Source of the DNA: Embleya scabrispora DSM 41855
Lineage (GTDB): Bacteria > Actinomycetota > Actinomycetes > Streptomycetales > Streptomycetaceae
Length of the DNA stretch: 64,000 bases
Assembly (NCBI RefSeq): GCF_000372745.1
Contig: NZ_KB889686.1
Location: forward strand, 62,195 to 126,194
Reading direction: 5' to 3'
The notes beneath the pieces are model-generated. The model saw nothing but the letters and a program-made list of their open reading frames with translations. It made no database searches and was not told where the DNA came from. Below, in pieces: positions 1-64,000 of the stretch (position 1 is its first letter; every line of letters starts with the position of its first letter). Made by a program: the position numbers and the translations under genes.

Positions 1-27
1 CCGGCTGTCCAACGGGTCCAGCGCCAT
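1..27 (-). CDS. 5' end of a gene running off the left edge
   Basis: On the minus strand an AGGAG ribosome-binding site stands 9 bases before an ATG whose first base is position 27. The nine codons left before the window ends read MALDPLDSR. An opening with LDxLDxR is common in Lrp/AsnC-type regulators, but nine residues cannot prove a family. The real support is the good ribosome-binding site and the open frame to the edge. The product is unknown. Confidence 0.4.
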
Positions 28-845
28 CGATCGGGTCTCCTGGGGTACGGGTCGGGCGGGTTCGGGCGGACGGGGCACAGTGACGGTAGCCCACCAGGGC
101 TTCGGTACCCGATTCGCGCGCACTCACGGCGTGCTGCGCGCGGGCAACGAGCGATACGGCGCGGGACGGACGGACGCCGGCGGGCCCGGTGCCCGGTGCC
201 CGCCGGCGTGGTTGTCCGATGGTAAGTACTCTCCGTTGTCCGGGAGTTCACTTCGCGGACGCACCGATGCGCATTAATCGAAGTCGGACTCGGGGCCCGG
301 CGACCCGCTCGCACAGGACAGGTTGCCCGGACCGGCCGTGGTGATCGCCGACGACGCGGAGTTGCCACGGGACCGCGGCGCGGGCGCCGATCGGCCGCTC
401 CCGGCGCGGCGCTCGTCGCGACCGGATCCGGGCATCGTCGTCGTCGGCGACGCGGACGGGGGGTGTGCGGGCTTCGCCGGCCGGCGGGTCGAGGCGAAAA
501 AGGCCGAGCGCGAATTGTTGTCGTCCCCGCAGAATTCGGTCGACGGCGAACCGATCGGAACGAAGCTGCCGCGCGCCTGCGGGTCGACCGGTGTCGGCGG
601 AGCGGGGGTGCCGATCCGAGCGAAGGTGAGCCGACGGGAGTCGGGTGCCGATCGGTAGCGGCGGACGGCGGCTCGATCGGCCCGGAACGGGTGGTGGCGT
701 GGCGGCGACGAACCGTCTGGCGCGAGGGGTCCGCTTCGTGGCGTGTACGGGCAGCTCCGCACGCGCCGCCCGCGCATAGCGTGAGGTGATCCCGCGCCCG
801 CGAACGCGGGCCGGGGGTCGAAGTACCGGCAGAGGAGACGAGAAG
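28..845. other. gap with no supported gene
   Basis: About 0.8 kb between the leftward gene start and the flavodoxin-like gene. Several overlapping open frames exist on both strands, but all have Arg/Pro/Gly-rich translations typical of out-of-frame high-GC DNA, and none has a convincing start. The only clear signals are the ribosome-binding sites at its two ends. Confidence 0.5.
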
Positions 846-1436
846 ATGAGCATCAAGGTCGCAGTGATCTACCACGACACCGCGGAGTGTGTTCGGGCGT
901 TGGCCGACGCGGTGGCGGCGGTCGCCTGGAACACCGGCGCCGAGGTGCGATTGCGCAGGCTGCCCGAGGCGACTCCGGACCGGCCACCGACCGACGCGAA
1001 GGCGGATCCACCGGCAACAGCGCGGGACCTGACCTGGGCCGACGTCGTGGTGCTCGGTGCGCCGGCCCGGGACGGCGATGTCGTCGCGTTGCTGCGCCGC
1101 CTCGCCGACTCGGCCATCGGTCCAGCGACCGCGTCGGCCGCGCGCGAGATGCGGGACGAGTGGGAACGCCGCACCGAACAACAGGTGTTCGGCGTCTTCG
1201 TCACCACCCCCGCGCCCGGCACGCGGCACGGAGGGCTGATGCGCAGCTTCGGCATCGTCCACCGGCCCGCGTCCGGCGATACGCGGAACGGGCCGGAGCG
1301 CTCGGTCGCCGCGCCCGCGCCCTCCGGTGGCACCGACGACCCGACGCTGCTGTCCTTCGACCTCGCCCGGACCCAGACTCGGCGCTGCGTCGCGATCGCG
1401 GCGGCGTTGCGGGCGGAACGGGCGTTGACGGTCTGA
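846..1436 (+). CDS. flavodoxin/WrbA-like protein, divergent
   Basis: A protein of 196 residues with the layout of a WrbA-type flavodoxin fold. The N-terminal strand and loop (MSIKVAVIYHDTAECVRALA) match the place where flavodoxins bind the FMN phosphate. A strand ending ADVVVLGAPAR at about residues 61-71 and a later FGVFVTT strand also fit. The phosphate loop is degenerate: the usual small residues and glycine are replaced by HDTAEC. FMN binding and quinone reductase activity are therefore uncertain. The C-terminal third lacks the usual WrbA tail. The ATG at 846 is chosen because GAGGAGA lies just upstream; a longer reading from 786 has no site. The gene stands alone, facing a convergent gene. 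Confidence 0.6.
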   Translation: MSIKVAVIYHDTAECVRALADAVAAVAWNTGAEVRLRRLPEATPDRPPTDAKADPPATARDLTWADVVVLGAPARDGDVVALLRRLADSAIGPATASAAREMRDEWERRTEQQVFGVFVTTPAPGTRHGGLMRSFGIVHRPASGDTRNGPERSVAAPAPSGGTDDPTLLSFDLARTQTRRCVAIAAALRAERALTV

Positions 1437-1564
1437 GCGCGCGGGGCGGCAGGGCGGGGGTTGCCGCGCGTTGAGCCGGGTGGGAGGTAGGGAGTGGGCG
1501 GCCGGCAGCTGCTCGGAGTGGAAGCGGGAGGCTGCCGGCCGGGGCCGCGGTCCGGCGCGGGCGC

Positions 1565-4477
1565 TCAGCCGGTTCGGGACGTCGGGTGTGTCGTGCCCAG
1601 GTGACGCGGGCCCTCGGGTGGTTCGGGGGTGGGTGCGAGTACCGCGGTGGCTGTGTCGAGGAGTTCGAGGAGGGTTCCGGAGAAGTCGGGGAGCAGCGAG
1701 ATCACGACGACCCACGCGTCGAGCAGGCCGGGGGCGTGGGGCACGCCGGATTCCGCGTCCTCGGCGCCTTCCACGCCTTCCACGCTTTTTACCCGTTCCG
1801 GAGCTTCGACGCCCCAGCGCTCGGCCACGATCGCGCGGAGTTCGTCTCCCCGGGGACGCCACGCCCGTGCCCCGCCGGCGAGATCCCGATCGCCCAGGAT
1901 GCACAACGCCTGTGCCGCCGAACCGCAGTGGCGTGCGATGTCCGGCGGGGTGAGCGCACCCGTGGCCAACCCCCGCTGCACCCATGGCGTGGCCCGCCGG
2001 TTGTCCGTCGCATCCACCCGCAGCCCTTCGAGCAGCGCTTCACGCGGGCAATCCGGATGGTTCATCAACACGTGGGTGACGAACCGCGACAGCGGCTGCT
2101 GCCGCATCGCCCGGATCACCGCCGGCCACGGCAGCGGCCCCCACTCCGCCAGGAGCGCGTTCGGCTCACAGTCGGAGCGGCGAAGCTCCGCCACGAGCCG
2201 ATCCGGGGACTCGGCCACGGCCAGGCGGGACCGGAGTTCGGCGAGGCCGTCCGGGTCGTCGAGCACCGCGAGCGCGGCCTCGACCATCCGCTCCGCCGGC
2301 GAAGGGCCGAACGACGCGGTTCCGCAGGCACGTTGGGCCTCGTCCGCCCACGCCCGCACCTCACCGGGGCGGCCGAGTTCGCACAACGCGACCGGCACCC
2401 GCAACCGCATCGCCTCGGTACGCGGCACCAGGTGCCGCAGCACCGCGCGGACCACCGGCGCATACCCGGCCGCGGCTGCCACCCACAACCGCTCGACGGC
2501 CACCCCCCGGTCGATCCCGCCGAGGCGCCACAACAACCGCTCGCTCGGCGGGATCCGACCCGGCCGGCCGGTGCGATCGGTACCGGTGAGGATCCGGACG
2601 CACTGGCCGCGGGTGACCGGCGCATGCACCAGCAGCAGTTCGTTCACCTCCGGATCGTCCAGGTCCAGGAGTTCCACGATGCCGGCGGCGCACTCCCGCC
2701 CGCTGCTCGCCCGGGCCAGGATCGCGCTGCGCCCGTGCACGGCCTGCGCGTATGCCCACAGTGCCGTGCCGGTCCCCGCGTACCGCAGGAACCGCCGGGC
2801 CCCGTCCGGGTCCAGGCCGGTCACGAAGGCACGTTGCGCGTTCGGCGCGGCACAATCGAGCAGGCACCGAAAGGCCGCCTCCGGCGCGGACGGCTCCCGG
2901 TCGACGTCGTCCGCCTCCCGGGTGTCGTGGCCGTCCCGGATGTCGCGGACGTCGTGGTGCTGCCGGGTGTCGCGGATCCGCGGTGGCGTCCATCCTCCGC
3001 GTGCGGATCCGCGGATCGCCCGCTTCACGATCTCCACGAGGCTGCCGCGGTCCCCCTGCACCAACGTATACATGCGCCGCCACGTGTCCGGATCCGCACC
3101 CAGCCGATCCACCTCGGCCACCAGCGCCCGTCGAACCTCGGGCCGCTCCAGCGGCAGACACGAGAGCACCGTCGCGACCGGGCGCGCCTCGGCCAGGACC
3201 CGGTGGATGTCCAGGAAGCCCTCCGCCAACCCGCGCCGCAACGCGGCCCGCCACTTCGCGGAACGCTCGCGATCCGTCTCCTGCGCGAACAGTTCCATCG
3301 GCACCCGAACCGCCGACGCGATCACCTCGCGGGAGTTCTCCCGTGCGGCCGGACTCGACACATCGTCGGGACAGTCCGCCCGGATGGTGAACACGGCCGT
3401 GCCGGGGTCGTCGAAGGGATGGCGGGCGATCTCGGCTCGAACCAGGTCCCAATCGAGGTCCCCGGCCAGGAAGTCGGCGACACCACCGGCGAGAGCACGC
3501 CGATCTTCGCGACCGGACCGCGCCGGCGGCAGCGCGGGACGGAGTCGCCCGTCCGACCCCCGGTGGGTGATCCGCATGGCAACCAGCGCGAGTTCCTTCG
3601 GGTCCGGCTCCCGCATCGGCTCCCCCGCCACCGCGCCGTGCCAATCCCCGGATCCGGGCCCCGCCCGCCGCACGAAGTCGTCGAGGGCGGATCGCCCGCC
3701 GAGTTCGCGCAACCGTCGTACCCGGTCGAACAGCACGGCGGGCGGCAGCAGCCGACCGACGGTCACCAGGGCATGCACCAGCAGCCGAGGAAACGGTGCG
3801 TACAGGGCCGGCAGCAGCCGGGCAACCCGGCCCTCGCTCCCGTACTCCTCCCACAACAGCCGATGAACCAGGCCGTCGCGCGCGTCCCACCGCGGGTCCG
3901 CCGGATCCGCCGCGGCCCAGACGGCCCGGCGCAGCGAGTACAGGAACCAGGGCTCCCGATCCCGAAGATACAGATTCACCGCCAACTCCGGCCGCCCCAG
4001 CGCCGCCGCGTCGAAGAGCACGGCCGGGTCGGTGGCCTCATTGGCGACCAGCGCCCCCAACAGTTCCGGATCGCCCGACGCGAACACGCCATTCGTCAAC
4101 GCGGCGGACAACCCCTGCCCACGCGCGACCACCTGCCGCGCCCTGTCCCGCAACCGGCCCGCCAACTCCCGCGCCCCGCAGGCACCGAGCCCTCGCGCGG
4201 CGACATCGAACGCCACCACGACACAGGTATCCTCGACATCCACCACGCCACTCCGATCCGCCCGTCCACCCTCGGCGCCATCAGTCTGCGGTGTGCGATG
4301 GGCCCGCCGGCGCAGGGCCGCACGGACCAACCGGGTCGGCGTCGCGGCCGGGCGGACGAAGGCACCGAGTACGCGGGGCGCAATCCGCCGGAAGTCCTCT
4401 TGTGTCGATCCGGGTTCGCGCTCCGGGTCTGTGGGCTCGCGGCGGGGGCGGCAGGCGCGCGTGATCGGGACATCCAC
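1565..4477 (-). CDS. large protein of unknown function, possibly alpha-solenoid
   Basis: A 970-residue protein that I cannot assign to a named family. It is rich in Ala, Leu and Arg, and most of its length looks like successive short amphipathic helices, as in HEAT/ARM-type solenoids (for example around residues 215-260 and 600-780). No signal peptide, membrane segment, Walker motif or metal-binding motif was found. A charged Glu/Asp/Arg-rich stretch lies near residues 500-530, and the tail is Pro/Gly-rich. The GTG at 4477 is the first start of the frame but has no obvious ribosome-binding site, so the true start may lie further inside. The complementary strand also carries a long open frame, but its translation is Arg/Pro/His-rich and looks like a shadow. 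The neighbours give no functional clue. Confidence 0.55.
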   Translation of the reverse strand: MDVPITRACRPRREPTDPEREPGSTQEDFRRIAPRVLGAFVRPAATPTRLVRAALRRRAHRTPQTDGAEGGRADRSGVVDVEDTCVVVAFDVAARGLGACGARELAGRLRDRARQVVARGQGLSAALTNGVFASGDPELLGALVANEATDPAVLFDAAALGRPELAVNLYLRDREPWFLYSLRRAVWAAADPADPRWDARDGLVHRLLWEEYGSEGRVARLLPALYAPFPRLLVHALVTVGRLLPPAVLFDRVRRLRELGGRSALDDFVRRAGPGSGDWHGAVAGEPMREPDPKELALVAMRITHRGSDGRLRPALPPARSGREDRRALAGGVADFLAGDLDWDLVRAEIARHPFDDPGTAVFTIRADCPDDVSSPAARENSREVIASAVRVPMELFAQETDRERSAKWRAALRRGLAEGFLDIHRVLAEARPVATVLSCLPLERPEVRRALVAEVDRLGADPDTWRRMYTLVQGDRGSLVEIVKRAIRGSARGGWTPPRIRDTRQHHDVRDIRDGHDTREADDVDREPSAPEAAFRCLLDCAAPNAQRAFVTGLDPDGARRFLRYAGTGTALWAYAQAVHGRSAILARASSGRECAAGIVELLDLDDPEVNELLLVHAPVTRGQCVRILTGTDRTGRPGRIPPSERLLWRLGGIDRGVAVERLWVAAAAGYAPVVRAVLRHLVPRTEAMRLRVPVALCELGRPGEVRAWADEAQRACGTASFGPSPAERMVEAALAVLDDPDGLAELRSRLAVAESPDRLVAELRRSDCEPNALLAEWGPLPWPAVIRAMRQQPLSRFVTHVLMNHPDCPREALLEGLRVDATDNRRATPWVQRGLATGALTPPDIARHCGSAAQALCILGDRDLAGGARAWRPRGDELRAIVAERWGVEAPERVKSVEGVEGAEDAESGVPHAPGLLDAWVVVISLLPDFSGTLLELLDTATAVLAPTPEPPEGPRHLGTTHPTSRTG

Positions 4478-4836
4478 GGTGGGTTGGACATCGGGGTGGC
4501 CCCGTCGGCGTCGGGGCCTCCACCAGCGACGTCATCGGCTTCGAGCGGGCTCCGGCGGATGGCCGTGGACATATCCAATTCACGCGCGTTTCGCGATATG
4601 GGGGGTGAAGTGGATCTTGCCCGGTGACCCGATGGTAGGTTTCTCCCGATTGTCAGCCGGTGCGACCGGATCCGGCCGCCTCATCGGGCCCGCCGGACGG
4701 CGGCCGTGATGCGAAACGAGTCCCGATGTCCGAAGACGGTACGCGGCATGCGCGCGACGCCCGCCGCACGACGGTTCCCACGTCCCTTCCCCGCCCGAAG
4801 CGGCCATGGCACCGTCGGCGCAGCGAGAGCGCGTCG

Positions 4837-5670
4837 ATGCCTGCGGCCGCCGCGACCGGACGGGGGCAGGTCCGGGGTATCGCGGTGATCGCCTGCGCGT
4901 TGGCCGTGTTGGCCACGTCCAGCGCGTGTGGGGGCGGTGACGACGAAAAGGCCGATTCCCCGGCCGCGGGCGCGCGGTCACCCGGGCAGTCGGCACCTCC
5001 CGTCGCGCCCGGCACACCCGCGGCGTCGGCCTCCGCTCTCGCCTCCCCCGACGCCGCCCCGACGGGCTCGACACTGAGGTCGTGCGCGACCGTCACCGCG
5101 ACCGCGAAGCCGACCCGGGGCACCCTCAGCAAGGACGACCTGCGCTCGGCCTCGACCAACTCCGTGCCGCTGACCGGTGACGAGGTGTTCGGCCTCCCCG
5201 AACTCTCCTACAAATACCCGGGCGGCACGCTGACCCGGACGTGCGTGAAGATCCTCGACAACTGCGCCCCGATAGCCTCCGACAAAGCCGCCGAGCTGAT
5301 CGCGAAGTTGGGTTGCACCCGTGCGGTCGCGGCGCTGTACGTGGACAAGGCCAACAACGTCCAGACGACCGTCGGCGTGTTGGAGATGCCCACCGCGATC
5401 GCTGCGGCAACGCTCGCCGAGAGCGATGCGGGCGCGTACAACCAGGTCGAACAACCCACCGCCCCGATCACCAAGACGTTCGAGGACGGCGCCGCGTACA
5501 GCTGGGTCAGCGAATCGCTGTACCGCTACTTCATCTACGAGATGACCGGTCGGATGGACGGCACGGACCGCACGCCGGCCGAGGTCGACAAGCACGTCGC
5601 GGCGCAGAACGCCGTCTACCACCTCGTGGGCGACTCCCTGGACCGCCGCTCGGCCGCGGCGGGGTCCTAG
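4837..5670 (+). CDS. secreted lipoprotein of unknown function
   Basis: The protein starts with a short basic region, a hydrophobic core (GIAVIACALAVLAT) and SSAC, which places a lipidated cysteine at residue 31. A Gly/Ser/Pro/Ala-rich linker follows, then a globular domain of about 190 residues with several Cys and the conserved-looking segments LTGDEVFGLPELSYKYPGG and AYSWVSESLYRYFIYE. Export and anchoring to the outer face of the membrane are inferred from the lipobox. The function of the domain is unknown. I chose the ATG at 4837 because it gives a normal-length signal peptide. In-frame starts at 4726 and 4660 would add up to 59 residues ahead of it, and none has a strong ribosome-binding site. 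A hairpin terminator follows the stop. Confidence 0.7.
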   Translation: MPAAAATGRGQVRGIAVIACALAVLATSSACGGGDDEKADSPAAGARSPGQSAPPVAPGTPAASASALASPDAAPTGSTLRSCATVTATAKPTRGTLSKDDLRSASTNSVPLTGDEVFGLPELSYKYPGGTLTRTCVKILDNCAPIASDKAAELIAKLGCTRAVAALYVDKANNVQTTVGVLEMPTAIAAATLAESDAGAYNQVEQPTAPITKTFEDGAAYSWVSESLYRYFIYEMTGRMDGTDRTPAEVDKHVAAQNAVYHLVGDSLDRRSAAAGS

Positions 5671-5711
5671 GCCGACGGCCGTCCCCGGCCCGACGGCAGG
5701 CCCGGGCAAAG

Positions 5712-5755
5712 GCGCTGGAAACGGTGCGGGGGGCGGTAGGCACCGGTTCCAGCGC
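5712..5755. terminator. bidirectional hairpin terminator
   Basis: A 16-base stem (GCGCTGGAAACGGTGC against GCACCGGTTCCAGCGC) with one A-G mismatch and a 12-base loop. It lies 42 bases after the lipoprotein stop and 91 bases before the end of the convergent ligase gene, so it can serve both. No T tract is present, which is usual in high-GC actinomycetes. Confidence 0.7.
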
Positions 5756-5845
5756 GTTGCCGGGCGTGGGGTCGTGCTGGTCGCCGAGGGATCGCACGGG
5801 GCGAGTCGGCGGCGCCGAGCGTGTCCTGGGCCCGGTCCGGTGGAT

Positions 5846-7021
5846 CTAGGCGACCAGCGTCGACGAGTCGGCGGTCCGGGCCGGGGGCATCGGGTTCGCC
5901 GTCGCGCTTTGGGGTTTCAGGGACGCGCCCGGGAGGTCGGGGAAGGTGAGGGTCTGGGCGCGGAGCAGGTTCACGGCCGCGCGCGGCGACGGATCCTGGA
6001 GGCGCAGTTGTCGAGCGGAGCTGCTGCCTTCCTCCAACAGCCGTCGCGCGACGGTACGGACGAAGGCGAGGTCGCCGGAGGCGACCAGGTCCGGCATCAG
6101 TTCCTCGATCAGTTGCCACACGACCACGCGCGCCGAATCGGTGGCCATCGTCGTGGGGTCGATCAAAAGGCCTTCGAGGCCCGAGCGGGCGGCTCGCCAG
6201 GTCGCGGCACGCAACCATGCCTGGGAGTGCCGTCGGGGTTGCTCGCCGCTCTCGGCCGCCCGAACGCCGCGTTGTACGAGGGCACGGAAAAGGAGGGCGA
6301 TCAGGACGGAGGTGTCCACGTCGGGACAGGCGTCGCAGATGCGCATCTCGATCGTTGGCACGTGTGAGGACAGGCGCAGGTCCTGGTAGTGCATGCCGAG
6401 GTCGAGGATCACTCCCGAGCGGACCATGCCCTCCAGCATGTCGTCGTACTCTCGGGCCGAGGCGAAGCCGTCGGCCGGGCCCGCCGAGGGCCACCGCTGC
6501 CAGAGCATGTTGCGCCAACTCGCGTAGCCGGTGTCGACACCGAGCCAGTAGGGCGAACTCGCCGACAACGCCAGGAGCGTGGGCAGGTGCGGCGAGATCC
6601 AGGACATCGCCCGCGCGGCCACGTCGCGATCCTCCACGCCGACGTGCACATGCAGTCCGCACACCACCTGCTCCTCCGCCACCAACGCGTAGTCGCGTTT
6701 GATCGCGGCATAACGATCGCCTTCGGCCTGTGGCGAGTCCGCCAGTTCCATCAAAGGCGCGGTCCCCGAGGCGATCACCGCGACCCCGATCTTCTCCGCG
6801 GCTTGGGCCAAGAGTGTCCGAGAGCGGATCAAGTCGGCACGCAGGTCGGCGAGTTCGAGATGGGGCTCGCTGTTGGTCTCGATGGACGCTTCCTTGGCTT
6901 CACCGGTGAAACCAACCGCCGGAAGTTCGGCGAGCAGTTCCGTACCGGCCGGGCTCAACCGCCCGGTGCGTCGGTCGACGATGTGAAACTCTTCTTCGAC
7001 ACCCACAGTCCGAATCGACAT
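5846..7021 (-). CDS. carboxylate-amine ligase, YbdK/glutamate-cysteine ligase 2 family
   Basis: This 391-residue protein belongs to the YbdK family of glutamate-cysteine ligase-like ATP-grasp enzymes. Members join the gamma-carboxylate of glutamate, or a similar acid, to an amine; the actual substrates of most are unknown. The family signature VGVEEEFHIVD is at residues 5-15, followed by a TNSEPHLELAD segment, HVHVGVED near residue 135 and the core motif IEMRICDACPDVDTS. Length is normal for the family. The ATG at 7021 is preceded by AAGGGGAC, a good ribosome-binding site; a longer frame upstream is not needed. The gene is monocistronic. The protein should be cytoplasmic, as no signal peptide is seen. 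A link to low-molecular-weight thiol synthesis is possible but not shown. Confidence 0.88.
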   Translation of the reverse strand: MSIRTVGVEEEFHIVDRRTGRLSPAGTELLAELPAVGFTGEAKEASIETNSEPHLELADLRADLIRSRTLLAQAAEKIGVAVIASGTAPLMELADSPQAEGDRYAAIKRDYALVAEEQVVCGLHVHVGVEDRDVAARAMSWISPHLPTLLALSASSPYWLGVDTGYASWRNMLWQRWPSAGPADGFASAREYDDMLEGMVRSGVILDLGMHYQDLRLSSHVPTIEMRICDACPDVDTSVLIALLFRALVQRGVRAAESGEQPRRHSQAWLRAATWRAARSGLEGLLIDPTTMATDSARVVVWQLIEELMPDLVASGDLAFVRTVARRLLEEGSSSARQLRLQDPSPRAAVNLLRAQTLTFPDLPGASLKPQSATANPMPPARTADSSTLVA

Positions 7022-7753
7022 ATGTCCCCTTGAGATGTGTATCGCGTCCGTTGTCGTGCGCGGCGCGTCCGATGGCGGCGCCGGATCGGCGCCCGTGGAA
7101 CGGGACTGCTCGAATTCGGTGCGGCACCCGGCGCCGAAGGCGCGCACAAGCCTGTGCCGACTGGTCCAAGGCGCCCGAAACCCGTTGGCCTACAAGGCCG
7201 TTGGACAAGACTGCGACCCCGTGACCGTGCTGCCAAGTCCCATTGGGTCCAGGAAGTCTTGCGCTCAGCGCGCCTGGTTCTGGGCCTCGATCGCACATGG
7301 TCGCGTTAAGGGGCACGGAATCCCATTCGTCACCCGGTGCGCCGGCCCGTACCCGCTGTGGAGCCGACGGGTGCGCGATATGGCTATCGATCGCGGGCGG
7401 CGACGTCGAGGATGAGGCCGACCCACGGGCAGGCCCGGGGCTTGGTTCACCTTGCCGTGACCGAGACCGACCGTCGAACCTGTTCGTCGTGTCCCACGTC
7501 GTCCGGCGGGGTCCGCAGGCGGCACGGGCGTCGCAAGGACCCCGCAGGGCGCGCGGGAGGAACGGGCGGAAGAGCAGGTGTCCGCCCGGAACTCCCCTCC
7601 CGTGAGTCGTTGCCGGCTCGCGGTGGTCGACCGCCGACAGCGAATCACGGAACGGCGACCGCCGTCCAGGGTTCGGCACCATCCGGCCCCCTCATGGGGT
7701 CGTGAGGGAACCGTGATGGTTCCTCCCCCTTGGCATCCGAGGCGTTGGATCCC
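7022..7753. other. divergent intergenic region, no gene seen
   Basis: About 0.73 kb between the ligase gene and the VWA gene, which point away from each other. It must hold both promoters. The open frames in it have Arg/Pro/Gly-rich translations and no good starts. I see no clear repeat, hairpin or operator. Confidence 0.5.
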
Positions 7754-9151
7754 ATGATCGACTTCGTGATCCGATACCTACACACACGCTCGGCCGTTGC
7801 CCTGGGCGCGATGTCCCTGGCGCTGTACGGGCCTGTGTCCGCCGCGGCGGCCGAGCCCGCTCCACCGGCCGAGGCGACGTCGGCCAAGGTGGAGTTGGTA
7901 CTCGACCTGTCCGGTTCGATGAAGCAGAACGACGCCGGCGGGCAGACCCGGCTGGAGGCCGCCAGGCAGGCGGTGAACCGCATCATCGACGCCGCTCCGG
8001 CCGACGCCCGGGTGGGCATCCGCGTCTACGGCGCCACATATCCCGGTGCGGACAAGGCCGTCGGCTGTGCCGACACCCAACTCCTGGCACCGGTCGCGGT
8101 GATGGGTGAGAGCGCCAAGGCCGCGGCCAGGCAGCGGGTCGCCTCCCTGAACGCGGTGGGATTCACTCCCATCGGCAACGCCCTGCGCGCGGCCTCCGAC
8201 GATCTCGGCACCGAGGGCGAGCGGCACGTCATCCTCGTCTCCGACGGCGAGGACACCTGCGCGCCTCCGCAACCATGCGATGTGGCACGAGAGTTGAACG
8301 CGCGCGGCACGAAGTTGACGGTCGATACGGTCGGCTTCAACGTCTCCGGGGCGGCCCGGGACCAACTCAAGTGCATCTCCACCGCCGGCGGTGGGGTCTA
8401 CGCCGACGCGAACGACACCGACTCGCTGGTATCCAACATGTCCAGCCTCTTTCGGCGGGCCTGGACCCCCTACGACGCGTCCGGACGACCCATCCGGGGC
8501 GCGACGACCGGCTGTGCGAACGCGCCGATGGTCGAGGACGGTCAGTACCTCGACGCCTTCGTCACCAGTCGGGACCTGTGGTACCGCATTCGCAAGAATC
8601 CGGACGAGGACCTTGCCATCGGCGCCACCGCGATCTTCTCCGAACGCATGCGCGCGGGCGACGACCGGGACAACTCCGCCTTCCTGACCCACCTGTTCAT
8701 CCGCTCGGGTCCCGCGGACCAACCCCAGAGCTGGATTCTGAAGGAGGGCGTCGCCTTGGAGGCGAACAACATCGTCACCACCGGCGCGGCCGGCGGGACG
8801 AACAGTTCCGCCCGGGCTCCGGACGGAATCGGCTGCCTGCGCATCTCGCACAACGCCGAAGTCGACCCGCAGCGCCGGATCCTGCTCGAACTCCTGATCA
8901 GTCACCCCAAGCGCCCGGGTGCGGTGAACGCCGCGAGCAATCCCGCGCCCGAGCGCTCGGCACCCGTCGCGAGCGGCGCGCCCTCCGGGGCACCCGGCAC
9001 CGACACCCGCGTCCCGGTCACCGCTTCCTCCGACGACGGCGGACCCGGCACCGCGATGACCCTCACCCTGATCGCCGGCGCCGTGTTGCTGGGCGGCGCG
9101 CTCGGGTCGTTCCTGGCCGGTTCCCGGCGTGGGCAGGGGAGGCAGGCGTGA
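7754..9151 (+). CDS. secreted VWA-domain protein with C-terminal membrane anchor
   Basis: A signal peptide (residues 1-33, ending SAAAAE) leads into a von Willebrand factor A domain. The MIDAS metal site is intact: DLSGS at 51-55, a Thr in GFTPIG near 139 and SDGED near 164. After the VWA domain, from about residue 255, comes a region (DGQYLDAFVTSRDLWYRI to ILLELLISH) that resembles the first domain of the secreted proteins at 12994 and 54771. A Ser/Pro/Gly linker and a final transmembrane helix (MTLTLIAGAVLLGGALGSFL) with a basic tail follow. VWA domains bind protein ligands through a metal ion, so a role in assembling or sensing a surface complex is likely. The next gene overlaps by 4 bases. 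An upstream TTG at 7730 is possible, but the ATG after CCGAGGCG is preferred. Confidence 0.85.
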   Translation: MIDFVIRYLHTRSAVALGAMSLALYGPVSAAAAEPAPPAEATSAKVELVLDLSGSMKQNDAGGQTRLEAARQAVNRIIDAAPADARVGIRVYGATYPGADKAVGCADTQLLAPVAVMGESAKAAARQRVASLNAVGFTPIGNALRAASDDLGTEGERHVILVSDGEDTCAPPQPCDVARELNARGTKLTVDTVGFNVSGAARDQLKCISTAGGGVYADANDTDSLVSNMSSLFRRAWTPYDASGRPIRGATTGCANAPMVEDGQYLDAFVTSRDLWYRIRKNPDEDLAIGATAIFSERMRAGDDRDNSAFLTHLFIRSGPADQPQSWILKEGVALEANNIVTTGAAGGTNSSARAPDGIGCLRISHNAEVDPQRRILLELLISHPKRPGAVNAASNPAPERSAPVASGAPSGAPGTDTRVPVTASSDDGGPGTAMTLTLIAGAVLLGGALGSFLAGSRRGQGRQA

Positions 9152-10164
9152 ACGGCGTCATGCGCGTACGTGCGGCAGTGGCCGCGGTCGGCGCGGTCCT
9201 GGCGGTACCGACCATCGGCGCGATGGCCGCCACTCCCGCGGCGGCTGCCGACAACCCGAGCGGTTTCTCCTTCAACAGTGCCGGCGAGATCGGACCGGGG
9301 ATCCACCGCGAGAGCATGGTCGTGGGCGACTTCCTGTTCTGGCGCGTGTTCGTGCAGCCCGGTCAGAAGCTCTCGATCAAGGGGTCCGTCGACATTCCGG
9401 CCGACTTCCCACACAAGCAGGGTCCCCGGTTCGTCCTCAACCTCTACAACCCGCTGCGCGAGGCCATTCCGCTCCTGGACAACCCGACGAACCAACTCGT
9501 GCCCGGTACCACCCACTTCGAGGCCACCTCGGGTGCGTGGACGGTGGGAGACGGCAAGAAGTACGAGAACTTCGACGGCACCAGAGGCTCTTTCAAGGAG
9601 TTCAAGGACGACAAGTACGCTCTGCGCGGCTCCTATTACATCCAGATGTCCATCTCGGGCGCCGAGGGACCGCAGCGCGGCATCGTGGTGCCGATCAAGC
9701 TGGAGGTGTCGGTCGTTGGCACCGTGGTGCAACGTCCGGATCAGCCGGCGGGGCCCGAGGAGGACCCCGGCTCGACGGGTGGCGCAGTCCCCGAGGCACC
9801 TCCCTCGGGTGGGACGCGGACACTCGCGAGCGGTACCGCGCCACCGGTGGCCGGTTCGGGCGGCAACTCGTCCTCCGTGGCCTCCGATTGGAGTGCGCCG
9901 GTGGGCGGCGCGGTATTCGCCCTCATGCTCGCGGCGGGCGTCGGCTACATGCTGCGCCGTCGGTTCGCCGTCACCGCGCCCATACCGGCCTCGCCATGGA
10001 GCGCGCACATGCACCCCGACACGGCGCCGCCCCCGACCACGTGGCGACCCGACGAAGCCAGGTACGCCCCGGGCACGGCACCCGAATCGCACGAGGTGAC
10101 CCAGGCGTTCGAAACGCCCCGCCGCCCGGAGCACCCGCCTGGCGCGGCGCCGCGATCGCACTGA
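9148..10164 (+). CDS. secreted membrane-anchored partner of the VWA protein
   Basis: The GTG start overlaps the stop of the VWA gene (GTGA), so the two are translationally coupled. The 338-residue product has a signal peptide (to about residue 34), an all-beta-looking domain (about 38-195), a Pro/Gly/Ser linker and a transmembrane helix (VGGAVFALMLAAGVGYML) followed by a cytoplasmic tail of about 70 residues. The domain has the pattern FLFWRVFVQPGQKLSIKG, then VLNLYNPLREAI. That pattern matches the second domain of the proteins at 12994 and 54771 (FYRVRLDWGQSL and YNPVREEL). No named family was recognised. From coupling and shared domain architecture I infer that it forms a surface complex with the VWA protein. 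A hairpin terminator follows. Confidence 0.75.
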   Translation: MNGVMRVRAAVAAVGAVLAVPTIGAMAATPAAAADNPSGFSFNSAGEIGPGIHRESMVVGDFLFWRVFVQPGQKLSIKGSVDIPADFPHKQGPRFVLNLYNPLREAIPLLDNPTNQLVPGTTHFEATSGAWTVGDGKKYENFDGTRGSFKEFKDDKYALRGSYYIQMSISGAEGPQRGIVVPIKLEVSVVGTVVQRPDQPAGPEEDPGSTGGAVPEAPPSGGTRTLASGTAPPVAGSGGNSSSVASDWSAPVGGAVFALMLAAGVGYMLRRRFAVTAPIPASPWSAHMHPDTAPPPTTWRPDEARYAPGTAPESHEVTQAFETPRRPEHPPGAAPRSH

Positions 10165-10216
10165 ACCACGAGCCACGAGCCACGACCACAACGCGTTTCG
10201 GGCCGACCCGCCCGCC

Positions 10217-10250
10217 CGATGCCCCGGTGGAGCAATCCATCGGGGCATCG
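10217..10250 (+). terminator. hairpin terminator of the VWA operon
   Basis: CGATGCCCCG pairs with CGGGGCATCG, and the stem continues inward with GTGGA/TCCAT (one G-T pair) to a GCAA tetraloop. That makes 15 pairs in all. It starts 53 bases after the stop of the partner gene. Confidence 0.75.
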
Positions 10251-10306
10251 CGCGTTCGGTGGCGGCCCATCCACGGGAGGGGCGAGGGGGCCGGTACGCG
10301 TCGGTG

Positions 10307-10325
10307 GTTGCAACGTTGCTGCAAC
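10307..10325. promoter_or_regulatory. inverted repeat, possible operator
   Basis: GTTGCAACGTTGCTGCAAC is an imperfect palindrome with GTTGCA/TGCAAC arms. It lies 190 bases before the methyltransferase start. The arms resemble half of the GTTTGCAAnTGCAAC boxes found elsewhere in the window, but the spacing differs. Confidence 0.4.
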
Positions 10326-10516
10326 CCCCCTCCGGCGTCTGGTGGAAGTTCGTGCGCTCGCGCACACTGCCGGGACACGGGTCGGCGACCTTGTGGCCGA
10401 TGCCGAAGGTGACACGTGCCGCCCTGTGCACGGCAGCTCGGTGGCGAGGGGCTGTGCGGCGCGGTCCGCGCCGATCGGTCGACGGGACCGCGACCCGAGA
10501 ATCGGGAAGGTCGATG

Positions 10517-11455
10517 ATGGTGATGTCTCAGCGGACCACGGACCGCCGCTCCCCTGTCGGTTGCCTACCCGAGGAGCAACCGTCGGTACGGGTGCCCTCG
10601 GCGCGACCGTCTCGCATACGCACCGAATTCCCGCATCCCGCCCGCATGTACGACTACTACCTCGGCGGCAAGAACAACTTCGCGGTCGATCGCGGCGCCG
10701 CCGAGGCGGTACTCGCCCTGGCCCCGGAAGTCCGCTCGATGGCCTTCGCCAATCGCGCCTTCCTGCGCCGCGCGGTGTCGTTCGCGACCGGGTTCGGGAT
10801 CCGGCAGTTCCTGGACATCGGGGTGGGTCTGCCGGCGGCCGGTGACACCTACGAGTGCGCGCTGCTCGGGACGAAGCAGGCGCGGGCGGTGTACGTCGAC
10901 AGGGATCCGATGGTCCTCGCGCACGCCCGGGCGCTGTCCGCCCGCCCCGGTCGGGTGTGCGTGGTCGACGGTGATCTCCGCAATCCCGGTCCGCTGTTGG
11001 AACGGGCCGCCGAGCGGGGCGGCTTGGACTTCGATCGGCCGGTGGCGGTGGTCCTGACCGCAGTCCTGCACTACCTGTCGGACGCTGACGACCCCTGGTC
11101 CGCGGTGAGTGAGGTGATGGCGGCGACCAGGCCGGGCAGCATGCTGCTGCTCTCGCACGCCGCCGCCGATCTGTGCCCGGAGGCGGCCCGCAAGACGGCC
11201 GCGACATACCGCCAGTCGGCGGCCCGGCTGTTCCCACGCACCGCTCCAGAGGTGGGCGCGCTGTTCACCGGGCTGAGTCCGGTCGAACCCGGTGTGGTTC
11301 CGGTCGCGTCCTGGCGCGCGGGCCGACTCCCCCGCGTCCATGCCGAGCGGCAGTGGATGTATGCGGGAGTCGGCGTCAAGCCGCCGTCGACGGGTCGGTG
11401 GCAGTGCTCCGGCGCGCGGCATGGCACGACCACCTCCCGGAGTTCGTGTCTGTAG
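10517..11455 (+). CDS. S-adenosylmethionine-dependent methyltransferase, PF04672 type
   Basis: About 312 residues of the actinomycete S-adenosyl methyltransferase family (formerly DUF574). The hallmark HPARMYDYYLGGKNNFAVDR lies near residues 36-55. The SAM-binding loop is FLDIGVGLP near 97, with the acidic YVDRDPMV end of the second strand near 127 and VVDGDLR after it. Substrates of this large family are unknown; the family is very abundant in Streptomyces. The start is one of ATG 10514, 10517 or 10523. I chose 10517 because GGGAAGG ends 6 bases before it. The last 20 residues are Ser/Arg-rich and may be disordered. The gene appears monocistronic. Confidence 0.85.
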   Translation: MVMSQRTTDRRSPVGCLPEEQPSVRVPSARPSRIRTEFPHPARMYDYYLGGKNNFAVDRGAAEAVLALAPEVRSMAFANRAFLRRAVSFATGFGIRQFLDIGVGLPAAGDTYECALLGTKQARAVYVDRDPMVLAHARALSARPGRVCVVDGDLRNPGPLLERAAERGGLDFDRPVAVVLTAVLHYLSDADDPWSAVSEVMAATRPGSMLLLSHAAADLCPEAARKTAATYRQSAARLFPRTAPEVGALFTGLSPVEPGVVPVASWRAGRLPRVHAERQWMYAGVGVKPPSTGRWQCSGARHGTTTSRSSCL

Positions 11456-11986
11456 AGGGCTCTCGGGCCGGCCCGGAGCGGATGCGCAGTCGGCGTTCGG
11501 AACGGGCGCGGTGGAGCGTCGGTGGGCACGGATGCTACCGGTGCATTTACCGGACCGTGGTACCCGCGCCGTCCTTTCCCCGGTGATCGGCGGTCCACGA
11601 CGATGGTCACCGTTGCCCGGACGCCGTCGGATGGTCCGGAGCGACAAGGTGGTGCGGCGGGAACCCGCGGGTACCCGGCCCAGTCGGGGTCCCGCCGGCC
11701 CGGTGCAGGAGACGCTGTCCGAGCCCCGGACGCATCGGGGGATCTCCTGCCGTGGGCCCGACCACCCGGCGCGTGGTGCGATGTGGCGGGCGGCCCGCGA
11801 CCTGATCGACCCCGTGGCCGCGGTGACTCGTCCCGCGGTCACGGTGGTCTTCGGGGCGATGCCGGAGAGGGCGTGCCTCCAAGGTGCCGTCGGCGGCGCG
11901 AACTCCCTTTATTACTCGGGTGTTTACCAGTCCCAGGTGCCCGTCGCGGCCTTTGTCGCACCGTCGCGATTCGCGAGGATATGGGT
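11456..11986. other. intergenic region upstream of the kinase-like gene
   Basis: About 0.53 kb with no supported gene. GC drops sharply around 11905-11935, the likely promoter zone, where a weak copy of the spaced GTTAyC-N19-GGTAAy operator also lies (11911-11941). Confidence 0.5.
11911..11941. promoter_or_regulatory. weak copy of the N19-spaced operator
   Basis: ATTACT and GGTGCC are separated by exactly 19 bases, and the interior contains GTTTACC, the complement of the GGTAAAC seen inside the 47.7 kb copy. The outer arms match the consensus only partly. It ends 46 bases before the start of the kinase-like gene. Confidence 0.35.
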
Positions 11987-12715
11987 ATGCCGCAGAACGC
12001 TCAAGAGGCAACACGCAAACGCGCATCCAAGACGCCGGCCGGTCCTCGAACCCGCCGCCCCGGCCTGCTTTTGGGAGTGGAGGGGTTGGAAGCGCACGAC
12101 ATCGGTTCCGCGCTGTTGCGCTCGATCTCCTCTCCTCCGCGGATCTTCGTCGGGTCGGCTCGCGAGCCGAACGCCCGGCCGGATTTCGCCACCTTGATGG
12201 CGTTGGCCGAGGCGGTCGGGGGCGAGCCTTACATCCGTGGGGGACGATCCGCCTCCGAAACCCTGACGCTGGTCGCCATGCAGACCCATCGCTACGAATC
12301 GACCCGGCTGTTCCTGGCCGCCGGCCGCACCGTCGTCGAGCAGCGCGGCGTGTACACCGCGGCGGTCGAGGACGCCGTCACCCGTCATCCCGGCGACTCG
12401 GATCGGGCGCACTGGGCGGCGCGACGGTTTCTGTCCACCGTCGCCGAGTGGCGTCCGCTGCCCGATGTCGTGATGCTCACCGTGGACGAACCGGAGGCGG
12501 TCGTCGAGCGGTTGCGCCAACAAGACCGCGAGCAGACCCTCGAACCCAACCAACTCCTGGAGAAGGCGACTCTGTTCCGGTTGCTCGCGGCGGATGACCC
12601 GGACCGGTTCCGGATCTTCGACCGGCGCGGGATCGACGAGACGGAGCTGGGCAAGGCGGTGCGCGACTGGTTGATCCGGATGCTGCCGGAGGAAATGGTC
12701 TCGCGGTCGGCCTGA
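11987..12715 (+). CDS. thymidylate-kinase-like protein lacking the P-loop
   Basis: This 242-residue protein follows the outline of bacterial thymidylate kinase: an N-terminal GLLLGVEGLE strand and turn, a central VVMLTVDEPEAVVERL segment like the LID-proximal region, and a C-terminal helix with AVRDWLIRML. Where thymidylate kinases have DGxGKST, this protein reads AHDIGSAL, so the ATP-binding Lys and Ser/Thr are missing. It is probably not an active kinase. The basic N-terminus (residues 5-25) is unusual for the family. The ATG at 11987 is preferred over 11981 because GCGAGG lies at a proper distance. A strong terminator follows directly, so the gene is transcribed alone. A regulatory or ligand-binding role is possible. 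Confidence 0.6.
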   Translation: MPQNAQEATRKRASKTPAGPRTRRPGLLLGVEGLEAHDIGSALLRSISSPPRIFVGSAREPNARPDFATLMALAEAVGGEPYIRGGRSASETLTLVAMQTHRYESTRLFLAAGRTVVEQRGVYTAAVEDAVTRHPGDSDRAHWAARRFLSTVAEWRPLPDVVMLTVDEPEAVVERLRQQDREQTLEPNQLLEKATLFRLLAADDPDRFRIFDRRGIDETELGKAVRDWLIRMLPEEMVSRSA

Positions 12716-12730
12716 GTGGGGACAACGAAT

Positions 12731-12759
12731 GGCGCCGACCCCCGTCGGGGGTCGGCGCC
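12731..12759 (+). terminator. strong hairpin terminator
   Basis: A perfect 13-base stem (GGCGCCGACCCCC with GGGGGTCGGCGCC) and a 3-base loop, 15 bases after the stop of the kinase-like gene. There is no T tract. Confidence 0.8.
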
Positions 12760-12993
12760 CGGCTTGGCGTCTCGGTTGCCTCGGTCCTGCGGTGCGAGCG
12801 GCGTCGCGTCGTCGCAGGAAGCCGGGGTGAGGTCAGCGGCGGGGACCGTGTGAGCCACGTATCGCCCGGGGGCCGGCGGCCCGGAAGCCGTCTCGTCGGG
12901 TACCGCCGCCTCGGCCTCGGTTGTGCGGCGCGGGGGAGGAAGTCATGTGTTCGTCCTTTGTGTTCGTGGTGGGAATCACGGGTGTGGTGGGGG

Positions 12994-14352
12994 TCAAGGT
13001 TTTCGGGAGGCACGTCGGCGCAGCAGGAGTGCCGCGAGACCGGCGCCGAGCACGATCGTCGCGGGCAATCCGGCCCAGACCAGCGGGCCGCCGAAGGCTG
13101 CGGATCTCTCGTCCCGCGCGGACGAGTCGGTGAGCTTGTGTTGGGCCAGGACCGGGTTGCGCGTGCCCGGTGACTCGTTCGCCGGCGGGGTCGAGGGCCG
13201 GCCGGGCCCGGGCGGGTGCGCGTCCTGCGCGTACGCCGGGCCGGGTTCCTTGCTGCCGGCCACCGACACGTCGACGGCCAGCGAGCGCGATTCCCCTTCC
13301 CCCTGGGCCGCCACGGCGATGTAGTACCAGCCGGGCAGCATGTCGGCGACCTCTTGTTGCCGGTCGCTGCGATTGAGGAAGCGCACCGGACGGGTGGCGA
13401 AGGGATTCAGTCCCTTGGCGAAGATGTGCTCGGTGTCGTGCACGCCCGACGAATCCTGAGCCAGTTGCTCGCGGATGGGATTGTAGAAGTGGGTCTGTAC
13501 TCCGATGATCTCCTTCCCACCGCCGACCCGGGTCTGGAAGGCGAGGCTCTGGCCCCAATCGAGGCGGACCCGGTAGAAGGCCCACTCCCCCGGGGCGAGG
13601 GTGTCGGTGTAGTGGCCGGACCCGGGCAGGGTGGTCGCCGAGGCGAACGAGCCGCCGCCGACCACCGGTCGCAGCGCACCACCCGGCTCGGTGTATCGCG
13701 CGATGTCGGCTTCGGGGGGTCCCTGGTCCAGGACCTGCGGTTCGAGCAGCACCTGGAGTTCGAGCGGCGCCGGGGGTCCCGTGCCGCGACGGGTCACCGA
13801 GAACACTTGCCGTCCCGGTCCACCGCATCCGTTGGCACCGGTCCCCGAGGCCGTCCAGCGCACGGAGGCGGTGACAACCTTGGACAGGTTCTGGTCGAGG
13901 CCGGTATCCGAGGTGCAGACGCCGGAACCACGCTCGCCGATCTGCTTGACATCCAGTGCTTCGAGGCCCTTGATCCGGCTGACGGTGGTACCCGAGACGT
14001 AGACGGTGTGCCCTGCGGGCACATCCACGGCGTAGTACTTCACCTCCTTGTCGGCCAACTCGTCCAGGTAGCTTCCGGGAGCCAGCGCCGCTGCGCGGGC
14101 CGGATCCGGGCCACCGTCGACCGCGGTCCCCGTCGCTTCGTAGCCGCGCGGCGCGGTCTTGGCGACATCGATCCCGGTCTCCGCCTCGGCCCGCTCGTTC
14201 GTCGATCCGGAGGCGTCCGGGACAAGCACCGCCGGGGCCGGTCCTTCGAATTCGGCCGCGTGCGCCGGCGGCCCGCCGGGCAGTGCCGACGCGGCACCGA
14301 GCGCGACCGTGAGGGCGGCGGCCGCGCAAGCCGGAAGTGCTCTGGATCTCAT
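12994..14352 (-). CDS. secreted two-domain membrane-anchored protein (copy 1)
   Basis: A 452-residue protein with a signal peptide (1-32), two beta-rich regions, a linker and a C-terminal transmembrane helix (LPATIVLGAGLAALLL) plus a basic tail. Region 1 (about 80-225) has SYLDELADKEVKYYAVDVP and a VYVSGTTVS strand. Region 2 (about 235-395) has GEWAFYRVRLDWGQSL, FYNPIREQLAQ and MLPGWYYIAVAAQG. It is a close paralogue of the protein at 54771-56096. Region 1 resembles the part of the 7754 VWA protein after its VWA domain, and region 2 resembles the 9148 protein. No enzyme motif is seen. The ATG at 14352 has no ribosome-binding site and sits right after a promoter shared with the other copy, which suggests a leaderless mRNA. 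The function is unknown; the location is the outer face of the membrane. Confidence 0.8.
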   Translation of the reverse strand: MRSRALPACAAAALTVALGAASALPGGPPAHAAEFEGPAPAVLVPDASGSTNERAEAETGIDVAKTAPRGYEATGTAVDGGPDPARAAALAPGSYLDELADKEVKYYAVDVPAGHTVYVSGTTVSRIKGLEALDVKQIGERGSGVCTSDTGLDQNLSKVVTASVRWTASGTGANGCGGPGRQVFSVTRRGTGPPAPLELQVLLEPQVLDQGPPEADIARYTEPGGALRPVVGGGSFASATTLPGSGHYTDTLAPGEWAFYRVRLDWGQSLAFQTRVGGGKEIIGVQTHFYNPIREQLAQDSSGVHDTEHIFAKGLNPFATRPVRFLNRSDRQQEVADMLPGWYYIAVAAQGEGESRSLAVDVSVAGSKEPGPAYAQDAHPPGPGRPSTPPANESPGTRNPVLAQHKLTDSSARDERSAAFGGPLVWAGLPATIVLGAGLAALLLRRRASRKP

Positions 14353-14358
14353 GCCGGG

Positions 14359-14387
14359 AATGTAGATCGAGTTGCAGTCGCAAACAA
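14359..14387 (-). promoter_or_regulatory. leaderless promoter of secreted protein copy 1
   Basis: Read on the minus strand, TTGTTT and TACATT are 17 bases apart, and the ATG begins 7 bases after TACATT. The box GTTTGCGACTGCAAC (14371-14385) covers the end of the -35 element and the spacer. The sequence from TTGTTT to the ATG is almost identical to the promoter of the paralogue at 54771. Confidence 0.65.
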
Positions 14388-14534
14388 GAGATTCGCTAGT
14401 AGAAATCTTGGCGCAGCCGCCGATGCCCCCATTTGTTCCGATTGATCAGCTTGCCGCCCGTATGAGCAGCGCATTCGCGACCACGCGGTGCCCACCCGGC
14501 CCGCGCAGGCCCACCATCCGACGACCCGACTGTC

Positions 14535-14549
14535 GTTGCAGTTGCAAAC
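14535..14549. promoter_or_regulatory. GTTTGCAAnTGCAAC operator box
   Basis: Minus-strand GTTTGCAACTGCAAC. It differs by one or two bases from the boxes at 14371, 53096 and 54736. It lies 183 bases upstream of the leftward gene and 347 bases upstream of the secretion operon, so its target is not clear. Confidence 0.5.
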
Positions 14550-14839
14550 GTCCGGTCGGTGCCGGCGAGGACGCGACCCGTTCGCCGCATCGCGCACATT
14601 CACTGTGCACATCGAAACTCGTATTCGCCGGGACGGCACTTTGCCAGTGCAATGTGTAACCGGAAAATCGAATCGTCGGCCGCTCGTGCTCTTGTACTCT
14701 TGCCGCAGGAATCCGATGCGACCGGACCGGTCTCCGGAGCCGAACCAGGGCGAATGATCGGCGCGATCGAGATATCACCCATCCAAGGTGCAGTGGCGTA
14801 CACCTGCGTGCGACCGTCCGGAAGGCGGGCACGTTCGAG

Positions 14840-14859
14840 TCGCATGAATTCACATGCGA
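14840..14859. promoter_or_regulatory. inverted repeat before the secretion operon
   Basis: TCGCATG, six bases, CATGCGA: a perfect 7-base inverted repeat in AT-rich DNA, 36 bases upstream of the ATG at 14896. Its place suggests an operator at the promoter or transcription start of the operon. Confidence 0.5.
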
Positions 14860-14895
14860 TAAATAGCCGATCCAAGAGTTGAGGCTGGAGGTGCG

Positions 14896-15516
14896 ATGAG
14901 CAAACCGACGGTAACCAATCCGTGGATTACCGCCACCGTCACCGAAGTGCCCGAAGTCTTGGACCCGCAGCCGGCACCGTCGGCCACCATGCTGCCGACT
15001 CGGCCCCGGCTCGGAGCGGTGCTGCCTCCGCACGACGGTGGTCTACCGATTCGACACCTTCACCCGAACGAACAGGCGCCGTGGTGGTGGCTGGGCTGTC
15101 ATGGGGGTGCCGGCGTCGGCATGTTGAGCGCCACGTTCCCCGACGGTCGGGACGCGGATCGGCACTGGCCGGTCCCCGGTGACGGCACGTCGACGAGCGT
15201 CCTGCTCGTCGCCCGCACCAACGTCCCGGGTCTGCGGGCGGCGCAGACGGCCGCTCGGCAGTGGGCCTCGGGAGGCGTGCCGCAGGTCCGGTTGCTGGGC
15301 CTGGTGGCGGTCGCCGACGCGCCCGGCACGCTGCCCAAACCGTTGCGCGATCTGGTGAAGCTGGTGGCCGGGGCCTTTCCCCGCACCTGGGCCGTCCCAT
15401 GGATCGAACCGTGGAGATTCGGCGAAACCCCTCCGATCGCCGAACTTCCGAAACCGCTGACCCGGCTGGCCGGAGATCTAAGCCACGTTGTTGCGAGAAA
15501 CCGAGGCTCCTGGTGA
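14896..15516 (+). CDS. DUF6668-like protein, first gene of the type IV-like operon
   Basis: A 206-residue cytoplasmic protein. Residues 65-80 (WWWLGCHGGAGVGMLS) form a Gly-rich turn where P-loop proteins have GGxGKS, followed by strands VLLVARTNVPGLRAA and LLGLVAVADAPG. This resembles the MinD/ParA-like DUF6668 family, which accompanies SCO6880-type clusters in actinomycetes. The lysine of the P-loop is absent, so ATP use is doubtful. The C-terminal part (LKLVAGAFPRTWAVPWIEPWRFG) also fits. The family assignment is from memory of its pattern. The start has a GGAGG site 4 bases upstream. The next gene overlaps by 4 bases (GTGA), which marks the beginning of a coupled operon. Confidence 0.65.
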   Translation: MSKPTVTNPWITATVTEVPEVLDPQPAPSATMLPTRPRLGAVLPPHDGGLPIRHLHPNEQAPWWWLGCHGGAGVGMLSATFPDGRDADRHWPVPGDGTSTSVLLVARTNVPGLRAAQTAARQWASGGVPQVRLLGLVAVADAPGTLPKPLRDLVKLVAGAFPRTWAVPWIEPWRFGETPPIAELPKPLTRLAGDLSHVVARNRGSW

Positions 15517-15839
15517 TATCTACTGTGTTCGCTGCGATCAACGGAATACAGGCGTGGGGAGACAATAAATCTCCGTCACCACCGCCCCCCGGGCCGTCCA
15601 TGCCGAAGCCCAAGACTTTCACGCCGGACTCCAGTCTCACCGACGGCATCGCGAAGGTTGCCGGCGTGGTGTCCTACGGAATCCTCGCCTTCTCGTTCCT
15701 GGTCGCCCTGGTATGCACGGGCATGATTTGGAAGGCGCACAAGGACGGCGGGCAGGCGTCCTTCGTCGGACTCGGCATGGCCATGCTCACGGTGATTGTT
15801 TCCGGCAGCCTGGCCACCATCTTCAACTGGGTGACCTGA
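15513..15839 (+). CDS. small two-helix membrane protein, pilin-like (VirB2/TrbC-type)
   Basis: A 108-residue protein with a Pro/Ser-rich stretch (residues 20-34), then two transmembrane helices (about 47-72 and 80-104) separated by a short basic loop (KAHKDGG). This size and two-helix layout, and its place early in a type IV-like operon, fit a VirB2/TrbC-type subunit. Sequence identity to known pilins cannot be judged by eye. The GTG at 15513 overlaps the upstream stop, with GAGG 7 bases before it. A later ATG at 15600 would also keep both helices. Confidence 0.6.
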   Translation: MISTVFAAINGIQAWGDNKSPSPPPPGPSMPKPKTFTPDSSLTDGIAKVAGVVSYGILAFSFLVALVCTGMIWKAHKDGGQASFVGLGMAMLTVIVSGSLATIFNWVT

Positions 15840-15895
15840 CCCGCGAACCCGTCCCATTTTGACCGTGATTCGCGGCCTCATCCGGAGTAGAGCGC

Positions 15896-16690
15896 ATGGC
15901 CTGGTTGAGAAAGGAACAGTCGGCATCGAGCGGATACGACGATGAAGGCAGCCGTTTCACACAGCCCGGCTTCATCGCATCCGCGCTTGTCATCCTGTTC
16001 GTCGTCCTCAGTGCCGTCTATCTCGCCGTGGCGGGCAACGACGGAAAGACCCGATCCGCCCCGCCTTCCGCGGCGCCCAACGTCGCCCCGGTGACTCTGG
16101 CTCCCATCCCGGACTCCGTGTCCGCCGATGCGAACGAGTGTCCCTTCACGCCGGTGACGGATGTGACCCGCCCGACGCAACCCCCTCGGGATGTCGCCTG
16201 GCAGTCGTTCCGCACGGTACTGCTGCCGGCCTCTTCGACGGCCGGGCCCATGGTCACCCAGGGCGACGTGGCCCGCTGCTACCAACAGACCCCCACCGGC
16301 GCCCTGTTGGCGACCGCGCAGATCACCACCCGGTACGCCCTGGCGGAGAACTGGCTCCGAGTGGTCGCCGAGCAGGTTCTGCCCGGGCCGAGTGCGGACG
16401 CCTATTCGCTTCCGCGCATCGAACGGGAGTTGACCCGCGGCGCCCCGCGACCACCGGAGCCCGGGAGCATGTCGCAGATCGCCGGTTTCAAGTTCGTCAC
16501 CTACAGCTTCCAATCCGCTTCGCTGGAAATCGCGCGCCGCACGCCGGACGGCAAGTTGCAGGCGTTCGTGCACACGGTCGTCTGGACGCACGGCGACTGG
16601 AAGTTGGAGCTCCAGCCGGACGGCGCCGATGCGCCGATAGGAAGAAACCTGATCTCGCTGGAGGGGTTCATTCCCTGGGGGGGCTCTTAA
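15896..16690 (+). CDS. bitopic membrane protein, VirB8/TcpC-like
   Basis: This 264-residue protein has a short cytoplasmic head, one transmembrane helix (about 27-46), a Pro/Ala/Ser linker and an exported domain of about 180 residues. That topology is the one of VirB8/TcpC components, which form the inner-membrane ring of type IV secretion systems and have an NTF2-like outer domain. The domain has a pattern of short strands (FVTYSFQSASLEIARRT, FVHTVVWTHGDWKLEL) compatible with an NTF2-like sheet. The two Cys near residues 82 and 127 may form a disulfide. It lies 56 bases after the pilin-like gene and 3 bases before the next one. The assignment rests on topology and context. Confidence 0.6.
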   Translation: MAWLRKEQSASSGYDDEGSRFTQPGFIASALVILFVVLSAVYLAVAGNDGKTRSAPPSAAPNVAPVTLAPIPDSVSADANECPFTPVTDVTRPTQPPRDVAWQSFRTVLLPASSTAGPMVTQGDVARCYQQTPTGALLATAQITTRYALAENWLRVVAEQVLPGPSADAYSLPRIERELTRGAPRPPEPGSMSQIAGFKFVTYSFQSASLEIARRTPDGKLQAFVHTVVWTHGDWKLELQPDGADAPIGRNLISLEGFIPWGGS

Positions 16691-16693
16691 AAC

Positions 16694-18397
16694 GTGGAGC
16701 GGAAAACATGGCGGGTCACGCGGCCTCGGGCCGCCCACCGCCCGACCGGTCGCAGGGCCTTCTTGATCACGGCGCGGGCAGCCGTGCTCCTCGGCTTCGT
16801 GCTGTCCTTCCTCGTCCTGCAAAGCGGTCACCCCAGCATGGCCGTGGATAAATATGACAAATCTTGCGTCTGGTTTCCGGACAATGCCGCGGGATCGAAG
16901 TGGACCTTCTACTGCCCGGGTGAAGATTCCTCCGCAAAGGACGAAACCGGCTCGTGGAACGGTTTCCAGCTCATCGGCGGCGACACGGCGAAGGCCAAGG
17001 AAGATCTGGATAAATGGCGCAAGAACGAACTCAACCTCACCGGTAAGGCATTGGAGGCGGCCGGAGGTCTCGGCAACGAGCCCAACACGCTGGAGGAGCC
17101 CCAGAACCGATCCTTCATGCTGGACGGCGCTCAGAAGGCCCAGAGCCCGTGTGTCCTGATGGACGGAAAGCACGGCGGGGCCAACGAGAAGCGTGACGTC
17201 AAGTGCGTCGAGGTCCGGGAAATGCTGGAGAAGAAGCAGCACCCGTGCACAATGGCACCGCCCCAATCGCGCCCGTTGTGCATCCAGAACCACCTGTCCT
17301 GGTCCGACTACGCCAAACCGGCTCCCGGCGACCTGCCGTCGTGCGACACCACCTCGAAGACCTCGGTCTGCCCCGACAACAATGTGGTCGCGCAAAACGC
17401 GAAGGGTGAGGACAGCAAGTTCCTGAACGAACCCATCACGTTCATTCGCGACCAGAGCAAGAGCGCGGTGCGCACGACGTTGTTGTGGTGGATCAAGGCG
17501 CCGGATCCCTTGATCAGCGAAACCGACAAGACGGACTGCGACGACGGCACCGGCAAGTACACGGACCGCACGAAACCGTATCCGTGCAGCAGGAACACCA
17601 CCGACTTCCTCACCCGGCACACGAACCCGTTCACCTACTTCCTCGCACTGGCCTGCGTCATATTCGCCGGCTTCAAGCTCGCATACACGCGCGACGCGAG
17701 CTCGGTGAAGGATGTCATCAAGGGAACGATCACTCTCGTCCTGGTCACCGGCAGTGCGATCTTCCTGGTCAATGTCGCCGTCCGGGCCTGTCAGGGATTC
17801 ACCGACTGGATCGTCGTCCGCGGACTCAGTCCGGAGACCAACGGCGCGGCCAACACGGACCGCGCACTCCAGGAGGCCGCGGACAGATTCGCGCAGAGTC
17901 TGGAGGGGTTCGATTCCATCGTGCTCTTCCTCCTGGCCGCGTTGATCATCATCTCGTCCAACATGGTCCAGTACTTCTACATGACGGCCCGCTTGTTCTT
18001 CGTGATCGTGCTGACCGGGACACTCCCACTGACCGCCGCGGCCACCTCGACCGCGGCCGGCAGAAGTCTGTTCCAGCGGCACATCTCGTATCTGGTCGCG
18101 TTCATCTTCGTGAAGCCCGCATCGATGATCATCTTTGTCGCCGGCGCCCGACTCTGGGCACCGCCGGGATATCAGGGTCTGGACTACAGCGATCAGTTCC
18201 GCGGCTTGTTCGTGCTCGCGCTGGTCACCTTGGTCGGTCCCGCGACCGTCCGGGTCGTCTTCGCCATGACCGGCCCGGCGGCCGGATCCAACGCGGCGAA
18301 CATCGGTGCGGCGGGCGCCGTCCTGACAGTCGGCGCGAGGAGCGTCGGAGCCGCATCGAACCTGGTGCGACACCGGAACCAAGGGGGCAACAACTGA
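16694..18397 (+). CDS. polytopic membrane protein, VirB6/TrbL-like, with Cys-rich ectodomain
   Basis: A 567-residue protein. A first hydrophobic helix (residues 27-44) is followed by a large exported region (about 50-315) with many Cys (DKSCVWFP, WTFYCPGED, SPCVLMD, HPCTM, PLCIQN). Five or six transmembrane helices then run from about residue 315 to 540 (FTYFLALACVIFAGFKLAY to LFVLALVTLVGPATVRVVF). The C-terminal helix bundle matches the VirB6/TrbL role as the inner-membrane channel of type IV systems. The ectodomain shares its Cys pattern with the membrane protein at 21524. The GTG at 16694 follows a G-rich stretch, 3 bases after the previous stop. The next gene overlaps by one base. Confidence 0.7.
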   Translation: MERKTWRVTRPRAAHRPTGRRAFLITARAAVLLGFVLSFLVLQSGHPSMAVDKYDKSCVWFPDNAAGSKWTFYCPGEDSSAKDETGSWNGFQLIGGDTAKAKEDLDKWRKNELNLTGKALEAAGGLGNEPNTLEEPQNRSFMLDGAQKAQSPCVLMDGKHGGANEKRDVKCVEVREMLEKKQHPCTMAPPQSRPLCIQNHLSWSDYAKPAPGDLPSCDTTSKTSVCPDNNVVAQNAKGEDSKFLNEPITFIRDQSKSAVRTTLLWWIKAPDPLISETDKTDCDDGTGKYTDRTKPYPCSRNTTDFLTRHTNPFTYFLALACVIFAGFKLAYTRDASSVKDVIKGTITLVLVTGSAIFLVNVAVRACQGFTDWIVVRGLSPETNGAANTDRALQEAADRFAQSLEGFDSIVLFLLAALIIISSNMVQYFYMTARLFFVIVLTGTLPLTAAATSTAAGRSLFQRHISYLVAFIFVKPASMIIFVAGARLWAPPGYQGLDYSDQFRGLFVLALVTLVGPATVRVVFAMTGPAAGSNAANIGAAGAVLTVGARSVGAASNLVRHRNQGGNN

Positions 18398-19896
18398 TGA
18401 GTAACGTCACCAGCCACGACGTTCGCACATATGGAAACTGGCAGAAGCCGATCTCGCCCGGGCTGGGCCGCCTCGGCTTCATCGGCACCGTGGCCGGCAT
18501 CGGTGGTCTGCTGCTGGTCATCCTGGTGATGATGATCTCGTTCGTCGCCGCCCTCGTCGTGGGCGTGCTCATCGCCCTCGCCCTGCTGCCGATGGTCATG
18601 CGCGACAAGCACGGTCGCAACGGCTTCCAATGGGCCGCCGCCCGGGTCTCCTGGAGCGCGGGCAAGGCCCAGGGAGCCCATCTGTACCGATCGGGCCCGC
18701 TCGGTCGGCTCCTGCTCGGCACCTGCAAGCTGCCCGGCCTCGCCGCCGCCTCCAAGCTCTTCGAGGCGCACGACGCGTACGGCCGACCGTTCGCCCTCGT
18801 CACCATTCCCGCGACAAATCACCACACCGTCGTCCTCACCTGCAGCGCCGACGGCGCCTCCCTCGTCGACCCCGACCAGGTGGACACGTGGGTCGCCTAC
18901 TGGGGCCTGTGGCTGTCCCAGATCGGCCACGAGCCCGGTCTCGTGGCGGCCTCGGTCACGATCGAGGCCGCGCCCGACACGGGCGAGCGGTTGCGCGGCG
19001 AAATCGACGGCAACGTGGTCGCCGGGGCGCCTTCGCTCGCCAAGCAGGTGCTGGAGGAAGTGAGCGAGGCCTACGGGCAGGGATCGGCACAGATGTCGAC
19101 GCGGGTGGCACTCACCTACTCGGGGGCCGCGCGAGGAGCGCGGGCACGTCGCAACGCCGAGGAGATGGCGGTCGATCTGGGCATGCGGCTCCCCGGACTG
19201 TGCAGCAGCCTGCAGATGACCGGGGCCGGCCCGGCCCGGCCGATGACGGGTCGGGAGTTGACCGAACTGGTCCGGGTCGCCTACGACCCGAGCGTGGCCA
19301 CCTTCATCGATCAGGCCCGTTCCGAGCGTACGAGCGATCTGCGTTGGGACGACGCCGGCCCGACGGCCACCGAGGAATCGTGGGGCCACTACCGGCACGA
19401 CAGTGCCTTCTCGGTCACGTGGGCGATGTCGGAGGCTCCTCGCGGCGAGGTCTATTCGAGTGTCCTGACTCGCCTGGTGTCTCCGCACCCGGACATCATG
19501 CGCAAGCGGGTGACCCTGTTGTACAGGCCGCACGATCCCGCGACGTCGGCTCGACTGGTGGAACGCGACCGCAAGGACGCCATGTTCAAGGCGAAGCAGT
19601 CCAAGGTCGCCAATGCCCGCGACTCGATCGCGGTCCAGGCCGCCGAGCAGGCCGCCCGCGAAGAGGCGACCGGCGCGGGACTCGTGCGGTTCGCCATGCT
19701 GATCACCGCCACCGTCAACGACGCCGCCGACATCAAACTCGCGGCGTCCGCGGTGGACAACCTCACCGCCTCGTCCCGGATCCTCGTGCGGCGCGTCTAC
19801 GGCTCACAGGCCTCCGCGTTCGCGGCGGCGCTCCCGTTGGGGCTGGTCCTGCCCAACCACCTCAAGCTCCCACAGGCTCTGCGTGAAGCGGCGTAA
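18397..19896 (+). CDS. SCO6880-family membrane-associated component
   Basis: A 499-residue protein. Two close transmembrane helices (about residues 26-68) resemble the PrgI/VirB3-like head found in SCO6880-type proteins. A long cytoplasmic region follows, like the N-terminal, non-ATPase part of VirB4/TraC. It has no Walker A motif. Segments such as WVAYWGLWLSQIGHEPGLVAASVTIE and TWAMSEAPRGEVYSSVLTRLVSPHPDI are typical of the family as I know it. It probably docks the separate VirB4-like ATPase encoded next. The start (ATG in TGATG) overlaps the upstream stop by one base, with AAGGGGG before it. Confidence 0.75.
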   Translation: MSNVTSHDVRTYGNWQKPISPGLGRLGFIGTVAGIGGLLLVILVMMISFVAALVVGVLIALALLPMVMRDKHGRNGFQWAAARVSWSAGKAQGAHLYRSGPLGRLLLGTCKLPGLAAASKLFEAHDAYGRPFALVTIPATNHHTVVLTCSADGASLVDPDQVDTWVAYWGLWLSQIGHEPGLVAASVTIEAAPDTGERLRGEIDGNVVAGAPSLAKQVLEEVSEAYGQGSAQMSTRVALTYSGAARGARARRNAEEMAVDLGMRLPGLCSSLQMTGAGPARPMTGRELTELVRVAYDPSVATFIDQARSERTSDLRWDDAGPTATEESWGHYRHDSAFSVTWAMSEAPRGEVYSSVLTRLVSPHPDIMRKRVTLLYRPHDPATSARLVERDRKDAMFKAKQSKVANARDSIAVQAAEQAAREEATGAGLVRFAMLITATVNDAADIKLAASAVDNLTASSRILVRRVYGSQASAFAAALPLGLVLPNHLKLPQALREAA

Positions 19897-19944
19897 CCCG
19901 TCGGGTCCCCGGAACACGCGCTTCGGACAAGGGAGTCGAGCCCG

Positions 19945-21522
19945 TTGACGAACAACACTTCGGTCGATCACAGCACCGCCTTCGACGCATCGGCGTCCTT
20001 CGCCGCATCGCCCGCGCCCGACAAGGCGCGCAAACGTTGGGGACGCAAGTCGAAGCAGTCCGGCGACAGCGCCGGCAAGCAACCTCGGCCGCAGATTCGA
20101 CGGCCGGGGCCCAGGGGTTTTCGCGGCTGGGGTCAGGGCGCACCCGCGTACGTCGAGACCCCGCCGGAATGGCGGGGCACGACGGTGCAGGTCTGCGGCC
20201 TCTGGCCGTTCGGCGCGGGCTCGGGCACACCCGGCGTCGGCGTACCGCTGGGCCGGTCCCTGGCCGGTGGCGCCACGGTGTGCTGCGACCCGATCAGTTG
20301 GTTCACGCGTGCCAATCTGTTGCTGAACCCCAGTGAATTCGTGCTCGGCAAGCCGGGATTGGGCAAGTCCACGATCGTGCGCAGGCAGGCTCTGGGGCTC
20401 GCCGGGTACGGCGTCAATCCGGTCGTCTTCGGTGACCTCAAGCCCGACTACGTGGATCTGATCGAAGCCCTCGACGGTCAGGTCATCACGCTGGGGCGCG
20501 GGCGCGGCTATCTCAACGTGCTCGACCCCGGAGAGGTGACCGAGGCGGCCGCACGGCTCCCGCTCAAGGCCCGGCAGGCCCTGCTGGCGGAGGCGCACGG
20601 CAGGCGGTTGAACGCGGTGGCCTCGCTGGTCACCGTCCTGCGCGGGCAGCCGCCGACGGACCGCGAGGAAAGCATCCTCAACGCCGCGTTGACGGTCCTG
20701 CACGACCGACACGACGGCGTTCCGGTCATGGCGGATCTGGTGCGGCTGTTGCGGGACGCGCCCGACCCGGTCCGTGCGGTGGCACTCGATCGCGGTGATC
20801 TCGCCCGCTACCGGGACATCACCGAGGGCCTGGAGGCGTCCCTGGTCGGTCTGCTCGGCGGCGGGCGGCTGGGCGAACTCTTCGCGCACCCCACCACCGA
20901 GGCCATGCACCACGACCGCCCGGTGTGTTTCGACGTCAGCAGCATCGACGACTCCGAGGGCCAACTTCAGGCCGCGGCCCTGCTGGCCTGCTGGAGCTAC
21001 GGGTTCGGCGCCATCTCGGTGGCCCAGGCCCTGGCCGACGCCGGACTGGAGCCGCAGCGGCACTACTTCGTGATCCTGGACGAGCTGTGGCGTGTCCTGC
21101 GCGCCGGACGTGGGCTGGTGGACCGGGTCGACGCATTGACCCGACTCAACCGCCAACGCGGCGTCGGCATGGCGATGATCACGCACACCATGTCGGACCT
21201 GTTGGCGCTGCCCGCCGAAGAGGACCGGATGAAGGCCAAGGGCTTCGTCGAGCGCGCCGGCATGGTCATCTGCGGCGGTCTGCCGGCCGCGGAGATGCCG
21301 CAGTTGACCGAGGTCGTGAGCATGACGGAGTCCGAGCAGCAGATCATCACCGACTGGTCCACTCCCCCCTCCTGGGACAGCGAAATGGGCACCGACTCGG
21401 CGCCTCCCGGGCGTGGGAAGTTCATGGTCAAGGTGGGCGGGCGTCCCGGCATTCCCGTGCAGGTCGAGCTCACACCGTCCGAGCTGCGCATCAACGACAC
21501 GAACCGCAAATGGACGACGTGA
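19945..21522 (+). CDS. VirB4/TraC-like ATPase
   Basis: A 525-residue P-loop ATPase of the type IV secretion VirB4/TraC class, which powers assembly of the apparatus. Walker A is GKPGLGKST at residues 135-143. Walker B is FVILDELWRVL near 375-385. A motif-like THTMSDLLAL follows near 411. The basic N-terminal 60 residues look disordered. The usual N-terminal VirB4 half is missing and is probably supplied by the SCO6880-like protein encoded just upstream. The start is TTG at 19945 after AAGGGAG; no ATG or GTG is better placed. The next gene begins two bases after the stop. Confidence 0.85.
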   Translation: MTNNTSVDHSTAFDASASFAASPAPDKARKRWGRKSKQSGDSAGKQPRPQIRRPGPRGFRGWGQGAPAYVETPPEWRGTTVQVCGLWPFGAGSGTPGVGVPLGRSLAGGATVCCDPISWFTRANLLLNPSEFVLGKPGLGKSTIVRRQALGLAGYGVNPVVFGDLKPDYVDLIEALDGQVITLGRGRGYLNVLDPGEVTEAAARLPLKARQALLAEAHGRRLNAVASLVTVLRGQPPTDREESILNAALTVLHDRHDGVPVMADLVRLLRDAPDPVRAVALDRGDLARYRDITEGLEASLVGLLGGGRLGELFAHPTTEAMHHDRPVCFDVSSIDDSEGQLQAAALLACWSYGFGAISVAQALADAGLEPQRHYFVILDELWRVLRAGRGLVDRVDALTRLNRQRGVGMAMITHTMSDLLALPAEEDRMKAKGFVERAGMVICGGLPAAEMPQLTEVVSMTESEQQIITDWSTPPSWDSEMGTDSAPPGRGKFMVKVGGRPGIPVQVELTPSELRINDTNRKWTT

Positions 21523-21523
21523 C

Positions 21524-22369
21524 ATGACGAGGCGAGATACCGGCTTCGGTCGAACGCGGGCGAGCGCAGTCCCGGGTCGGATTCTGCTGGTCGTCGCAGC
21601 CGCGATCCTCATTCTCCTGACGGGCGGAACTCCTGCGGGAGCGGACGAATCGGATTATCCACCGGCCAATTGCCTCCAGGTGCCTCGCGATCTCCAGGGC
21701 GTCGTCTTCAAGGTCTATTGTCCGGGAAAGGCAGCGCGCGAATATTCCAACGACGTAAGCGGTTGCGACGGAGGCCCCAGTAGTCCTTCGTATGTCAATC
21801 GGGACGGCGTTCCGGACCTGACGAATTTCTGTAAATACAATGTTCGCAAACAACTGAAGGACTGGCTGCTCAACGACAAGAACAAGACCGCCGGGCACGT
21901 GGATCCGGGCAATATCCGGGACAATCCGTGCGATGCCCTCCCCGATAAATACAAAACCGGATGCCCGGACATCCGCAAGTCCAAGTTCCAGGACCTGTCC
22001 ACCCACCCGTGCATGCTGAAGAACGAATCGGGCGCCGATTACCTGGAACCCGAACAGCAGAGCAAGTGCCTGAGCGACAACTCATGGTTTCAGAACGGAA
22101 TCAAATCACCACCCCGCGGTGACAAGAACTCGTACAACACCCAGGACTACTCGGGCCCGCCCGAGGTCATGGACCCGCTCATGGAGGGGGCCGGCTGGGT
22201 GGCCTGGGCCTGCCTGGTGGGCTGCTTCTTCAGCGCGTTCTGGTGTCTCTTCCAATTCGTCGGCGCACGCCGCAGCGGCGGGGAAATGGCGCACGGGGTG
22301 GTCTATGTGTTCATCGGAACCCTGATCGTCGGCAGCGCATCCAGCATCACCCAGTTCGTCCTCATCTAG
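21524..22369 (+). CDS. Cys-rich exported membrane protein
   Basis: A 281-residue protein with a signal peptide or signal anchor (GRILLVVAAAILILLTGG, ending near residue 38), a Cys-rich exported domain (about 39-215) and two transmembrane helices near the C-terminus (about 221-244 and 256-280). The pattern NCLQVP to FKVYCPGKA, with later THPCML and SKCLSD, parallels the ectodomain of the VirB6-like protein at 16694. Both may interact on the outer face of the membrane. The function is not known. The ATG at 21524 begins directly after the ATPase stop, so the two are very likely co-translated. Confidence 0.7.
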   Translation: MTRRDTGFGRTRASAVPGRILLVVAAAILILLTGGTPAGADESDYPPANCLQVPRDLQGVVFKVYCPGKAAREYSNDVSGCDGGPSSPSYVNRDGVPDLTNFCKYNVRKQLKDWLLNDKNKTAGHVDPGNIRDNPCDALPDKYKTGCPDIRKSKFQDLSTHPCMLKNESGADYLEPEQQSKCLSDNSWFQNGIKSPPRGDKNSYNTQDYSGPPEVMDPLMEGAGWVAWACLVGCFFSAFWCLFQFVGARRSGGEMAHGVVYVFIGTLIVGSASSITQFVLI

Positions 22370-22421
22370 GGATGTTCCCGCCCCGGCAGGCCCCACGAAT
22401 GCCAGAAAGGAGGTTCTCCCC

Positions 22422-24173
22422 GTGAGTGCCACCAACAAAAAGCGCGGCCCCAATCCGTACGGCGACATGTACATGATCCTCGCCGTCGTGGGCGTGCTCA
22501 TGGCCGTCACCGGGGCGATGTGGGTCGGCGCCATGGCCACCCGCGCCGAGACGGACCTCAAACCACCGCCTCCTCCCGTCATCCTGCTCGGCCTGGTGCT
22601 GGACAAGTACACCTGGCCGGGGACCGGCGCCACCGTCATCGCCGTCGCGCTGTGCGTGGTCATGGCCGCGGCGGCCGGCGGCGCGACCTACCTCGTGATC
22701 GTCCACCAACGTGGCCTGCTCGACATCGATCGGGCGATTCCCTACCTGGCCAAGCCCCGCGATCTCCGTGCCTCCACCACCAAGGGCGTGCGGGCGAAGG
22801 CGGACGAGTTCGGTCTTGATCCGACCGAAGTGCCCGGACTCTACATCGGCAAGACCGTGCGCCACGGCGTCGACGTGTGGGGCTCGTGGGAGGACATGCA
22901 CGTCGACATCTGGGGGCCGCGTACCGGGAAGACGACATCGAGGGCGATTCCCAACATCGTCGCGGCGCCCGGTGCGGTGGTCGTCACCTCGAACAAGCGC
23001 GACATCGTCGACGCGACACGCGGCTCGCGGGCCCGGCGCGGCAAGGTGTGGGTGTTCGACCCGCAGAACCAGGCCGGCGCCAAACCCACGTGGTACTGGG
23101 ATCCGCTGTCCTACGTGGGCAGCAGCATCACGCTGGCGGTCAAGATGGCGGGCCGGTTCTCGTCCATCAACCGACCCGCCCACTCGCGCAGCGACGCGTA
23201 CTTCGAGCCGGCGGCGGAAGACCTGATCGCGCATCTGTTGCTGGCCGCGTCCATCAGCGGGAAGCCCATCTCACAGATCTTCACCTGGCTCACCCGCCCC
23301 ACCGACGACACCCCCGAGCGCATTCTGCGCGAGCACGGCCACATCCCCTCGGCGGACGCGGTGGACTCGGTGATCACCGCGCCGGATCGGCAACGGGCCG
23401 GTGTCTACGGCACGGCCGCCCAGATCGTCTCCTTCCTCGTCGCGCCGACCGTGACCGCGTGGATCGAACCGGGGAACGAGCCGAACCGTCCGGCCTTCGA
23501 CTACAAGGCATTCGTCCGCGGTGGCGACACGCTCTACATGCTGTCCGAAGAGACGAACAAGATGGCCGCGCCCCTGGTGACGGCCTTCACCGCGGCGATC
23601 GCCGAGGAGGCCGAGAACACCGGACGAGACTGTCCGGGCGGCCGGTTGCCGATCCCGATGCTCTTCGTGCTGGACGAGGCGGCGAACGTCTGCCCGTGGA
23701 AGGCACTGCCGGACAAGTACTCGCACTTCGGTTCACGCGGCATCGTGATGATGACCATGCTCCAGTCCTGGGCCCAGGGAGCCGCGGCTTGGGGCGACGG
23801 AGGAATGGCGAAGCTGTGGGGCGCGGCCAACGTGCGTGTCTACGGAGGCGGTGTCCTGGACACCAAATTCCTCGGCGACCTCTCGGCCGCCTCCGGCATC
23901 TTCGAGCCGGGCACCACCAGTTACACCCGCAAGTCGACCGACTTCTTCGAGAGCAACGTGAACAAGGCGTCGCGCTCCGAGGCCGTGCTCGACGTGGCGG
24001 ACCTGACGTCGATGCCGCGCGGTCGTGCCTTCGTGCAATTCAGCGGGACGAAACCGGCGCTGATCCGCACGATTCCCTGGTGGGAGACCGAGTACGCCGA
24101 GGAGATTCGGCAGTCGATCGCCGCCTTCGACCCGAGCGCCCAGGCGCCGATGACACTCAAGAAGGTCTCATGA
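22422..24173 (+). CDS. VirD4/TraG-type coupling ATPase
   Basis: A 583-residue type IV coupling protein, the ATPase that brings substrates to the channel. Two N-terminal transmembrane helices (about 18-40 and 68-94) precede the motor domain. Walker A is GPRTGKTT at residues 165-172, with VVVTSNKRDIVDATR after it. Walker B is MLFVLDEAANV near residue 415. The tail has the normal VirD4 features. A classic AGAAAGGAGG ribosome-binding site precedes the GTG at 22422. No relaxase gene is near, so the cargo may be protein rather than DNA. The next gene overlaps by 4 bases (ATGA). Confidence 0.88.
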   Translation: MSATNKKRGPNPYGDMYMILAVVGVLMAVTGAMWVGAMATRAETDLKPPPPPVILLGLVLDKYTWPGTGATVIAVALCVVMAAAAGGATYLVIVHQRGLLDIDRAIPYLAKPRDLRASTTKGVRAKADEFGLDPTEVPGLYIGKTVRHGVDVWGSWEDMHVDIWGPRTGKTTSRAIPNIVAAPGAVVVTSNKRDIVDATRGSRARRGKVWVFDPQNQAGAKPTWYWDPLSYVGSSITLAVKMAGRFSSINRPAHSRSDAYFEPAAEDLIAHLLLAASISGKPISQIFTWLTRPTDDTPERILREHGHIPSADAVDSVITAPDRQRAGVYGTAAQIVSFLVAPTVTAWIEPGNEPNRPAFDYKAFVRGGDTLYMLSEETNKMAAPLVTAFTAAIAEEAENTGRDCPGGRLPIPMLFVLDEAANVCPWKALPDKYSHFGSRGIVMMTMLQSWAQGAAAWGDGGMAKLWGAANVRVYGGGVLDTKFLGDLSAASGIFEPGTTSYTRKSTDFFESNVNKASRSEAVLDVADLTSMPRGRAFVQFSGTKPALIRTIPWWETEYAEEIRQSIAAFDPSAQAPMTLKKVS

Positions 24174-24724
24174 GCGATCCTCGCGATGACGAACCGCCGG
24201 CCCACCAAGGCGCTGCGGGCGAGCCGGCACTCGAGACCGAGCCGGAGCCCGAGAAGCTGTTCTTTCCGTCGGTGGACGTGTTCGTCACCGAGTATCTGGC
24301 ACCGTTGTTGCGGCGCCGGCTCAACCGGTCGTTGGCCGTGTGGTGTCCGAGTTGGTGGGCGCACCCGGAAGCCGTCGCCCGATTGACCAGCCTGTGGCGG
24401 GCCTTCGAATACCTGCGCCGGGACCCGGCCCTGGGCGTTTCGATCTGGTGGACCCACCATGCCGATCCGCACCTGCGCGCCCTCATGGATCCCGATGTCG
24501 GGCCGTTCGCGGTGTGCGACCCCAGGGACGGTCATGCGAGCAGCCCGTTGGGGCCCCTGCCGCTGACGCCCGTTCCGCCCGGGCTGCTGGACCACCCCGG
24601 ATTCCGGGTCGAGGAATCGATCTTCGAGAACATGCGGGCGAACGAAGCCGAGCACGCCGCCGCGCGGGACCGGCCCACCGGTTATCCCAAGGACAAGGTT
24701 CTGAACAAGAACATGGGTTTCTGA
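24170..24724 (+). CDS. DUF4913-like protein
   Basis: A 184-residue soluble protein with an acidic N-terminus (residues 1-30) and a core (about 32-140) with VFVTEYLAPLLRRRL, WCPSWWAHPEAVARLTSLWRAFE and WWTHHADPHLRALMDP. The WCPxWWxHPEAxxRLxxLWRAxE pattern is the DUF4913 signature common in actinomycete conjugative and SCO6880-type clusters. Its role is not known; proximity to the coupling ATPase suggests a cytoplasmic adaptor. It is translationally coupled to that ATPase. Confidence 0.75.
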   Translation: MSDPRDDEPPAHQGAAGEPALETEPEPEKLFFPSVDVFVTEYLAPLLRRRLNRSLAVWCPSWWAHPEAVARLTSLWRAFEYLRRDPALGVSIWWTHHADPHLRALMDPDVGPFAVCDPRDGHASSPLGPLPLTPVPPGLLDHPGFRVEESIFENMRANEAEHAAARDRPTGYPKDKVLNKNMGF

Positions 24725-24746
24725 TTCTCGAGGAGAGGCGGCGGTC

Positions 24747-24926
24747 ATGGCCGACGAAACCGGTGTCGAGGGCATCGCGGAAGCGTTCTACAACCTCATC
24801 GGGGAGACGATGCAAAGGGCGGAGCAAACGCTCGACGTGGTCGGCGCCCAGGTGCAGCTCGGTGATTTCCTGCCGGGCTTGGATATTGCCGCCAAGGTGG
24901 CCAAGGGAGTGGCGACCGGGCGATAG
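24747..24926 (+). CDS. small 59-residue amphipathic protein
   Basis: A short gene with a strong GAGGAGAGG ribosome-binding site 8 bases before its ATG. The product (MADETGVEGIAEAFYNLIGE and on, ending KVAKGVATGR) has no Cys and no signal peptide. It looks like one or two amphipathic helices broken by a Leu/Pro/Gly turn. It lies between the DUF4913-like gene and the peptidoglycan hydrolase in the same direction. It could be a small structural part, a chaperone or a secreted substrate of the system; nothing in the sequence decides this. Confidence 0.65.
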   Translation: MADETGVEGIAEAFYNLIGETMQRAEQTLDVVGAQVQLGDFLPGLDIAAKVAKGVATGR

Positions 24927-24974
24927 GCGGGTCGATCGGACGGTCACGTCGATGCACAGGGGCGGGGAAAGGCG

Positions 24975-26147
24975 ATGCAGAAAAAGAAGAAGAAGCTCGG
25001 GCTGCTGCTGATCCTTCCTTCCGGTGGGTTCCTGGTCTTCGTCATCGTGATGACGGCTCTCATAGCCGCCACCAATCCGCTCAACCTGCTGAGGAATCCA
25101 CTGGCCAACGCCGCATTCAACGCGAACGCCGTTCCCCCTCAATTCAGGTCGTTCGTGGCGGAGACCGGAAACGTGTGCCCCGAGGTGACCCCCACGGTCG
25201 TCGCCGCGCAGATCGATCAGGAGAGCGGCTGGCGGCCGTCCATCGTGAGCCCGGCGGGCGCGGTCGGTCTGAGTCAGTTCATGCCCGGGACGTGGGCGAC
25301 GTGGGGCGGAGGAGCCGCACAAACCGATCCGAGAGCCAACATCATGGCTCAGGAGCGCTACGACTGCCATCTCGCCGGCGAGGTCCGGAAGATGCAGGCA
25401 GGCAAGTACGGCACATGCACGATGGTGATGCACGGGAAGGTCTACACCAAGCCCGGGCCGAAGGCCGGTGAGATGCGCGGCGAGGTCTTCGACCTGATGC
25501 TCGCGTCGTACAACGCGGGTCCCGGTGCGGTCTGCTACTACCGGGGTATTCCGCCGTGGGACGAGACCGAGGGTTACGTCCCCGGGATCAAGAACATCAT
25601 GAGCAAGTATTCGGCGCCGCAGATCGTGAGCGCCGTCTACTCGGGCGACAACAAGACACTCGGTGGACGCGCCGTCAACCTCGCCAAAGCATCGATCGGC
25701 AAGTATCCGTACTCCTGGGGCGGTGGGAGCTTCACCGGACCGAGCGAGGGCTTCGCCCAGGGGGCCGGAATCGTGGGCTTCGACTGCTCCGGCTTCGTGC
25801 GCTATCTCTTCCACCAAGCCTCCGGCGGGGCGTTGAAGCTTCCGCGCACCGCCGGCGAACAGGCCGGCGTGGGCCAACGGATCCTTTCCTCGGTCGGCCC
25901 GCCGAGCAAAGCCGAGGAGGCCAAGATGCAGCCCGGAGACGTCATCTTCTTCACCACTTCGGGCGGCCGTATCGGCACCGGAGCCACCCACCACACCGCC
26001 TTGTATGTCGGGAACGGGATGACCATCAATGCGCTCAAGACCGGCACGATCATCAGAGAGGACCCCTTCTCCCGATTCCTCGTGCGCGGAGCACAGGACG
26101 TGTGGACGGTCCAGCGCTATGCCGTCGCCACGACCGCTCAGGCCTGA
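24975..26147 (+). CDS. VirB1-like lytic transglycosylase with NlpC/P60 endopeptidase domain
   Basis: A 390-residue two-domain peptidoglycan hydrolase. A basic start (QKKKKK) and a transmembrane helix (about 9-31) anchor it outside the cell. The first domain is SLT-type: catalytic Glu83 in QIDQESGW, then AGAVGLSQFMPGTWATWG and SYNAGPGAV. The second is NlpC/P60: catalytic Cys271 in GFDCSGFVRYLF and His339/340 in THHTALYVG. It should cut both glycan strands and peptide stems to open the wall for the secretion apparatus, as VirB1/TcpG-type proteins do. The ATG at 24975 follows GGCGGGGAAAGG. The stop is one base before the next ATG. Confidence 0.9.
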   Translation: MQKKKKKLGLLLILPSGGFLVFVIVMTALIAATNPLNLLRNPLANAAFNANAVPPQFRSFVAETGNVCPEVTPTVVAAQIDQESGWRPSIVSPAGAVGLSQFMPGTWATWGGGAAQTDPRANIMAQERYDCHLAGEVRKMQAGKYGTCTMVMHGKVYTKPGPKAGEMRGEVFDLMLASYNAGPGAVCYYRGIPPWDETEGYVPGIKNIMSKYSAPQIVSAVYSGDNKTLGGRAVNLAKASIGKYPYSWGGGSFTGPSEGFAQGAGIVGFDCSGFVRYLFHQASGGALKLPRTAGEQAGVGQRILSSVGPPSKAEEAKMQPGDVIFFTTSGGRIGTGATHHTALYVGNGMTINALKTGTIIREDPFSRFLVRGAQDVWTVQRYAVATTAQA

Positions 26148-26148
26148 G

Positions 26149-26808
26149 ATGCGCGGACCCCTCGCGGTGCTCGCGTCGCTGACGATCGCCGCCACACTCG
26201 CCGGATGCGGCCTGGGCGACGGCAATGGCCGGGAAAGCGCTCGACCCTCGGGGCAGCCGGCCCCCACCCGAGGGCCCGTCACGACGGCCGAGGCGATTCC
26301 GACCTACCCGCAACCCTCCGTCGCCACCTCCCCGTTGCCGGCGCTGGTCGGACGAACGGGTACCCCCGCCGCCTCGCTTCCGGCGCCGGGCCAGGTCGAC
26401 GGGCGCGACGCGACCGCCGTCGCCCGAGCCGTGGCGCAGACGATGTGGACGGTGGACACCACCATCGACGCGACCCGGTGGGACGCCGCTCAACGCGCCG
26501 CGCCGTTCCTGACGCCGCGGTACGCGGAAAGTCTGCGGCTGAGTCCGCAGGTCGCCGCGCCGGGAGAAACCTGGTCGACCTGGGCCGAGCACAAATCCGT
26601 CACCGCCGTGGCCGCCGCGTCCGCCGACGACCTGGGCAAGCCGGAGGACACGGAGACCTCGGCCTTCCACGCGTTCACCCTGACCGTCACGCCCACGGGC
26701 CGGGACGGCTGGCGCGGACCGGCCCTGACCACCACCGTGTTCGTCTCGTTGGAGCGTGCTTCGGCCGCTCAGCCGTGGCGGGTGTCCTCGGTCCGGGCCG
26801 CCGACTGA
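26149..26808 (+). CDS. secreted lipoprotein of the type IV-like operon
   Basis: A 219-residue lipoprotein: hydrophobic signal peptide and LAGC lipobox with Cys20, a Pro/Ser/Thr-rich linker to about residue 75, then a domain of about 140 residues. The domain (AVARAVAQTMWTVDTTIDATRWDAAQRAAPFLTP and later ALTTTVFVSLERA) resembles an NTF2-like fold as seen in TcpC/VirB8-related proteins. It starts one base after the hydrolase stop, so it is part of the operon. It probably sits on the outer face of the membrane in or near the channel. Confidence 0.75.
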   Translation: MRGPLAVLASLTIAATLAGCGLGDGNGRESARPSGQPAPTRGPVTTAEAIPTYPQPSVATSPLPALVGRTGTPAASLPAPGQVDGRDATAVARAVAQTMWTVDTTIDATRWDAAQRAAPFLTPRYAESLRLSPQVAAPGETWSTWAEHKSVTAVAAASADDLGKPEDTETSAFHAFTLTVTPTGRDGWRGPALTTTVFVSLERASAAQPWRVSSVRAAD

Positions 26809-26990
26809 AACCGAGTGGGATGCCCCAGCACGGTGCGCCCGTGCACAGCCGTGGCGCGACGTCGGTATCGGCTTGCCCAGTCGAGGGCCGCGAAGGTTGT
26901 CGGCCCGAAATCGACCGCCTAGCGTCGGCAGGGAATTCGACGGCGCCCCGGCGCCGATCTCGGACATCAAGCACAGCGCAGGAGTACACC

Positions 26991-28556
26991 TTGGCCTCTC
27001 GGCGTTTCCTGAGACGCCGCCGGGCGCTGTCGACGCTCGCCTCGATGCTTGTGACCCTCGGCGTGGCAACCGGCTGCACGGCGATGGGCGGTGGGCAACC
27101 GTCGGCCGGGGAACGCAATCCCCTGGCGGCACCGCCGGTGGCCGCCTCCGCGCTGTCGGTCCCGCCGACCTTCGACGGCAAGCGGGGTTGGCGCAACGAC
27201 GTGACCAACCGCGCCTATGCGCTCGCGCCGCGCGCGGGCTTCCTGCTCGATGTGTACGCCGGAAGCGACGAGTTCGGGGCACAGCCGGAGTCCTCGGCGA
27301 GCGGCGCGCCCGGCAGCGCCGAGAACGCGCCGGCCCCGGTGTCCACGGCGGACCCCACGGCCGCGAAGCAGAAGCCGAACGGAACCGTCCTGATCGCCCG
27401 CGGCGCGGACAAGGGCACCGTGGTCTGGTCGTCCACCCCGCTGCGGAAGTTGTCGATCGAACGGGCTCCGCAGTTGCGGGTGATCAACACCGACCAGGGC
27501 GAGTTCGCGGTCCTGGTGCGCTTCGGCGTGGTTCCCGGAAGCGGCCTCGTCCGCTCTCGGCGGCTCACCGTGGTGGACACGTTCCCGGTCGCCTCCTCGG
27601 GCAACACCGTGCCGCCGACGCAACATCTGGAGCGCGAGACCCCCGGCGAATTCGGCGGCTCGGGCATCTCGATCGACGACGGCGGAGTGCTCTTCCTGGG
27701 TGATCGGGTGGAAAACCCCGCGGAGGACTACATCGAGGTCGGACCGGCGACGTTGTGGAATCCGACGACCGGTGCGAGCAGCACCGTGCCGGCGGGAGAG
27801 CGCCGGCGTTCGCAGGTGTGCGAGGAGGACGCCGTCGACGGTTGCACGGTGCGGGACGTGCCCGTCTCCACCATCGGGGCCGGGGTGCTGACCGCCGAGA
27901 CACCGGCCCGCCCCTGGGGCCGATTCGCGCTCGTCGGCGGTTGGAGCAGTTCCCGGATCGGTCCCGACGGACGTACCCGCGGCACGCTGTTGGGCACCCT
28001 GCCGGGGGCGATGCTCGTCGCCTGGGCCGGCCCGGACGGCCAACCCACGCTGTACGCCGTGCACGATCCCGCGTCGGGTGCGGTCCTGTTCTCCGGACGC
28101 TGTTCCGCCCCCGGCGGTGGGGACTTCGACCCGCAGGGGCTGCGTTCGCTCTTCGACGCCGCTCCCGGTGGGCGCTACGTCGTGGCGGGTTCGCTGGCGC
28201 TCGATCTGTCCGCACGCACCCTGACCTGCCTGGCCGGCGACCACGACCATCGTGGCGTCGAGCTGGGCGCGGTGGGTGACGACGGCATCGCCTTCGGCTC
28301 GTTGCTCGCCGACGGCCGGGTCCCCCGGGAGGGCGAAGAGGCGACGCCCGCCAAGGAGCCGGCGCTCGTGCGCGTTGCCGCGGGCGGCATCGATCCGCTT
28401 CCCGCCGGAACCGCGATTCCGGACCGGCTCACCGCTTCGGGCGCGGGGTTGTTCACGCTGTCCGTCCAAAGCGAGGAGGACCCCACCGCGTCGACGGCGA
28501 TCGCGATGTATCCGGCCGCACCGGGTTCGCCCACGAGCGCCGCGCCATCGAGGTGA
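26991..28556 (+). CDS. secreted lipoprotein, possible beta-propeller
   Basis: A 521-residue protein with a very basic start (SRRFLRRRRA), a hydrophobic core and VATGC, placing the lipid Cys at residue 29. The twin arginines could also direct Tat export. The mature part is beta-rich with repeating strands (GTVVWSS, VLFLGDRVEN, MLVAWAGPDGQPTLYAVHD, GGRYVVAGSLALDLSARTLTCL) that suggest a propeller-like domain; no named family was recognised. The start is TTG at 26991, supported by GCAGGAG 6 bases upstream. It is separated by 182 bases from the type IV-like operon and runs in the same direction. A hairpin follows the stop. Confidence 0.7.
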   Translation: MASRRFLRRRRALSTLASMLVTLGVATGCTAMGGGQPSAGERNPLAAPPVAASALSVPPTFDGKRGWRNDVTNRAYALAPRAGFLLDVYAGSDEFGAQPESSASGAPGSAENAPAPVSTADPTAAKQKPNGTVLIARGADKGTVVWSSTPLRKLSIERAPQLRVINTDQGEFAVLVRFGVVPGSGLVRSRRLTVVDTFPVASSGNTVPPTQHLERETPGEFGGSGISIDDGGVLFLGDRVENPAEDYIEVGPATLWNPTTGASSTVPAGERRRSQVCEEDAVDGCTVRDVPVSTIGAGVLTAETPARPWGRFALVGGWSSSRIGPDGRTRGTLLGTLPGAMLVAWAGPDGQPTLYAVHDPASGAVLFSGRCSAPGGGDFDPQGLRSLFDAAPGGRYVVAGSLALDLSARTLTCLAGDHDHRGVELGAVGDDGIAFGSLLADGRVPREGEEATPAKEPALVRVAAGGIDPLPAGTAIPDRLTASGAGLFTLSVQSEEDPTASTAIAMYPAAPGSPTSAAPSR

Positions 28557-28581
28557 ACCCTTTCCCACCCACCGCACCGGC

Positions 28582-28605
28582 GGCCGGTCCCCTCGGGAAC
28601 CGGCC
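28582..28605 (+). terminator. weak hairpin after the lipoprotein gene
   Basis: GGCCGGT pairs with ACCGGCC, and CCC with GGG, with one bulged A and a 3-base loop. It is 26 bases after the stop and 114 bases before the next start. It may attenuate rather than end transcription. Confidence 0.5.
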
Positions 28606-28718
28606 TGCACGTCTTTCGCAACATCCGAAGAACGCGTCGACGCTCACGCCGGCCGACTTCGGCCGCGTACTCGCTACCCAAGGATCGTGGACCGGTCCGT
28701 GTTCCAGGGAGAAGCCCC

Positions 28719-31349
28719 ATGTCCCAGCGCTCTGCGCCCGACTCGCCGACCCCGTCGTCGGCCAAGGAACCCGATCCCCAGCGGCGCTCCGGCACGCCGC
28801 GCGAAAGCCGGCTGTCCCGCATACCCGGCCTGTCCCGACTGCGCCTGGACCGTAACCGTCCGACCGCGATCATCGCGATCGGCGCGGCCGTCTCCGTCGT
28901 CGCCGCCTCGGTGGTCGTCGGCATCGGCGCGGCGGGGGCCGACTCCGACCTCTCGGACGTCGGCGCGTGGCTGCCCAGCGGCGGAAAGAACATGGTCGTC
29001 CACGTCAATGGCCTGACCGGGCGCGTGGATGCCCGAATCACTCTGCCGGGCGGCCAGGACCCCACCACCTTGCAGGTGAGTACGGACGGCAAGACCGTCC
29101 TGGTCCTCAATCAGCGAACCGGGCAGCTCAACCAGATCGACCCCCGTCAACTCACCGTGGCCCAGAGCTCACCGGACGGAACTCCCAACCAGGACATCGC
29201 CACCGGCGGCGGGAACGCCTGGCGCATCACCCCCGGCAAGGGGGAGGTGCAGCGCATCGACCCGCGACCCACCACCGACGCGGCCAACGCGCTCGGCTCG
29301 TTCGCCACGATCGGCCCGCCGATCGTGTTCCAGGACGCCCAAGGGGCACCGATCCAGCTGGGCAAGACCCAGGCGGACGCCGACGGCACCCTGTGGGTGC
29401 CCCTGTCGGCCACCGGCGAGGTGGTGCCGGTGCGTGGCTCCGACCGGGGAGCGCCGATCAAGGTCGCCGAGCCCGGACATCAACTGTTGTTGACTCTGGT
29501 CAAGGCCGCGCCTCCGTCGAACGAAGGCGGGCAGAAGTCGGGCGCGGACCGGGTGCTGGTCACCGACGTGAGCGCGGGCAAGGCCATGACGCTGTCCCAG
29601 ACCGCCGTCGCGAGCACCTTCAAGCTGCCGACGGACGCGACCAAGGGCGCACCGGACAAATTCCTGGTGCCGGGTGTCAACGAGGGGGCGATCGTGCCCT
29701 TCCTCGCCTCGGACACCGGTTCGTTGATCCTCGTGGACATCAACAGCGGCTCCGTCCAGGCGACTCCGATCCAGACCGGGAAGCACACCTACGGAAGCCC
29801 GTCGGTGCTGGGCGCGAAGGTCTACGTGCCGGACCACGACACGGGCGCGCTGCTCGTGTACAACACGGTCCAAGCCAAATTCGAGGAGCCGATCAAGGTC
29901 ACCGGCGTCAAGGGGAAGCTGGAGGCGTACGTCAACAACGGCCTCCTCTGGGTCAACGACCAGAACAATGCGGAGGCGGCCGTCGTCGACGTGCAGGGTC
30001 GCATCCACCGGATCGGCAAGGACGGCGAACCGGGTGCGGACGGGGTGCCGGGCGACCAGTCGACCCCGACCCCGAGCAAGGCACCGGGAACCGGTCCGAC
30101 CACTGCCCCACCGACCACTGCTCCACCCACGCAACCGCCTTCCGAGGACCAGCAGTTGCCGGGCGGCGGCGAGGCGCCCCCGCAGGACGTGCCGGATGAC
30201 GATCCGGTCCCGCCGCTCCCGGGTGACGACGCGCCGAAGCCCGTCCCCCGGCCGTCGGCGACCGGCAACCCGCAGGCACCCGTGCCGCTGCCCACGGACA
30301 CCGCGCCGAACGATCCGATCGAGGTGCCCAAGCCGCCGTCCTCGCGGCCGACCGCGCCGGGGGCCGGTACGCCCACCGCGTCGGCGACCGGGACCGCGCC
30401 GGCCACGAGCGGGCCGACCGGCACCTCCGCCCCGACCGACTCCGGCAAACCCCCCGTCACCACTACGCCGTCCACACCGCCGTCCACCACCCCGCCCGAG
30501 ATGAAGGCCCCGGGCACGCCCAAGGCCACGTCGAGCCAGGGCAAAATCACCCTGACCTTCACGCCCTCGGACGGCGCCAAGCCCACCCGATACACGCTGG
30601 GCAATGTGACGGCCGGACTCTCCGTCACCCCCGATTCGATCGGTCCCGGTGGCACCATGAAGTTCACCGTCTCCGGCGGTGAGTGCGGCAAGGAGTACAA
30701 GTTCTACGTCAGCGCCGAATACGCCGGCCGAAAGACGATGAACTCGGGTTGGTCCCAGCCCATCCAACCGTGCGTCAAGCCGCCGCAGCCGGCCGGCGTC
30801 TCGGTCACCCTGGCAACCGGGGGCCACGGCGCGACGCTGAAGTGGACCGTGCCCAAGGGCACCGACCCCAAGACGACCTATCAGGTCAAGGTCGGCACCC
30901 GGGCTCCGGTGACGGTCTCCACGACCACGTATGTCGTCAAGGACCTCAAGAACAGCAACAAGTATCCGGTCACCATCACCGCGAAGAACGCCGCCGGCAG
31001 TGGCTCCGCCACCACGACGATCAACCTGACCCCGCCGCCGCGCACGTACAAGGTCGGCCCCAACCGCAGCAACTCGATCGGCATCGGCATCCACGCCGGT
31101 CCGCGGATCGATGCCGCCACCCGCAGGGGTGAGATCGGCGCCAACTACACCGGCAACATCACCGTGCAGTGCCAGGTGAAGGGCGAGAACGTGACTCGCA
31201 CCGCCACCAACGTGCACAGCGCCATCTGGGACCGGGTCGTCTACACCGGACCGGGCAAGGACGCCACGGGTTACGTCAGCGACCTGTACATCCGAACCCC
31301 CCAGACCGACAAGGGAACCTTCTCGCCTCCGCTGTGGGAGTGCGAGTAG
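28719..31349 (+). CDS. membrane-anchored beta-propeller protein with two FN3 domains
   Basis: An 876-residue protein. A cytoplasmic, Pro/Arg-rich head (1-48) is followed by one transmembrane helix (about 49-74). An exported propeller-like region comes next (about 80-430, with strands such as MVVHVNGLTGRVDARITLPGG and GLLWVNDQNNAEAAVVDVQGRIHRIG). Then a Pro/Thr/Ala-rich linker (about 445-595), two fibronectin type III domains (about 596-690 and 692-775) and a C-terminal domain of about 100 residues. Such proteins precede MoxR/DUF58/TgpA-like genes in actinomycetes. An extracellular scaffold or sensor role is likely. GGGAGAAG lies before the ATG at 28719. Confidence 0.8.
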   Translation: MSQRSAPDSPTPSSAKEPDPQRRSGTPRESRLSRIPGLSRLRLDRNRPTAIIAIGAAVSVVAASVVVGIGAAGADSDLSDVGAWLPSGGKNMVVHVNGLTGRVDARITLPGGQDPTTLQVSTDGKTVLVLNQRTGQLNQIDPRQLTVAQSSPDGTPNQDIATGGGNAWRITPGKGEVQRIDPRPTTDAANALGSFATIGPPIVFQDAQGAPIQLGKTQADADGTLWVPLSATGEVVPVRGSDRGAPIKVAEPGHQLLLTLVKAAPPSNEGGQKSGADRVLVTDVSAGKAMTLSQTAVASTFKLPTDATKGAPDKFLVPGVNEGAIVPFLASDTGSLILVDINSGSVQATPIQTGKHTYGSPSVLGAKVYVPDHDTGALLVYNTVQAKFEEPIKVTGVKGKLEAYVNNGLLWVNDQNNAEAAVVDVQGRIHRIGKDGEPGADGVPGDQSTPTPSKAPGTGPTTAPPTTAPPTQPPSEDQQLPGGGEAPPQDVPDDDPVPPLPGDDAPKPVPRPSATGNPQAPVPLPTDTAPNDPIEVPKPPSSRPTAPGAGTPTASATGTAPATSGPTGTSAPTDSGKPPVTTTPSTPPSTTPPEMKAPGTPKATSSQGKITLTFTPSDGAKPTRYTLGNVTAGLSVTPDSIGPGGTMKFTVSGGECGKEYKFYVSAEYAGRKTMNSGWSQPIQPCVKPPQPAGVSVTLATGGHGATLKWTVPKGTDPKTTYQVKVGTRAPVTVSTTTYVVKDLKNSNKYPVTITAKNAAGSGSATTTINLTPPPRTYKVGPNRSNSIGIGIHAGPRIDAATRRGEIGANYTGNITVQCQVKGENVTRTATNVHSAIWDRVVYTGPGKDATGYVSDLYIRTPQTDKGTFSPPLWECE

Positions 31350-31380
31350 TCCTTCGGCTTCACCCATCGTGTGTTCACTC

Positions 31381-31413
31381 GCGGGTGGCGGGCCTCATCC
31401 TCCCGCCACCCGC
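31381..31413 (+). terminator. intercistronic hairpin before the MoxR gene
   Basis: A perfect 12-base stem (GCGGGTGGCGGG with CCCGCCACCCGC) and a 9-base loop. It lies 31 bases after the propeller gene stop and 22 bases before the MoxR start. It may reduce read-through or protect the upstream message. Confidence 0.6.
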
Positions 31414-31435
31414 CGTTCCACCCGTCTGGAGCACC

Positions 31436-32473
31436 GTGACCCAGCAGCTCGCCACCTCGGTGAACGGCAACCCGCCGGCCGAGGCCCCCCGGTTCCACGC
31501 CGGCGACGCCTTGCGGCTGTTCCGAGAGTGCTTCCGCGCGCTCGGGGACAACATCGAACGGGTCGTCGTCGGCAAGCGCGACGTCGTGGACCTCGCGCTG
31601 ACCGCCCTGTTCGCCGAGGGCCACCTGCTCGTCGAGGACGTGCCCGGCACCGGAAAGACCACCCTCGCCCGGGCGATTTCCGCCTCCATCGACGCGTCGT
31701 GGCATCGCATCCAGTTCACCCCGGACCTGCTGCCGTCCGACATCACCGGTGTGTCGATGTTCCGCCAGACGACGAACACCTTCGAATTCCTTCCCGGTCC
31801 GGTCTTCGCCCACGTGGTGATCGGCGACGAGATCAACCGTGCCTCGCCCAAGACCCAGTCGGCGATGCTCGAAGTGATGGAGGAGGGCCGGATCACCGTC
31901 GACGGGATCACCCACGAGGTCCCGCGCCCGTTCATCGTCATCGCGACGCAGAACCCGGTGGACATGTCCGGGACCTACCCGTTGCCCGAGGCACAGTTGG
32001 ACCGCTTCCTGATGCGCGTCACCGTCGGCTATCCCGACCTCGCCTCCGAGATCGCGGTCGCCTCGGGCGCGGGCGGTGGGGCGACCATCGAGAGTCTTCC
32101 GGTGATCGCCACGGCGCGGCACATCGAGGAGTTCGTCCAGGTGGCCCGCCATCACGTGAGCGCCGCCGAGCCGGTCGTCGACTACGCCGTGCGCCTTGCC
32201 CGCGCCACGCGAGAGAACGCGCACACCAGACTGGGCGCCGGCCCGCGCGGCAGCGTCGCCCTGGTCCGGGCGGCGCGGGTACGCGCGGCCTCGCACGAGC
32301 GCGGCCACATTCTGCCCGAGGACGTCAAGGCGCTGGCCCGACCGATTCTGACGCACCGTCTGCTCTTGGCCCCGGACGCCGAACTCGGCGGTGTCACGGC
32401 CGCCGACGTGCTCGACGAGATCCTGGATCGGGTGCCGGTTCCGCAGCCGACCGCCACGAAGGGCCACGCTTGA
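31436..32473 (+). CDS. MoxR family AAA+ ATPase
   Basis: A 345-residue MoxR-type AAA+ ATPase, a chaperone-like remodelling enzyme that usually works with VWA and DUF58 proteins. Walker A is GTGKTT at residues 71-76. Walker B is VVIGDEINRA at 127-136. The sensor region is FIVIATQNPVD, and PLPEAQLDRFLMR follows. The length is typical. The GTG at 31436 has TGGAG 4-5 bases upstream. It is the first gene of a four- or five-gene chain with overlapping starts, continuing into DUF58 by one shared base. Confidence 0.92.
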   Translation: MTQQLATSVNGNPPAEAPRFHAGDALRLFRECFRALGDNIERVVVGKRDVVDLALTALFAEGHLLVEDVPGTGKTTLARAISASIDASWHRIQFTPDLLPSDITGVSMFRQTTNTFEFLPGPVFAHVVIGDEINRASPKTQSAMLEVMEEGRITVDGITHEVPRPFIVIATQNPVDMSGTYPLPEAQLDRFLMRVTVGYPDLASEIAVASGAGGGATIESLPVIATARHIEEFVQVARHHVSAAEPVVDYAVRLARATRENAHTRLGAGPRGSVALVRAARVRAASHERGHILPEDVKALARPILTHRLLLAPDAELGGVTAADVLDEILDRVPVPQPTATKGHA

Positions 32474-33654
32474 TGCTCTCCACCGGCGGTCGCGGAATGC
32501 TCGCGGTGGGTGCGGCCCTGTGTGGAGTGGGCTGGGGGCTGGGATACGGCGAGGCCCGGGTACTGGGGGTCGCCGCGCTCGCCGCCGTGGCGCTCGCCCT
32601 GGCCTGGACGGCGCCACGTCCCTCGGTCCGGGCCCGGCGTACGGTCGTGCCCGTCAAGGTCGCGCGTGGTGATGCCGCGCACGCGGTCGTGGTGCTCGTC
32701 AACACCGGGACCCGGCCCCTGCGCGGCCTGCGCGCACAGGACCACGTCGCCGGGGAGGCGGTGTATCCGGCCACCCTGCCGGTGGTGCCCCCGGGGGCGG
32801 AGGTCAGCGCCCGCTACCCGTTGCCCACCCACGTCCGCGGGCCGGTCGCGGTCGGTCCCATGTCGTTGGTGCGCAGCGACCCGTTCGGCCTGAGTCGGCG
32901 GACGCGCGAACACGGCTCGGTCGAGACCCTGTTGGTCCGCCCGCGCACCGTCCCGCTGCCGGTGCTGCCCGCCGGCCGCACCCACCATCTGGAAGGGCCC
33001 ACTTCGGACACGGCCGAGGACGGGACGCTGACCTTTCACTCGCTGCGCGAGTACACCCTCGGCGACGATCTGCGGCGCGTGCATTGGCGTTCCACCGCGC
33101 GTACCGGGGTGATGATGGTCCGGCGGATGATCGACGTGAGCCTGCCCGCGACTACGATCGTGCTGGACACCGCGCCCGGCTCGTACACCGGCAGGCCGCC
33201 GTGGTCGACGGCGACCGAGACGTTCGAGACGGCGGTCGAGGTGGCCGCGTCGGTGGCCGCCGCCGTGGCCGGGAAGAACTTCCCGCTGCGCGTGTTCACC
33301 GGCGCCGGGCCACTGACGAACGCCCTTGATCGCGAACCCGGTTCGGGCCGGCTGCTCGATCTCTTCGCGGTGGTCGAGGCCGACGCGTCGCACTCGTTGC
33401 GGGACACGTTCGACATCCTGGAGCGAGGTCGCGACAGTGACACGCTCGTGGTGGTCACCGGCGTCGAGTCGGCCTCCGCGCTGGAGGCGCTGGGACGGGT
33501 CACGCGCCGCTTCGACCGGGTGATCCTGGTTCGGGTCGCCGCACCCGGTGGCCCGCCGCCGCCCGCCCTGCCCTTGCCCACACAGGTGACCAGGCTGCTG
33601 GTCACCGACCTGGAGGAGTTGGCCCGTGCGTGGCACCGCGAGGCGGTGCGATGA
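32473..33654 (+). CDS. DUF58 membrane protein
   Basis: A 393-residue protein with two N-terminal transmembrane helices (about 8-24 and 28-46), a beta-rich region and the DUF58 signature LGDDLRRVHWRSTAR near residue 197-211. A degenerate VWA-like fold follows (TTIVLDTAPGSY, VVVTGVESA). DUF58 proteins are encoded with MoxR ATPases and are thought to be their membrane partners. The ATG at 32473 overlaps the MoxR stop (TGATG). The next gene overlaps by 4 bases. Confidence 0.88.
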   Translation: MLSTGGRGMLAVGAALCGVGWGLGYGEARVLGVAALAAVALALAWTAPRPSVRARRTVVPVKVARGDAAHAVVVLVNTGTRPLRGLRAQDHVAGEAVYPATLPVVPPGAEVSARYPLPTHVRGPVAVGPMSLVRSDPFGLSRRTREHGSVETLLVRPRTVPLPVLPAGRTHHLEGPTSDTAEDGTLTFHSLREYTLGDDLRRVHWRSTARTGVMMVRRMIDVSLPATTIVLDTAPGSYTGRPPWSTATETFETAVEVAASVAAAVAGKNFPLRVFTGAGPLTNALDREPGSGRLLDLFAVVEADASHSLRDTFDILERGRDSDTLVVVTGVESASALEALGRVTRRFDRVILVRVAAPGGPPPPALPLPTQVTRLLVTDLEELARAWHREAVR

Positions 33655-35927
33655 GCGGCCCCGGCATTCACCGTCGCGGGTGGTCGTTGGTCGCCACCAC
33701 CTTGGCCGCACTGTGCGTGGGCCTCGCGTTCCGGCGGGTGTTCGAAGCACGCGAGGTGCTGCTCGTCACCGCTCTGTCCGCGATCGTGCCCACCCTCGTG
33801 GTGGCCGCCTGCTCCGGTGGCCCGAAGCGCTTCGTGGTGGACGCGGAACGAGCGCGCGCGACCAGGCCGTTGTGGCCCTCGGTGATCCTGTCCGCGCTGG
33901 CTTGGCTGCTCGTCGTGTCCGGGACGCTCTTCCGCGATCGCGCGGTGGGGTACGTGGTGCCCACCCCCGACGGTGTGCGTGACATCGGCGCGGCCGTCAT
34001 CAACGCGCCCAAGTCGATCCTGACCACCGTGCTGCCCGCTCCCCCCGACGGGGAACTGCTCGTCCTGGTGTCGGTATGCGTGTGGGTCGCGGCCTTCGCG
34101 TCCGCCGAACTCGCACTGCGCACCGCCACCGTGTCGCTGCCCGCCCTGCCCGCGCTGCTCGCCGTCGTGGTCCCCGTCGTGCTGGGCGTCCAAGGGCCCG
34201 GTTCCAATGTCACGGTGATGCTCGCCATGATCGGCGCCATCGGATTGCTGCTGCTGATCCGGGCACCCCAACGGCGACCTCCGATGGGCACGGCGCTGGT
34301 CGGCGCGCCGATCGTGGTCGCGCTGGCGTGCGTTGCCGGCCTGCTCGGTCCCGATCTGCCCGGCACGCGCGACCGGCGTCCTCCCGATCTGCGGGATCTG
34401 GTCGAGCAGCCGCCTCCGCAGCGGTTGACCGGCATCAGTCCGCTGGATCGCATCTCCGCGTGGCTGATGTCCCCCGACCAGCCGATGTTCAGCGTGGCCG
34501 GTCCCAGTGCGCCCGACCGCCACTGGCGTCTGACGGTGCTCGACCGCTACGACGGGTCGAGTTGGTATCCGGTGCGGGATCTACGGGCCACCGCCGGCCG
34601 GGTGCCGGACTCGCCCGACGGCCGGCCGGCCGTCCTGACCTCGGTGGTCGATCACGTGACCCTGCGCGACCTGGGCGACATCTGGCTGCCCGCGAGCGAT
34701 CGCCCCACCGGCGTGGACGCACCGGATCTGCGGCTGCGGGTCGATCCGGCCAGTGGTGTGATCGCGAGTGGTTCGGGCCTGCGCTCGGGTACGCGGTATC
34801 GGATCGACGCGCGCATTCCCGCGCTGGATCCGGACCGCCTGCAGTACCTGCCGGCGGCACACGATCCGGCGAACACGGTCCTGCCCGAGAGTGATGCGGT
34901 GGGACGACCGATTCCGGCCCTGGAGGCGCTGCGGGCGAAGGCCGTCCTGGCCACCTCGGGCAGTACGTTTCCGTATCAGCAGGCACTGCGCCTGGCCCAG
35001 TGGCTGCGCGCCAACCACCGCTACGACATCTCGGCGGTCCCCGGACACTCGTACCGCAACCTCCAGTTCTTCCTGGAGACCTCCAAGGAAGGCACGTCGG
35101 AGCAATTCGCCACCGCCTTCGCGGTGATGGCGCGCACGCTCAATCTGCCCACCCGAGTGGTCGTCGGCTTCTCGGCCGGACGCGAAGGCGCGAACGGGGT
35201 CCGCGAGGTGCGCAGCGGTGACGTACTCGCGTGGCCGGAGGTCGAGTTCGAGGGGGTCGGCTGGGTGCCGTTCTTCCCCACGCCGGGGCAGGCCACGGAC
35301 ACCGGTGCGCACAAGCAGGCCCCAGAGCAGAAGGCGCCCGCGAACAGCACGCCGGCCAAGCCGATCACGCGAGCGGAGAAGGATCGCCAGATCGCCGGTC
35401 AATCCCGATCCGGGCCCGCGCCCGACTCCGAGACGCCGCGATCCTCGCACCGGGAGAGGACCCGCTGGGAGTTGTTCGCCGCGGCGGGCGCGGGCGTGGC
35501 TGTCGTCGGATACCTGGTGTCGGCCTGGCTCGGCCCGGTCCTGGCCCGGCGGCGGCGCCGCCGGGGAGGGCCGCGCGAGCAGGTCATCGGTGCCTGGCGA
35601 CAGATCAGCGAGGACCTGGTGGGCGCCGGGATGCGCACGAGTGCGTCGCTGACGGTCGGCGATGTCGCCGATTTCGGGGCGTCCCGACTGCCGAGCGAGG
35701 CAGCCGACCGGCTGCCTGAACTCGCCGCCCTGGTCAACGACATCGCCTATGGCGGACGCACGATCGACCAGGCGGACGCGGATGCCGCGTGGCGGGATCG
35801 GGCGATCGTGGCCGGCGCCGTCCGGCGGCTCGACGGGCGGCCCCGCGCCCACGTCAGGGCCGGTCACAGGATGCGCCCGAGTTCGGTGGCGCTGGTATTC
35901 CGATCGCCCGACAGGGGACGAGAGTGA
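33651..35927 (+). CDS. TgpA-like polytopic protein with degenerate transglutaminase domain
   Basis: A 758-residue protein: six or seven N-terminal helices (to about residue 240), an exported domain, a transglutaminase-like core (about 440-545), a linker, another helix (about 610-632) and a cytoplasmic DUF4129-like tail. This is the TgpA/DUF3488 architecture. In active members the core has Cys, His and Asp. Here GTSEQF puts Ser483 where Cys belongs, DVLAW puts Leu526 where His belongs, and VPFFPTPG has Phe instead of Asp. It is probably a non-catalytic membrane protein that keeps the fold for binding. It is translationally coupled to DUF58 upstream and to the next gene (GTGA overlap). Confidence 0.85.
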   Translation: MSGPGIHRRGWSLVATTLAALCVGLAFRRVFEAREVLLVTALSAIVPTLVVAACSGGPKRFVVDAERARATRPLWPSVILSALAWLLVVSGTLFRDRAVGYVVPTPDGVRDIGAAVINAPKSILTTVLPAPPDGELLVLVSVCVWVAAFASAELALRTATVSLPALPALLAVVVPVVLGVQGPGSNVTVMLAMIGAIGLLLLIRAPQRRPPMGTALVGAPIVVALACVAGLLGPDLPGTRDRRPPDLRDLVEQPPPQRLTGISPLDRISAWLMSPDQPMFSVAGPSAPDRHWRLTVLDRYDGSSWYPVRDLRATAGRVPDSPDGRPAVLTSVVDHVTLRDLGDIWLPASDRPTGVDAPDLRLRVDPASGVIASGSGLRSGTRYRIDARIPALDPDRLQYLPAAHDPANTVLPESDAVGRPIPALEALRAKAVLATSGSTFPYQQALRLAQWLRANHRYDISAVPGHSYRNLQFFLETSKEGTSEQFATAFAVMARTLNLPTRVVVGFSAGREGANGVREVRSGDVLAWPEVEFEGVGWVPFFPTPGQATDTGAHKQAPEQKAPANSTPAKPITRAEKDRQIAGQSRSGPAPDSETPRSSHRERTRWELFAAAGAGVAVVGYLVSAWLGPVLARRRRRRGGPREQVIGAWRQISEDLVGAGMRTSASLTVGDVADFGASRLPSEAADRLPELAALVNDIAYGGRTIDQADADAAWRDRAIVAGAVRRLDGRPRAHVRAGHRMRPSSVALVFRSPDRGRE

Positions 35928-37084
35928 GCTCAGACGTGACCATCGACGGACGCGGCACCTCGAACTCGGCGGACCCGACCCGCGACGACCGGTCGGGCAG
36001 CGGACCCGCGTTGCACGAACCGAGGTGGTGGCGATACGTCCGCGACATCTCGCCGACACCGCCACAACATGCGGGCGCGGATGCGGACGCGGGGTCGGGA
36101 CCGACGGGACTCGCTCCCGCGGGTGGCGTCGCGGCAGTGGAAGTGGGCTCCGGCCATACGCAGTTCCTGCCCGCCGTCGAGGCGATCGGCGGCGAGCCAC
36201 AGCAGTTCGCGCCCGAGGCGGACGACGCCGCGTCGATCCCGACCCCGACCCCTCCCCCGCCACCTCGCAATCCGCCTCCGGCGCGCGAGCCGGAACCCGT
36301 GCGCGAGACGCCCTCGTCGCCGGAGGAAGGAAACTTCGCGCGCGAGGCGGAGACGACGTACGCACCGCTGTCGCGGGCGATGGACCCCAAGGCCGACAAC
36401 CACCCGATGCCCGCCGCCGAGGCGTGGCCGGCCGCCGCCGCCGAACCGGACGGCGGCACCGAGCCCGAGGCCCGCTCCGCCGTCGAGGCGCCGGCGAAGC
36501 CGGAACCGGCCGAGGAGTTCGGCTGGGACTTCCGCCAAGCCTCTCCCGAGTCGCCGGACTGGTTCCCCGCGCCCAAACGTCGTCCGCGTTGGGTCGTGTT
36601 CGTGATCGCCGGCCTGGTCGTGATGGTGATCGCCTCGGCCTGCATCCTGGTCCTCGCCGGCCGGAAGGAGCAGCCCGTGGCGCAGCCCACCACCGCGCCC
36701 CCGGTGCCGGCGACCGTGATGGCACCGGACGCGGCCGCGCCGTACCGCCCTCAGGGGGTGTCGGTGAAGTCGTTCGAGGGGCGACTGCTGGTCTTCTGGA
36801 AGCCTCCGCAACGCACCGACCTGATCGTCGGGTATCTCGTCGTCGCGCAGAGCCGGGACGGCACCGTGCAAAAGACCGAGGTGCCGCGCGCCGGCGAGTT
36901 GACCGCGGTGTTGGCCGGCGCGCCGGTCGGGCCGAACTCGTGCGTCGTGGTCACGACGCTCGTCAGCGGTACGCCGAGCATGATGATGTCCCGCTCGGAC
37001 CCGGTGTGCCCGCGACCCTCGGCGATCCGGTCCGAGGCGCCGACGACCGCCGGTCCGAGCGAATCGGGAGGCTCTGGTGAGTGA
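35924..37084 (+). CDS. single-pass membrane protein with FN3-like ectodomain (copy 1)
   Basis: A 386-residue protein. The first 215 residues are a low-complexity Pro/Glu/Ala-rich cytoplasmic region. A transmembrane helix (about 224-244, WVVFVIAGLVVMVIASACILVLA) is followed by an FN3-like exported domain (about 265-360; YRPQGVSVKSFEGRLLVFWKPP, IVGYLVVAQS, NSCVVVTTLVSGTPSM). The ectodomain is closely similar to that of the protein at 57728-58666. The GTG at 35924 overlaps the TgpA-like stop by 4 bases, and the next gene overlaps by 8 bases, so it belongs to the MoxR chain. The partner relation to the next gene is repeated elsewhere in the window. Confidence 0.75.
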   Translation: MSSDVTIDGRGTSNSADPTRDDRSGSGPALHEPRWWRYVRDISPTPPQHAGADADAGSGPTGLAPAGGVAAVEVGSGHTQFLPAVEAIGGEPQQFAPEADDAASIPTPTPPPPPRNPPPAREPEPVRETPSSPEEGNFAREAETTYAPLSRAMDPKADNHPMPAAEAWPAAAAEPDGGTEPEARSAVEAPAKPEPAEEFGWDFRQASPESPDWFPAPKRRPRWVVFVIAGLVVMVIASACILVLAGRKEQPVAQPTTAPPVPATVMAPDAAAPYRPQGVSVKSFEGRLLVFWKPPQRTDLIVGYLVVAQSRDGTVQKTEVPRAGELTAVLAGAPVGPNSCVVVTTLVSGTPSMMMSRSDPVCPRPSAIRSEAPTTAGPSESGGSGE

Positions 37085-37973
37085 CAACGCCGCCGTCCCC
37101 GCGTGGCCGGTCGTCCTGATCGCGTTGAGCGCGGACCGAACCGTGGAGATCGACGGGCGGCCCGTCCCGGTGGATCCCGGCCGCGACCCCAGGGAGGTGG
37201 CGCTGGCGGTCGCCACGGATACCGCTCGGAGTCTCGGTCGCGCGGTACGTGTTCGGGCGGTCGAGCCGGACGGCACGACGTTCCCGCTGATCGTCGACCC
37301 GCAGGGCAACGTCGTCCAGGGCGGGGAGCCGGTGCCCGCCAAACCCTCTCGGCGCGGCCGGGGCCTGCGCCGCGGGCGATCCGATGCGTCGCCGAGGCCG
37401 GATCATCCGCGCGCGGGTTCGCCGCGGGCCGGCGAGGTCCGGGGCCGCCCGGCGCACTCGCCGGCGTACGAACCGTCGGCGTACGAACAACCGGTCTACG
37501 CAGAACCGGCGCACGAACAACCGGTCTACGCAGATCCGGCGCACGAACCACCGATCTACGCAGAACCGGCGCACGAACCACCGGCGGATGAACCGCCTGC
37601 GCTGCCCGGTCCGCCGACCGACGACGAGCCGCCGGCCGGGCCCTCGCCGACGTCCGCACAGGCACACGCTCTGGCGGTGATCGCGCGTGCGCTCGACCGG
37701 GGCGAGCCGGACCGGGCGCTGATCGTCGCCAAGACCATGGCGAGGGCGGCCTCGCAGGCGGGTGACATCGGCGCCGTCGTGGCCACGCAGGAGATCTACG
37801 CCTATATCGCCGTGTTGGCCGACCGACTCGATCTGGCGGCCCGGCTCTACGCCGACGCGCTCGCCGTTTGCGACTCGCACCCGGTGGATCGAGACGGCTG
37901 GCGGGACCGGTTGGCCGAGAACGCCGACCGGTGTCGGGCACGCGTGGACCTCGACCACGGGGCGCGGGCTTGA
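37077..37973 (+). CDS. conserved N-domain plus TPR-like protein (copy 1)
   Basis: A 298-residue protein with no signal peptide. The N-terminal domain (about 7-80) starts WPVVLIALSADRTVEIDG and ends EPDGTTFPLIVDPQG. It occurs again at 47978 and 56158. A linker contains about four copies of a 10-residue unit (like AHEQPVYAEP). The C-terminal 100 residues are helical and TPR-like (ALAVIARALDRGEPDRALIVA, YAYIAVLADRLDLAARLYADAL). I do not recognise a named family; a beta-grasp-like N-domain is possible. GGGAGG lies 5 bases before the GTG, which overlaps the FN3 membrane protein gene by 8 bases. It probably acts at the cytoplasmic side of that protein. Confidence 0.75.
   Translation: MSDNAAVPAWPVVLIALSADRTVEIDGRPVPVDPGRDPREVALAVATDTARSLGRAVRVRAVEPDGTTFPLIVDPQGNVVQGGEPVPAKPSRRGRGLRRGRSDASPRPDHPRAGSPRAGEVRGRPAHSPAYEPSAYEQPVYAEPAHEQPVYADPAHEPPIYAEPAHEPPADEPPALPGPPTDDEPPAGPSPTSAQAHALAVIARALDRGEPDRALIVAKTMARAASQAGDIGAVVATQEIYAYIAVLADRLDLAARLYADALAVCDSHPVDRDGWRDRLAENADRCRARVDLDHGARA
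37479..37595 (+). repeat. 30-base in-frame tandem repeat in the TPR-like gene
   Basis: Three full units and one partial unit of about 30 bases (starting GCGCACGAACAACCGGTCTA) run inside the linker. Each encodes a 10-residue Tyr/Pro/Glu unit. Copies differ by a few bases, so the array is under some drift, and copy number may vary between strains. Confidence 0.8.
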
Positions 37974-37996
37974 CCGGCCCGGCGCCCCGCGTCGCC

Positions 37997-39676
37997 TCAG
38001 GATCGCGTCGCGGTGTCCTGCCCGGTCGCCGCGCCGAGGGCGCCCGTCTTCAGGGCGAGCCACAGGTCGATCTGGGTGGCGGGGCAACCGATCAACCCCA
38101 TACCCAGGCGCTCCTCGATCCGGACCAGGCGCTTGCGCACTCCCGGCGCGGAGATCGCCAGGGCCGCGGCGGTCGGCTCGATGCGCGCGTCGCACTCGAG
38201 CCAGGTGCGCAGGGTTTCCACGTCGTGAGCCCGCGACCCGAGCGGGCCGACCCATTCCTCGGCCCAGACCCGAACCCGGGGAACGGCCAGCAGATCCTCG
38301 ACGGTCGCGGCCTCGTCGGCCGAATCGGCCTCCGCCGCGTCGGGCCGGCCGGCGGCGTCCCGCTCCGGTGCCGGATGCAGCGCCAGGATCCGCAGCGCCA
38401 GGGACAACTCGGCGCGCACGGCCAGCGCGTCCAGGTCCATCTCCAAGAGCGCGGCCACGCTCTTCAAACGCGCGATCAGGGTGTTGCGGTGCACGTGCAG
38501 CCTGCGGGAGGCCCGTCCACCCAGGCGCAGCCAGGTCTCCAGGGTGGTGGTCAACTCCTCGGCCCCCGGATCGGCGCGCCGGGTCGGCCGATACGTCCGC
38601 AACGGCGCGAGCAACCGCCGCGCCCAGGCCGAGCCGGCGCGGCCGATCAACTCTTCCGGTGTCGCGTGTTCGCCGAACGCGACCACTCGATCCGTACCGA
38701 CCGGAGCTCGCGACAGCGCCTGGGCGGCCTGCTCGTACGCCACCGAGGTGTATTCGAGTGGGAACGCGTCGCCGACCCCGACGAAGACGTCGACGAACTC
38801 CCGGGCCAGTCGATCGGCCACCCGATGGGCCGCCTCGGGTCGCTGCTCCCGGGCGTCGCCGCACTCCGACGTCGTGGTGGCCCGCCCGTCCGCGGGGATC
38901 AGCAACACCAGGCAATCGGACCACGTCAGGTCCGGCGCCCAGCGGATGCCGGCGCCGGCCAGCCGGTGCGCCGCGCGCTCGATGTCCCGGCGCCGCTCTT
39001 CGGGGAACCGGACGACGAGCACGCTCACCACGTCGGGGAGCGGGGAGCCCATGGCCAGCGCGACGTCTCTGGCCGTCGCGATATGGCCGGCGCTCAGCAG
39101 TCGCAACACCGCCTGCCGGCTGCGCGCGCCCGCCTCGGCGATCCGGGCACGCTCGGCGGCCGTTCGCTCCGCGTTCCAGGCCCAACCGAGAACGGGCACC
39201 GCATCGGCGAGCAGACCTTCGGTGTGGTCGACGCCGGCGACGCGGCCGACGATGTGCAGCGTCCCCTCGGGTGCGTCCCGCTCACCCATCGGCCCCAGGG
39301 TGATGGACTGGCTCGTCCCCGCGCGCTCGCCCGGGTCGCGCGTCGGGGGGTGGCCGGTCGCCCCGAACGCCTCGTGCTGCACGGCCCCTTCTCGGTCCAC
39401 GATCCGCATGTGTGCGCCGGTGCGATGAGCGAGCCAGCGCAGCAGATCGCGGGCCCCGTTCGGGCCGGCCGCCAGCCGTTGCGCGGTGAGCAGGTCGCGA
39501 ACGCGTCGCTCGGCCGCGTGCTCGCCGTCGGCCTCCGGGTGAAACGGGTCGCCGTACAGGTCCTGGCAGGCGTCGGCGAGCGGGGTGGCCCGCTCGGGAC
39601 GCCCCTCGGCCAGGCCGGGACGACTCGTCCGGCTCCGGTGCAGGGCCTGGCTCTTCTCCGCGTACGTCGCGCTCAT
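37997..39676 (-). CDS. PucR/CdaR-type transcriptional regulator with two HTH regions
   Basis: A 559-residue regulator. The middle part has a GGDEF-like/sensor segment typical of PucR proteins (VVSVLVVRFPEE, FVDVFVGVGDAF, EYTSVAYEQAAQALSRAP). The PucR-type HTH follows with LETWLRLGGRASRRLHVHRNTLIARLKSV near residues 385-415. A second similar helix region closes the protein (LECDARIEPTAAALAISAPGVRKRLVRIEERLG near 505-540). The N-terminal 60 residues look disordered. PucR-type proteins respond to small molecules; the ligand is unknown. Its promoter region, 154 bases upstream, carries the N19-spaced operator and a second inverted repeat. It converges on the TPR-like gene. Confidence 0.85.
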   Translation of the reverse strand: MSATYAEKSQALHRSRTSRPGLAEGRPERATPLADACQDLYGDPFHPEADGEHAAERRVRDLLTAQRLAAGPNGARDLLRWLAHRTGAHMRIVDREGAVQHEAFGATGHPPTRDPGERAGTSQSITLGPMGERDAPEGTLHIVGRVAGVDHTEGLLADAVPVLGWAWNAERTAAERARIAEAGARSRQAVLRLLSAGHIATARDVALAMGSPLPDVVSVLVVRFPEERRRDIERAAHRLAGAGIRWAPDLTWSDCLVLLIPADGRATTTSECGDAREQRPEAAHRVADRLAREFVDVFVGVGDAFPLEYTSVAYEQAAQALSRAPVGTDRVVAFGEHATPEELIGRAGSAWARRLLAPLRTYRPTRRADPGAEELTTTLETWLRLGGRASRRLHVHRNTLIARLKSVAALLEMDLDALAVRAELSLALRILALHPAPERDAAGRPDAAEADSADEAATVEDLLAVPRVRVWAEEWVGPLGSRAHDVETLRTWLECDARIEPTAAALAISAPGVRKRLVRIEERLGMGLIGCPATQIDLWLALKTGALGAATGQDTATRS

Positions 39677-39812
39677 TACCGCCCCCGTTCGTCCGGCCGA
39701 TCACGGAGCGGGCATGCGTCGGGTGGACCGTCCGGGGTCAATGTGTTTCCCGAAGCCATGACCCGCGCCGTATAAGGCACATTGCTCGGGATTTTTTACC
39801 GCCGGCGGAACT

Positions 39813-39837
39813 CGGATAAGGTCGAGTACGTTATCCG
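39813..39837. promoter_or_regulatory. inverted repeat overlapping the N19-spaced operator
   Basis: CGGATAA, 11 bases, TTATCCG. Its right arm shares bases with the left arm of the operator at 39830-39860. Two regulators, or two binding modes of one, may compete here. Confidence 0.45.
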
Positions 39838-39860
39838 ACTCGGGTATACTCACGGGTAAT
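39830..39860. promoter_or_regulatory. N19-spaced operator GTTATC-N19-GGTAAT
   Basis: The outer arms and the 19-base spacing match the copies at 47673 and 51159. The interior (CGACTCGGGTATACTCACG) is close to the interior of the 47673 copy. It is 154 bases from the PucR-type start and 532 bases from the LAxTG gene. A SigB-like GGGTAT/GGGTAA promoter element is an alternative reading for parts of it. Confidence 0.6.
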
Positions 39861-40391
39861 ATAAGCCCTCGCAATTCCCGCCGCCGCAGCCGCGCGGAAT
39901 TCACCGTAAGCAAATTCGGGCGAGACTGTTTCGTGATGTCCCGCCGGAGCCGAAGGGTTGCGACAGCATGCCGTCCGACGGCCCGGATGAAGCTTCTCGC
40001 ACGACGGCGTCCCGGGCCTCGGCCGGGAACAGCGAGGGCAGGGCGGCCGATCGCACGCCCGCGCCCGCCGCCGAGGACGCGGCCCGGTGGTAGATATTCG
40101 GCACCGATCACGGGCCGCACATACGGCGTCACCCGGGCGCGCTCTCGAATTTGCAATTCCACTCACACACCGTGCCGTCGCGGATGCGCTGTGGAAATAA
40201 TCGGCCCGGCTCGGAAACCATATCGAGGTTCCCGCAATGCGCGCCGCCGCGAGGACGCGTGCTACCGGTGCGTATACCCGAGACGGTTCAGCGACTCGAC
40301 CTTGCCGGCCGCCGATACGCGGCGGGAATCTACCCCCGGACTCCGTCATCGGACGGGTCGCCGCATCTCACCCAGTTCGGGGAGCCTTTCA

Positions 40392-41243
40392 GTGCAACGA
40401 AGCCCTATCGGTTCGCTCGCGGTCGGCCTGGGGGTGGGCGCCCTGGCGCTCGTCGGGCCGATCCTGGTCGCCGGATCGGCCCACGCGACCGACGACGCCA
40501 AGAACACCTGCGGGTCGGCCCGCGTCGAATGGTCGATCGACGGCGGAAAGAAGTGGTCCTCGGCGGGCCTGTTGGGCGCGCTCGCCACCAAGGTGAGCGT
40601 GCGCGTCGTGGGCGAGGTACCCAAGTCGTGCTCGTACAAGGTCTCGCTCGCCGCCTACAGCGCGGACGGGCCCACCTGGAAGACCTCGGGCACCCAGCGC
40701 TATCTCGGCTCCAAGACCGTGACCCTCGATCGTGACCACAAGAGCGCCGCTCTCGACATCTCCAAGCACGCGCCGCCCTGCTTCGGCCAGATCGACCTGT
40801 ACGGCAACGACAAGGTCTTCGACGGGAAAGCCAATCCGCTGCCGCACTACCCCGACGCCAAGTATCCGCTCGACTTGATCGCCGGTTGGAACGGCGGCAA
40901 GGCGTGCGCCCCACCGACGACCAAGCCGCCGACCACCGCTCCGCCCACGACCACCCCGCCCACCACAGCCCCTCCCACCACCGCTCCCCCGACCACCACC
41001 AAGCCTCCGACCACCAAGCCCCCGACGACGTCGGCACCGCCGACCACCGCCACCTCCACTCCCGAATCCACGCCGACCGACGAGCAACGGCCGCCCTCCA
41101 CCGCCGCGGACGTACCCGGCCGGCTCGCCCAGACCGGCGCGAGCAGCGGCATCGGCCGAATCGCCGGCGCCTCCGCGGCCATCCTGGTCGCCGGCGTGGG
41201 CGCTCTCCTGCTGGTGCGCCGCCGACCGGGCAACTCCCGCTGA
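40392..41243 (+). CDS. sortase-anchored surface protein with LAxTG signal
   Basis: A 283-residue secreted protein: signal peptide (1-32, ending GSAHA), a domain of about 140 residues with three Cys (NTCGSARVEWSIDGGKKW; KSCSYKVSLAAY; APPCFGQIDLYGN), a Thr/Pro-rich linker (about 175-225), and a C-terminal sorting signal LAQTG, hydrophobic helix and RRRPGNSR tail. LAxTG is the motif of class E sortases in actinomycetes, so it should be covalently fixed to the cell wall. No sortase gene lies in the window. The function of the domain is unknown. The GTG at 40392 has GGGGAG 6 bases upstream. Confidence 0.85.
   Translation: MQRSPIGSLAVGLGVGALALVGPILVAGSAHATDDAKNTCGSARVEWSIDGGKKWSSAGLLGALATKVSVRVVGEVPKSCSYKVSLAAYSADGPTWKTSGTQRYLGSKTVTLDRDHKSAALDISKHAPPCFGQIDLYGNDKVFDGKANPLPHYPDAKYPLDLIAGWNGGKACAPPTTKPPTTAPPTTTPPTTAPPTTAPPTTTKPPTTKPPTTSAPPTTATSTPESTPTDEQRPPSTAADVPGRLAQTGASSGIGRIAGASAAILVAGVGALLLVRRRPGNSR
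40912..41052 (+). repeat. Thr/Pro-coding low-complexity repeat
   Basis: An imperfect array of ACC/CCG-rich units encoding PPTTxPPTT-type repeats, the wall-spanning linker of the LAxTG protein. Confidence 0.8.
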
Positions 41244-41486
41244 CACGACGCCCGTTCACCCCGTCCGGACCGGAAGGAGCGAACGCCCGCGCGGCGGCCT
41301 CATCCGGAATACGCGAATGCGCCGCCGGCCGTCGCACTCGGTGAGGCACTGCCCTATGCTCCCGACGTCGCCCCGCATCGGTGTCCTGATCGGGACCGCG
41401 GTCCAGTCCTCGGCGCTCGACAGGCGCCCCCCATACCCGTTGCGGTCGGACGACTTCGGTTGCATCGAAGTACCGTGGAGGGCTTC

Positions 41487-43445
41487 TTGCGATTTCGTTC
41501 ACTCAAATTCGTGCTACCCGCCTTCCTGGTGGTCGGCACCGCCGTGACCTTCGGCGTGGCCTCGGGTGACTCGGACAACTCCAAGGCCACAGTGCCCACC
41601 ACCGAAAACGCCTACGTGAGCCAGGTGGCGCCGGCCAAGGCGCATGCCACGCAGACCTGGTTGTCGGTCTGTCCGGCGAACTGCGAGGGGGCCACCGCCT
41701 CCGAACGACGCGCGTTCGTCCGGTTCACCGTCGCGGGTGTTCCCGCGGGCGCGCGTGACGTGCGGTTGAGTCTGGACCTGTACTCGGCTCGAACCACCGA
41801 CACGGCCGTGCGGGTGCACAAGGTCACCGGAACGTGGTCCGCGAAGAGCCTCACCTGGAACAAGCAGCCCGCGTTCGGGGACATCGTCGGATCGCGCCGG
41901 GGCTTCACCGCCTCGCAGGTCGGCGCGATCGATGTCTCCGGTGCGTTCACCGGAAACGGTTCGTACAGTTTCGCGCTCACCGCGGCCGCGGGCGCGCAGG
42001 GGGTCTTCCAGTCCTCACGCGCGCAGGCCGATCAGGCTCCACGCCTGTCGGTGAGTTGGACCGACCCGACGGCCCCCGCCGCCGGGCCGCTCCCCTTCGA
42101 CATGCCGGCCACCTCGGCACTGCGCGCGAGCGACAAGAAGGTGTACGCGCACTACTTCACCCCCTATCCCGCCTCGCTCGACAACAAGGAGCCCGCCCAG
42201 GACTACTACACCCGCAACTACCTGGCCCCGGGCGGCGAAAGCGGCAAGCACGCCGCCTACGGCGGGCTGCTGCGCGACCGTCCACAGCCCCGCCCGCCAC
42301 TGGCCGGGGACTGGCAACTCCAGGACATGCAGCGCGAGATCCGGGACGCGAGCGCGGCCGGCATCGACGGCTTCACCGTCGACGTGCTGTCCACCTCCAG
42401 CGCGCACTGGACCAGGCTCAAGACCTTGATCAAGGCCGCCGAGACCACCGATCCCGGCTTCTCGATCGTGCCGATGCCGGACATGACCTCCCTCAAGGAC
42501 GTCACTCCCGCCGGCCTCGCCGCGTCGATGGCCGAGCTCACCGCCTCCACGTCGCTCCGGCGTCTGGCGGACGGGCGCGTGGTGATCTCACCGTTCAAGG
42601 CGGAGCAGCAAACGCCGCAGTGGTGGGCGGAGTTCGCCGCCGCGATGGACAAGACGCACAAGACCAAGATCGCTTTGGTCCCGGTGTTCCTGAACTTCTC
42701 GGCGAACGCGGACAAGTACGCCTCGGTCAGCTACGGGTTCTCCAGTTGGGGCAACCGCAGTCCCAACCGACAGGGCAACATCCAGGCGGACATCGCCAAG
42801 GCGCACAGCCTCGGCAAGATCTGGATGCAGCCGGTCGCGGTTCAGGACGAGCGCCCCAACCAGGGCATCTACGACGAGGCGAACAACACCGAGAACCTGC
42901 GTACTTCGTGGGACAACACCATCAACGGCGGTGCCGACTGGGTACAGCTCACCACCTGGAACGACTACTCCGAGGGCACCCAGTTCGCGCCCTCGGTCAA
43001 TTCCGGGCACACCTGGGTCGACATCTCGGATTACTACCTCGTCCGCTTCAAGACCGGAGCCTGGCCGAGGATCGTCCGTGACACGGCCTACCTCACGCAT
43101 CGCGTGCAGTTCGCCGCGGCCAAGCCCACCGCAAGCGCGCAGACGAAGATGATGACGCCCAGGTCCGGGACCAACGCGCCCCGGGACACGGTTGAGGTAC
43201 TCACCTTCCTCACCGCGCCCGCGACGGTGAATGCCACCATCGGCGGCGGCAGTCAGCCCTACCAGGCGGCGGCCGGTGTGCAGGCCCGGCTCTTCCCGCT
43301 GGCGATCGGCAGCAACTCGGCGTCGATCGTCCGCAACGGCGCCACCGTGGCGACCGTCACCTCCCCCAACCCGGTCAGGAAGGAGTTCGCCGCGCAGGAC
43401 CTCGGATACCGAGGCGCGAGCAGCGGCCGGCCCGGCGCCGGCTGA
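41487..43445 (+). CDS. secreted glycoside hydrolase, GH71-type alpha-1,3-glucanase
   Basis: A 652-residue secreted protein. A signal peptide (1-26) is followed by a DNRLRE-like beta domain (about 40-190: YVSQVAPAKAHATQTWLSV, FVRFTVAGVPAGARDVRLSLDLY). The catalytic region follows (about 210-545: VYAHYFTPYPASL, MQREIRDASAAGIDGFTVDVL, WVQLTTWNDYSEGTQFAPS). That pattern belongs to GH71 endo-1,3-alpha-glucanases, which cut fungal wall or dental-type alpha-glucan. A small C-terminal beta domain ends the protein. The start TTG at 41487 has GGAGGG 5 bases upstream; GTG 41475 and TTG 41460 are alternatives. A long hairpin terminator follows. Confidence 0.85.
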   Translation: MRFRSLKFVLPAFLVVGTAVTFGVASGDSDNSKATVPTTENAYVSQVAPAKAHATQTWLSVCPANCEGATASERRAFVRFTVAGVPAGARDVRLSLDLYSARTTDTAVRVHKVTGTWSAKSLTWNKQPAFGDIVGSRRGFTASQVGAIDVSGAFTGNGSYSFALTAAAGAQGVFQSSRAQADQAPRLSVSWTDPTAPAAGPLPFDMPATSALRASDKKVYAHYFTPYPASLDNKEPAQDYYTRNYLAPGGESGKHAAYGGLLRDRPQPRPPLAGDWQLQDMQREIRDASAAGIDGFTVDVLSTSSAHWTRLKTLIKAAETTDPGFSIVPMPDMTSLKDVTPAGLAASMAELTASTSLRRLADGRVVISPFKAEQQTPQWWAEFAAAMDKTHKTKIALVPVFLNFSANADKYASVSYGFSSWGNRSPNRQGNIQADIAKAHSLGKIWMQPVAVQDERPNQGIYDEANNTENLRTSWDNTINGGADWVQLTTWNDYSEGTQFAPSVNSGHTWVDISDYYLVRFKTGAWPRIVRDTAYLTHRVQFAAAKPTASAQTKMMTPRSGTNAPRDTVEVLTFLTAPATVNATIGGGSQPYQAAAGVQARLFPLAIGSNSASIVRNGATVATVTSPNPVRKEFAAQDLGYRGASSGRPGAG

Positions 43446-44234
43446 CGCCTCGCCGTCGGCAACGTCGAGTTCCACAGGCGGGGCCAGGTCCGACACGGAC
43501 CCGGCCCCGCCGCGTCGGTCTCGGGGCCGCGGCCCGCGAGGCCGGACGCAGGCCACCCGCACGACGAACGAGCGCCGACCCGGCTGTGGGTCGGCGCTCG
43601 TTCGTCGTGCGGGTGGGTCCTGGGCTTTCGGGCGTGCCGCCCGGTGTGCGGTCGGGAACGACTCGGCTCGGGCGCACGGCGGCCCGGGTGGATACGGCGC
43701 GACTGGTCCACCCGGGCCGCCATGGTGGGTACGGATCCGGGCGGGGATGGAGCCCCGGTTCCGTACCGGTACCGGCGCGGCGGATCGGTCGGCGATGGCC
43801 GGGAGGGTGCGCGTCCCCCGCGCCATTGAGGGGGAAGGCCCGGCCGCCGACCGATCCGCGGCGCTCAGTTCCCTCGGCCCGCGGGGGCGGACGTCGGGTG
43901 GTCGGGTGACTCGGCCACCAGTCGGGGCAGGCAGTGGGCACCCCGCCTGGTTCGCGTCTCGGCGTTGCGATAACCACCTCTGGTGCCGCCGCCGCGGCCT
44001 CGGCCGGGCGACGAAGTGGAGCAGGTCATCTCAGTTCCCTTCCATTCCTGAATGACGGCGAGAATCGTTCCAGGAAGAACCCGTGTCGCGATCGGAGAGG
44101 CCCGGTCGCCGCCGGCGACGACCGGGTCTCTCTGTGCGACAAGCGTGCGTCATGCGCGGGCCTCGGCCAAGTGCGCACAGGCTGCGGGAATGTGGCGTGA
44201 AGGGTAAGCCGATCTGGCGCTTGGCACCGGTGGG
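43446..44234. other. intergenic region with a long terminator
   Basis: About 0.8 kb between convergent genes. Apart from the 29-base-pair hairpin at 43553-43616 I see no gene or clear signal. Open frames here are Arg/Pro/Gly-rich shadows. Confidence 0.5.
43553..43616. terminator. 29-base-pair perfect hairpin terminator
   Basis: Positions 43553-43581 pair perfectly with 43588-43616 around a 6-base loop (GGCTGT). It starts 108 bases after the glucanase stop and can stop transcription from both sides. Confidence 0.85.
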
Positions 44235-45218
44235 TCAGCTCGCCTCCTCGCGGCGCCGGGACGGCTCGGGGCCGGCGTCCGCGGCACGGCGGACCGATTC
44301 GTCCGCTCGCACGAAGCGGTCCTGTAGTCCCCGGCCGGCCAGCACGAACGCGTCCACGGCCGCGGGCAGCAGCGGATTACGATTGGCGGTGCGATACAGC
44401 GCGGACACCCGGCGATGCGAGGGCGTGTGCGCCAGCGGCACACCGACCACGCCGTCCCGGGCCTGATAGGCCAGACCCGGGACGATGGCGACGCCGGCCC
44501 CGGCGGCGACCAGACCCTGGACGACGTCGTAGTCGTTGCTGCGGAACGCGATCCTGGGCGCGAACCGATGCGCGGCGCACACCCGGGACAAACTCGTGGA
44601 GCCGGCCGTGTCCGGCCGAGTGGCCACCCAGCGCTCCTCGGCCAGTTCGCCGACGTCGACCCCGTCCTCGCGCAGCGCCGGGTGTCCCCTCGGCAGCAGG
44701 AGGGCCAGGGTCTCCTCCACGAGCGGAAGAACCGTCAGCTCCTTCGGCCACACGCGCGGCACCAGGTCGTAGGCGAAGACCAGGGCCAGATCCAGGTCGC
44801 CGCTTTGCACCTGCGGCACCAGGTCGTCCGGTTCGGCCTCGTCCAACAGGATCTCGGCGGTGGGATGCAGTCGGGTCAATTCGGCCACGGCGTGCGGCAC
44901 CATGCGTTCGCCGGCGGTGGGGAACGTACCCAGACTCAGCCGGCCGCTGCGGCCCTGCACCACATCGCGGATGTCGCGCTCCAGGCTGTCCAGCACGGCG
45001 ATCGCGTCGCGCGCTCGATCGGCGATCGTGAAGGCGGTCCCGGTCGGCCGGATGCCGTGGGCCTCCCGTTCGAACAACGGGGTGCCCACGGCCCGTTCCA
45101 ACGCGGCGATCTGTTGGGAGACCGCCGAGGCGGTGTATCCGGTGCGGCGCGCGGCGCGCGCGAATGATCCGGTGCGCACCACTTCGACGAGCGTGCGCAA
45201 GTGCAAGGGGTTGAGCAT
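44235..45218 (-). CDS. LysR family transcriptional regulator
   Basis: A 327-residue LysR-type regulator. The N-terminal winged HTH is typical (LRTLVEVVRTGSFARAARRTGYTASAVSQQIAALE, residues 7-41, then GTPLFERE). The effector domain follows with two periplasmic-binding-like halves (GRLSLGTFPTAGERMVPHAV; VQGLVAAGAGVAIVPGL). It is divergent from the dehydrogenase gene with only 126 bases between the starts, so it is likely to control that gene and itself in response to an amino acid or keto acid. The target relation is inferred from position. Confidence 0.92.
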   Translation of the reverse strand: MLNPLHLRTLVEVVRTGSFARAARRTGYTASAVSQQIAALERAVGTPLFEREAHGIRPTGTAFTIADRARDAIAVLDSLERDIRDVVQGRSGRLSLGTFPTAGERMVPHAVAELTRLHPTAEILLDEAEPDDLVPQVQSGDLDLALVFAYDLVPRVWPKELTVLPLVEETLALLLPRGHPALREDGVDVGELAEERWVATRPDTAGSTSLSRVCAAHRFAPRIAFRSNDYDVVQGLVAAGAGVAIVPGLAYQARDGVVGVPLAHTPSHRRVSALYRTANRNPLLPAAVDAFVLAGRGLQDRFVRADESVRRAADAGPEPSRRREEAS

Positions 45219-45344
45219 CAGGATTCCTTGGCCTCGCTCGAACGAGGTCTCGGGCTGGCGCCTCTAGGCACTCGCGATGCGTGCCACGACTCTGTTGGAG
45301 CACGGTGGCCGTATCGATCGTTGGGATTGAGGGAGCGCTTCGAC

Positions 45345-46490
45345 ATGTCGGATGTCCTGTCGCTGATGGATCAGTGGGGGCCGGAAAAGGTCGTCTCCGT
45401 GTCACACACCCGAACCGGGATGAAGGGCGTGCTGGTCATCGACAACACCGCCCGCGGCATGGGCAAGGGCGGTACCCGGATGTCCCCGACCGTGAGTACC
45501 ACCGAAGTGGCCCGATTGGCCCGGGTGATGACGTGGAAGTGGGCGGCGGTCGACCTCTTCTATGGCGGCGCCAAGGCCGGGATCGTCTATGATCCGGCCG
45601 GCCCGGACAAGGAGGCCGTCCTGCGGGCGTTCGCCCGAGCACTGTCGAACGAGGTGCCGAGCGAGTACGTATTCGGCCTGGACATGGGGTTGACCGAGGA
45701 CGACGCCGCGATCATCCAGGACGAATTGGGCGATCGGGGAACGGCGGTCGGCACCGATGCGGTGCTGGGTGGAGTCCCCTACGACCGGCTGGGGGTGACC
45801 GGTTTCGGGGTGGCCGAGGTCGCCGACGCGTTGCTCACGCACCTCGACTTGCCGCTCCGGGGCGCGCGGGTGGCGGTCCAGGGGCTGGGCGCGGTCGGCT
45901 CGGCAGCGATCCGCCGCTTCGCCGAACTCGGTGCGACGGTGGTCGCGGTGTCCTCCGTGCACGGCGCGTTGTACGACCCGCACGGTTTGGACGTGGCCCG
46001 GGTGCTGAGCTTGCACGCGGACAGCGGCGATCTCGCGATCAAGGAATATTCGGGCGGGACCACGCACCCCCTGGGATTCGAACTGTCGGTGCCCACCGAG
46101 GTATTGGTTCCGGCGGCGACCCAGGACGTGATCGACGAGGCGGTGGCCGCCACGATCACCTCCCGGCTGATCGTGGAGGGCGCCAATCTGCCCACCTCCG
46201 CGGCCGCCCAACGCGTGCTCGCCAACCGGGGCATCGTGGTGGTGCCCGACTTCATCGCGAACGCGGGCGGCGTGGTGGCCGCCGGATTCGCCATGGACGC
46301 GCGCTATTCGGCGTTTCGCCCCGATCCGGAGTCGATCCGCACGACGGTGTCGACCAAGCTGCGCGAGAACGCCATGCTCGTCCAGGAGGCCGGCGCGCGG
46401 CGAGGGATCACCTCGCATGAGGCCGCGCGTTCGTTGGCCCAGGATCGCGTGTACGCGGCGATGCGGCTCAAGGGGCGGCTGCCGCGATGA
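45345..46490 (+). CDS. Glu/Leu/Phe/Val dehydrogenase family enzyme
   Basis: A 381-residue NAD(P)-dependent amino acid dehydrogenase, which reversibly deaminates a branched-chain or related amino acid to its 2-oxo acid. The N-terminal domain has KGGTRMSP and the catalytic region YGGAKAGI with the active Lys. The Rossmann domain shows VAVQGLGAVGSAA near residue 180-195. VEGANLPTS and VPDFIANAGGVVAAGF are diagnostic. Length fits leucine/valine dehydrogenases better than glutamate dehydrogenase. GAGGGAG lies before the ATG. It is divergent from a LysR gene. A role in valine or leucine catabolism supplying acyl-CoA precursors is a reasonable inference. Confidence 0.9.
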   Translation: MSDVLSLMDQWGPEKVVSVSHTRTGMKGVLVIDNTARGMGKGGTRMSPTVSTTEVARLARVMTWKWAAVDLFYGGAKAGIVYDPAGPDKEAVLRAFARALSNEVPSEYVFGLDMGLTEDDAAIIQDELGDRGTAVGTDAVLGGVPYDRLGVTGFGVAEVADALLTHLDLPLRGARVAVQGLGAVGSAAIRRFAELGATVVAVSSVHGALYDPHGLDVARVLSLHADSGDLAIKEYSGGTTHPLGFELSVPTEVLVPAATQDVIDEAVAATITSRLIVEGANLPTSAAAQRVLANRGIVVVPDFIANAGGVVAAGFAMDARYSAFRPDPESIRTTVSTKLRENAMLVQEAGARRGITSHEAARSLAQDRVYAAMRLKGRLPR

Positions 46491-46590
46491 CCGCGGTGTC
46501 CCGGCGCGGACGTCGTGATCGCGCGCGATCATCGCCCCGCGACCCCCTTCGCACGCCCGCGACGCGATGGGCTCCGACGCTCGATCCGGC

Positions 46591-47589
46591 TCAGGTGTAC
46601 AGGTCCAGGGACAGCGGCATCTGGCAGAAGGTCTCGATCTCCTCCTGGAGTTCGCGCACCCGCGTCTCGCGCGCCCGCATCGGACGGCGCAGCCGTACGT
46701 GCACCACCATCATCAGAGAGATCAGTCCGTGCACACGCCAGGCCGAGTCCAGTCGAAACACCGGGCGCAGCGCCTCCGTGGTCGCCTCGATCTCGTCCAG
46801 GCTCGCGTAGGCCAAGGCGATGGCGACCCGGGCGAGCATCTCGTCCGAGCGCGAGTAGCCGCTGGGGGCGACCGCCTCGTAGCTGCTCAAGGTGCTCTCC
46901 GCGGCTTCGATCGCCCGACGTTCCGCGCCGGGGATGAACACCCGGGTCAGCGCCTCATAGGCACTTTGCCTGGCCGGATCGAAAAGCAACAGTCCGCCGA
47001 TCTCGTCCAGTTCGTCCCGTCGGGACAACTCGCGGGCATCGGCGGCGGCGCGCAGTGCGGCCGACGCCGCGAGTGCGTCTCCCAAGGTGGCCTGGGTCAG
47101 CGCGACGAGAGAGTGCAACCACACCGACGCCGTTCCCACTTCGGGGTCGTGCACGGAGGCTCCCAGTCGTGCGTAGCGCAGCGCCTCGTGCACCCAGCCG
47201 GCGCGATAGGCGATCAGCGACTGGACTCCGCGCAGCCACACTTCGGCGCTGGGGTCGCGCGCGTCCACGACCGCGCTCAGTACTCCCGCCTGGGTCGTCG
47301 CCAAAGCCTCGCGGGTGTCTCCCAGGTCGTGTCGGGACCACCCGTGGATGCCGAGCGCGAGTGCCTTCGTCAGCGGGTCGACCTGCGAACCGTCCGGATC
47401 CGCGTATCCGGGCTCCGCCGAGGTGGCGCACCGGCGCACGGCGACCAGTTTCTCGTAGATCGCCGGGAGAGCGGTGTGCGGATACACCGCCGCCAGCCGC
47501 CGGACGGCCGCCGCCGTCCGCGCCGGGGACAGGAACTCGGTCGCGTCCGTGAGCTCGTCGAGGGCGTCGACCTTGTTCGGGAGTTTCAT
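46591..47589 (-). CDS. TPR-like helical protein without HTH
   Basis: A 332-residue all-helical protein with repeats of the TPR type (ALALGIHGWSRHDLGDTREALATTQAGVLSA; VWLRGVQSLIAYRAGWVHEALRYARLG; VWLHSLVALTQATLGDALAASAALRAA). The same kind of helical region forms the C-terminal half of many Streptomyces XRE-type regulators, but no DNA-binding domain is present here. It may be a free sensor or partner for a separate HTH protein. The ATG at 47589 lies 84 bases from the N19-spaced operator at 47673. The 3' end faces the dehydrogenase gene. Confidence 0.65.
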   Translation of the reverse strand: MKLPNKVDALDELTDATEFLSPARTAAAVRRLAAVYPHTALPAIYEKLVAVRRCATSAEPGYADPDGSQVDPLTKALALGIHGWSRHDLGDTREALATTQAGVLSAVVDARDPSAEVWLRGVQSLIAYRAGWVHEALRYARLGASVHDPEVGTASVWLHSLVALTQATLGDALAASAALRAAADARELSRRDELDEIGGLLLFDPARQSAYEALTRVFIPGAERRAIEAAESTLSSYEAVAPSGYSRSDEMLARVAIALAYASLDEIEATTEALRPVFRLDSAWRVHGLISLMMVVHVRLRRPMRARETRVRELQEEIETFCQMPLSLDLYT

Positions 47590-47977
47590 GCGTTATCTCT
47601 CCGCCGATGCGAGATCGTGCCTTACCTGCCGCCAGGATGCAGCCCGCGAGCGCGCGCGCAAAGGTCGTTGCGGTTACCCGAACTCGGTAAACCCGAAGGT
47701 AACCGGGCGGTGTCACTGTGCGCATCGAATCGAAAGGCACCGGGCGACTATTTTATCCTCGAAATGTTGCGCCTGCCAACAACTGCCGCTGTTCGTGTCA
47801 CGCCGCCGAATGTATGCTGCAAATCAGTTCCGCATCCCCCTTTCCGGCAGGCGCCCGGATCGAGCGATGGCGCGGTGGCATTCGATCGTGGTCCCGGGGT
47901 CGATTCCGTAAGCGCTTTTCAACTGCGTGTCACCGCCGTGTCGCTTGTGCGTCGATTCCTGATATTGAGGAGCCCCC
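47590..47977. other. AT-rich divergent promoter region
   Basis: A 0.39 kb region of reduced GC between the TPR protein and the second N-domain/TPR gene. It holds the operator at 47673-47703. No gene is supported. Confidence 0.55.
47673..47703. promoter_or_regulatory. N19-spaced operator GTTACC-N19-GGTAAC
   Basis: Perfectly symmetric outer arms. The interior is CGAACTCGGTAAACCCGAA and contains a further GGTAAAC. Seen as direct units, CGGTTACCCGAA and CGGTAAACCCGAA repeat before the last GGTAACC. It lies 84 bases before the leftward gene and 275 bases before the rightward one. Confidence 0.65.
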
Positions 47978-48907
47978 ATGACAACTGGCCTCGTACCCGA
48001 CCGGCCCGTCATCACCGTCGAGATCTCGGCGGACCAATCCGTACGCGTGGCCGGTGAAACCGTCCCGGTCCCGCCGGGGGGCGATCCGCGCGGAACCGCA
48101 CTCGCGGTCGTCGCGGAGCACGCTCGCCTGCTCGGGCATCCGGTGCGGGTGCACGCGATGGAGGCGGACGGGACGATCTTTCCGTTGAACGTGTACGCGG
48201 ACCGCTCCATCGCCGAGGCGGGTGCGCCGATACCGGCGGCCCAGCCGCGTGGCCGGTTCGGCCGGCGTCGGGCCGCTCCGGAGGCCGCCGCCCCCGCGCC
48301 GGCACCCGTCCCCCTCCGGCCGCCGCCGCCCGTCGCGCTCGCGCAGCCCTCGACGGCCCAAACCGCGCCGATGGCGCCTCGGCCGACCTGGGCCCCGCCG
48401 GGTGCCGCCGCCGAGCCGGCGGCCTCCTCGACGCGCGACCGGGTCACCGAGTCGGACCGGCTGCCCGATGGGCTGCCCGCGCCCAAGCGGGAGCAGCGCC
48501 TGGTGCTGGACCTGATTCGCGGCGCGGTGCAGGCGGGGGACGGCGCTCGGGCCCTGGCGATGGCCGCCGATCTGGACGCCGGCGCGGCCACGACGGCCGA
48601 TCCGGCGGAACGACTGGCCATGCGCGAAGTGCACGGATACGTCGCGCTGGTCATGGGGCGACCCGAGTTGGCGGTGCGGTTGTACGCCGAGGCGGTCACG
48701 TTCGGTGACGCATTGTCCGAGCCCGGGGAGTGGCCGGCGCGGATGGCCGCGAATGCGCACTTCTCCTGGTTGCGAGTCCCCGACTCGGCCGTGGCGGACG
48801 CGGTGGGCGAATTGGTGGTGGGCGCCTACGCGGCCGGTGGAAACGCGGATTCCCCCGGTGCGCGGGCGGCCGACAAGCGAATGGCCCGCGCGCGAGCTCG
48901 GGTCTGA
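47978..48907 (+). CDS. conserved N-domain plus TPR-like protein (copy 2)
   Basis: A 309-residue paralogue of the proteins at 37077 and 56158. The N-domain (about 8-82) reads RPVITVEISADQSVRVAG and AMEADGTIFPLNVYA. A Pro/Ala-rich linker (about 85-150) and a helical C-terminus follow (LDLIRGAVQAGDGARALAMAADLDAG; HGYVALVMGRPELAVRLYAEAV). Unlike the other two copies it has no FN3 membrane gene beside it. TGAGGAG precedes the ATG at 47978. Its upstream region holds the N19-spaced operator 275 bases away. A terminator follows. The function is unknown. Confidence 0.75.
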   Translation: MTTGLVPDRPVITVEISADQSVRVAGETVPVPPGGDPRGTALAVVAEHARLLGHPVRVHAMEADGTIFPLNVYADRSIAEAGAPIPAAQPRGRFGRRRAAPEAAAPAPAPVPLRPPPPVALAQPSTAQTAPMAPRPTWAPPGAAAEPAASSTRDRVTESDRLPDGLPAPKREQRLVLDLIRGAVQAGDGARALAMAADLDAGAATTADPAERLAMREVHGYVALVMGRPELAVRLYAEAVTFGDALSEPGEWPARMAANAHFSWLRVPDSAVADAVGELVVGAYAAGGNADSPGARAADKRMARARARV

Positions 48908-48932
48908 TCGCGCGGCGACCCGACCCGATTCC

Positions 48933-48956
48933 GCGGCCCCGCTCCGGCGGGGCCGC
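48933..48956. terminator. hairpin terminator between convergent genes
   Basis: A 10-base stem (GCGGCCCCGC with GCGGGGCCGC) and a TCCG loop, between the rightward TPR-like gene and the leftward peptidase gene. Confidence 0.75.
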
Positions 48957-48966
48957 GCCGGGCCGA

Positions 48967-50160
48967 TCAGCGTTGCGCGAGCGCGTGCGGCGGGAGCGGA
49001 TTCCCGCTCCCGCCCACCTGTGGCCCATCCCCCCACAGGTCGTGCAGGTCGTCGGGGAGCAGCGGCGCCCGGTATGCCGCGCGCAGCACGTCGGCGGCCA
49101 CCGGCCCCGCTTCCTCGGCCAGCCGAACGAACCAATCGAAGCCGGCCGGATACGCCCACAGGTACGAGCGCAGCAGCGGGTTGGCTCCTCGGTCGCAGAT
49201 CAGATCGGCGATCTGCTCGTCGGTCCAAAACGGCACCCGGGCCCGGGCGTGGGCCGCACACGCGGCCACGCTCACGCCCCGGTTGATCGCCAGATGCAGT
49301 TCGCTGCGGACCAGTTGCAGGTAGTGGTCCAGCCGCACGCGCGCGATCAACACCGCGTCGTCGGGCGCCACGAACAACGGGAGTGCCTGGGCGAGGCCCT
49401 CCAGGACCACCTGTGTGGGTCCGTGTACGGACAGGACCCGCACCCAGGGCACGTCCTCGCTGGTGCATCGATGGGCGAAACTCGCCGCCTGGAGCCCGTG
49501 ACCCAGGACCTCGTGCAGCGCGAACTGCCGGGCACCGACCCGGGTGAAGCGCGCGTTGCGCGGATTGAGCCGCAGCCGGACGTGCCGTCCGGCGCCGTCG
49601 AGCCAGTAGGCCCAGTAGGCGTCGACGTCGACGCATTCGATGGTCAGCTCGTAGGACGCCTCGGACTCGGTGACTTTACGGACGGCCGGTTCGAAGTCGG
49701 CGGTCGCCGCACGTATCTCGGCCGGCACCGAGTCGGCGTGCAACGGCTCCTCGGCGATCCGCAGCTCCCGATCGGTGGCGTCGTGCCAGCCGATCCCCAG
49801 CGCCCCGAGCAGCTCTCGGGCGATCGCCGCGCGCTCGCCGACGTAGTCCACCGACCAGCCCACGGCGGCGCAGCCCTGGGTCGCTCGGACGTACTCGTCG
49901 AGACTCCGCCGCTCCCCCAACTGAGCACCCAGATAAGCCAGATCGGCGTTCACCCGGGTGGCCAGACGCGGCGCGTCGGCCACCGCGGGGGTCGCCGCGA
50001 GGTCGCTCAGCCGCGCGTGCACCGCCAGCCGATCGCCGGCGGCGGCGACCGGCTCGGCCTCGGGAAAGAAGTCGAAGTCGATGATCGGGGCACCGCCTCG
50101 ATCGACCTCCAGATGGTGCCAGGCGCGAATCGCCGCCTCGATCTCGTTACGCACTGTCAT
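48967..50160 (-). CDS. HEXXGH zinc metallopeptidase-like protein
   Basis: A 397-residue protein with a gluzincin-like zinc site: HEVLGH at residues 216-221, and E254 in VVLEGLAQ as a likely third ligand. HEXXGH is the form seen in dipeptidyl-peptidase III, while DUF885 peptidases have the related HEXXPGH; overall length and the EGLA segment are closer to DUF885-like enzymes. No signal peptide, so it is cytoplasmic. Its start overlaps the end of the XRE regulator gene by 14 bases (ATG 50160; ATG 50169 is an alternative), so the two are coupled. A peptidase coupled to an XRE repressor recalls ImmA/ImmR-type pairs; that the regulator is its substrate is only inference. Confidence 0.7.
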   Translation of the reverse strand: MTVRNEIEAAIRAWHHLEVDRGGAPIIDFDFFPEAEPVAAAGDRLAVHARLSDLAATPAVADAPRLATRVNADLAYLGAQLGERRSLDEYVRATQGCAAVGWSVDYVGERAAIARELLGALGIGWHDATDRELRIAEEPLHADSVPAEIRAATADFEPAVRKVTESEASYELTIECVDVDAYWAYWLDGAGRHVRLRLNPRNARFTRVGARQFALHEVLGHGLQAASFAHRCTSEDVPWVRVLSVHGPTQVVLEGLAQALPLFVAPDDAVLIARVRLDHYLQLVRSELHLAINRGVSVAACAAHARARVPFWTDEQIADLICDRGANPLLRSYLWAYPAGFDWFVRLAEEAGPVAADVLRAAYRAPLLPDDLHDLWGDGPQVGGSGNPLPPHALAQR

Positions 50161-51115
50161 GGACCACATCCCAACGCAGGGTCACGTACTGATTGGCGTG
50201 CAGGTCTTGCCTGGACAACGTCACGTGCAGTCGATCCTCGTCGAGACTCCACCGGGTGTGCTGGGTCACCGAGTTCTCCGAGCCGTCCGGATGTTGCTCG
50301 ATCGCACCGCACCCGCGGAACTCGGTGACCCCGTGCTGGGTCACGCTCAGGGAGAAGTCTCGCGTAGGCCGCGCGATGGCCTGACGCCAGTACGTCGAAT
50401 CCACGAACATCCCTCCCTCACACACGTATTCGATGACCGTAGTCTCCCCCGGCGGCACCGGTGGCGAGATCTGGCAGGCGAACTTGCTCAGGCCGGTGGT
50501 GTCGTACAGCCGCTGAATGGCGATCTGCCGATCGCACGCGTCGGTGGGCGTGATGGTCAATCGACCCCGGGTGCGCTCGAACCACATCTCCCGGACCATG
50601 CGGGTGAGCGGCCGTCCGGTGAGATTGAGCACCACCTGGCGATAGGTCAACCGCACGTCTCCCTCGGGACCGACCTCGATGTCCACCTTCAGCGAGAGTT
50701 CGACCGCGTCCCCGAACGGGAGTGCCGAGTCCCCCGGCTCGTCCCACGGCACCGCCTCCCCGTGATCGACCGCGACGGCTCGGACCGGATCCACCGCCGC
50801 ACCGGTGGTCTCCGCGGCGCGGTTCTCCTCCCACGGCTGGGGGGCCAGGCCCAACATTTCGCCGGGAATCCGCAACCCGTGGGAAACACGCTCGATGACG
50901 TGCTGCTGACGCACCTGAGCCCTTCCCTTGACGTAATCACCCACCCTGCTGGGGGTCATCTCGCACAGCCGGGCCAATTTACTCAGTGTAAATCCGAGAT
51001 CGTCCTGGGCGAGCCGGAATATGGCCCCCAGGTCGCGCTCCGCACAGGCTCGAATCATGGCCGGCGTGGCCAACAATTCAGTAGGAAAGGGCTTGCGGTC
51101 ATCGATTTTCGGCAT
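50147..51115 (-). CDS. XRE-type regulator with C-terminal beta-rich domain
   Basis: A 322-residue regulator. An HTH of XRE type lies near residues 36-90 (LAQDDLGFTLSKLARLCEMTPSRVGDYVKG). The C-terminal 210 residues form a beta-rich domain of unknown family (LSLKVDIEVGPEGDVRLTYRQVVLNLTG; DFSLSVTQHGVTEF; LRWDVVHDSA). It has a good GGGGAG site before the ATG. It is coupled to the HEXXGH peptidase gene. The N19-spaced operator begins 44 bases upstream, between it and the AraC-type gene, so it is a candidate for the protein that binds that operator or for one of its targets. Confidence 0.8.
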   Translation of the reverse strand: MPKIDDRKPFPTELLATPAMIRACAERDLGAIFRLAQDDLGFTLSKLARLCEMTPSRVGDYVKGRAQVRQQHVIERVSHGLRIPGEMLGLAPQPWEENRAAETTGAAVDPVRAVAVDHGEAVPWDEPGDSALPFGDAVELSLKVDIEVGPEGDVRLTYRQVVLNLTGRPLTRMVREMWFERTRGRLTITPTDACDRQIAIQRLYDTTGLSKFACQISPPVPPGETTVIEYVCEGGMFVDSTYWRQAIARPTRDFSLSVTQHGVTEFRGCGAIEQHPDGSENSVTQHTRWSLDEDRLHVTLSRQDLHANQYVTLRWDVVHDSA

Positions 51116-51158
51116 ATCGAACTCCCCGTCACGGGGCCGACCCGGCGCGGCCCGCGTA

Positions 51159-51189
51159 GTTACCGGCGAATTTATCAGCGTCGGGTAAC
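51159..51189. promoter_or_regulatory. N19-spaced operator GTTACC-N19-GGTAAC
   Basis: Identical outer arms and spacing to the copy at 47673. The interior on the minus strand is CGACGCTGATAAATTCGCC, which keeps CGA at its start and GATAAAT at the position of GGTAAAC. It is 44 bases from the XRE start and 211 bases from the AraC-type start. Confidence 0.65.
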
Positions 51190-51399
51190 GTCCTCGACCT
51201 TATGCGGTGCGTCCTATCCACCGACACTCTACAAAAGAGCGTTCATTCGAACGCGGTCCGTGACACCCGATGTCGAAGCGATCGAGCAGGCGTATTTACG
51301 ATGTGGATAAAAGGGATGGCCAAGAACATATCGGCCGACCGCGCGATCCGCCGGCAAGCCCTCGTGAATCCTTCCATCGATGCGAAGAGCCGGGAGATC

Positions 51400-52473
51400 A
51401 TGTCCGCAGCAACCCCCTTCCGCCCCGTCCTGGTCGGGCAGCGGCCCACCGGCACCGCGGTCGACCGCGCTCCCTCGGTCGAGACCACCGCGCATCGACG
51501 CGTGCTCTACCAGGGGACCGACGCGGCGGCCGTGCACGCGGCGGTGGCCTCGCGGTTGGGTCCGCACCGGCTGCACGTGCCCGGTGGGCGGATCAAGGCG
51601 ACCTTCCGGATACTGCACGAGGGCGAGATCTCCATCCTCGAACTCGCCTACGGCGCCCGCGCCGACATGTACTTCGACGGCACCACCGCGGATCACCTGA
51701 TCCCCATCCGGCACCGCGGCTGGGGCCGGGTCGTCATCGACGACGTGGAAAGCGCACTTTCGCCCTGCGTGCTGAACCCCGGCCGGCCGGCCCGACTGAG
51801 TTGGGAACCCGACACCTCCGTGGTGATCGTCCGTATTCCGGGCGAGGTACTGGACCGGGCGATCGACCGCGACGCCGCCGGGGATCGCCGAAAGGCCCCC
51901 GCGCTCGGTCCGTACCTGGACAACACCGACCTCGGTGTACGGCAATGGCTGTCGCTGGCCCGCGACTTCAGCGCGATGGTCGACGCGAGCGGTCACCTGG
52001 CCGGCTCGCGGTCGGCCGCACGGCACTTCGAACAGGTCCTCGTACACGGTTTGCTCTCCTGCGCGCCGGCCCACGGCGCCGGCCCGGGTCCCGAGACGGG
52101 GTCGAGCGAACCGAACGGTCTGCGCCGGGCACTGGCGTACTGCGCCGAGCACGCCGGTGAACCCATCTCGGTCGGCGCCATCGCGGCGGCAGCCGGAATG
52201 AGTGTGCGCACGCTTCAGGAGAAGTTCCGCGTCCACCTGGGCGTGACACCCGTGGGCCATCTCCGTCGAGTGCGGTTGGCGGGTGCGCACGCCGATCTGC
52301 TGAACGTGGCCGAGGGGCGCTCCCGCGACACCGTCACCGATGTCGCGCTCCGGTGGGGCTTCGGACACCTGGGCCGTTTCGGGTCGATGTACCGCGAGAC
52401 ATACGGGCAATTGCCCTCGCACACCCTGCGCCACGGCACGGCGGGACCGGTGGTCTCCCGCGCCGCGGTCTGA
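51400..52473 (+). CDS. AraC family transcriptional regulator
   Basis: About 357 residues. The N-terminal part (about 25-170) is an AraC-binding-like cupin domain (HRLHVPGGRIKATFRILHEGEISILELAYGA). The C-terminal double HTH is clear: EPISVGAIAAAAGMSVRTLQEKFRVHLGVTPVGHLRRVRL and TVTDVALRWGFGHLGRFGSMYRETYGQLPS. The effector is unknown. I chose ATG 51400 behind GGGAG, although the gap is short. In-frame starts at 51301, 51316 and 51202 would lengthen the N-terminus. It shares its upstream region with the divergent XRE gene. Confidence 0.88.
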   Translation: MSAATPFRPVLVGQRPTGTAVDRAPSVETTAHRRVLYQGTDAAAVHAAVASRLGPHRLHVPGGRIKATFRILHEGEISILELAYGARADMYFDGTTADHLIPIRHRGWGRVVIDDVESALSPCVLNPGRPARLSWEPDTSVVIVRIPGEVLDRAIDRDAAGDRRKAPALGPYLDNTDLGVRQWLSLARDFSAMVDASGHLAGSRSAARHFEQVLVHGLLSCAPAHGAGPGPETGSSEPNGLRRALAYCAEHAGEPISVGAIAAAAGMSVRTLQEKFRVHLGVTPVGHLRRVRLAGAHADLLNVAEGRSRDTVTDVALRWGFGHLGRFGSMYRETYGQLPSHTLRHGTAGPVVSRAAV

Positions 52474-52504
52474 CCGGCGTACCGGGCCCGCGGGTGGCGG
52501 TGGC

Positions 52505-53083
52505 CTACAGCGTCGGCGGGCCCACCGTGGCCTGGAAGTGCTCGCGAGCGTCCGACGTGCGTCCGTTGCCGTACACGCGCAGCACCTCGGCCAGGCCCGG
52601 GTACCGATTCGCGAGCAGTTCGGCCGCCGACTCGATCTCGGCGGCCGAGGCAACCGCGCGCAACACCGCGTGCACCGCCGCGGCCGGGTCCGCACGCGGC
52701 CCGGTCAGCACCTCGGGTCCGTTCAGTCGCAGGGCCGTGCGGGTGCTGGGCTGATGCGAGCGGACGCGCTCCAACGCGGCCTCGCGGTCGGCGATGGTCA
52801 GGCGGTCGAAGTCGGGCGAGGCGACGAGCGCCTCCACCTCCTGGAGCCGAGCCAGCACCGCCGGATTGCCGATCTTGGCCCGCTGGCCGGACATCAGCTG
52901 CGAGAGCATCGGCGCGGACAGGCCCAGCATCGCCGACAGTTCCAGCTGCGAGGTGCCCAGCCGGGTCAACAGCCGCCGGAAACGATCGCTCAACGGCTCG
53001 CCGTACCACTCCATCTGTCGCGCCTGATTGCGCGCGACGGCTTCCTGGTCCTCCTGCGACTTGGCCACCGTGGCATCATGCAC
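52505..53083 (-). CDS. XRE-type transcriptional regulator
   Basis: About 192 residues. The HTH is near residues 35-80 (FRRLLTRLGTSQLELSAMLGLSAPMLSQLMSGQRAKIGNP). The rest is a helical region of unknown family (EALVASPDFDRLTIADREAALERV; LLANRYPGLAEVLRVYG). The start is uncertain: GTG 53083, 53068 or 53095 and ATG 53017 are all in frame and none has a clear ribosome-binding site. The box GTTTGCAATTGCAAT (53096-53110) touches the upstream starts, so the gene is likely to be autoregulated or controlled with the secreted proteins that carry the same box. It lies downstream of the Ser/Thr kinase gene on the same strand. Confidence 0.8.
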   Translation of the reverse strand: MHDATVAKSQEDQEAVARNQARQMEWYGEPLSDRFRRLLTRLGTSQLELSAMLGLSAPMLSQLMSGQRAKIGNPAVLARLQEVEALVASPDFDRLTIADREAALERVRSHQPSTRTALRLNGPEVLTGPRADPAAAVHAVLRAVASAAEIESAAELLANRYPGLAEVLRVYGNGRTSDAREHFQATVGPPTL

Positions 53084-53095
53084 TGCGAACCGCAC

Positions 53096-53110
53096 GTTTG
53101 CAATTGCAAT
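53096..53110. promoter_or_regulatory. GTTTGCAAnTGCAAC-type operator box
   Basis: GTTTGCAATTGCAAT, directly upstream of the possible starts of the XRE gene. The inner TTGCA-N2-TGCAA is an inverted repeat. It is also just inside the 3' end of the space between the kinase and XRE genes. Confidence 0.6.
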
Positions 53111-53169
53111 CCCTCGGCGAATCGAAGGTGGCCGGGCGGGTCGGGCCCGACACCGACCCGCCGGCGGAC

Positions 53170-54672
53170 TCAGGGCGCCGGGATCGGTATCCAGCGATAC
53201 GTCCCATCCTCCCGGTAGGCGCAACGCACCCGTTTACCGTCCGATACGGGCGCCTCCGCCGATACTTCGTACCAATTGCACGCGCCGCCGGGCGCGACCT
53301 CCTCCGGTACCGACGTGGACACCCGGGACGCGGGCGGGTCCGTCGCCCCGCCGACGGACCCGCCACCATGCGTACGCGAGGGAGCGGGCGCGCTCGGCGT
53401 GGTGGTCGAACCGGGGCCGACCGGATCGTCCCCACCCCCGCCCGCGGTGATCACGGCGGTCGTCATCGCGGCGACGGCCAGCACGGCGCCGACGATCGCC
53501 CACCTGCCCCGGCGTCCCACCCGCCGCGGCGCACCGCGATTTTCGGCCGAGGCGAAGGGGATGGACGACGCGGGAATCGGGTCGGCGGCGTTTCGCTCCG
53601 CCGCACGCAACCACAGCGAGATCGACGGCGGCCCGGACTCGGGGGGAGCGATCGGAGTCGACGGCGCGAGGGGCGGCTCCGGCGGGGTCGGCGGTACGGA
53701 CGGGGGTTCGGCCGACGCCGGCGCCGGCGCGGTGACCCGGGCGGCGGAGGGTACTCCGCGCGGGCTCGGCCTGCGACCCTCCTGCCACGTGTCCGAGGTG
53801 CGCGACACCTCGCGCAGCACCGGGCCGTCCGGGGCGCCCTCCGGCACCGGGCCCAGCACGTCGAAGACCTCGATCGGCTCGCCGTCCTCGGTCGACGCCG
53901 GCGTCACCGGCCCCAAGCCGGGGGCGATCTCCCGAAGCCGGGCCGACGCCTGCGCGGCGTGCTCCGGTCGCGCGTCGGGCTCGGGCTCGGTCAGCGTGCG
54001 CACCAGGTCCCACAACGCGCCGCCGTCGACGGGGAAGTCCGGCGGCCCGTCGGGTGGATTCTCGCTCCCGGTGAGCAGTTGCCACGCCAGGATGCCCAGC
54101 GCGTACAGATCCCGTCGCACGTCCGGCGGTGCGCCGGTCGACGCCTCCGGCGGCAGGTAGCCCCAAGTACCCACCACATGACCGATTTCGGTGAGCCTGG
54201 GGCCTTCGCGAGGCAGGGCCAGGCCGAAGTCGCCCAGCAGACAACGGGGTCGATCCTGCCCGGTCACCTCCAGCAGGACGTTCGCCGGCTTGACGTCGCG
54301 GTGCACGAGGCCGACCGCGTGCACATGCTCCAGGGCGTCCAGGAGTTGGCCGAGAATCGCCCCGGCGTACGCCGGCGGCAGGGCGCCGTGATCACGGATC
54401 AGCGAGGCCAGCGACCCGCCCTCGAACAACTCCATCGCGATCAGCACGTCGCCGTCGGCGACCCAGGTGTAGGGCGACGAAACGTGCGGGTGCTCCAGCC
54501 TGAATCCCTGCTCGCGCACCACCCGCAGCAGCAACCCCGCGTCGACCGGACGCACCAGTTTGGCGGCGCAGTAACCACCCAACCGATGGTCGAACGCCCG
54601 CCATACGGTGCCGGACATACCGGTTCCGACGGGATCGACGAGGGTGAAACGGCCGGCTAGCGGTGTGGGCAC
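53170..54672 (-). CDS. membrane Ser/Thr protein kinase
   Basis: A 500-residue Hanks-type kinase. Residues about 7-265 are the kinase domain: GTGMSGTVWRAFD glycine loop, Lys in YCAAKLV, HRDVKPANVLL catalytic loop, LGDFGLALP, and GTWGYLPPEAST activation segment. A Pro/Ala/Glu-rich juxtamembrane linker (about 270-385), a transmembrane helix (about 394-416, WAIVGAVLAVAAMTTAVI) and a short extracellular tail with two Cys follow. There are no PASTA repeats. The GTG at 54672 follows AGGGTGACGAC. It is divergent from secreted protein copy 2, with an operator in between, and upstream of an XRE gene. It may sense the surface complex formed by that protein; this is inference. Confidence 0.9.
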   Translation of the reverse strand: MPTPLAGRFTLVDPVGTGMSGTVWRAFDHRLGGYCAAKLVRPVDAGLLLRVVREQGFRLEHPHVSSPYTWVADGDVLIAMELFEGGSLASLIRDHGALPPAYAGAILGQLLDALEHVHAVGLVHRDVKPANVLLEVTGQDRPRCLLGDFGLALPREGPRLTEIGHVVGTWGYLPPEASTGAPPDVRRDLYALGILAWQLLTGSENPPDGPPDFPVDGGALWDLVRTLTEPEPDARPEHAAQASARLREIAPGLGPVTPASTEDGEPIEVFDVLGPVPEGAPDGPVLREVSRTSDTWQEGRRPSPRGVPSAARVTAPAPASAEPPSVPPTPPEPPLAPSTPIAPPESGPPSISLWLRAAERNAADPIPASSIPFASAENRGAPRRVGRRGRWAIVGAVLAVAAMTTAVITAGGGGDDPVGPGSTTTPSAPAPSRTHGGGSVGGATDPPASRVSTSVPEEVAPGGACNWYEVSAEAPVSDGKRVRCAYREDGTYRWIPIPAP

Positions 54673-54733
54673 GTCGTCACCCTAGCGCAGGGGTTCGGAC
54701 GCTCCCCGGGGGCCATTACTCCTCGGTAACCTA

Positions 54734-54763
54734 TTGTTTGCAAGTGCAACCCTGATCTACATT
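54734..54763 (+). promoter_or_regulatory. leaderless promoter of secreted protein copy 2
   Basis: TTGTTT and TACATT are 18 bases apart, and the ATG starts 7 bases after TACATT, with no ribosome-binding site. The operator box GTTTGCAAGTGCAAC (54736-54750) covers the -35 element and spacer. Compared with the promoter at 14359-14387 only a few bases differ over about 40. Confidence 0.65.
54736..54750. promoter_or_regulatory. GTTTGCAAnTGCAAC operator box
   Basis: GTTTGCAAGTGCAAC, inside the promoter of secreted protein copy 2 and 63 bases upstream of the divergent kinase start, so a bound protein could affect both genes. Confidence 0.6.
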
Positions 54764-54770
54764 CCCGGGC

Positions 54771-56096
54771 ATGAAACTGCGAGCCTTCCCGGCCTGTGCG
54801 GCAGCGCTCGTCCTGGGCGTGGTCTCGCTGCCCGGCGTGCTCCCGCACGCGTACGCCGCCGCGAACGGCCCGGCGCGGGACCGGCCGTCGGCGGAATCGG
54901 CATCCGAGTGGCCGGGCCGGCACGGGCCACGCACCTATACCCCCAGCGGAACTCCCGTTTCCGGCGCGCCCGACGGCGCCCGCGCGGTGTCACTGGCCCC
55001 CGGCGACTACGTGGACCGGATGGCCGACAAGGAGGTCAAGTACTACGCCGTGGACGTGCCTTTGGGGTACACGGTGTACGTGTCGGGGACGACCGTCAGC
55101 ACGGTGAAGGGCCTGGAGGCGCTCGATTTGAAACAGATCGACGAGCGCAGCACCTCGTGCAAGACGGACACCGGGCTGTCCCAGTCGGTGCTCAAGGTCG
55201 TTACGGCGTCGCTGAATTGGGGAGCGACCGCGACGGGCCGCAACAACAGTTGCACCAAGCCGGGCCGACAGGTGTTCTCGGCGACCCGCCGGGGCACCGG
55301 ACCGCCGGTCCCACTGGAACTGCGTATCTTCCTGGAACCGGCCGTTTCGGACACGGGCCCGGCCGAATCCGTGATCGCGCGCTATACCGAGCCGGGCGGT
55401 TCCCCCGTACCGGTGCTCGGCGGCGGTTCGTTCACCGACGCCGGCACGCTGCCCGGCTCCGGCCACTTCACCGACGACATCGCGTTCGGGGAATGGGCCT
55501 TCTACCGCGTCCGCCTGGACTGGGGTCAGAGCCTGGCCGTCCAGGCGCGGGTGGGCGGCGGGCGGGGTTACGCCCCGACGGAGGTCCGGCTGTACAACCC
55601 CGTGCGTGAGGAACTGGCCCAGGAGTCGGGGTCCGTGTCCGACACCGAGCACATTTTCGCCGGACGTTCGGACCCGTTCGCCACGCGGCCCGTGCGCTAC
55701 CTCAACCGCAGCGACCGGCAACAGGAGGTCGCCGACATGCTGCCGGGGTGGTACTACCTCGCGGTGGCGGTACAGGGCGAGGGCGAACAGCGCTCGCTCG
55801 CGATCGACGTGTCCGTCGGCGGTACCAGGGAACCCGGGCCCACATACGCACCGGACCCGTCGGTGTCCGCGACGACCCCCCGGTCGACCGCTTCGCCGGG
55901 CAGGGTCGCGACGAGCGGGGGTCCGACGCCGGGCTCCGCGGCCCAACCGACCGGCGGCAACCAGGACTCGGCCGGCGCGAGTGCGGCCTTCGGTGGTCCC
56001 GCCGTATGGCTGGGGCTTCCGCTCGCCCTGCTGCTCGGCGCCGGACTGGCGACCTGGGTGATTCGTCGGCGTGGTCCCGAAACCCCCTGCGACTGA
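54771..56096 (+). CDS. secreted two-domain membrane-anchored protein (copy 2)
   Basis: A 441-residue paralogue of the protein at 12994-14352. Signal peptide (1-29, ending HAYA), region 1 (about 75-205: DYVDRMADKEVKYYAVDVP, VYVSGTTVS), region 2 (about 220-355: GEWAFYRVRLDWGQSL, LYNPVREELAQ, GWYYLAVAVQGEGEQ), a Ser/Pro/Thr linker and a C-terminal helix (VWLGLPLALLLGAGLATWVI) with a basic tail. Six or more Cys lie in region 1 (for example TSCKTDTG and NNSCTKPG). Function is unknown. The two copies share promoter and domain order, while the VWA operon at 7.7-10.2 kb has the same regions in two proteins. A hairpin between it and the convergent gene ends transcription. Confidence 0.8.
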   Translation: MKLRAFPACAAALVLGVVSLPGVLPHAYAAANGPARDRPSAESASEWPGRHGPRTYTPSGTPVSGAPDGARAVSLAPGDYVDRMADKEVKYYAVDVPLGYTVYVSGTTVSTVKGLEALDLKQIDERSTSCKTDTGLSQSVLKVVTASLNWGATATGRNNSCTKPGRQVFSATRRGTGPPVPLELRIFLEPAVSDTGPAESVIARYTEPGGSPVPVLGGGSFTDAGTLPGSGHFTDDIAFGEWAFYRVRLDWGQSLAVQARVGGGRGYAPTEVRLYNPVREELAQESGSVSDTEHIFAGRSDPFATRPVRYLNRSDRQQEVADMLPGWYYLAVAVQGEGEQRSLAIDVSVGGTREPGPTYAPDPSVSATTPRSTASPGRVATSGGPTPGSAAQPTGGNQDSAGASAAFGGPAVWLGLPLALLLGAGLATWVIRRRGPETPCD

Positions 56097-56145
56097 ACCG
56101 GCCCCGCCTCCTTCGCCGGCCGGTTCGGACCGGCCGCCTCCGGAC

Positions 56146-56178
56146 GCCGGCGGCCCGCTACTCGTGCGGGCCGCCGGC
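56146..56178. terminator. bidirectional hairpin terminator
   Basis: A perfect 13-base stem (GCCGGCGGCCCGC with GCGGGCCGCCGGC) and a 7-base loop. It overlaps the last codons of the convergent TPR-like gene, which ends at 56158. Confidence 0.75.
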
Positions 56179-57606
56179 TGCTCCGCTACGACTCGGCCAG
56201 CCGGGCGCGCAGGGATCGTAGGCGCTCCTGCGCGGCCTCGCGTCCTGGGTCGGTGGGGGGATCATCGAGTAGGCGCGCAGGACGACCGAGCCGAGGTCGT
56301 GTGCGGCCTCCACCTCCTCGACACGCAACCAGCAGTGGTGCGCGTTCTCGATCATCCGGGCCGCGTCCTGTGGGTGGGCGCCCCGAGCCAGGGCCGCGTC
56401 GGCGTACAACTCGACCGCGAGAGCCGGTCGACCGGTCAGCAGGGCCACATAGGCATGCACCTCGCGCGCGGGCGGCAGCGCGTACTCGTCATCGCCGTGG
56501 CCGACCGACGCGTCCAGGGATGCGGCCATGGCCAGTGCCTGGTCGTCCGCACCCGACCGCACGGCGCGGGCGATCTCCACAAGGATCCGCTCCTGTTCCT
56601 CGGTCGGCTCGACCAGGACGGGGGGCGGACTCGGCTCGGGCGGGGCGGTCGGCTGAGGCGGAGGGGTCGGCTCAGGCGGGGCAGTCGGCTGAGGCGGAGG
56701 GGTCGGCTCAGGCGGGGCAGTCGGCTGAGGCGGGGCAGTCGGCTCAGGCGAAGCAGTCGGCTGAGGCGGAGCGGTCGGCTCGGGCGGAGTCGGAGTCGGA
56801 GTCGGAGTCGGCAGGTGGGTGGAAGCCGGCGGCTCCGCCGGCTCGGGCACCGTGCGCGCGGGCGGGTCGGGAAAGGCCAGGGGTTCCTCGTCGGCGGGCA
56901 CCCGGGCAGCCGGCGGTTGCGACGGATGCCAGGTGGGGGCCGGTTCCGCCCGGTCGAGCGCGGTCGGCGTCGCTTCGAACGAGGGCGGCTGCGCGGCCGG
57001 TTCGACTTCCGGACCGGCCGGCGCCTGCCGCGTCGATGCCCGCTCGACCTGCTGCCCGGGGTCGAACGGCGGCTCACCGAAGGCGCCGTCGGTCGGCAGG
57101 TTCGGTGGCTGCCTGTCCGCCGACTCGCCAGAGGGCCCGGAAGGCGCCTCGCCGTGCGGCCCCTCGGGCGTTGCTCGCGCCCTCGGATCCACCGCGCCGG
57201 TCGGGAGCCGGCTCCGAGTCCCCGTCGACCCGTCGGCGGCCGACGGTCGTTCCGAGCGTTCCCGAGCGTCCCGGCTCCGCTCGACGACGTCCGGGCGCGG
57301 GGTGCGCTTGCGTCGGCCCGGGAGCGAGCGCCGCTTCGAGGGAGGAGGAAACGCGCTGTCGGAGGCACTGGCCCTGCCATCCGGCGCGACGATGAGCGGG
57401 AAGATCGTGCCGTCCGGCTCCCTCGCCTCGGCGCGCACCGGGCGGCCCAGGGCTCGCGCCGTCGCCGCCGCCTTCTCCAGCGCGACCGCGCGCGGGAGCG
57501 CATCGGGCGGAACCGGGATCAGCTCCCCGTCGACGTGAACCGTGTCGTCGATCGACAACTCGATCGAGACGACGGGCCACGCCGGCACCACGAATTCGTC
57601 GGGCAC
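56158..57606 (-). CDS. conserved N-domain plus TPR-like protein (copy 3)
   Basis: A 482-residue paralogue of the proteins at 37077 and 47978. The N-domain (about 7-80) reads WPVVSIELSIDDTVHVDG and EPDGTIFPLIVAPDG. The linker is very long (about 85-325) and ends in a Pro/Glu/Thr repeat (PEPTAPPQPT units). The helical C-terminus (ILVEIARAVRSGADDQALAMA; HAYVALLTGRPALAVELYADAA) closes the protein. It lies downstream of the second FN3 membrane protein gene on the same strand, repeating the gene order at 35924-37973. Gap to that gene is 121 bases. The location is presumably cytoplasmic, as no signal peptide is present. Confidence 0.75.
   Translation of the reverse strand: MPDEFVVPAWPVVSIELSIDDTVHVDGELIPVPPDALPRAVALEKAAATARALGRPVRAEAREPDGTIFPLIVAPDGRASASDSAFPPPSKRRSLPGRRKRTPRPDVVERSRDARERSERPSAADGSTGTRSRLPTGAVDPRARATPEGPHGEAPSGPSGESADRQPPNLPTDGAFGEPPFDPGQQVERASTRQAPAGPEVEPAAQPPSFEATPTALDRAEPAPTWHPSQPPAARVPADEEPLAFPDPPARTVPEPAEPPASTHLPTPTPTPTPPEPTAPPQPTASPEPTAPPQPTAPPEPTPPPQPTAPPEPTPPPQPTAPPEPSPPPVLVEPTEEQERILVEIARAVRSGADDQALAMAASLDASVGHGDDEYALPPAREVHAYVALLTGRPALAVELYADAALARGAHPQDAARMIENAHHCWLRVEEVEAAHDLGSVVLRAYSMIPPPTQDARPRRSAYDPCAPGWPSRSGAAGGPHE
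56631..56812 (-). repeat. 18-base and 6-base tandem repeats in the linker
   Basis: About nine imperfect copies of an 18-base unit (plus strand GTCGGCTGAGGCGGAGGG) encode alternating PEPTAP/PQPTAP. They are followed by four copies of a 6-base GGAGTC unit at about 56788-56810 encoding Pro-Thr. Such arrays change length easily. Confidence 0.8.
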
Positions 57607-57727
57607 GTGCGCTCCTTCGGTCGAGCTGAGGACATTGGTTCTCGTCGGTGGAACCGATGCGGAGGGGAGTCGAAGCGGTTCGGGACGGAACGGGTCGGAA
57701 AAACCGGCCGCCGGGTGTCGGGCCTGC

Positions 57728-58666
57728 CTAGGGGCGGCCCGAAGCGGACGGCCGCGCGCTGGTTCCGGGCGTCCCGGGGACGGACGTCGCGATCACCGGC
57801 GGTCCGCACACCGGCTTGCCGGGCGCCAACTTCATCGAGGGTGTTCCGGTGATCAGGGTCACCACGACCACACACGAATCGGCGCTCACCGGCGGGCCGG
57901 TGAAGACGACGCTCGTCTCACCCGCGCCGGGCAACTCGGTCTTCTGGTAGGCGCCGGCCGGACTTTGCGCGATCGCCATGTATCCGGCGATCCCGTCGGT
58001 CCGGGTCGGCGCCTGCCACGACACCTGGATGCGTCCGTCGGCGGAACGTCTGGTCACCTGCTGGGGTTGATACGCGGCCAATTGTTCGGGAGCGATCACA
58101 CTCGCGGTCGCCGGCGGCGCCGAGGACGGCGGGGCGTCGGCGGCGGTGTCCTCGTCCCCGCCGGTGAGCAGGACCGCAGCGACGGTGATGCCGGTGACCA
58201 GGAGCACCCCGGCGACCACGAGACGCACCCGGGACTGCGGCTTCGGCCGCTCGGACTGCCAGTCGTAGGCGTTCGGTTCACCCGAAGTCGCCGACCAGTC
58301 CCCACCGACCGCCGGTTCCGCTCCTGTCTCGGAGACTCCCGATGCCGACCAGAACCAAGGGGGTTGTCCCGCGGCCTCGCCCGCCGTACCCGTCGGGAGC
58401 GCCGTCGGCGGCGGTCCGTCCGCCTGGAAACCCGGTGCGAACGGAATCGGCGGTGGCACGTCCGCCTGGGCGAACGCCCCTGCGGTCACAGTCGGCGGGC
58501 CCGCGAACCGCGGCTCGGTCGGTGCGTACGCCGGCGCGGCCGGGCCCGGCGCGTCGAGCTCGGCGTCGGCCGGCCACCAGCGTGGTCGGGTCAACGCCGG
58601 TCGCGGGCGGGCGCCGCCGTCGCCCGCGTCCCCCGCGTCCTCCCACCGCATGCGACCTGCGCTCAT
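57728..58666 (-). CDS. single-pass membrane protein with FN3-like ectodomain (copy 2)
   Basis: A 312-residue paralogue of the protein at 35924. A low-complexity cytoplasmic part (1-170) with several WW pairs precedes a transmembrane helix (about 173-193, VRLVVAGVLLVTGITVAAVLL). The FN3-like domain (about 210-300) has AYQPQQVTRRSADGRIQVSWQAP, IAGYMAIAQS and DSCVVVVTLITGTPSM, nearly parallel to copy 1 along the whole domain. Start ATG 58666, with GAAGG just before it; ATG 58651 is an alternative. It precedes the N-domain/TPR gene, the same order as in copy 1, but no MoxR or DUF58 gene is next to it. Confidence 0.75.
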   Translation of the reverse strand: MSAGRMRWEDAGDAGDGGARPRPALTRPRWWPADAELDAPGPAAPAYAPTEPRFAGPPTVTAGAFAQADVPPPIPFAPGFQADGPPPTALPTGTAGEAAGQPPWFWSASGVSETGAEPAVGGDWSATSGEPNAYDWQSERPKPQSRVRLVVAGVLLVTGITVAAVLLTGGDEDTAADAPPSSAPPATASVIAPEQLAAYQPQQVTRRSADGRIQVSWQAPTRTDGIAGYMAIAQSPAGAYQKTELPGAGETSVVFTGPPVSADSCVVVVTLITGTPSMKLAPGKPVCGPPVIATSVPGTPGTSARPSASGRP

Positions 58667-59465
58667 CGCCTTCGACCCCGTCCCCCATCGATCCTGCGTA
58701 ACGCGATGCCCATCACCACCGGATCCGGTCCACCTCGGAAGCGACCACACATCGCCCGGCGTCGGGATGCGCCTCGACCGCGGCGGCACACCGTCGCGGT
58801 CGTCGGTGTCCGGGTGCCGGATGGCCCGATCACCTCGGGTCGCGGCCGTTCCGCGACGCGCGGGCGGCGAGTGGGGTCGGCATCGGCGTCCCACGGTCAC
58901 GGCGAACCGAACAACGGAACCCATGCGGAGTCTAGGAACCGGCCCACGCGACCGATAGGACCGATCACGCGGAAGCAGGCGCGCGAATCGGCCGAGGATC
59001 CGGCGGCGATCCCCGCGGCGCACGGTGCGGGGCTGCTCGACGAGATCGCGGACCGGACCGGACGGGCGCGGGCGAGGACCCCAGCCGGACCCGCGGCGCC
59101 GCGATTCGCGGCACGTGGGCGTCGCAACAGGCCCAGGCCGCGCTCGGGGACCTCGACCGTGAGGAGTCGGCGGACGGCCCGGACGGCCGCCGCCGACCGC
59201 CGGCGCCGAGTACACCGGACCCGTGGACGCGGCCCGCAGCCGTGCGCCCCGACGCGAAACCACGCGATGGTGGGGAGTGGAAGCGCGGATTCCCGTTCGG
59301 GTGAGCGCACGCCGGAGCGATGCTTCCGTACCCGGCTGTCGGCGAACCGCCGGGGTCTGTTGGGTTGATCCGGGCGCCGGCGAGCGTCCGCGTCATGCGT
59401 CGCCCCCAGCCGCTTCGGCGCACCGGGGGCCGCGCTCCGGGGGCGATACAGGGGGTTCGCACGCT
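58667..59465. other. divergent intergenic region, no gene seen
   Basis: About 0.8 kb between the leftward FN3 membrane gene and the rightward prenyl synthase gene. Open frames are present on both strands, but their translations are Arg/Pro/Ala-rich without recognisable motifs. No repeat or operator stands out. Confidence 0.5.
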
Positions 59466-60551
59466 GTGACCGAGACACCGCAGGTTTCCTCGACGGCCCA
59501 TAAACGTCGATCGACCGGGCGGGCGCACACGATCGTCGCGCCCACCCCGTACGAGTTCTCCGATCGGCCGATCGTGGACGTACCCACCGTCCTGGCCGCC
59601 GAGTTCGCCCGCCGCTGGCCGCAGGGCGCCGACGGCATGGACGCGGTGCACCGGTACGCGTTGCTGCCGACCGGCAAGCTGCTGCGACCCGCGCTGGTGA
59701 TGTACGCCGCGCTCGCGGTCGGCGGCGAGGTCGAGCACGCGCTGCCGGCCGCCGTCGGCATGGAGTGCGTGCACACCGGCAGCCTGGTGCACGACGACAT
59801 CGTCGACGCCGACGAGGAGCGGCGCGGCCGGCCCGCGGTACACGTCGCCTATGGCCCCGAGCGGGCCATCATCGCGGGCAGCGCCCTGTACTTCGCCTGG
59901 TTCGGCGCGCTCGCCGAGTGCGCGCGCCACGGCGTGCCGGGCGAGCGCATCGCCCGCGCGATGGCGGCGCAGGCCGAGGGCGGATACGCGATGTGTCAGG
60001 GCGTGTTCGACGAACTCGGCTTCGCCGGCGATCTGGACTGCCCGGTCGAGGACTACCTCTCGATGGCCGGCCGCAAGACCGGCGCGCTGCTGTCCGCGTC
60101 CTGCCGGGTGGGCGCGATCCTCGGCGGTGGGACCGACGCGGCGGTGGAGGCGCTCGGCGCGTTCGGGCGACACGTCGGCCTGGCCTTCCAGATCCGCGAC
60201 GACCTGCTCCCGTACGACGAGGCATCCGCCGCCACGATGGGCAAGCCCGCCGACAGTGACGTGAGCAACCACCGCCCGACCCTGCCGGTGCTGCTTGCCC
60301 ACGAACGCGGCAGCGTCGAACAGCGCGCCGCGATCCGGCGCGCCCTCCTGCACGAGGGCAATCCGGAGACCGCGCTCGCCCGGATGCGTTCGCTGGTCGA
60401 GACCACCGGCGCCGGCGCCGAGGCACGAGCCCTGGCCGACGGCTACGAACGCGGTGCCCGGGACGCGATCTCCCGGCTTCCCGCCAACCCGTACACCGAG
60501 GTGCTCACGCACTGGTCCCGCCGGGAACCCACCCCGCCCGCGGCCGGCTGA
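59466..60551 (+). CDS. polyprenyl diphosphate synthase
   Basis: A 361-residue all-helical trans-isoprenyl diphosphate synthase. It condenses isopentenyl diphosphate with an allylic diphosphate to give a C15-C20 or longer product. LLPTGKLLRPALVMYAA and the first Asp-rich motif LVHDDIVDADEERRGRPAVH are at about residues 67-125. The second motif is FQIRDDLLPYD near 240-250; the last Asp of DDxxD is displaced. GKPADSDVSNHRPTLPVLLA follows. The GTG at 59466 has AGGGGG about 10 bases upstream. No terpene cyclase or carotenoid gene is beside it, so the product use is unknown. Confidence 0.9.
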   Translation: MTETPQVSSTAHKRRSTGRAHTIVAPTPYEFSDRPIVDVPTVLAAEFARRWPQGADGMDAVHRYALLPTGKLLRPALVMYAALAVGGEVEHALPAAVGMECVHTGSLVHDDIVDADEERRGRPAVHVAYGPERAIIAGSALYFAWFGALAECARHGVPGERIARAMAAQAEGGYAMCQGVFDELGFAGDLDCPVEDYLSMAGRKTGALLSASCRVGAILGGGTDAAVEALGAFGRHVGLAFQIRDDLLPYDEASAATMGKPADSDVSNHRPTLPVLLAHERGSVEQRAAIRRALLHEGNPETALARMRSLVETTGAGAEARALADGYERGARDAISRLPANPYTEVLTHWSRREPTPPAAG

Positions 60552-60761
60552 CCATACCCGACGTGCCCGCCTTCGTCGGCACACGCCGACGCGCCGACGA
60601 AGGCCCGCACACCACCACGTCGCCGATCGCGATCAGGACCGTCTCGCTCCCGGTGGGTTGTCCGGCGCGAGCGGGTACGGACCGATCCGAAAGCACAAAA
60701 TCAACCGGACACTGCCCGTATCACCGCGATGGGTGCGGCAAGGCTCGAAAGGACGACCGAC

Positions 60762-61022
60762 GTGAGGGACGGGTCCGAATCGACAACGCCTCCGAAGGCG
60801 GCCATGACCGGTAGCGCGCATCCCGATCGGCTCACCGATCGTGAGGTGGAGGTGCTGACACTGATCGCGGCCGGTCTGAAGAACGCGGGCATCGCCGCCG
60901 CACTGTCCATCGGCGAGGCGACCGTGAAGACGCATATCAACAACGCCTTCGCCAAGATCAACGTCCGCAATCGAGCCGACGCGGTGCGCTACGCCTACCG
61001 CACGGGCCTGTCCCGGCCCTGA
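60762..61022 (+). CDS. orphan LuxR/NarL-type HTH protein
   Basis: A small protein of about 86 residues that is almost only a GerE-type HTH: LTDREVEVLTLIAAGLKNAGIAAALSIGEATVKTHINNAFAKINVRNRADAVRYAY. The receiver domain of normal NarL-type response regulators is absent. The GTG at 60762 has AAAGGA 9 bases upstream; ATG 60804 would give the bare HTH, and ATG 60729 adds 11 residues. Stand-alone GerE proteins can bind DNA without phosphorylation or act as modulators. It lies 210 bases after the prenyl synthase gene. Confidence 0.8.
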   Translation: MRDGSESTTPPKAAMTGSAHPDRLTDREVEVLTLIAAGLKNAGIAAALSIGEATVKTHINNAFAKINVRNRADAVRYAYRTGLSRP

Positions 61023-61058
61023 GCGCGGATCCACGGCCCGGCGGGGGATGGAAGCGCG

Positions 61059-61562
61059 CTATGCCGCCAGTGGTGCGAACATCGGCGAACCGGTGCGGTC
61101 CGGGTCGTCCGCCATCGCCAGCAGCGGCGAGGTGATCACGAAGTCGGCAGTCGCCCGGTTGCAGGCCACCGGAATGTCCGCCAGGACCGCGAGTCGCAAC
61201 AACGCGCGCACGTCGGGCTCGTGCGGTTGCGGGCTCAGCGGATCCCAGAAGAACACCAGCAGGTCCACGTCCCCCTCGGCGATCCGCGACCCGATCTGTT
61301 GGTCGCCGCCGAGCGGACCGCTGCGGAAGCGGACGATCTCCAGGTCGAGTTCGTCGGCGAGGATGCCACCGGTGGTGCCGGTCGCGTACAGGCGGTGCCG
61401 GGCCAGGGTCTCGCGGTGGGTCCTGGCCCAGGAGAGCATCTCCGGCTTGCACCGGTCGTGCGCCACGAGCGCGATGCCTCGCTCGCGTTCGTGCCGGGGG
61501 TTCGGATCGAGCAGGTCGTTCGTTTGGGTCACAGGCGTCTCCGGTGTGCTGAGCTTCGACAT
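61059..61562 (-). CDS. mgsA: methylglyoxal synthase
   Basis: A 167-residue protein that converts dihydroxyacetone phosphate to methylglyoxal and phosphate. The family core is intact: IALVAHDRCKPEMLSWA, LYATGTTGGIL, the phosphate-binding RFRSGPLGGDQQIGSRIAEGDVDLLVFFWDPL with its catalytic Asp, and PVACNRATADFVITSP. A 30-residue N-terminal extension and a short tail are present. The ATG at 61562 follows GGGGG; a longer frame from 61619 is not supported by a site. The gene is convergent with the LuxR-type gene and appears monocistronic. Confidence 0.93.
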   Translation of the reverse strand: MSKLSTPETPVTQTNDLLDPNPRHERERGIALVAHDRCKPEMLSWARTHRETLARHRLYATGTTGGILADELDLEIVRFRSGPLGGDQQIGSRIAEGDVDLLVFFWDPLSPQPHEPDVRALLRLAVLADIPVACNRATADFVITSPLLAMADDPDRTGSPMFAPLAA

Positions 61563-61667
61563 GCCCCCAGTCTGGCCGCCGCGTGTTGCGCCGGTGTGGC
61601 CGAGACATGACAGCCACAAGAAGACGAATGGATCATGTCGCCGGCTCGGCGCACCCGGTCGGCTCGG

Positions 61668-62198
61668 CTACCCCTTGGCGGCCGGTGCCTCGGCGCGAAG
61701 CGCGGCGGCCACCGGCAGGGTCGGCCCCTCGGGAAGGACGCGCAGCGTGCGCACCGGCGAGCAGAAGACCGGGAGGAAGCCCAGCGAGCCGAGTCGGGTC
61801 GAGATCGGTCGGGCGCAGCGCGCGCCGACCAGGACACCGAGTCCACCGAGCGCCAGGTAGAGGCCCAACGCGCCTGCGGGCAGGTGCAGTTCCCGGACGA
61901 ACACGACCGGCAGCAGCACGTTGACCAGTTGCGATCCGAAGTTGGTCAGCGCCGCCGTGCAGGCGAGGGCGCGCAGCTCGCGACGCCGGCCCACGTGGCG
62001 CAGTCCCTCGGCCATCTCGGCCCGAAGCCGGGCTTCGGTGCCGCCGGTCGCGGCCGGCGCCCCGTCCGCGCGGATCCGGGCGAGCCCGAGGCCGGACGCG
62101 AGGTAGCCGGCCACGGTGCACACCAACGCGACCGGGGCCGCGACCAGTTGGACCAGGAAACCGCCCGCGCTGCGGCCCGCGATGTTCGCGCTCGCCAT
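61668..62198 (-). pseudogene. MFS transporter remnant
   Basis: Only fragments of an efflux-type major facilitator remain. The open frame starts with NIAGRSAGGFLVQLVAAPVA, which in intact relatives lies after helix 5, so the N-terminal half is missing. It continues to GLYLALGGLGVLVGARCARPISTRLG and then jumps to LGFLPVFCSPVRTLRVLPEG, a segment that in relatives marks the C-terminus. Roughly 100 residues are missing in between, in frame. The left end is only about 20 bases from the homologous start of the divergent ArsR-type remnant, so one deletion probably removed both promoters. It is not likely to make a working transporter. Confidence 0.75.
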
Positions 62199-62212
62199 CT
62201 TATCGGCGCAGG

Positions 62213-62810
62213 TGTGATGTCGAGATCGAATTCACCCCGGAGGACGTGGCCCGCACCCGCTTCGTGGTCTCCCCGCTGTGGGAGGTGATCGCGAGCGTGC
62301 GGGTCCTCAAGGGCGCGGACGAACAGGGCATGCACCGTGCCTGGACGGATCAGGTCCGCCCGCGCCTGGCCGCCGCGAAGGTGGACCTGACGCCGCTGAC
62401 CGAGCTGGTCCCGGTACCGACCCGGGCCCTCGCAGGCTTCCTGTGCCCGCCGCCGACCACCCCACGACCTCGCTGGACGTCGAGCCGGCCACGCTGCGCG
62501 CCACCCCACGCGAACTGCTGCGCACCACCTCGGAGGTCGCGCCGGAGCGGATCGCCGCCCTGCGCGCCGACCCCGAGCGCGAGTTGCGCCGGTTGGCCGA
62601 AACGATCGAGGCGTACTGGGAGTTGGCGCTCGCGCCGTACCGGCTGCGGATCCTGACGTTTCTGGAGGGGGACATCCTCTTCCGCGCCCGGCGGCTGGTC
62701 GAGAGCGGCGCCCGCGGCCTGTTCAACGACCTGGACCCACAGGTGGCGTGGGACGCGGGCACGCTCCAGGTGCGACACCGGTTCGCCCGCGCGGGTCCGC
62801 GATCGGTCCG
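62213..62810 (+). pseudogene. ArsR/DUF5937-type regulator remnant
   Basis: The segment VEIEFTPEDVARTRFVVSPLWEVIASVRVLKG (first frame) and TTSLDVEPATLRATPRELLRT to VAWDAGTLQVRHRFARAG (another frame) are consecutive parts of an ArsR-type regulator of the DUF5937 kind. The reading frame changes near 62462 by loss of one base or gain of two. The normal start codon before VEIEF is missing, and the C-terminal HTH cannot be found after about 62810. It was probably the regulator of the divergent MFS gene. Confidence 0.75.
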
Positions 62811-62899
62811 CGAGTGCGGTGGGCGGGACGCGTGGGAGCGCGTACGCTCTCGGTCTTGCCCGCGTCCTCATGATCGACTTTCCGAAAGCGAGCCCTACG

Positions 62900-63328
62900 G
62901 TGCCCACGCTCCCCTGGACCACCCCGAACCCGGCCATACCCGGGACTCGGGTGCTCGTGATGGCCTCCCGGTTCGAGGTTCACTCGGCCAAGGACGTACC
63001 GAAGTTCTTCCTCAAATCACTGGCCGCCTGGCGTCAGGTGAAGTCCGCGCCGGGGGCGGTGGGCGCCTCGCTGATCGCCCAACCGCTGAAGCGCGTCTTC
63101 TACACGCTGTCCGCGTGGGAGAGCCGCGAGGCACTGGACACCTTCGTGCGGACCGAACCGCACCGCGGCATCATGGGGGCGCTGCGCCCGACCATGCGCA
63201 CGTCGACCTTCACCTTCTGGGAAGTGGCGGCCGAGAGCCTGCCGATCACCTGGCCGGACGCCCGTGCACACCTGGCCGACCAGGAGCGCGGGAACTCGAC
63301 CGAGCGCGACGGCAATACGAACTCCTGA
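62900..63328 (+). CDS. DUF3291/monooxygenase-like small protein
   Basis: A 142-residue protein resembling DUF3291/antibiotic-biosynthesis-monooxygenase-like folds: TLPWTTPNP, VLVMASRFEVHS, FFLKSLAAWRQVKSAPGAVGASLIAQPL, FYTLSAWESREALDTFVRTEPHRGIM. The repeated strand and helix order suits a dimeric alpha/beta sandwich. Enzyme activity is not established. The GTG at 62900 is chosen because related proteins begin close to PTLPWTTPNP and GCGAG is 7 bases upstream; ATG 62870 and ATG 62960 are alternatives. It converges on the TetR gene. Confidence 0.75.
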   Translation: MPTLPWTTPNPAIPGTRVLVMASRFEVHSAKDVPKFFLKSLAAWRQVKSAPGAVGASLIAQPLKRVFYTLSAWESREALDTFVRTEPHRGIMGALRPTMRTSTFTFWEVAAESLPITWPDARAHLADQERGNSTERDGNTNS

Positions 63329-63367
63329 ACACCGAACCTCCCGCCCGCCACGACGAGTAGGCGCGGG

Positions 63368-63976
63368 CTACGTCGCCGTACCCTGCGGCCAGCAGCGCAT
63401 GGCGAGCGCGGCGACGCGTTCCAGGGTCGCGCGGTCGACGCCGTCGACTGCCTGGGTGGACATGCCCTGGACCACCGCCGCGTAGTAGGTGGCGAGACCG
63501 TCGGCATCGGTGTCCGCGGGCAGCCGGCCGGTGGTCGTGTCGGCGACGATCCGCGCGCGCATCACCGCCTTGGACGCCTCGCGAATCGCACGCAGTTCGG
63601 CCTTGACCTCCTCGGACGCCGACGTGCAGTTGACTGCCGCGGTGATCACCATGCAGCCCGGCGGGTGACCGGGCTCGGTGTACGCGGCGGCCAGCGCGTA
63701 CAGCAAACTCTCCATCGCCCGGCGCGCGTCCGGCGCCGCGGTGATCACGTCACCGGCGACCGCACCGTAGGTGACCCCGTAGCGCCGAATGGCCTCGCTG
63801 AAGAGCTTGCGCTTGTCGCCGAACGCCGCGTACAGGCTGGGCGGCTTGATGCCCATCGCGGCCGTCAGCGAGGCCACCGAGGTCGCCTCGTAGCCGTGTT
63901 GCCAGAACTCGAGCACCACGCGGTCCAGCGCGGCCTCGCGATCGAAGCCGCGCGGGCGGCCTGGGGTACCGGACAT
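63368..63976 (-). CDS. TetR/AcrR family transcriptional regulator
   Basis: A 202-residue regulator. The N-terminal HTH is clear (FDREAALDRVVLEFWQHGYEATSVASLTAAMGIKPPSLYAAFGDKRKLF, residues 11-59). The helical ligand domain contains PGCMVITAAVNC and a C-terminal helix pattern like the AcrR-C group. A palindrome TAGCGATCGTTA lies 13 bases before its start, which suggests autorepression and control of a gene beyond the right edge. The ligand is unknown. Confidence 0.92.
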   Translation of the reverse strand: MSGTPGRPRGFDREAALDRVVLEFWQHGYEATSVASLTAAMGIKPPSLYAAFGDKRKLFSEAIRRYGVTYGAVAGDVITAAPDARRAMESLLYALAAAYTEPGHPPGCMVITAAVNCTSASEEVKAELRAIREASKAVMRARIVADTTTGRLPADTDADGLATYYAAVVQGMSTQAVDGVDRATLERVAALAMRCWPQGTAT

Positions 63977-63988
63977 GCTGCCATTGTA

Positions 63989-64000
63989 TAGCGATCGTTA
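63989..64000. promoter_or_regulatory. TetR-type palindromic operator at the right edge
   Basis: TAGCGATCGTTA, a near-perfect 12-base palindrome in an AT-rich patch upstream of the TetR gene. It may extend beyond the window. Confidence 0.55.

Follow-up and report, generated by a model that had tools for sequence, protein, structure and literature searches.

A conjugation-type type IV secretion locus with a MoxR envelope module in Embleya scabrispora, and its possible domestication

What does a type IV secretion system (T4SS) transport when no relaxase gene lies beside it? The question is raised by a locus in a 64,000-nucleotide stretch of the Embleya scabrispora DSM 41855 genome (hereafter the window, on contig C125), which an earlier note had described as a relaxase-less, T4SS-like operon that may export protein. 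As a candidate from soil actinomycetes the locus is under selection, bears a VirD4, has no adjacent relaxase and comes with an extra module that recurs, and the question is therefore testable by gene removal. In the literature searched, outside which most subscription papers lay, MoxR, type IV secretion and Streptomyces were not found together, and a single paper mentioned any of DUF4913, DUF6668, SCO6881 and SCO6878.

Gene content and layout

The locus contains a SCO6880-type actinobacterial T4SS core (genes A-K, Table 1). All genes at 14896-26808 are co-directional and, according to the ORF calls, the same direction is kept through the MoxR chain (L-R) to 37973, as the earlier note had it. 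Its "many" overlaps of 1-4 bases shrink to two of the 11 junctions within W11-W22 and two more in the MoxR chain, a count that belongs to our own gene calls and would shift with alternative starts. A terminator scan of 14.4-29.0 kb found three where 7.0 were expected from shuffles, so that an operon break can be neither claimed nor excluded there. The operon had also been said to share the composition of the surrounding chromosome, but its GC content (66.9% in 14896-26808) is 4-5 points under that of the remaining window parts (70.9, 71.7 and 71.3%). Per-gene GC is lower in the operon (p=0.0002), and GC3 is 0.842 vs 0.871 (p=0.03); since the GC3 gap is small, amino-acid content may account for much of the drop.

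Table 1. Features of the locus in window coordinates, with their readings and supporting matches
Feature	Position	Strand	Reading	Evidence
A	14896..15516	+	DUF6668 protein	PF20373 3.2e-14; opens core in relatives
B	15513..15839 (caller start 15600)	+	small membrane protein, VirB2-like position	same place in relatives
C	15896..16690	+	one membrane helix and NTF2-like domain, VirB8-like	predicted model pLDDT 81
D	16694..18397 (caller start 16763)	+	polytopic VirB6/TrbL-like protein	PF04610
E	18397..19896	+	SCO6880 family, two membrane helices and predicted VirB4 N-domain fold	NF042935 (SCO6880_fam) 1e-170
F	19945..21522	+	VirB4 ATPase half, Walker A GKPGLGKS at residue 135	NF045971 1.4e-9
G	21524..22369	+	fast-changing secreted/membrane protein	57-60% identity in Embleya; dS about 1.1
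H	22422..24173	+	VirD4/TraG coupling ATPase	PF12696 (TraG-D_C) 6.9e-27, PF02534 2.1e-18, both over cut-off
I	24170..24724	+	DUF4913 protein, after VirD4 in relatives	PF16259 5.1e-35
59-aa ORF	24747..24926	+	small ORF	66-68% identical in two Embleya
J	24975..26147	+	SLT and NlpC/P60 wall enzyme, VirB1-like	NLPC_P60 8.3e-19, SLT 5.9e-10, over cut-off
K	26149..26808	+	lipoprotein	lipobox by eye; homologue adjoins J in relatives
L	27045..28556, true start probably near 26990	+	probable lipoprotein, propeller-like (own reading)	no Pfam match
M	28719..31349	+	membrane-anchored, propeller-like part (own reading) and FN3	PF00041 2.1e-11
N	31436..32473	+	MoxR AAA+ ATPase	PF07726 4.1e-61
O	32473..33654	+	DUF58 protein	PF01882 2.7e-10
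P	33651..35927	+	TgpA membrane transglutaminase	PF11992 7.6e-19, PF01841 7.7e-19
Q	35936..37084	+	Pro-rich, one membrane helix, FN3-like outer part (own reading)	
R	37077..37973	+	N-terminal R domain (about 95 residues), then Pro-rich, TPR-like part	alignments
W36	47978..48907	+	second R-domain protein, putative member of the system	
W43, W44	56158..58651	-	second R/Q pair, putative members of the system	
Homology block, incl. W10 and W30	13004..39686		DNA homology block	blastn 76-83% identity to E. hyalina and G002

Of the parts expected in a monoderm T4SS, VirB4 (E+F), VirD4 (H) and a VirB1-type wall enzyme (J, with the motifs QESGW, DCSGF and HHTALY) are present. Of the part names given earlier, SCO6880, VirD4 and the VirB1-like enzyme were borne out by profiles, and the VirB2- and VirB8-like B and C found no profile match. 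The structure model of E matches TrwK/VirB4 (Z 21.8), and two helices at residues 28-67, considered as a possible VirB3-type two-helix part, precede the VirB4 N-domain. On this model E is predicted to be a VirB4 N-domain behind two membrane helices and E and F to form a split VirB4, and the SCO6880 family would then have a role as a VirB4 N-domain with a membrane hairpin. The match of F to the VirB4-like model CD1110 (NF045971) lies in the C-terminal half of that model and scores 36.8 bits, far under the 325-bit equivalog cut-off. Neither the profiles of E and C nor F by itself retrieved anything useful from the PDB sequences. The VirB2, VirB6 and VirB8 assignments of B, D and C are weak: that of B comes from two hydrophobic stretches; D scores 19.1 bits against TrbL/VirB6 (PF04610), under the 25.9 cut-off; and that of C comes from an NTF2-like model whose similarity to pIP501 TraM (Z 7.0) is level with that to generic or unrelated NTF2 folds. 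A appears P-loop-like but degenerate in our reading of its sequence. Among 10 window proteins submitted to PADLOC, the product of 53170-54672 matches a kinase, and F and MoxR match ATPases weakly. Neither an EccC-type FtsK/SpoIIIE nor a WXG100 protein of type VII (ESX) secretion occurs among the 30 Pfam-scanned window proteins, a set that leaves out the 59-aa ORF at 24747.

Relatives, mobility and conservation

In a tree of 73 rows, each with at least 350 aligned residues of both E and F (rows below this were dropped), the window falls in a clade of 11 rows comprising Embleya, Yinghuangia and one 437-kb linear plasmid. Omitted from this tree were duplicates or near-duplicates (L079, L080, L081, L104, L108, L110, L113), long branches (L120, G013C140) and a second stretch of an included plasmid (L203). 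In a first tree of 65 rows the clade had held 13 rows, two of them Streptomyces loci; in the 73-row tree both of these group with G248 and G140, and since G140 has a relaxase, the 11-row clade was used. A MobP-like relaxase was found in none of the 11 clade rows (40-62 kb per locus) vs 20 of the 62 rows outside, and it adjoins related cores in Streptomyces plasmids and Microbacterium. Matches labelled mobF-like (1e-8 to 1e-10) fell on a protein beside MobP relaxases or on a 297-aa protein without a Pfam match, and were not counted. TrwC was searched for in 48 of the 80 genomes or records named here, and 26 of the 48 have a match, counted per genome and not per locus. The locus is patchy in the family (48/297 genomes), one genome (G020) carries five unlike copies of the core, and the phage collection searched contained no E homologue. 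Contig C108 of the same E. scabrispora genome has six plus-strand genes around another SCO6880 homologue.

The MoxR module (propeller-FN3/MoxR/DUF58/TgpA), whole or partial and in variable order, lies near 9 of the 11 clade cores, counting G001C22, where about 15 kb separates M from a core; two members have no module in the 40 kb examined, and one further member lacks MoxR itself. Near the 62 rows outside the clade, in the DNA examined around each core, no such module was found. A homologue of L adjoins the core in G030, G020a and G001C22, and Q has a paralogue (W44) inside the window and matches, at 30%, a kinase that carries fn3. The R domain occurs near 12 of 16 cores examined, with C-terminal bodies that vary by genus (TPR-like, ParA, propeller), and we describe it as a marker of these loci. 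Because the R domain flanks the core in relatives and the module keeps close to it despite several rearrangements, it is supported that the MoxR chain and the T4SS operon belong to one locus, in line with the suggestion of the earlier note that they go together.

The statement that no relaxase is present is true of contig C125, the whole 352 kb of which gave no match to PF03432, PF08751, PF13814 or PF03389, but not of the genome, which encodes MobF on C144 and Replic_Relax proteins on C42 and C155. An integrase, att-like repeat or replication gene was not seen either: C125 has no tyrosine integrase (PF00589) match, the longest exact direct repeat between the flanks (11.5-15.0 vs 37.8-41.5 kb) is 15 bp, and none of the 30 window proteins scanned with Pfam is a replication protein. 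A nearby relaxase or longer flanking repeats, either of which would have spoken for mobility, were looked for on C125 and not seen, and a recent integrative element is not supported on these grounds. Nor is a megaplasmid location supported: the 20-kb ends of G002:C4, G001:C13 and C125 show no mutual alignment of at least 100 bp, and hence no sign of a terminal inverted repeat. G001:C13 and G002:C4 align with each other in part, and all three are candidate chromosome-arm contigs.

Gene order from W10 to W30 is kept in two further Embleya genomes, and E. hyalina NBRC 13850 carries the orthologous block. Across the three Embleya, E and F have a dN/dS of 0.10, MoxR (N) of 0.11-0.12 and VirD4 (H) of 0.17-0.19, and the fast-changing R reaches 0.67-0.71. 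The block is under purifying selection (VirB4 dN/dS 0.10).

Proposed machine and its cargo

We consider it probable that the locus is a domesticated conjugation-type T4SS on the Embleya chromosome with an added envelope module. The missing adjacent relaxase and the joined envelope genes suggest that the machine was taken over for another transport job. The core (A-K, with R) would descend from conjugation machines of actinobacterial plasmids and mobile elements, and the Embleya/Yinghuangia lineage would have acquired the envelope module L-Q, with propeller-like/FN3 surface proteins, MoxR, DUF58 and TgpA. VirD4 (H, with I) may pick cytoplasmic cargo; the membrane channel may consist of the split VirB4 (E+F), the VirB6-like D and the VirB8-like C; J would open the peptidoglycan; around the exit, MoxR, DUF58 and TgpA may act on L, M and Q by folding, positioning or cross-linking them; and R may serve the machine as an adaptor. 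That the locus moves its own DNA by the standard relaxase route is improbable. Protein is our first guess at the cargo, tentatively held, and a possible second is DNA that is either processed in trans or guided by a linear end. The fuller picture, a protein-exporting Gram-positive T4SS in which MoxR/DUF58/TgpA builds an outer part from propeller-like/FN3 proteins and the R domain docks bodies or cargo to VirD4, is unlikely as a whole. Several observations weigh against domestication: the plasmid features of the clade (the G020 copies, the linear-plasmid member, the lower window GC), the MobF and Replic_Relax proteins, which might supply the machine in trans, those clade members that lack the module or MoxR, the fast-changing R, and the weak VirB2, VirB6 and VirB8 assignments.

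It is quite conceivable, if not our expectation, that the machine still transfers DNA, either acting in trans on plasmids or elements that carry a relaxase, or moving linear replicons end first with no relaxase involved. End-first transfer is known for linear plasmids. Both routes are possible because, outside the clade, the closest relatives of the locus are machines of plasmids and elements, several with relaxases, because relaxases are encoded elsewhere in the genome, and because one clade member lies on a linear plasmid. Against this, the contig has neither a relaxase of the four families nor a tyrosine integrase, no relaxase lies near any of the 11 clade members in the DNA examined around them, and we know of no role in DNA transfer for the added MoxR module. 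One report bears on both sides: the transfer genes of the linear plasmid SLP2 resemble the cmd genes of Streptomyces coelicolor, but the chromosomal cmd cluster is dispensable for transfer of an SLP2-derived plasmid (PMC2782261). The same source (PMC2782261), in which Cmd works with proteins like VirB4 and SCO6880 and sporulation is disturbed when it is lost, lends some colour to a developmental machine like CmdABCDEF, serving sporulation or chromosome segregation rather than export to other cells and having no known cargo. We regard this as rather improbable, since the locus is patchy and has a VirD4, a wall enzyme and a MoxR module, unlike cmd as described there, and the six-gene cluster on C108 may be the better candidate for a cmd orthologue. 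That the locus is a decaying remnant of an integrated plasmid, placed beside a MoxR operon by chance, would fit the contig's lack of relaxase and integrase, the lower GC and the unlike copies in G020, yet the core genes are open, the Walker and wall-enzyme motifs are present, dN/dS is low in three Embleya and the linkage to the MoxR module recurs, which makes decay very improbable.

Comparison with known systems

The domesticated T4SS proposed here shares its core order A-B-C-D-E-F with two Streptomyces plasmids, that of S. canus (NZ_CP107988.1, also with H-I; E 58.9% identical) and that of NBC_01717 (NZ_CP109180.1; E 59.4% identical). They differ in that a relaxase and MobC adjoin the S. canus core, the NBC_01717 plasmid is typed MOBF, and neither has a MoxR module in the 30-31 kb examined. 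Conversely, stand-alone module loci (L179-L184) keep the order M-N-O-P of the window, with MoxR 69-74% identical, but have no T4SS core gene in the 20 kb examined; three of the four scanned have type VII-like neighbours (WXG100 in L180, FtsK_SpoIIIE in L179 and L182, not L181). The cmdABCDEF (SCO4126-4131) and SCO6871-6884 clusters of S. coelicolor are, like the window, chromosomal with VirB4-, SCO6880- and VirB6-like genes; cmd, as described, comprises one ATP/GTP-binding and five membrane proteins (PMC2782261), without the VirD4 and MoxR module of the window, a distinction drawn from description rather than sequence. Two further monoderm systems, the T4SS that Patescibacteria carry without a relaxase and the effector T4SS of the S. 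suis 89K island, are likewise thought to work beyond conjugation, but belong to other VirB4 lineages, and the accessible descriptions do not mention a MoxR module (PMC12102498, PMC12857230). The linear plasmid CP108401.1 of Streptomycetaceae NBC_01309 is rearranged, its MoxR module being separated from the core by an integrase and a Tn3 transposase; like the window, it holds the FN3 protein, DUF58, TgpA, MoxR and the core, all within 41 kb, and its E and VirD4 are 60.5% and 66.0% identical to those of the window.

Gene run and the ATPase components

The T4SS core genes (A-K) and the MoxR chain (L-R) form an uninterrupted series of plus-strand gene calls from 14896 to 37973, flanked on both sides by opposite-strand genes, within the 352-kb contig C125 of an assembly of 11.39 Mb in 190 contigs. 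Profile searches gave no match above the cut-off for B, C, G, K, L, Q and R. The region of 14.9-38.0 kb is most likely one genetic unit, in which an envelope module has been added to a domesticated conjugation T4SS.

Genes of the run with profile assignments, and the two genes bounding it
Gene	Coordinates	Strand	Assignment	Basis or position
W10	12994-14229	-		bounds run upstream
A		+	DUF6668	profile match
D		+	TrbL-like	profile match below cut-off
E	18397-19896	+	SCO6880 family	profile match
F		+	VirB4-like (match below cut-off)	profile match
H		+	VirD4	profile match
I		+	DUF4913	profile match
J		+	SLT + NlpC/P60	profile match
M		+	FN3	profile match
N		+	MoxR	profile match
O		+	DUF58	profile match
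P		+	TgpA	profile match
W30	37997-39676	-	PucR-type regulator	bounds run downstream

Residues 113-488 of the E structure model (28 sequences, pLDDT 73, pTM 0.69; best Foldseek E-value 1.7e-10) superpose on residues 15-379 of TrwK/VirB4 (Z 21.8, 329 residues, 3.6 A), and F matches the later half of VirB4-type profile models, so that E and F would read as a VirB4 split over two genes; the two helices preceding E could be VirB3. The model of C comprises a single helix and an NTF2-like domain (pLDDT 81) and scores Z 7.0 against pIP501 TraM; because generic NTF2 folds reach 7.9, the model is consistent with C being VirB8 and does not prove it. The E model also fits chains of ESX-3/ESX-5 type VII structures, namely 6umm_A (Z 14.2, 6.5 A, 258 residues), 6sgz_D (Z 10.4) and 7b9f_E (Z 10.1, 3.0 A, 161 residues), which we take to be EccE. 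The passages of the literature available to us on EccE, VirB4 and type VII secretion do not state such a likeness.

Conservation and spread of the core

The conservation of gene order, raised in the earlier note, was confirmed: the order W10-W30 is intact in Embleya hyalina (G001) and another Embleya (G002), with proteins 56-95% identical, and DNA homology with both spans ~13.0 to 39.7 kb. Upstream of this block, W04 alone has a similarly placed homologue (58%); downstream, the gene at C125:204189 matches (78%) the end of the examined E. hyalina and G002 regions. The arms are therefore related but rearranged. In a third Embleya (1650 contigs, 7% contamination), the best E is at most 26% identical. 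According to dN/dS values of the window versus G001 and G002, calculated with our own NG86 script, the T4SS machine is kept (E and F, 0.10; H, 0.17-0.19), and Q (0.37-0.46) and R (0.67-0.71) are fast-changing; the values are 0.11-0.12 for N, 0.12-0.13 for O, 0.22-0.23 for P and 0.41-0.42 for K. The base composition, previously thought to be that of the surrounding chromosome, differs from it: GC content is 66.9% in the T4SS part versus 70.9-71.7% in the rest, and GC3 is 0.842 versus 0.871.

In a tree of E and F with 73 rows, constructed by a quick method, the window falls in an 11-row clade (aLRT 98) with two E. hyalina loci, G002, Yinghuangia soli, five loci of genome G020 (a-e) and the linear plasmid CP108401.1. 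An extra protein of 305-330 residues, 29-36% identical to E, lies within ~7 kb in G020c, d and e (L049, L051, L053). A homologue (49%) of W05 (5846-7021) comes after the Yinghuangia T4SS locus, and the T4SS/MoxR locus of CP108401.1 includes a glutamate-cysteine ligase (PF04107).

Matches to E at 1e-60 or better occur in 48 of 297 sampled Streptomycetaceae genomes, a patchy distribution. Many of the Streptomyces loci L083-L102 have a VirD4 of ~50% identity whose neighbours include DUF4913 and NlpC-type proteins, and in many of them, L097 with its full core excepted, a VirB4/SCO6880 gene was not recognised up to 10 kb on each side; the arrangement of many of these loci is different from the window core. 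In Kribbella rubisoli (L131; 669-2093, 15009-18140), an intein-bearing dnaB gene adjoins the core. In the own genome, further SCO6880 homologues lie on contig C108 (~80634-82028, L069), within six plus-strand genes of cmd-operon-like sizes, and on C134 (37968-39398, L066), with tyrosine-integrase matches ~17-23 kb away.

MoxR module and R domain

With the propeller-like part of M as query, 22 places were identified, spread over 15 of 61 genomes. M lies within 17 kb of 8 of the 10 clade cores in the genomes searched (9 of 11 with CP108401.1). Within the 40 kb examined, all module genes are missing from G020c and G020e, and G020d carries M, O and P but no MoxR. Six other cores with an identity of 45% or more (G035, G027, G037, G024, G006, G013) are in genomes without M; M, N, O and P are all absent from 11 further loci (10.8-40 kb examined), one of which, G352, matches L once at 25%; and M, O and P were seen in no row outside the clade in the DNA examined around the loci. 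The module precedes the core in Yinghuangia (M-Q), follows it in G020a, is partly inverted in G020b and is scattered across ~40 kb on E. hyalina contig C22. In the single contig of G020, three of four M places adjoin cores (chance 3e-5, with the distance chosen after seeing the data). For four stand-alone M-N-O-P loci, at least one neighbour each was scanned: L180 has WXG100 and a kinase with fn3, L179 and L182 have FtsK_SpoIIIE, and neither WXG100 nor FtsK_SpoIIIE was among the scanned neighbours of L181. In the MoxR tree, the window, E. hyalina C13 and C22, G002, G020a and G030 fall in a single clade (100/99) and the G020b MoxR falls with the stand-alone loci (99/98), a split suggesting that the module may have joined the core more than once.

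The N-terminal domain of R, the final gene of the MoxR chain, occurs in the T4SS locus of relatives, and R-K-J point away from the core, in divergent orientation, at L097, L103 and L104 and at 9 of the 11 further loci; by these positions, R ties the chain to the core. An alignment search for the domain found 42 places in 18 of 61 genomes, including all 11 with E of at least 45% identity versus 7 of 50 others (p 8e-8, uncorrected for kinship), and R lies within 40 kb of 12 of 16 such cores. The domain has different fusion partners: a MinD/ParA ATPase in Microbacterium (L114) and, in Kribbella (L131), a segment with weak PQQ/propeller matches. The own genome has four R domains, three of them inside the window. 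The span 47978-58651 holds a second paralogue group (R-domain W36 and W43, Q-like W44, W10-like W42), together with kinase W41 and regulators W38-W40; counterparts of W38-W41 and W43 are grouped in G002 at ~800 kb, ~100 kb off its T4SS block.

Mobility genes and possible cargo

The earlier statement that no relaxase or integrase is visible in 64 kb extends to the whole of C125, where relaxase profiles PF03432, PF08751, PF13814 and PF03389 and tyrosine integrase profile PF00589 had no match. Elsewhere in the genome, searched as a whole assembly with Pfam profiles, relaxases are present, with two MobF matches on C144 and Replic_Relax on C42 and C155. For other genomes, absence means that the DNA around each locus gave no match to a single MobP model, derived from L114-like MobP proteins, or in a single MobF seed search. 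The MobP model matches proteins at 21 examined loci. In the tree, MobP-like proteins occur at none of the 11 clade loci (40 to 62 kb examined per locus) and at 20 of 62 tree rows outside the clade. A relaxase is found at one of four loci in the sister group (L097, L103, G248, G140), and eight Kribbella and ten Arthrobacter-type rows have no MobP-like protein in flanks mostly examined to 10 kb or less. PF03432 and MobC adjoin the Microbacterium core, an annotated relaxase and MobC adjoin an S. canus plasmid core, and MobP-like proteins lie near the cores of G140, G203 and G126. In G037, contig C8 (55,538 bases) has R-domain matches at both ends, which suggests a circular element cut within an R gene; a MobP relaxase adjoins its core.

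E is present in 455 of 72,556 plasmid records; of these 455, 181 are predicted to be non-mobilizable, 147 conjugative and 127 mobilizable. The eight nearest plasmid E (56.6-60.5% identity) are those of CP108401.1 and of plasmids from Streptomycetaceae that measure 47-106 kb. As to the cargo of the window's system, our first guess is a protein, putatively exported; movement of DNA, in trans or from linear ends, comes close behind protein export. CP108401.1 carries an FN3 protein, DUF58, TgpA, the ligase and MoxR upstream of its core, and an integrase and a Tn3 transposase lie between these genes and the core. In S. coelicolor, according to the published account, mutants tested in the cluster SCO6871-6884 were without sporulation phenotype, and deletion of the other chromosomal cluster, cmdABCDEF, which has VirB4- and SCO6880-like genes, disturbed sporulation and left transfer of an SLP2-derived plasmid unaffected (PMC2782261).
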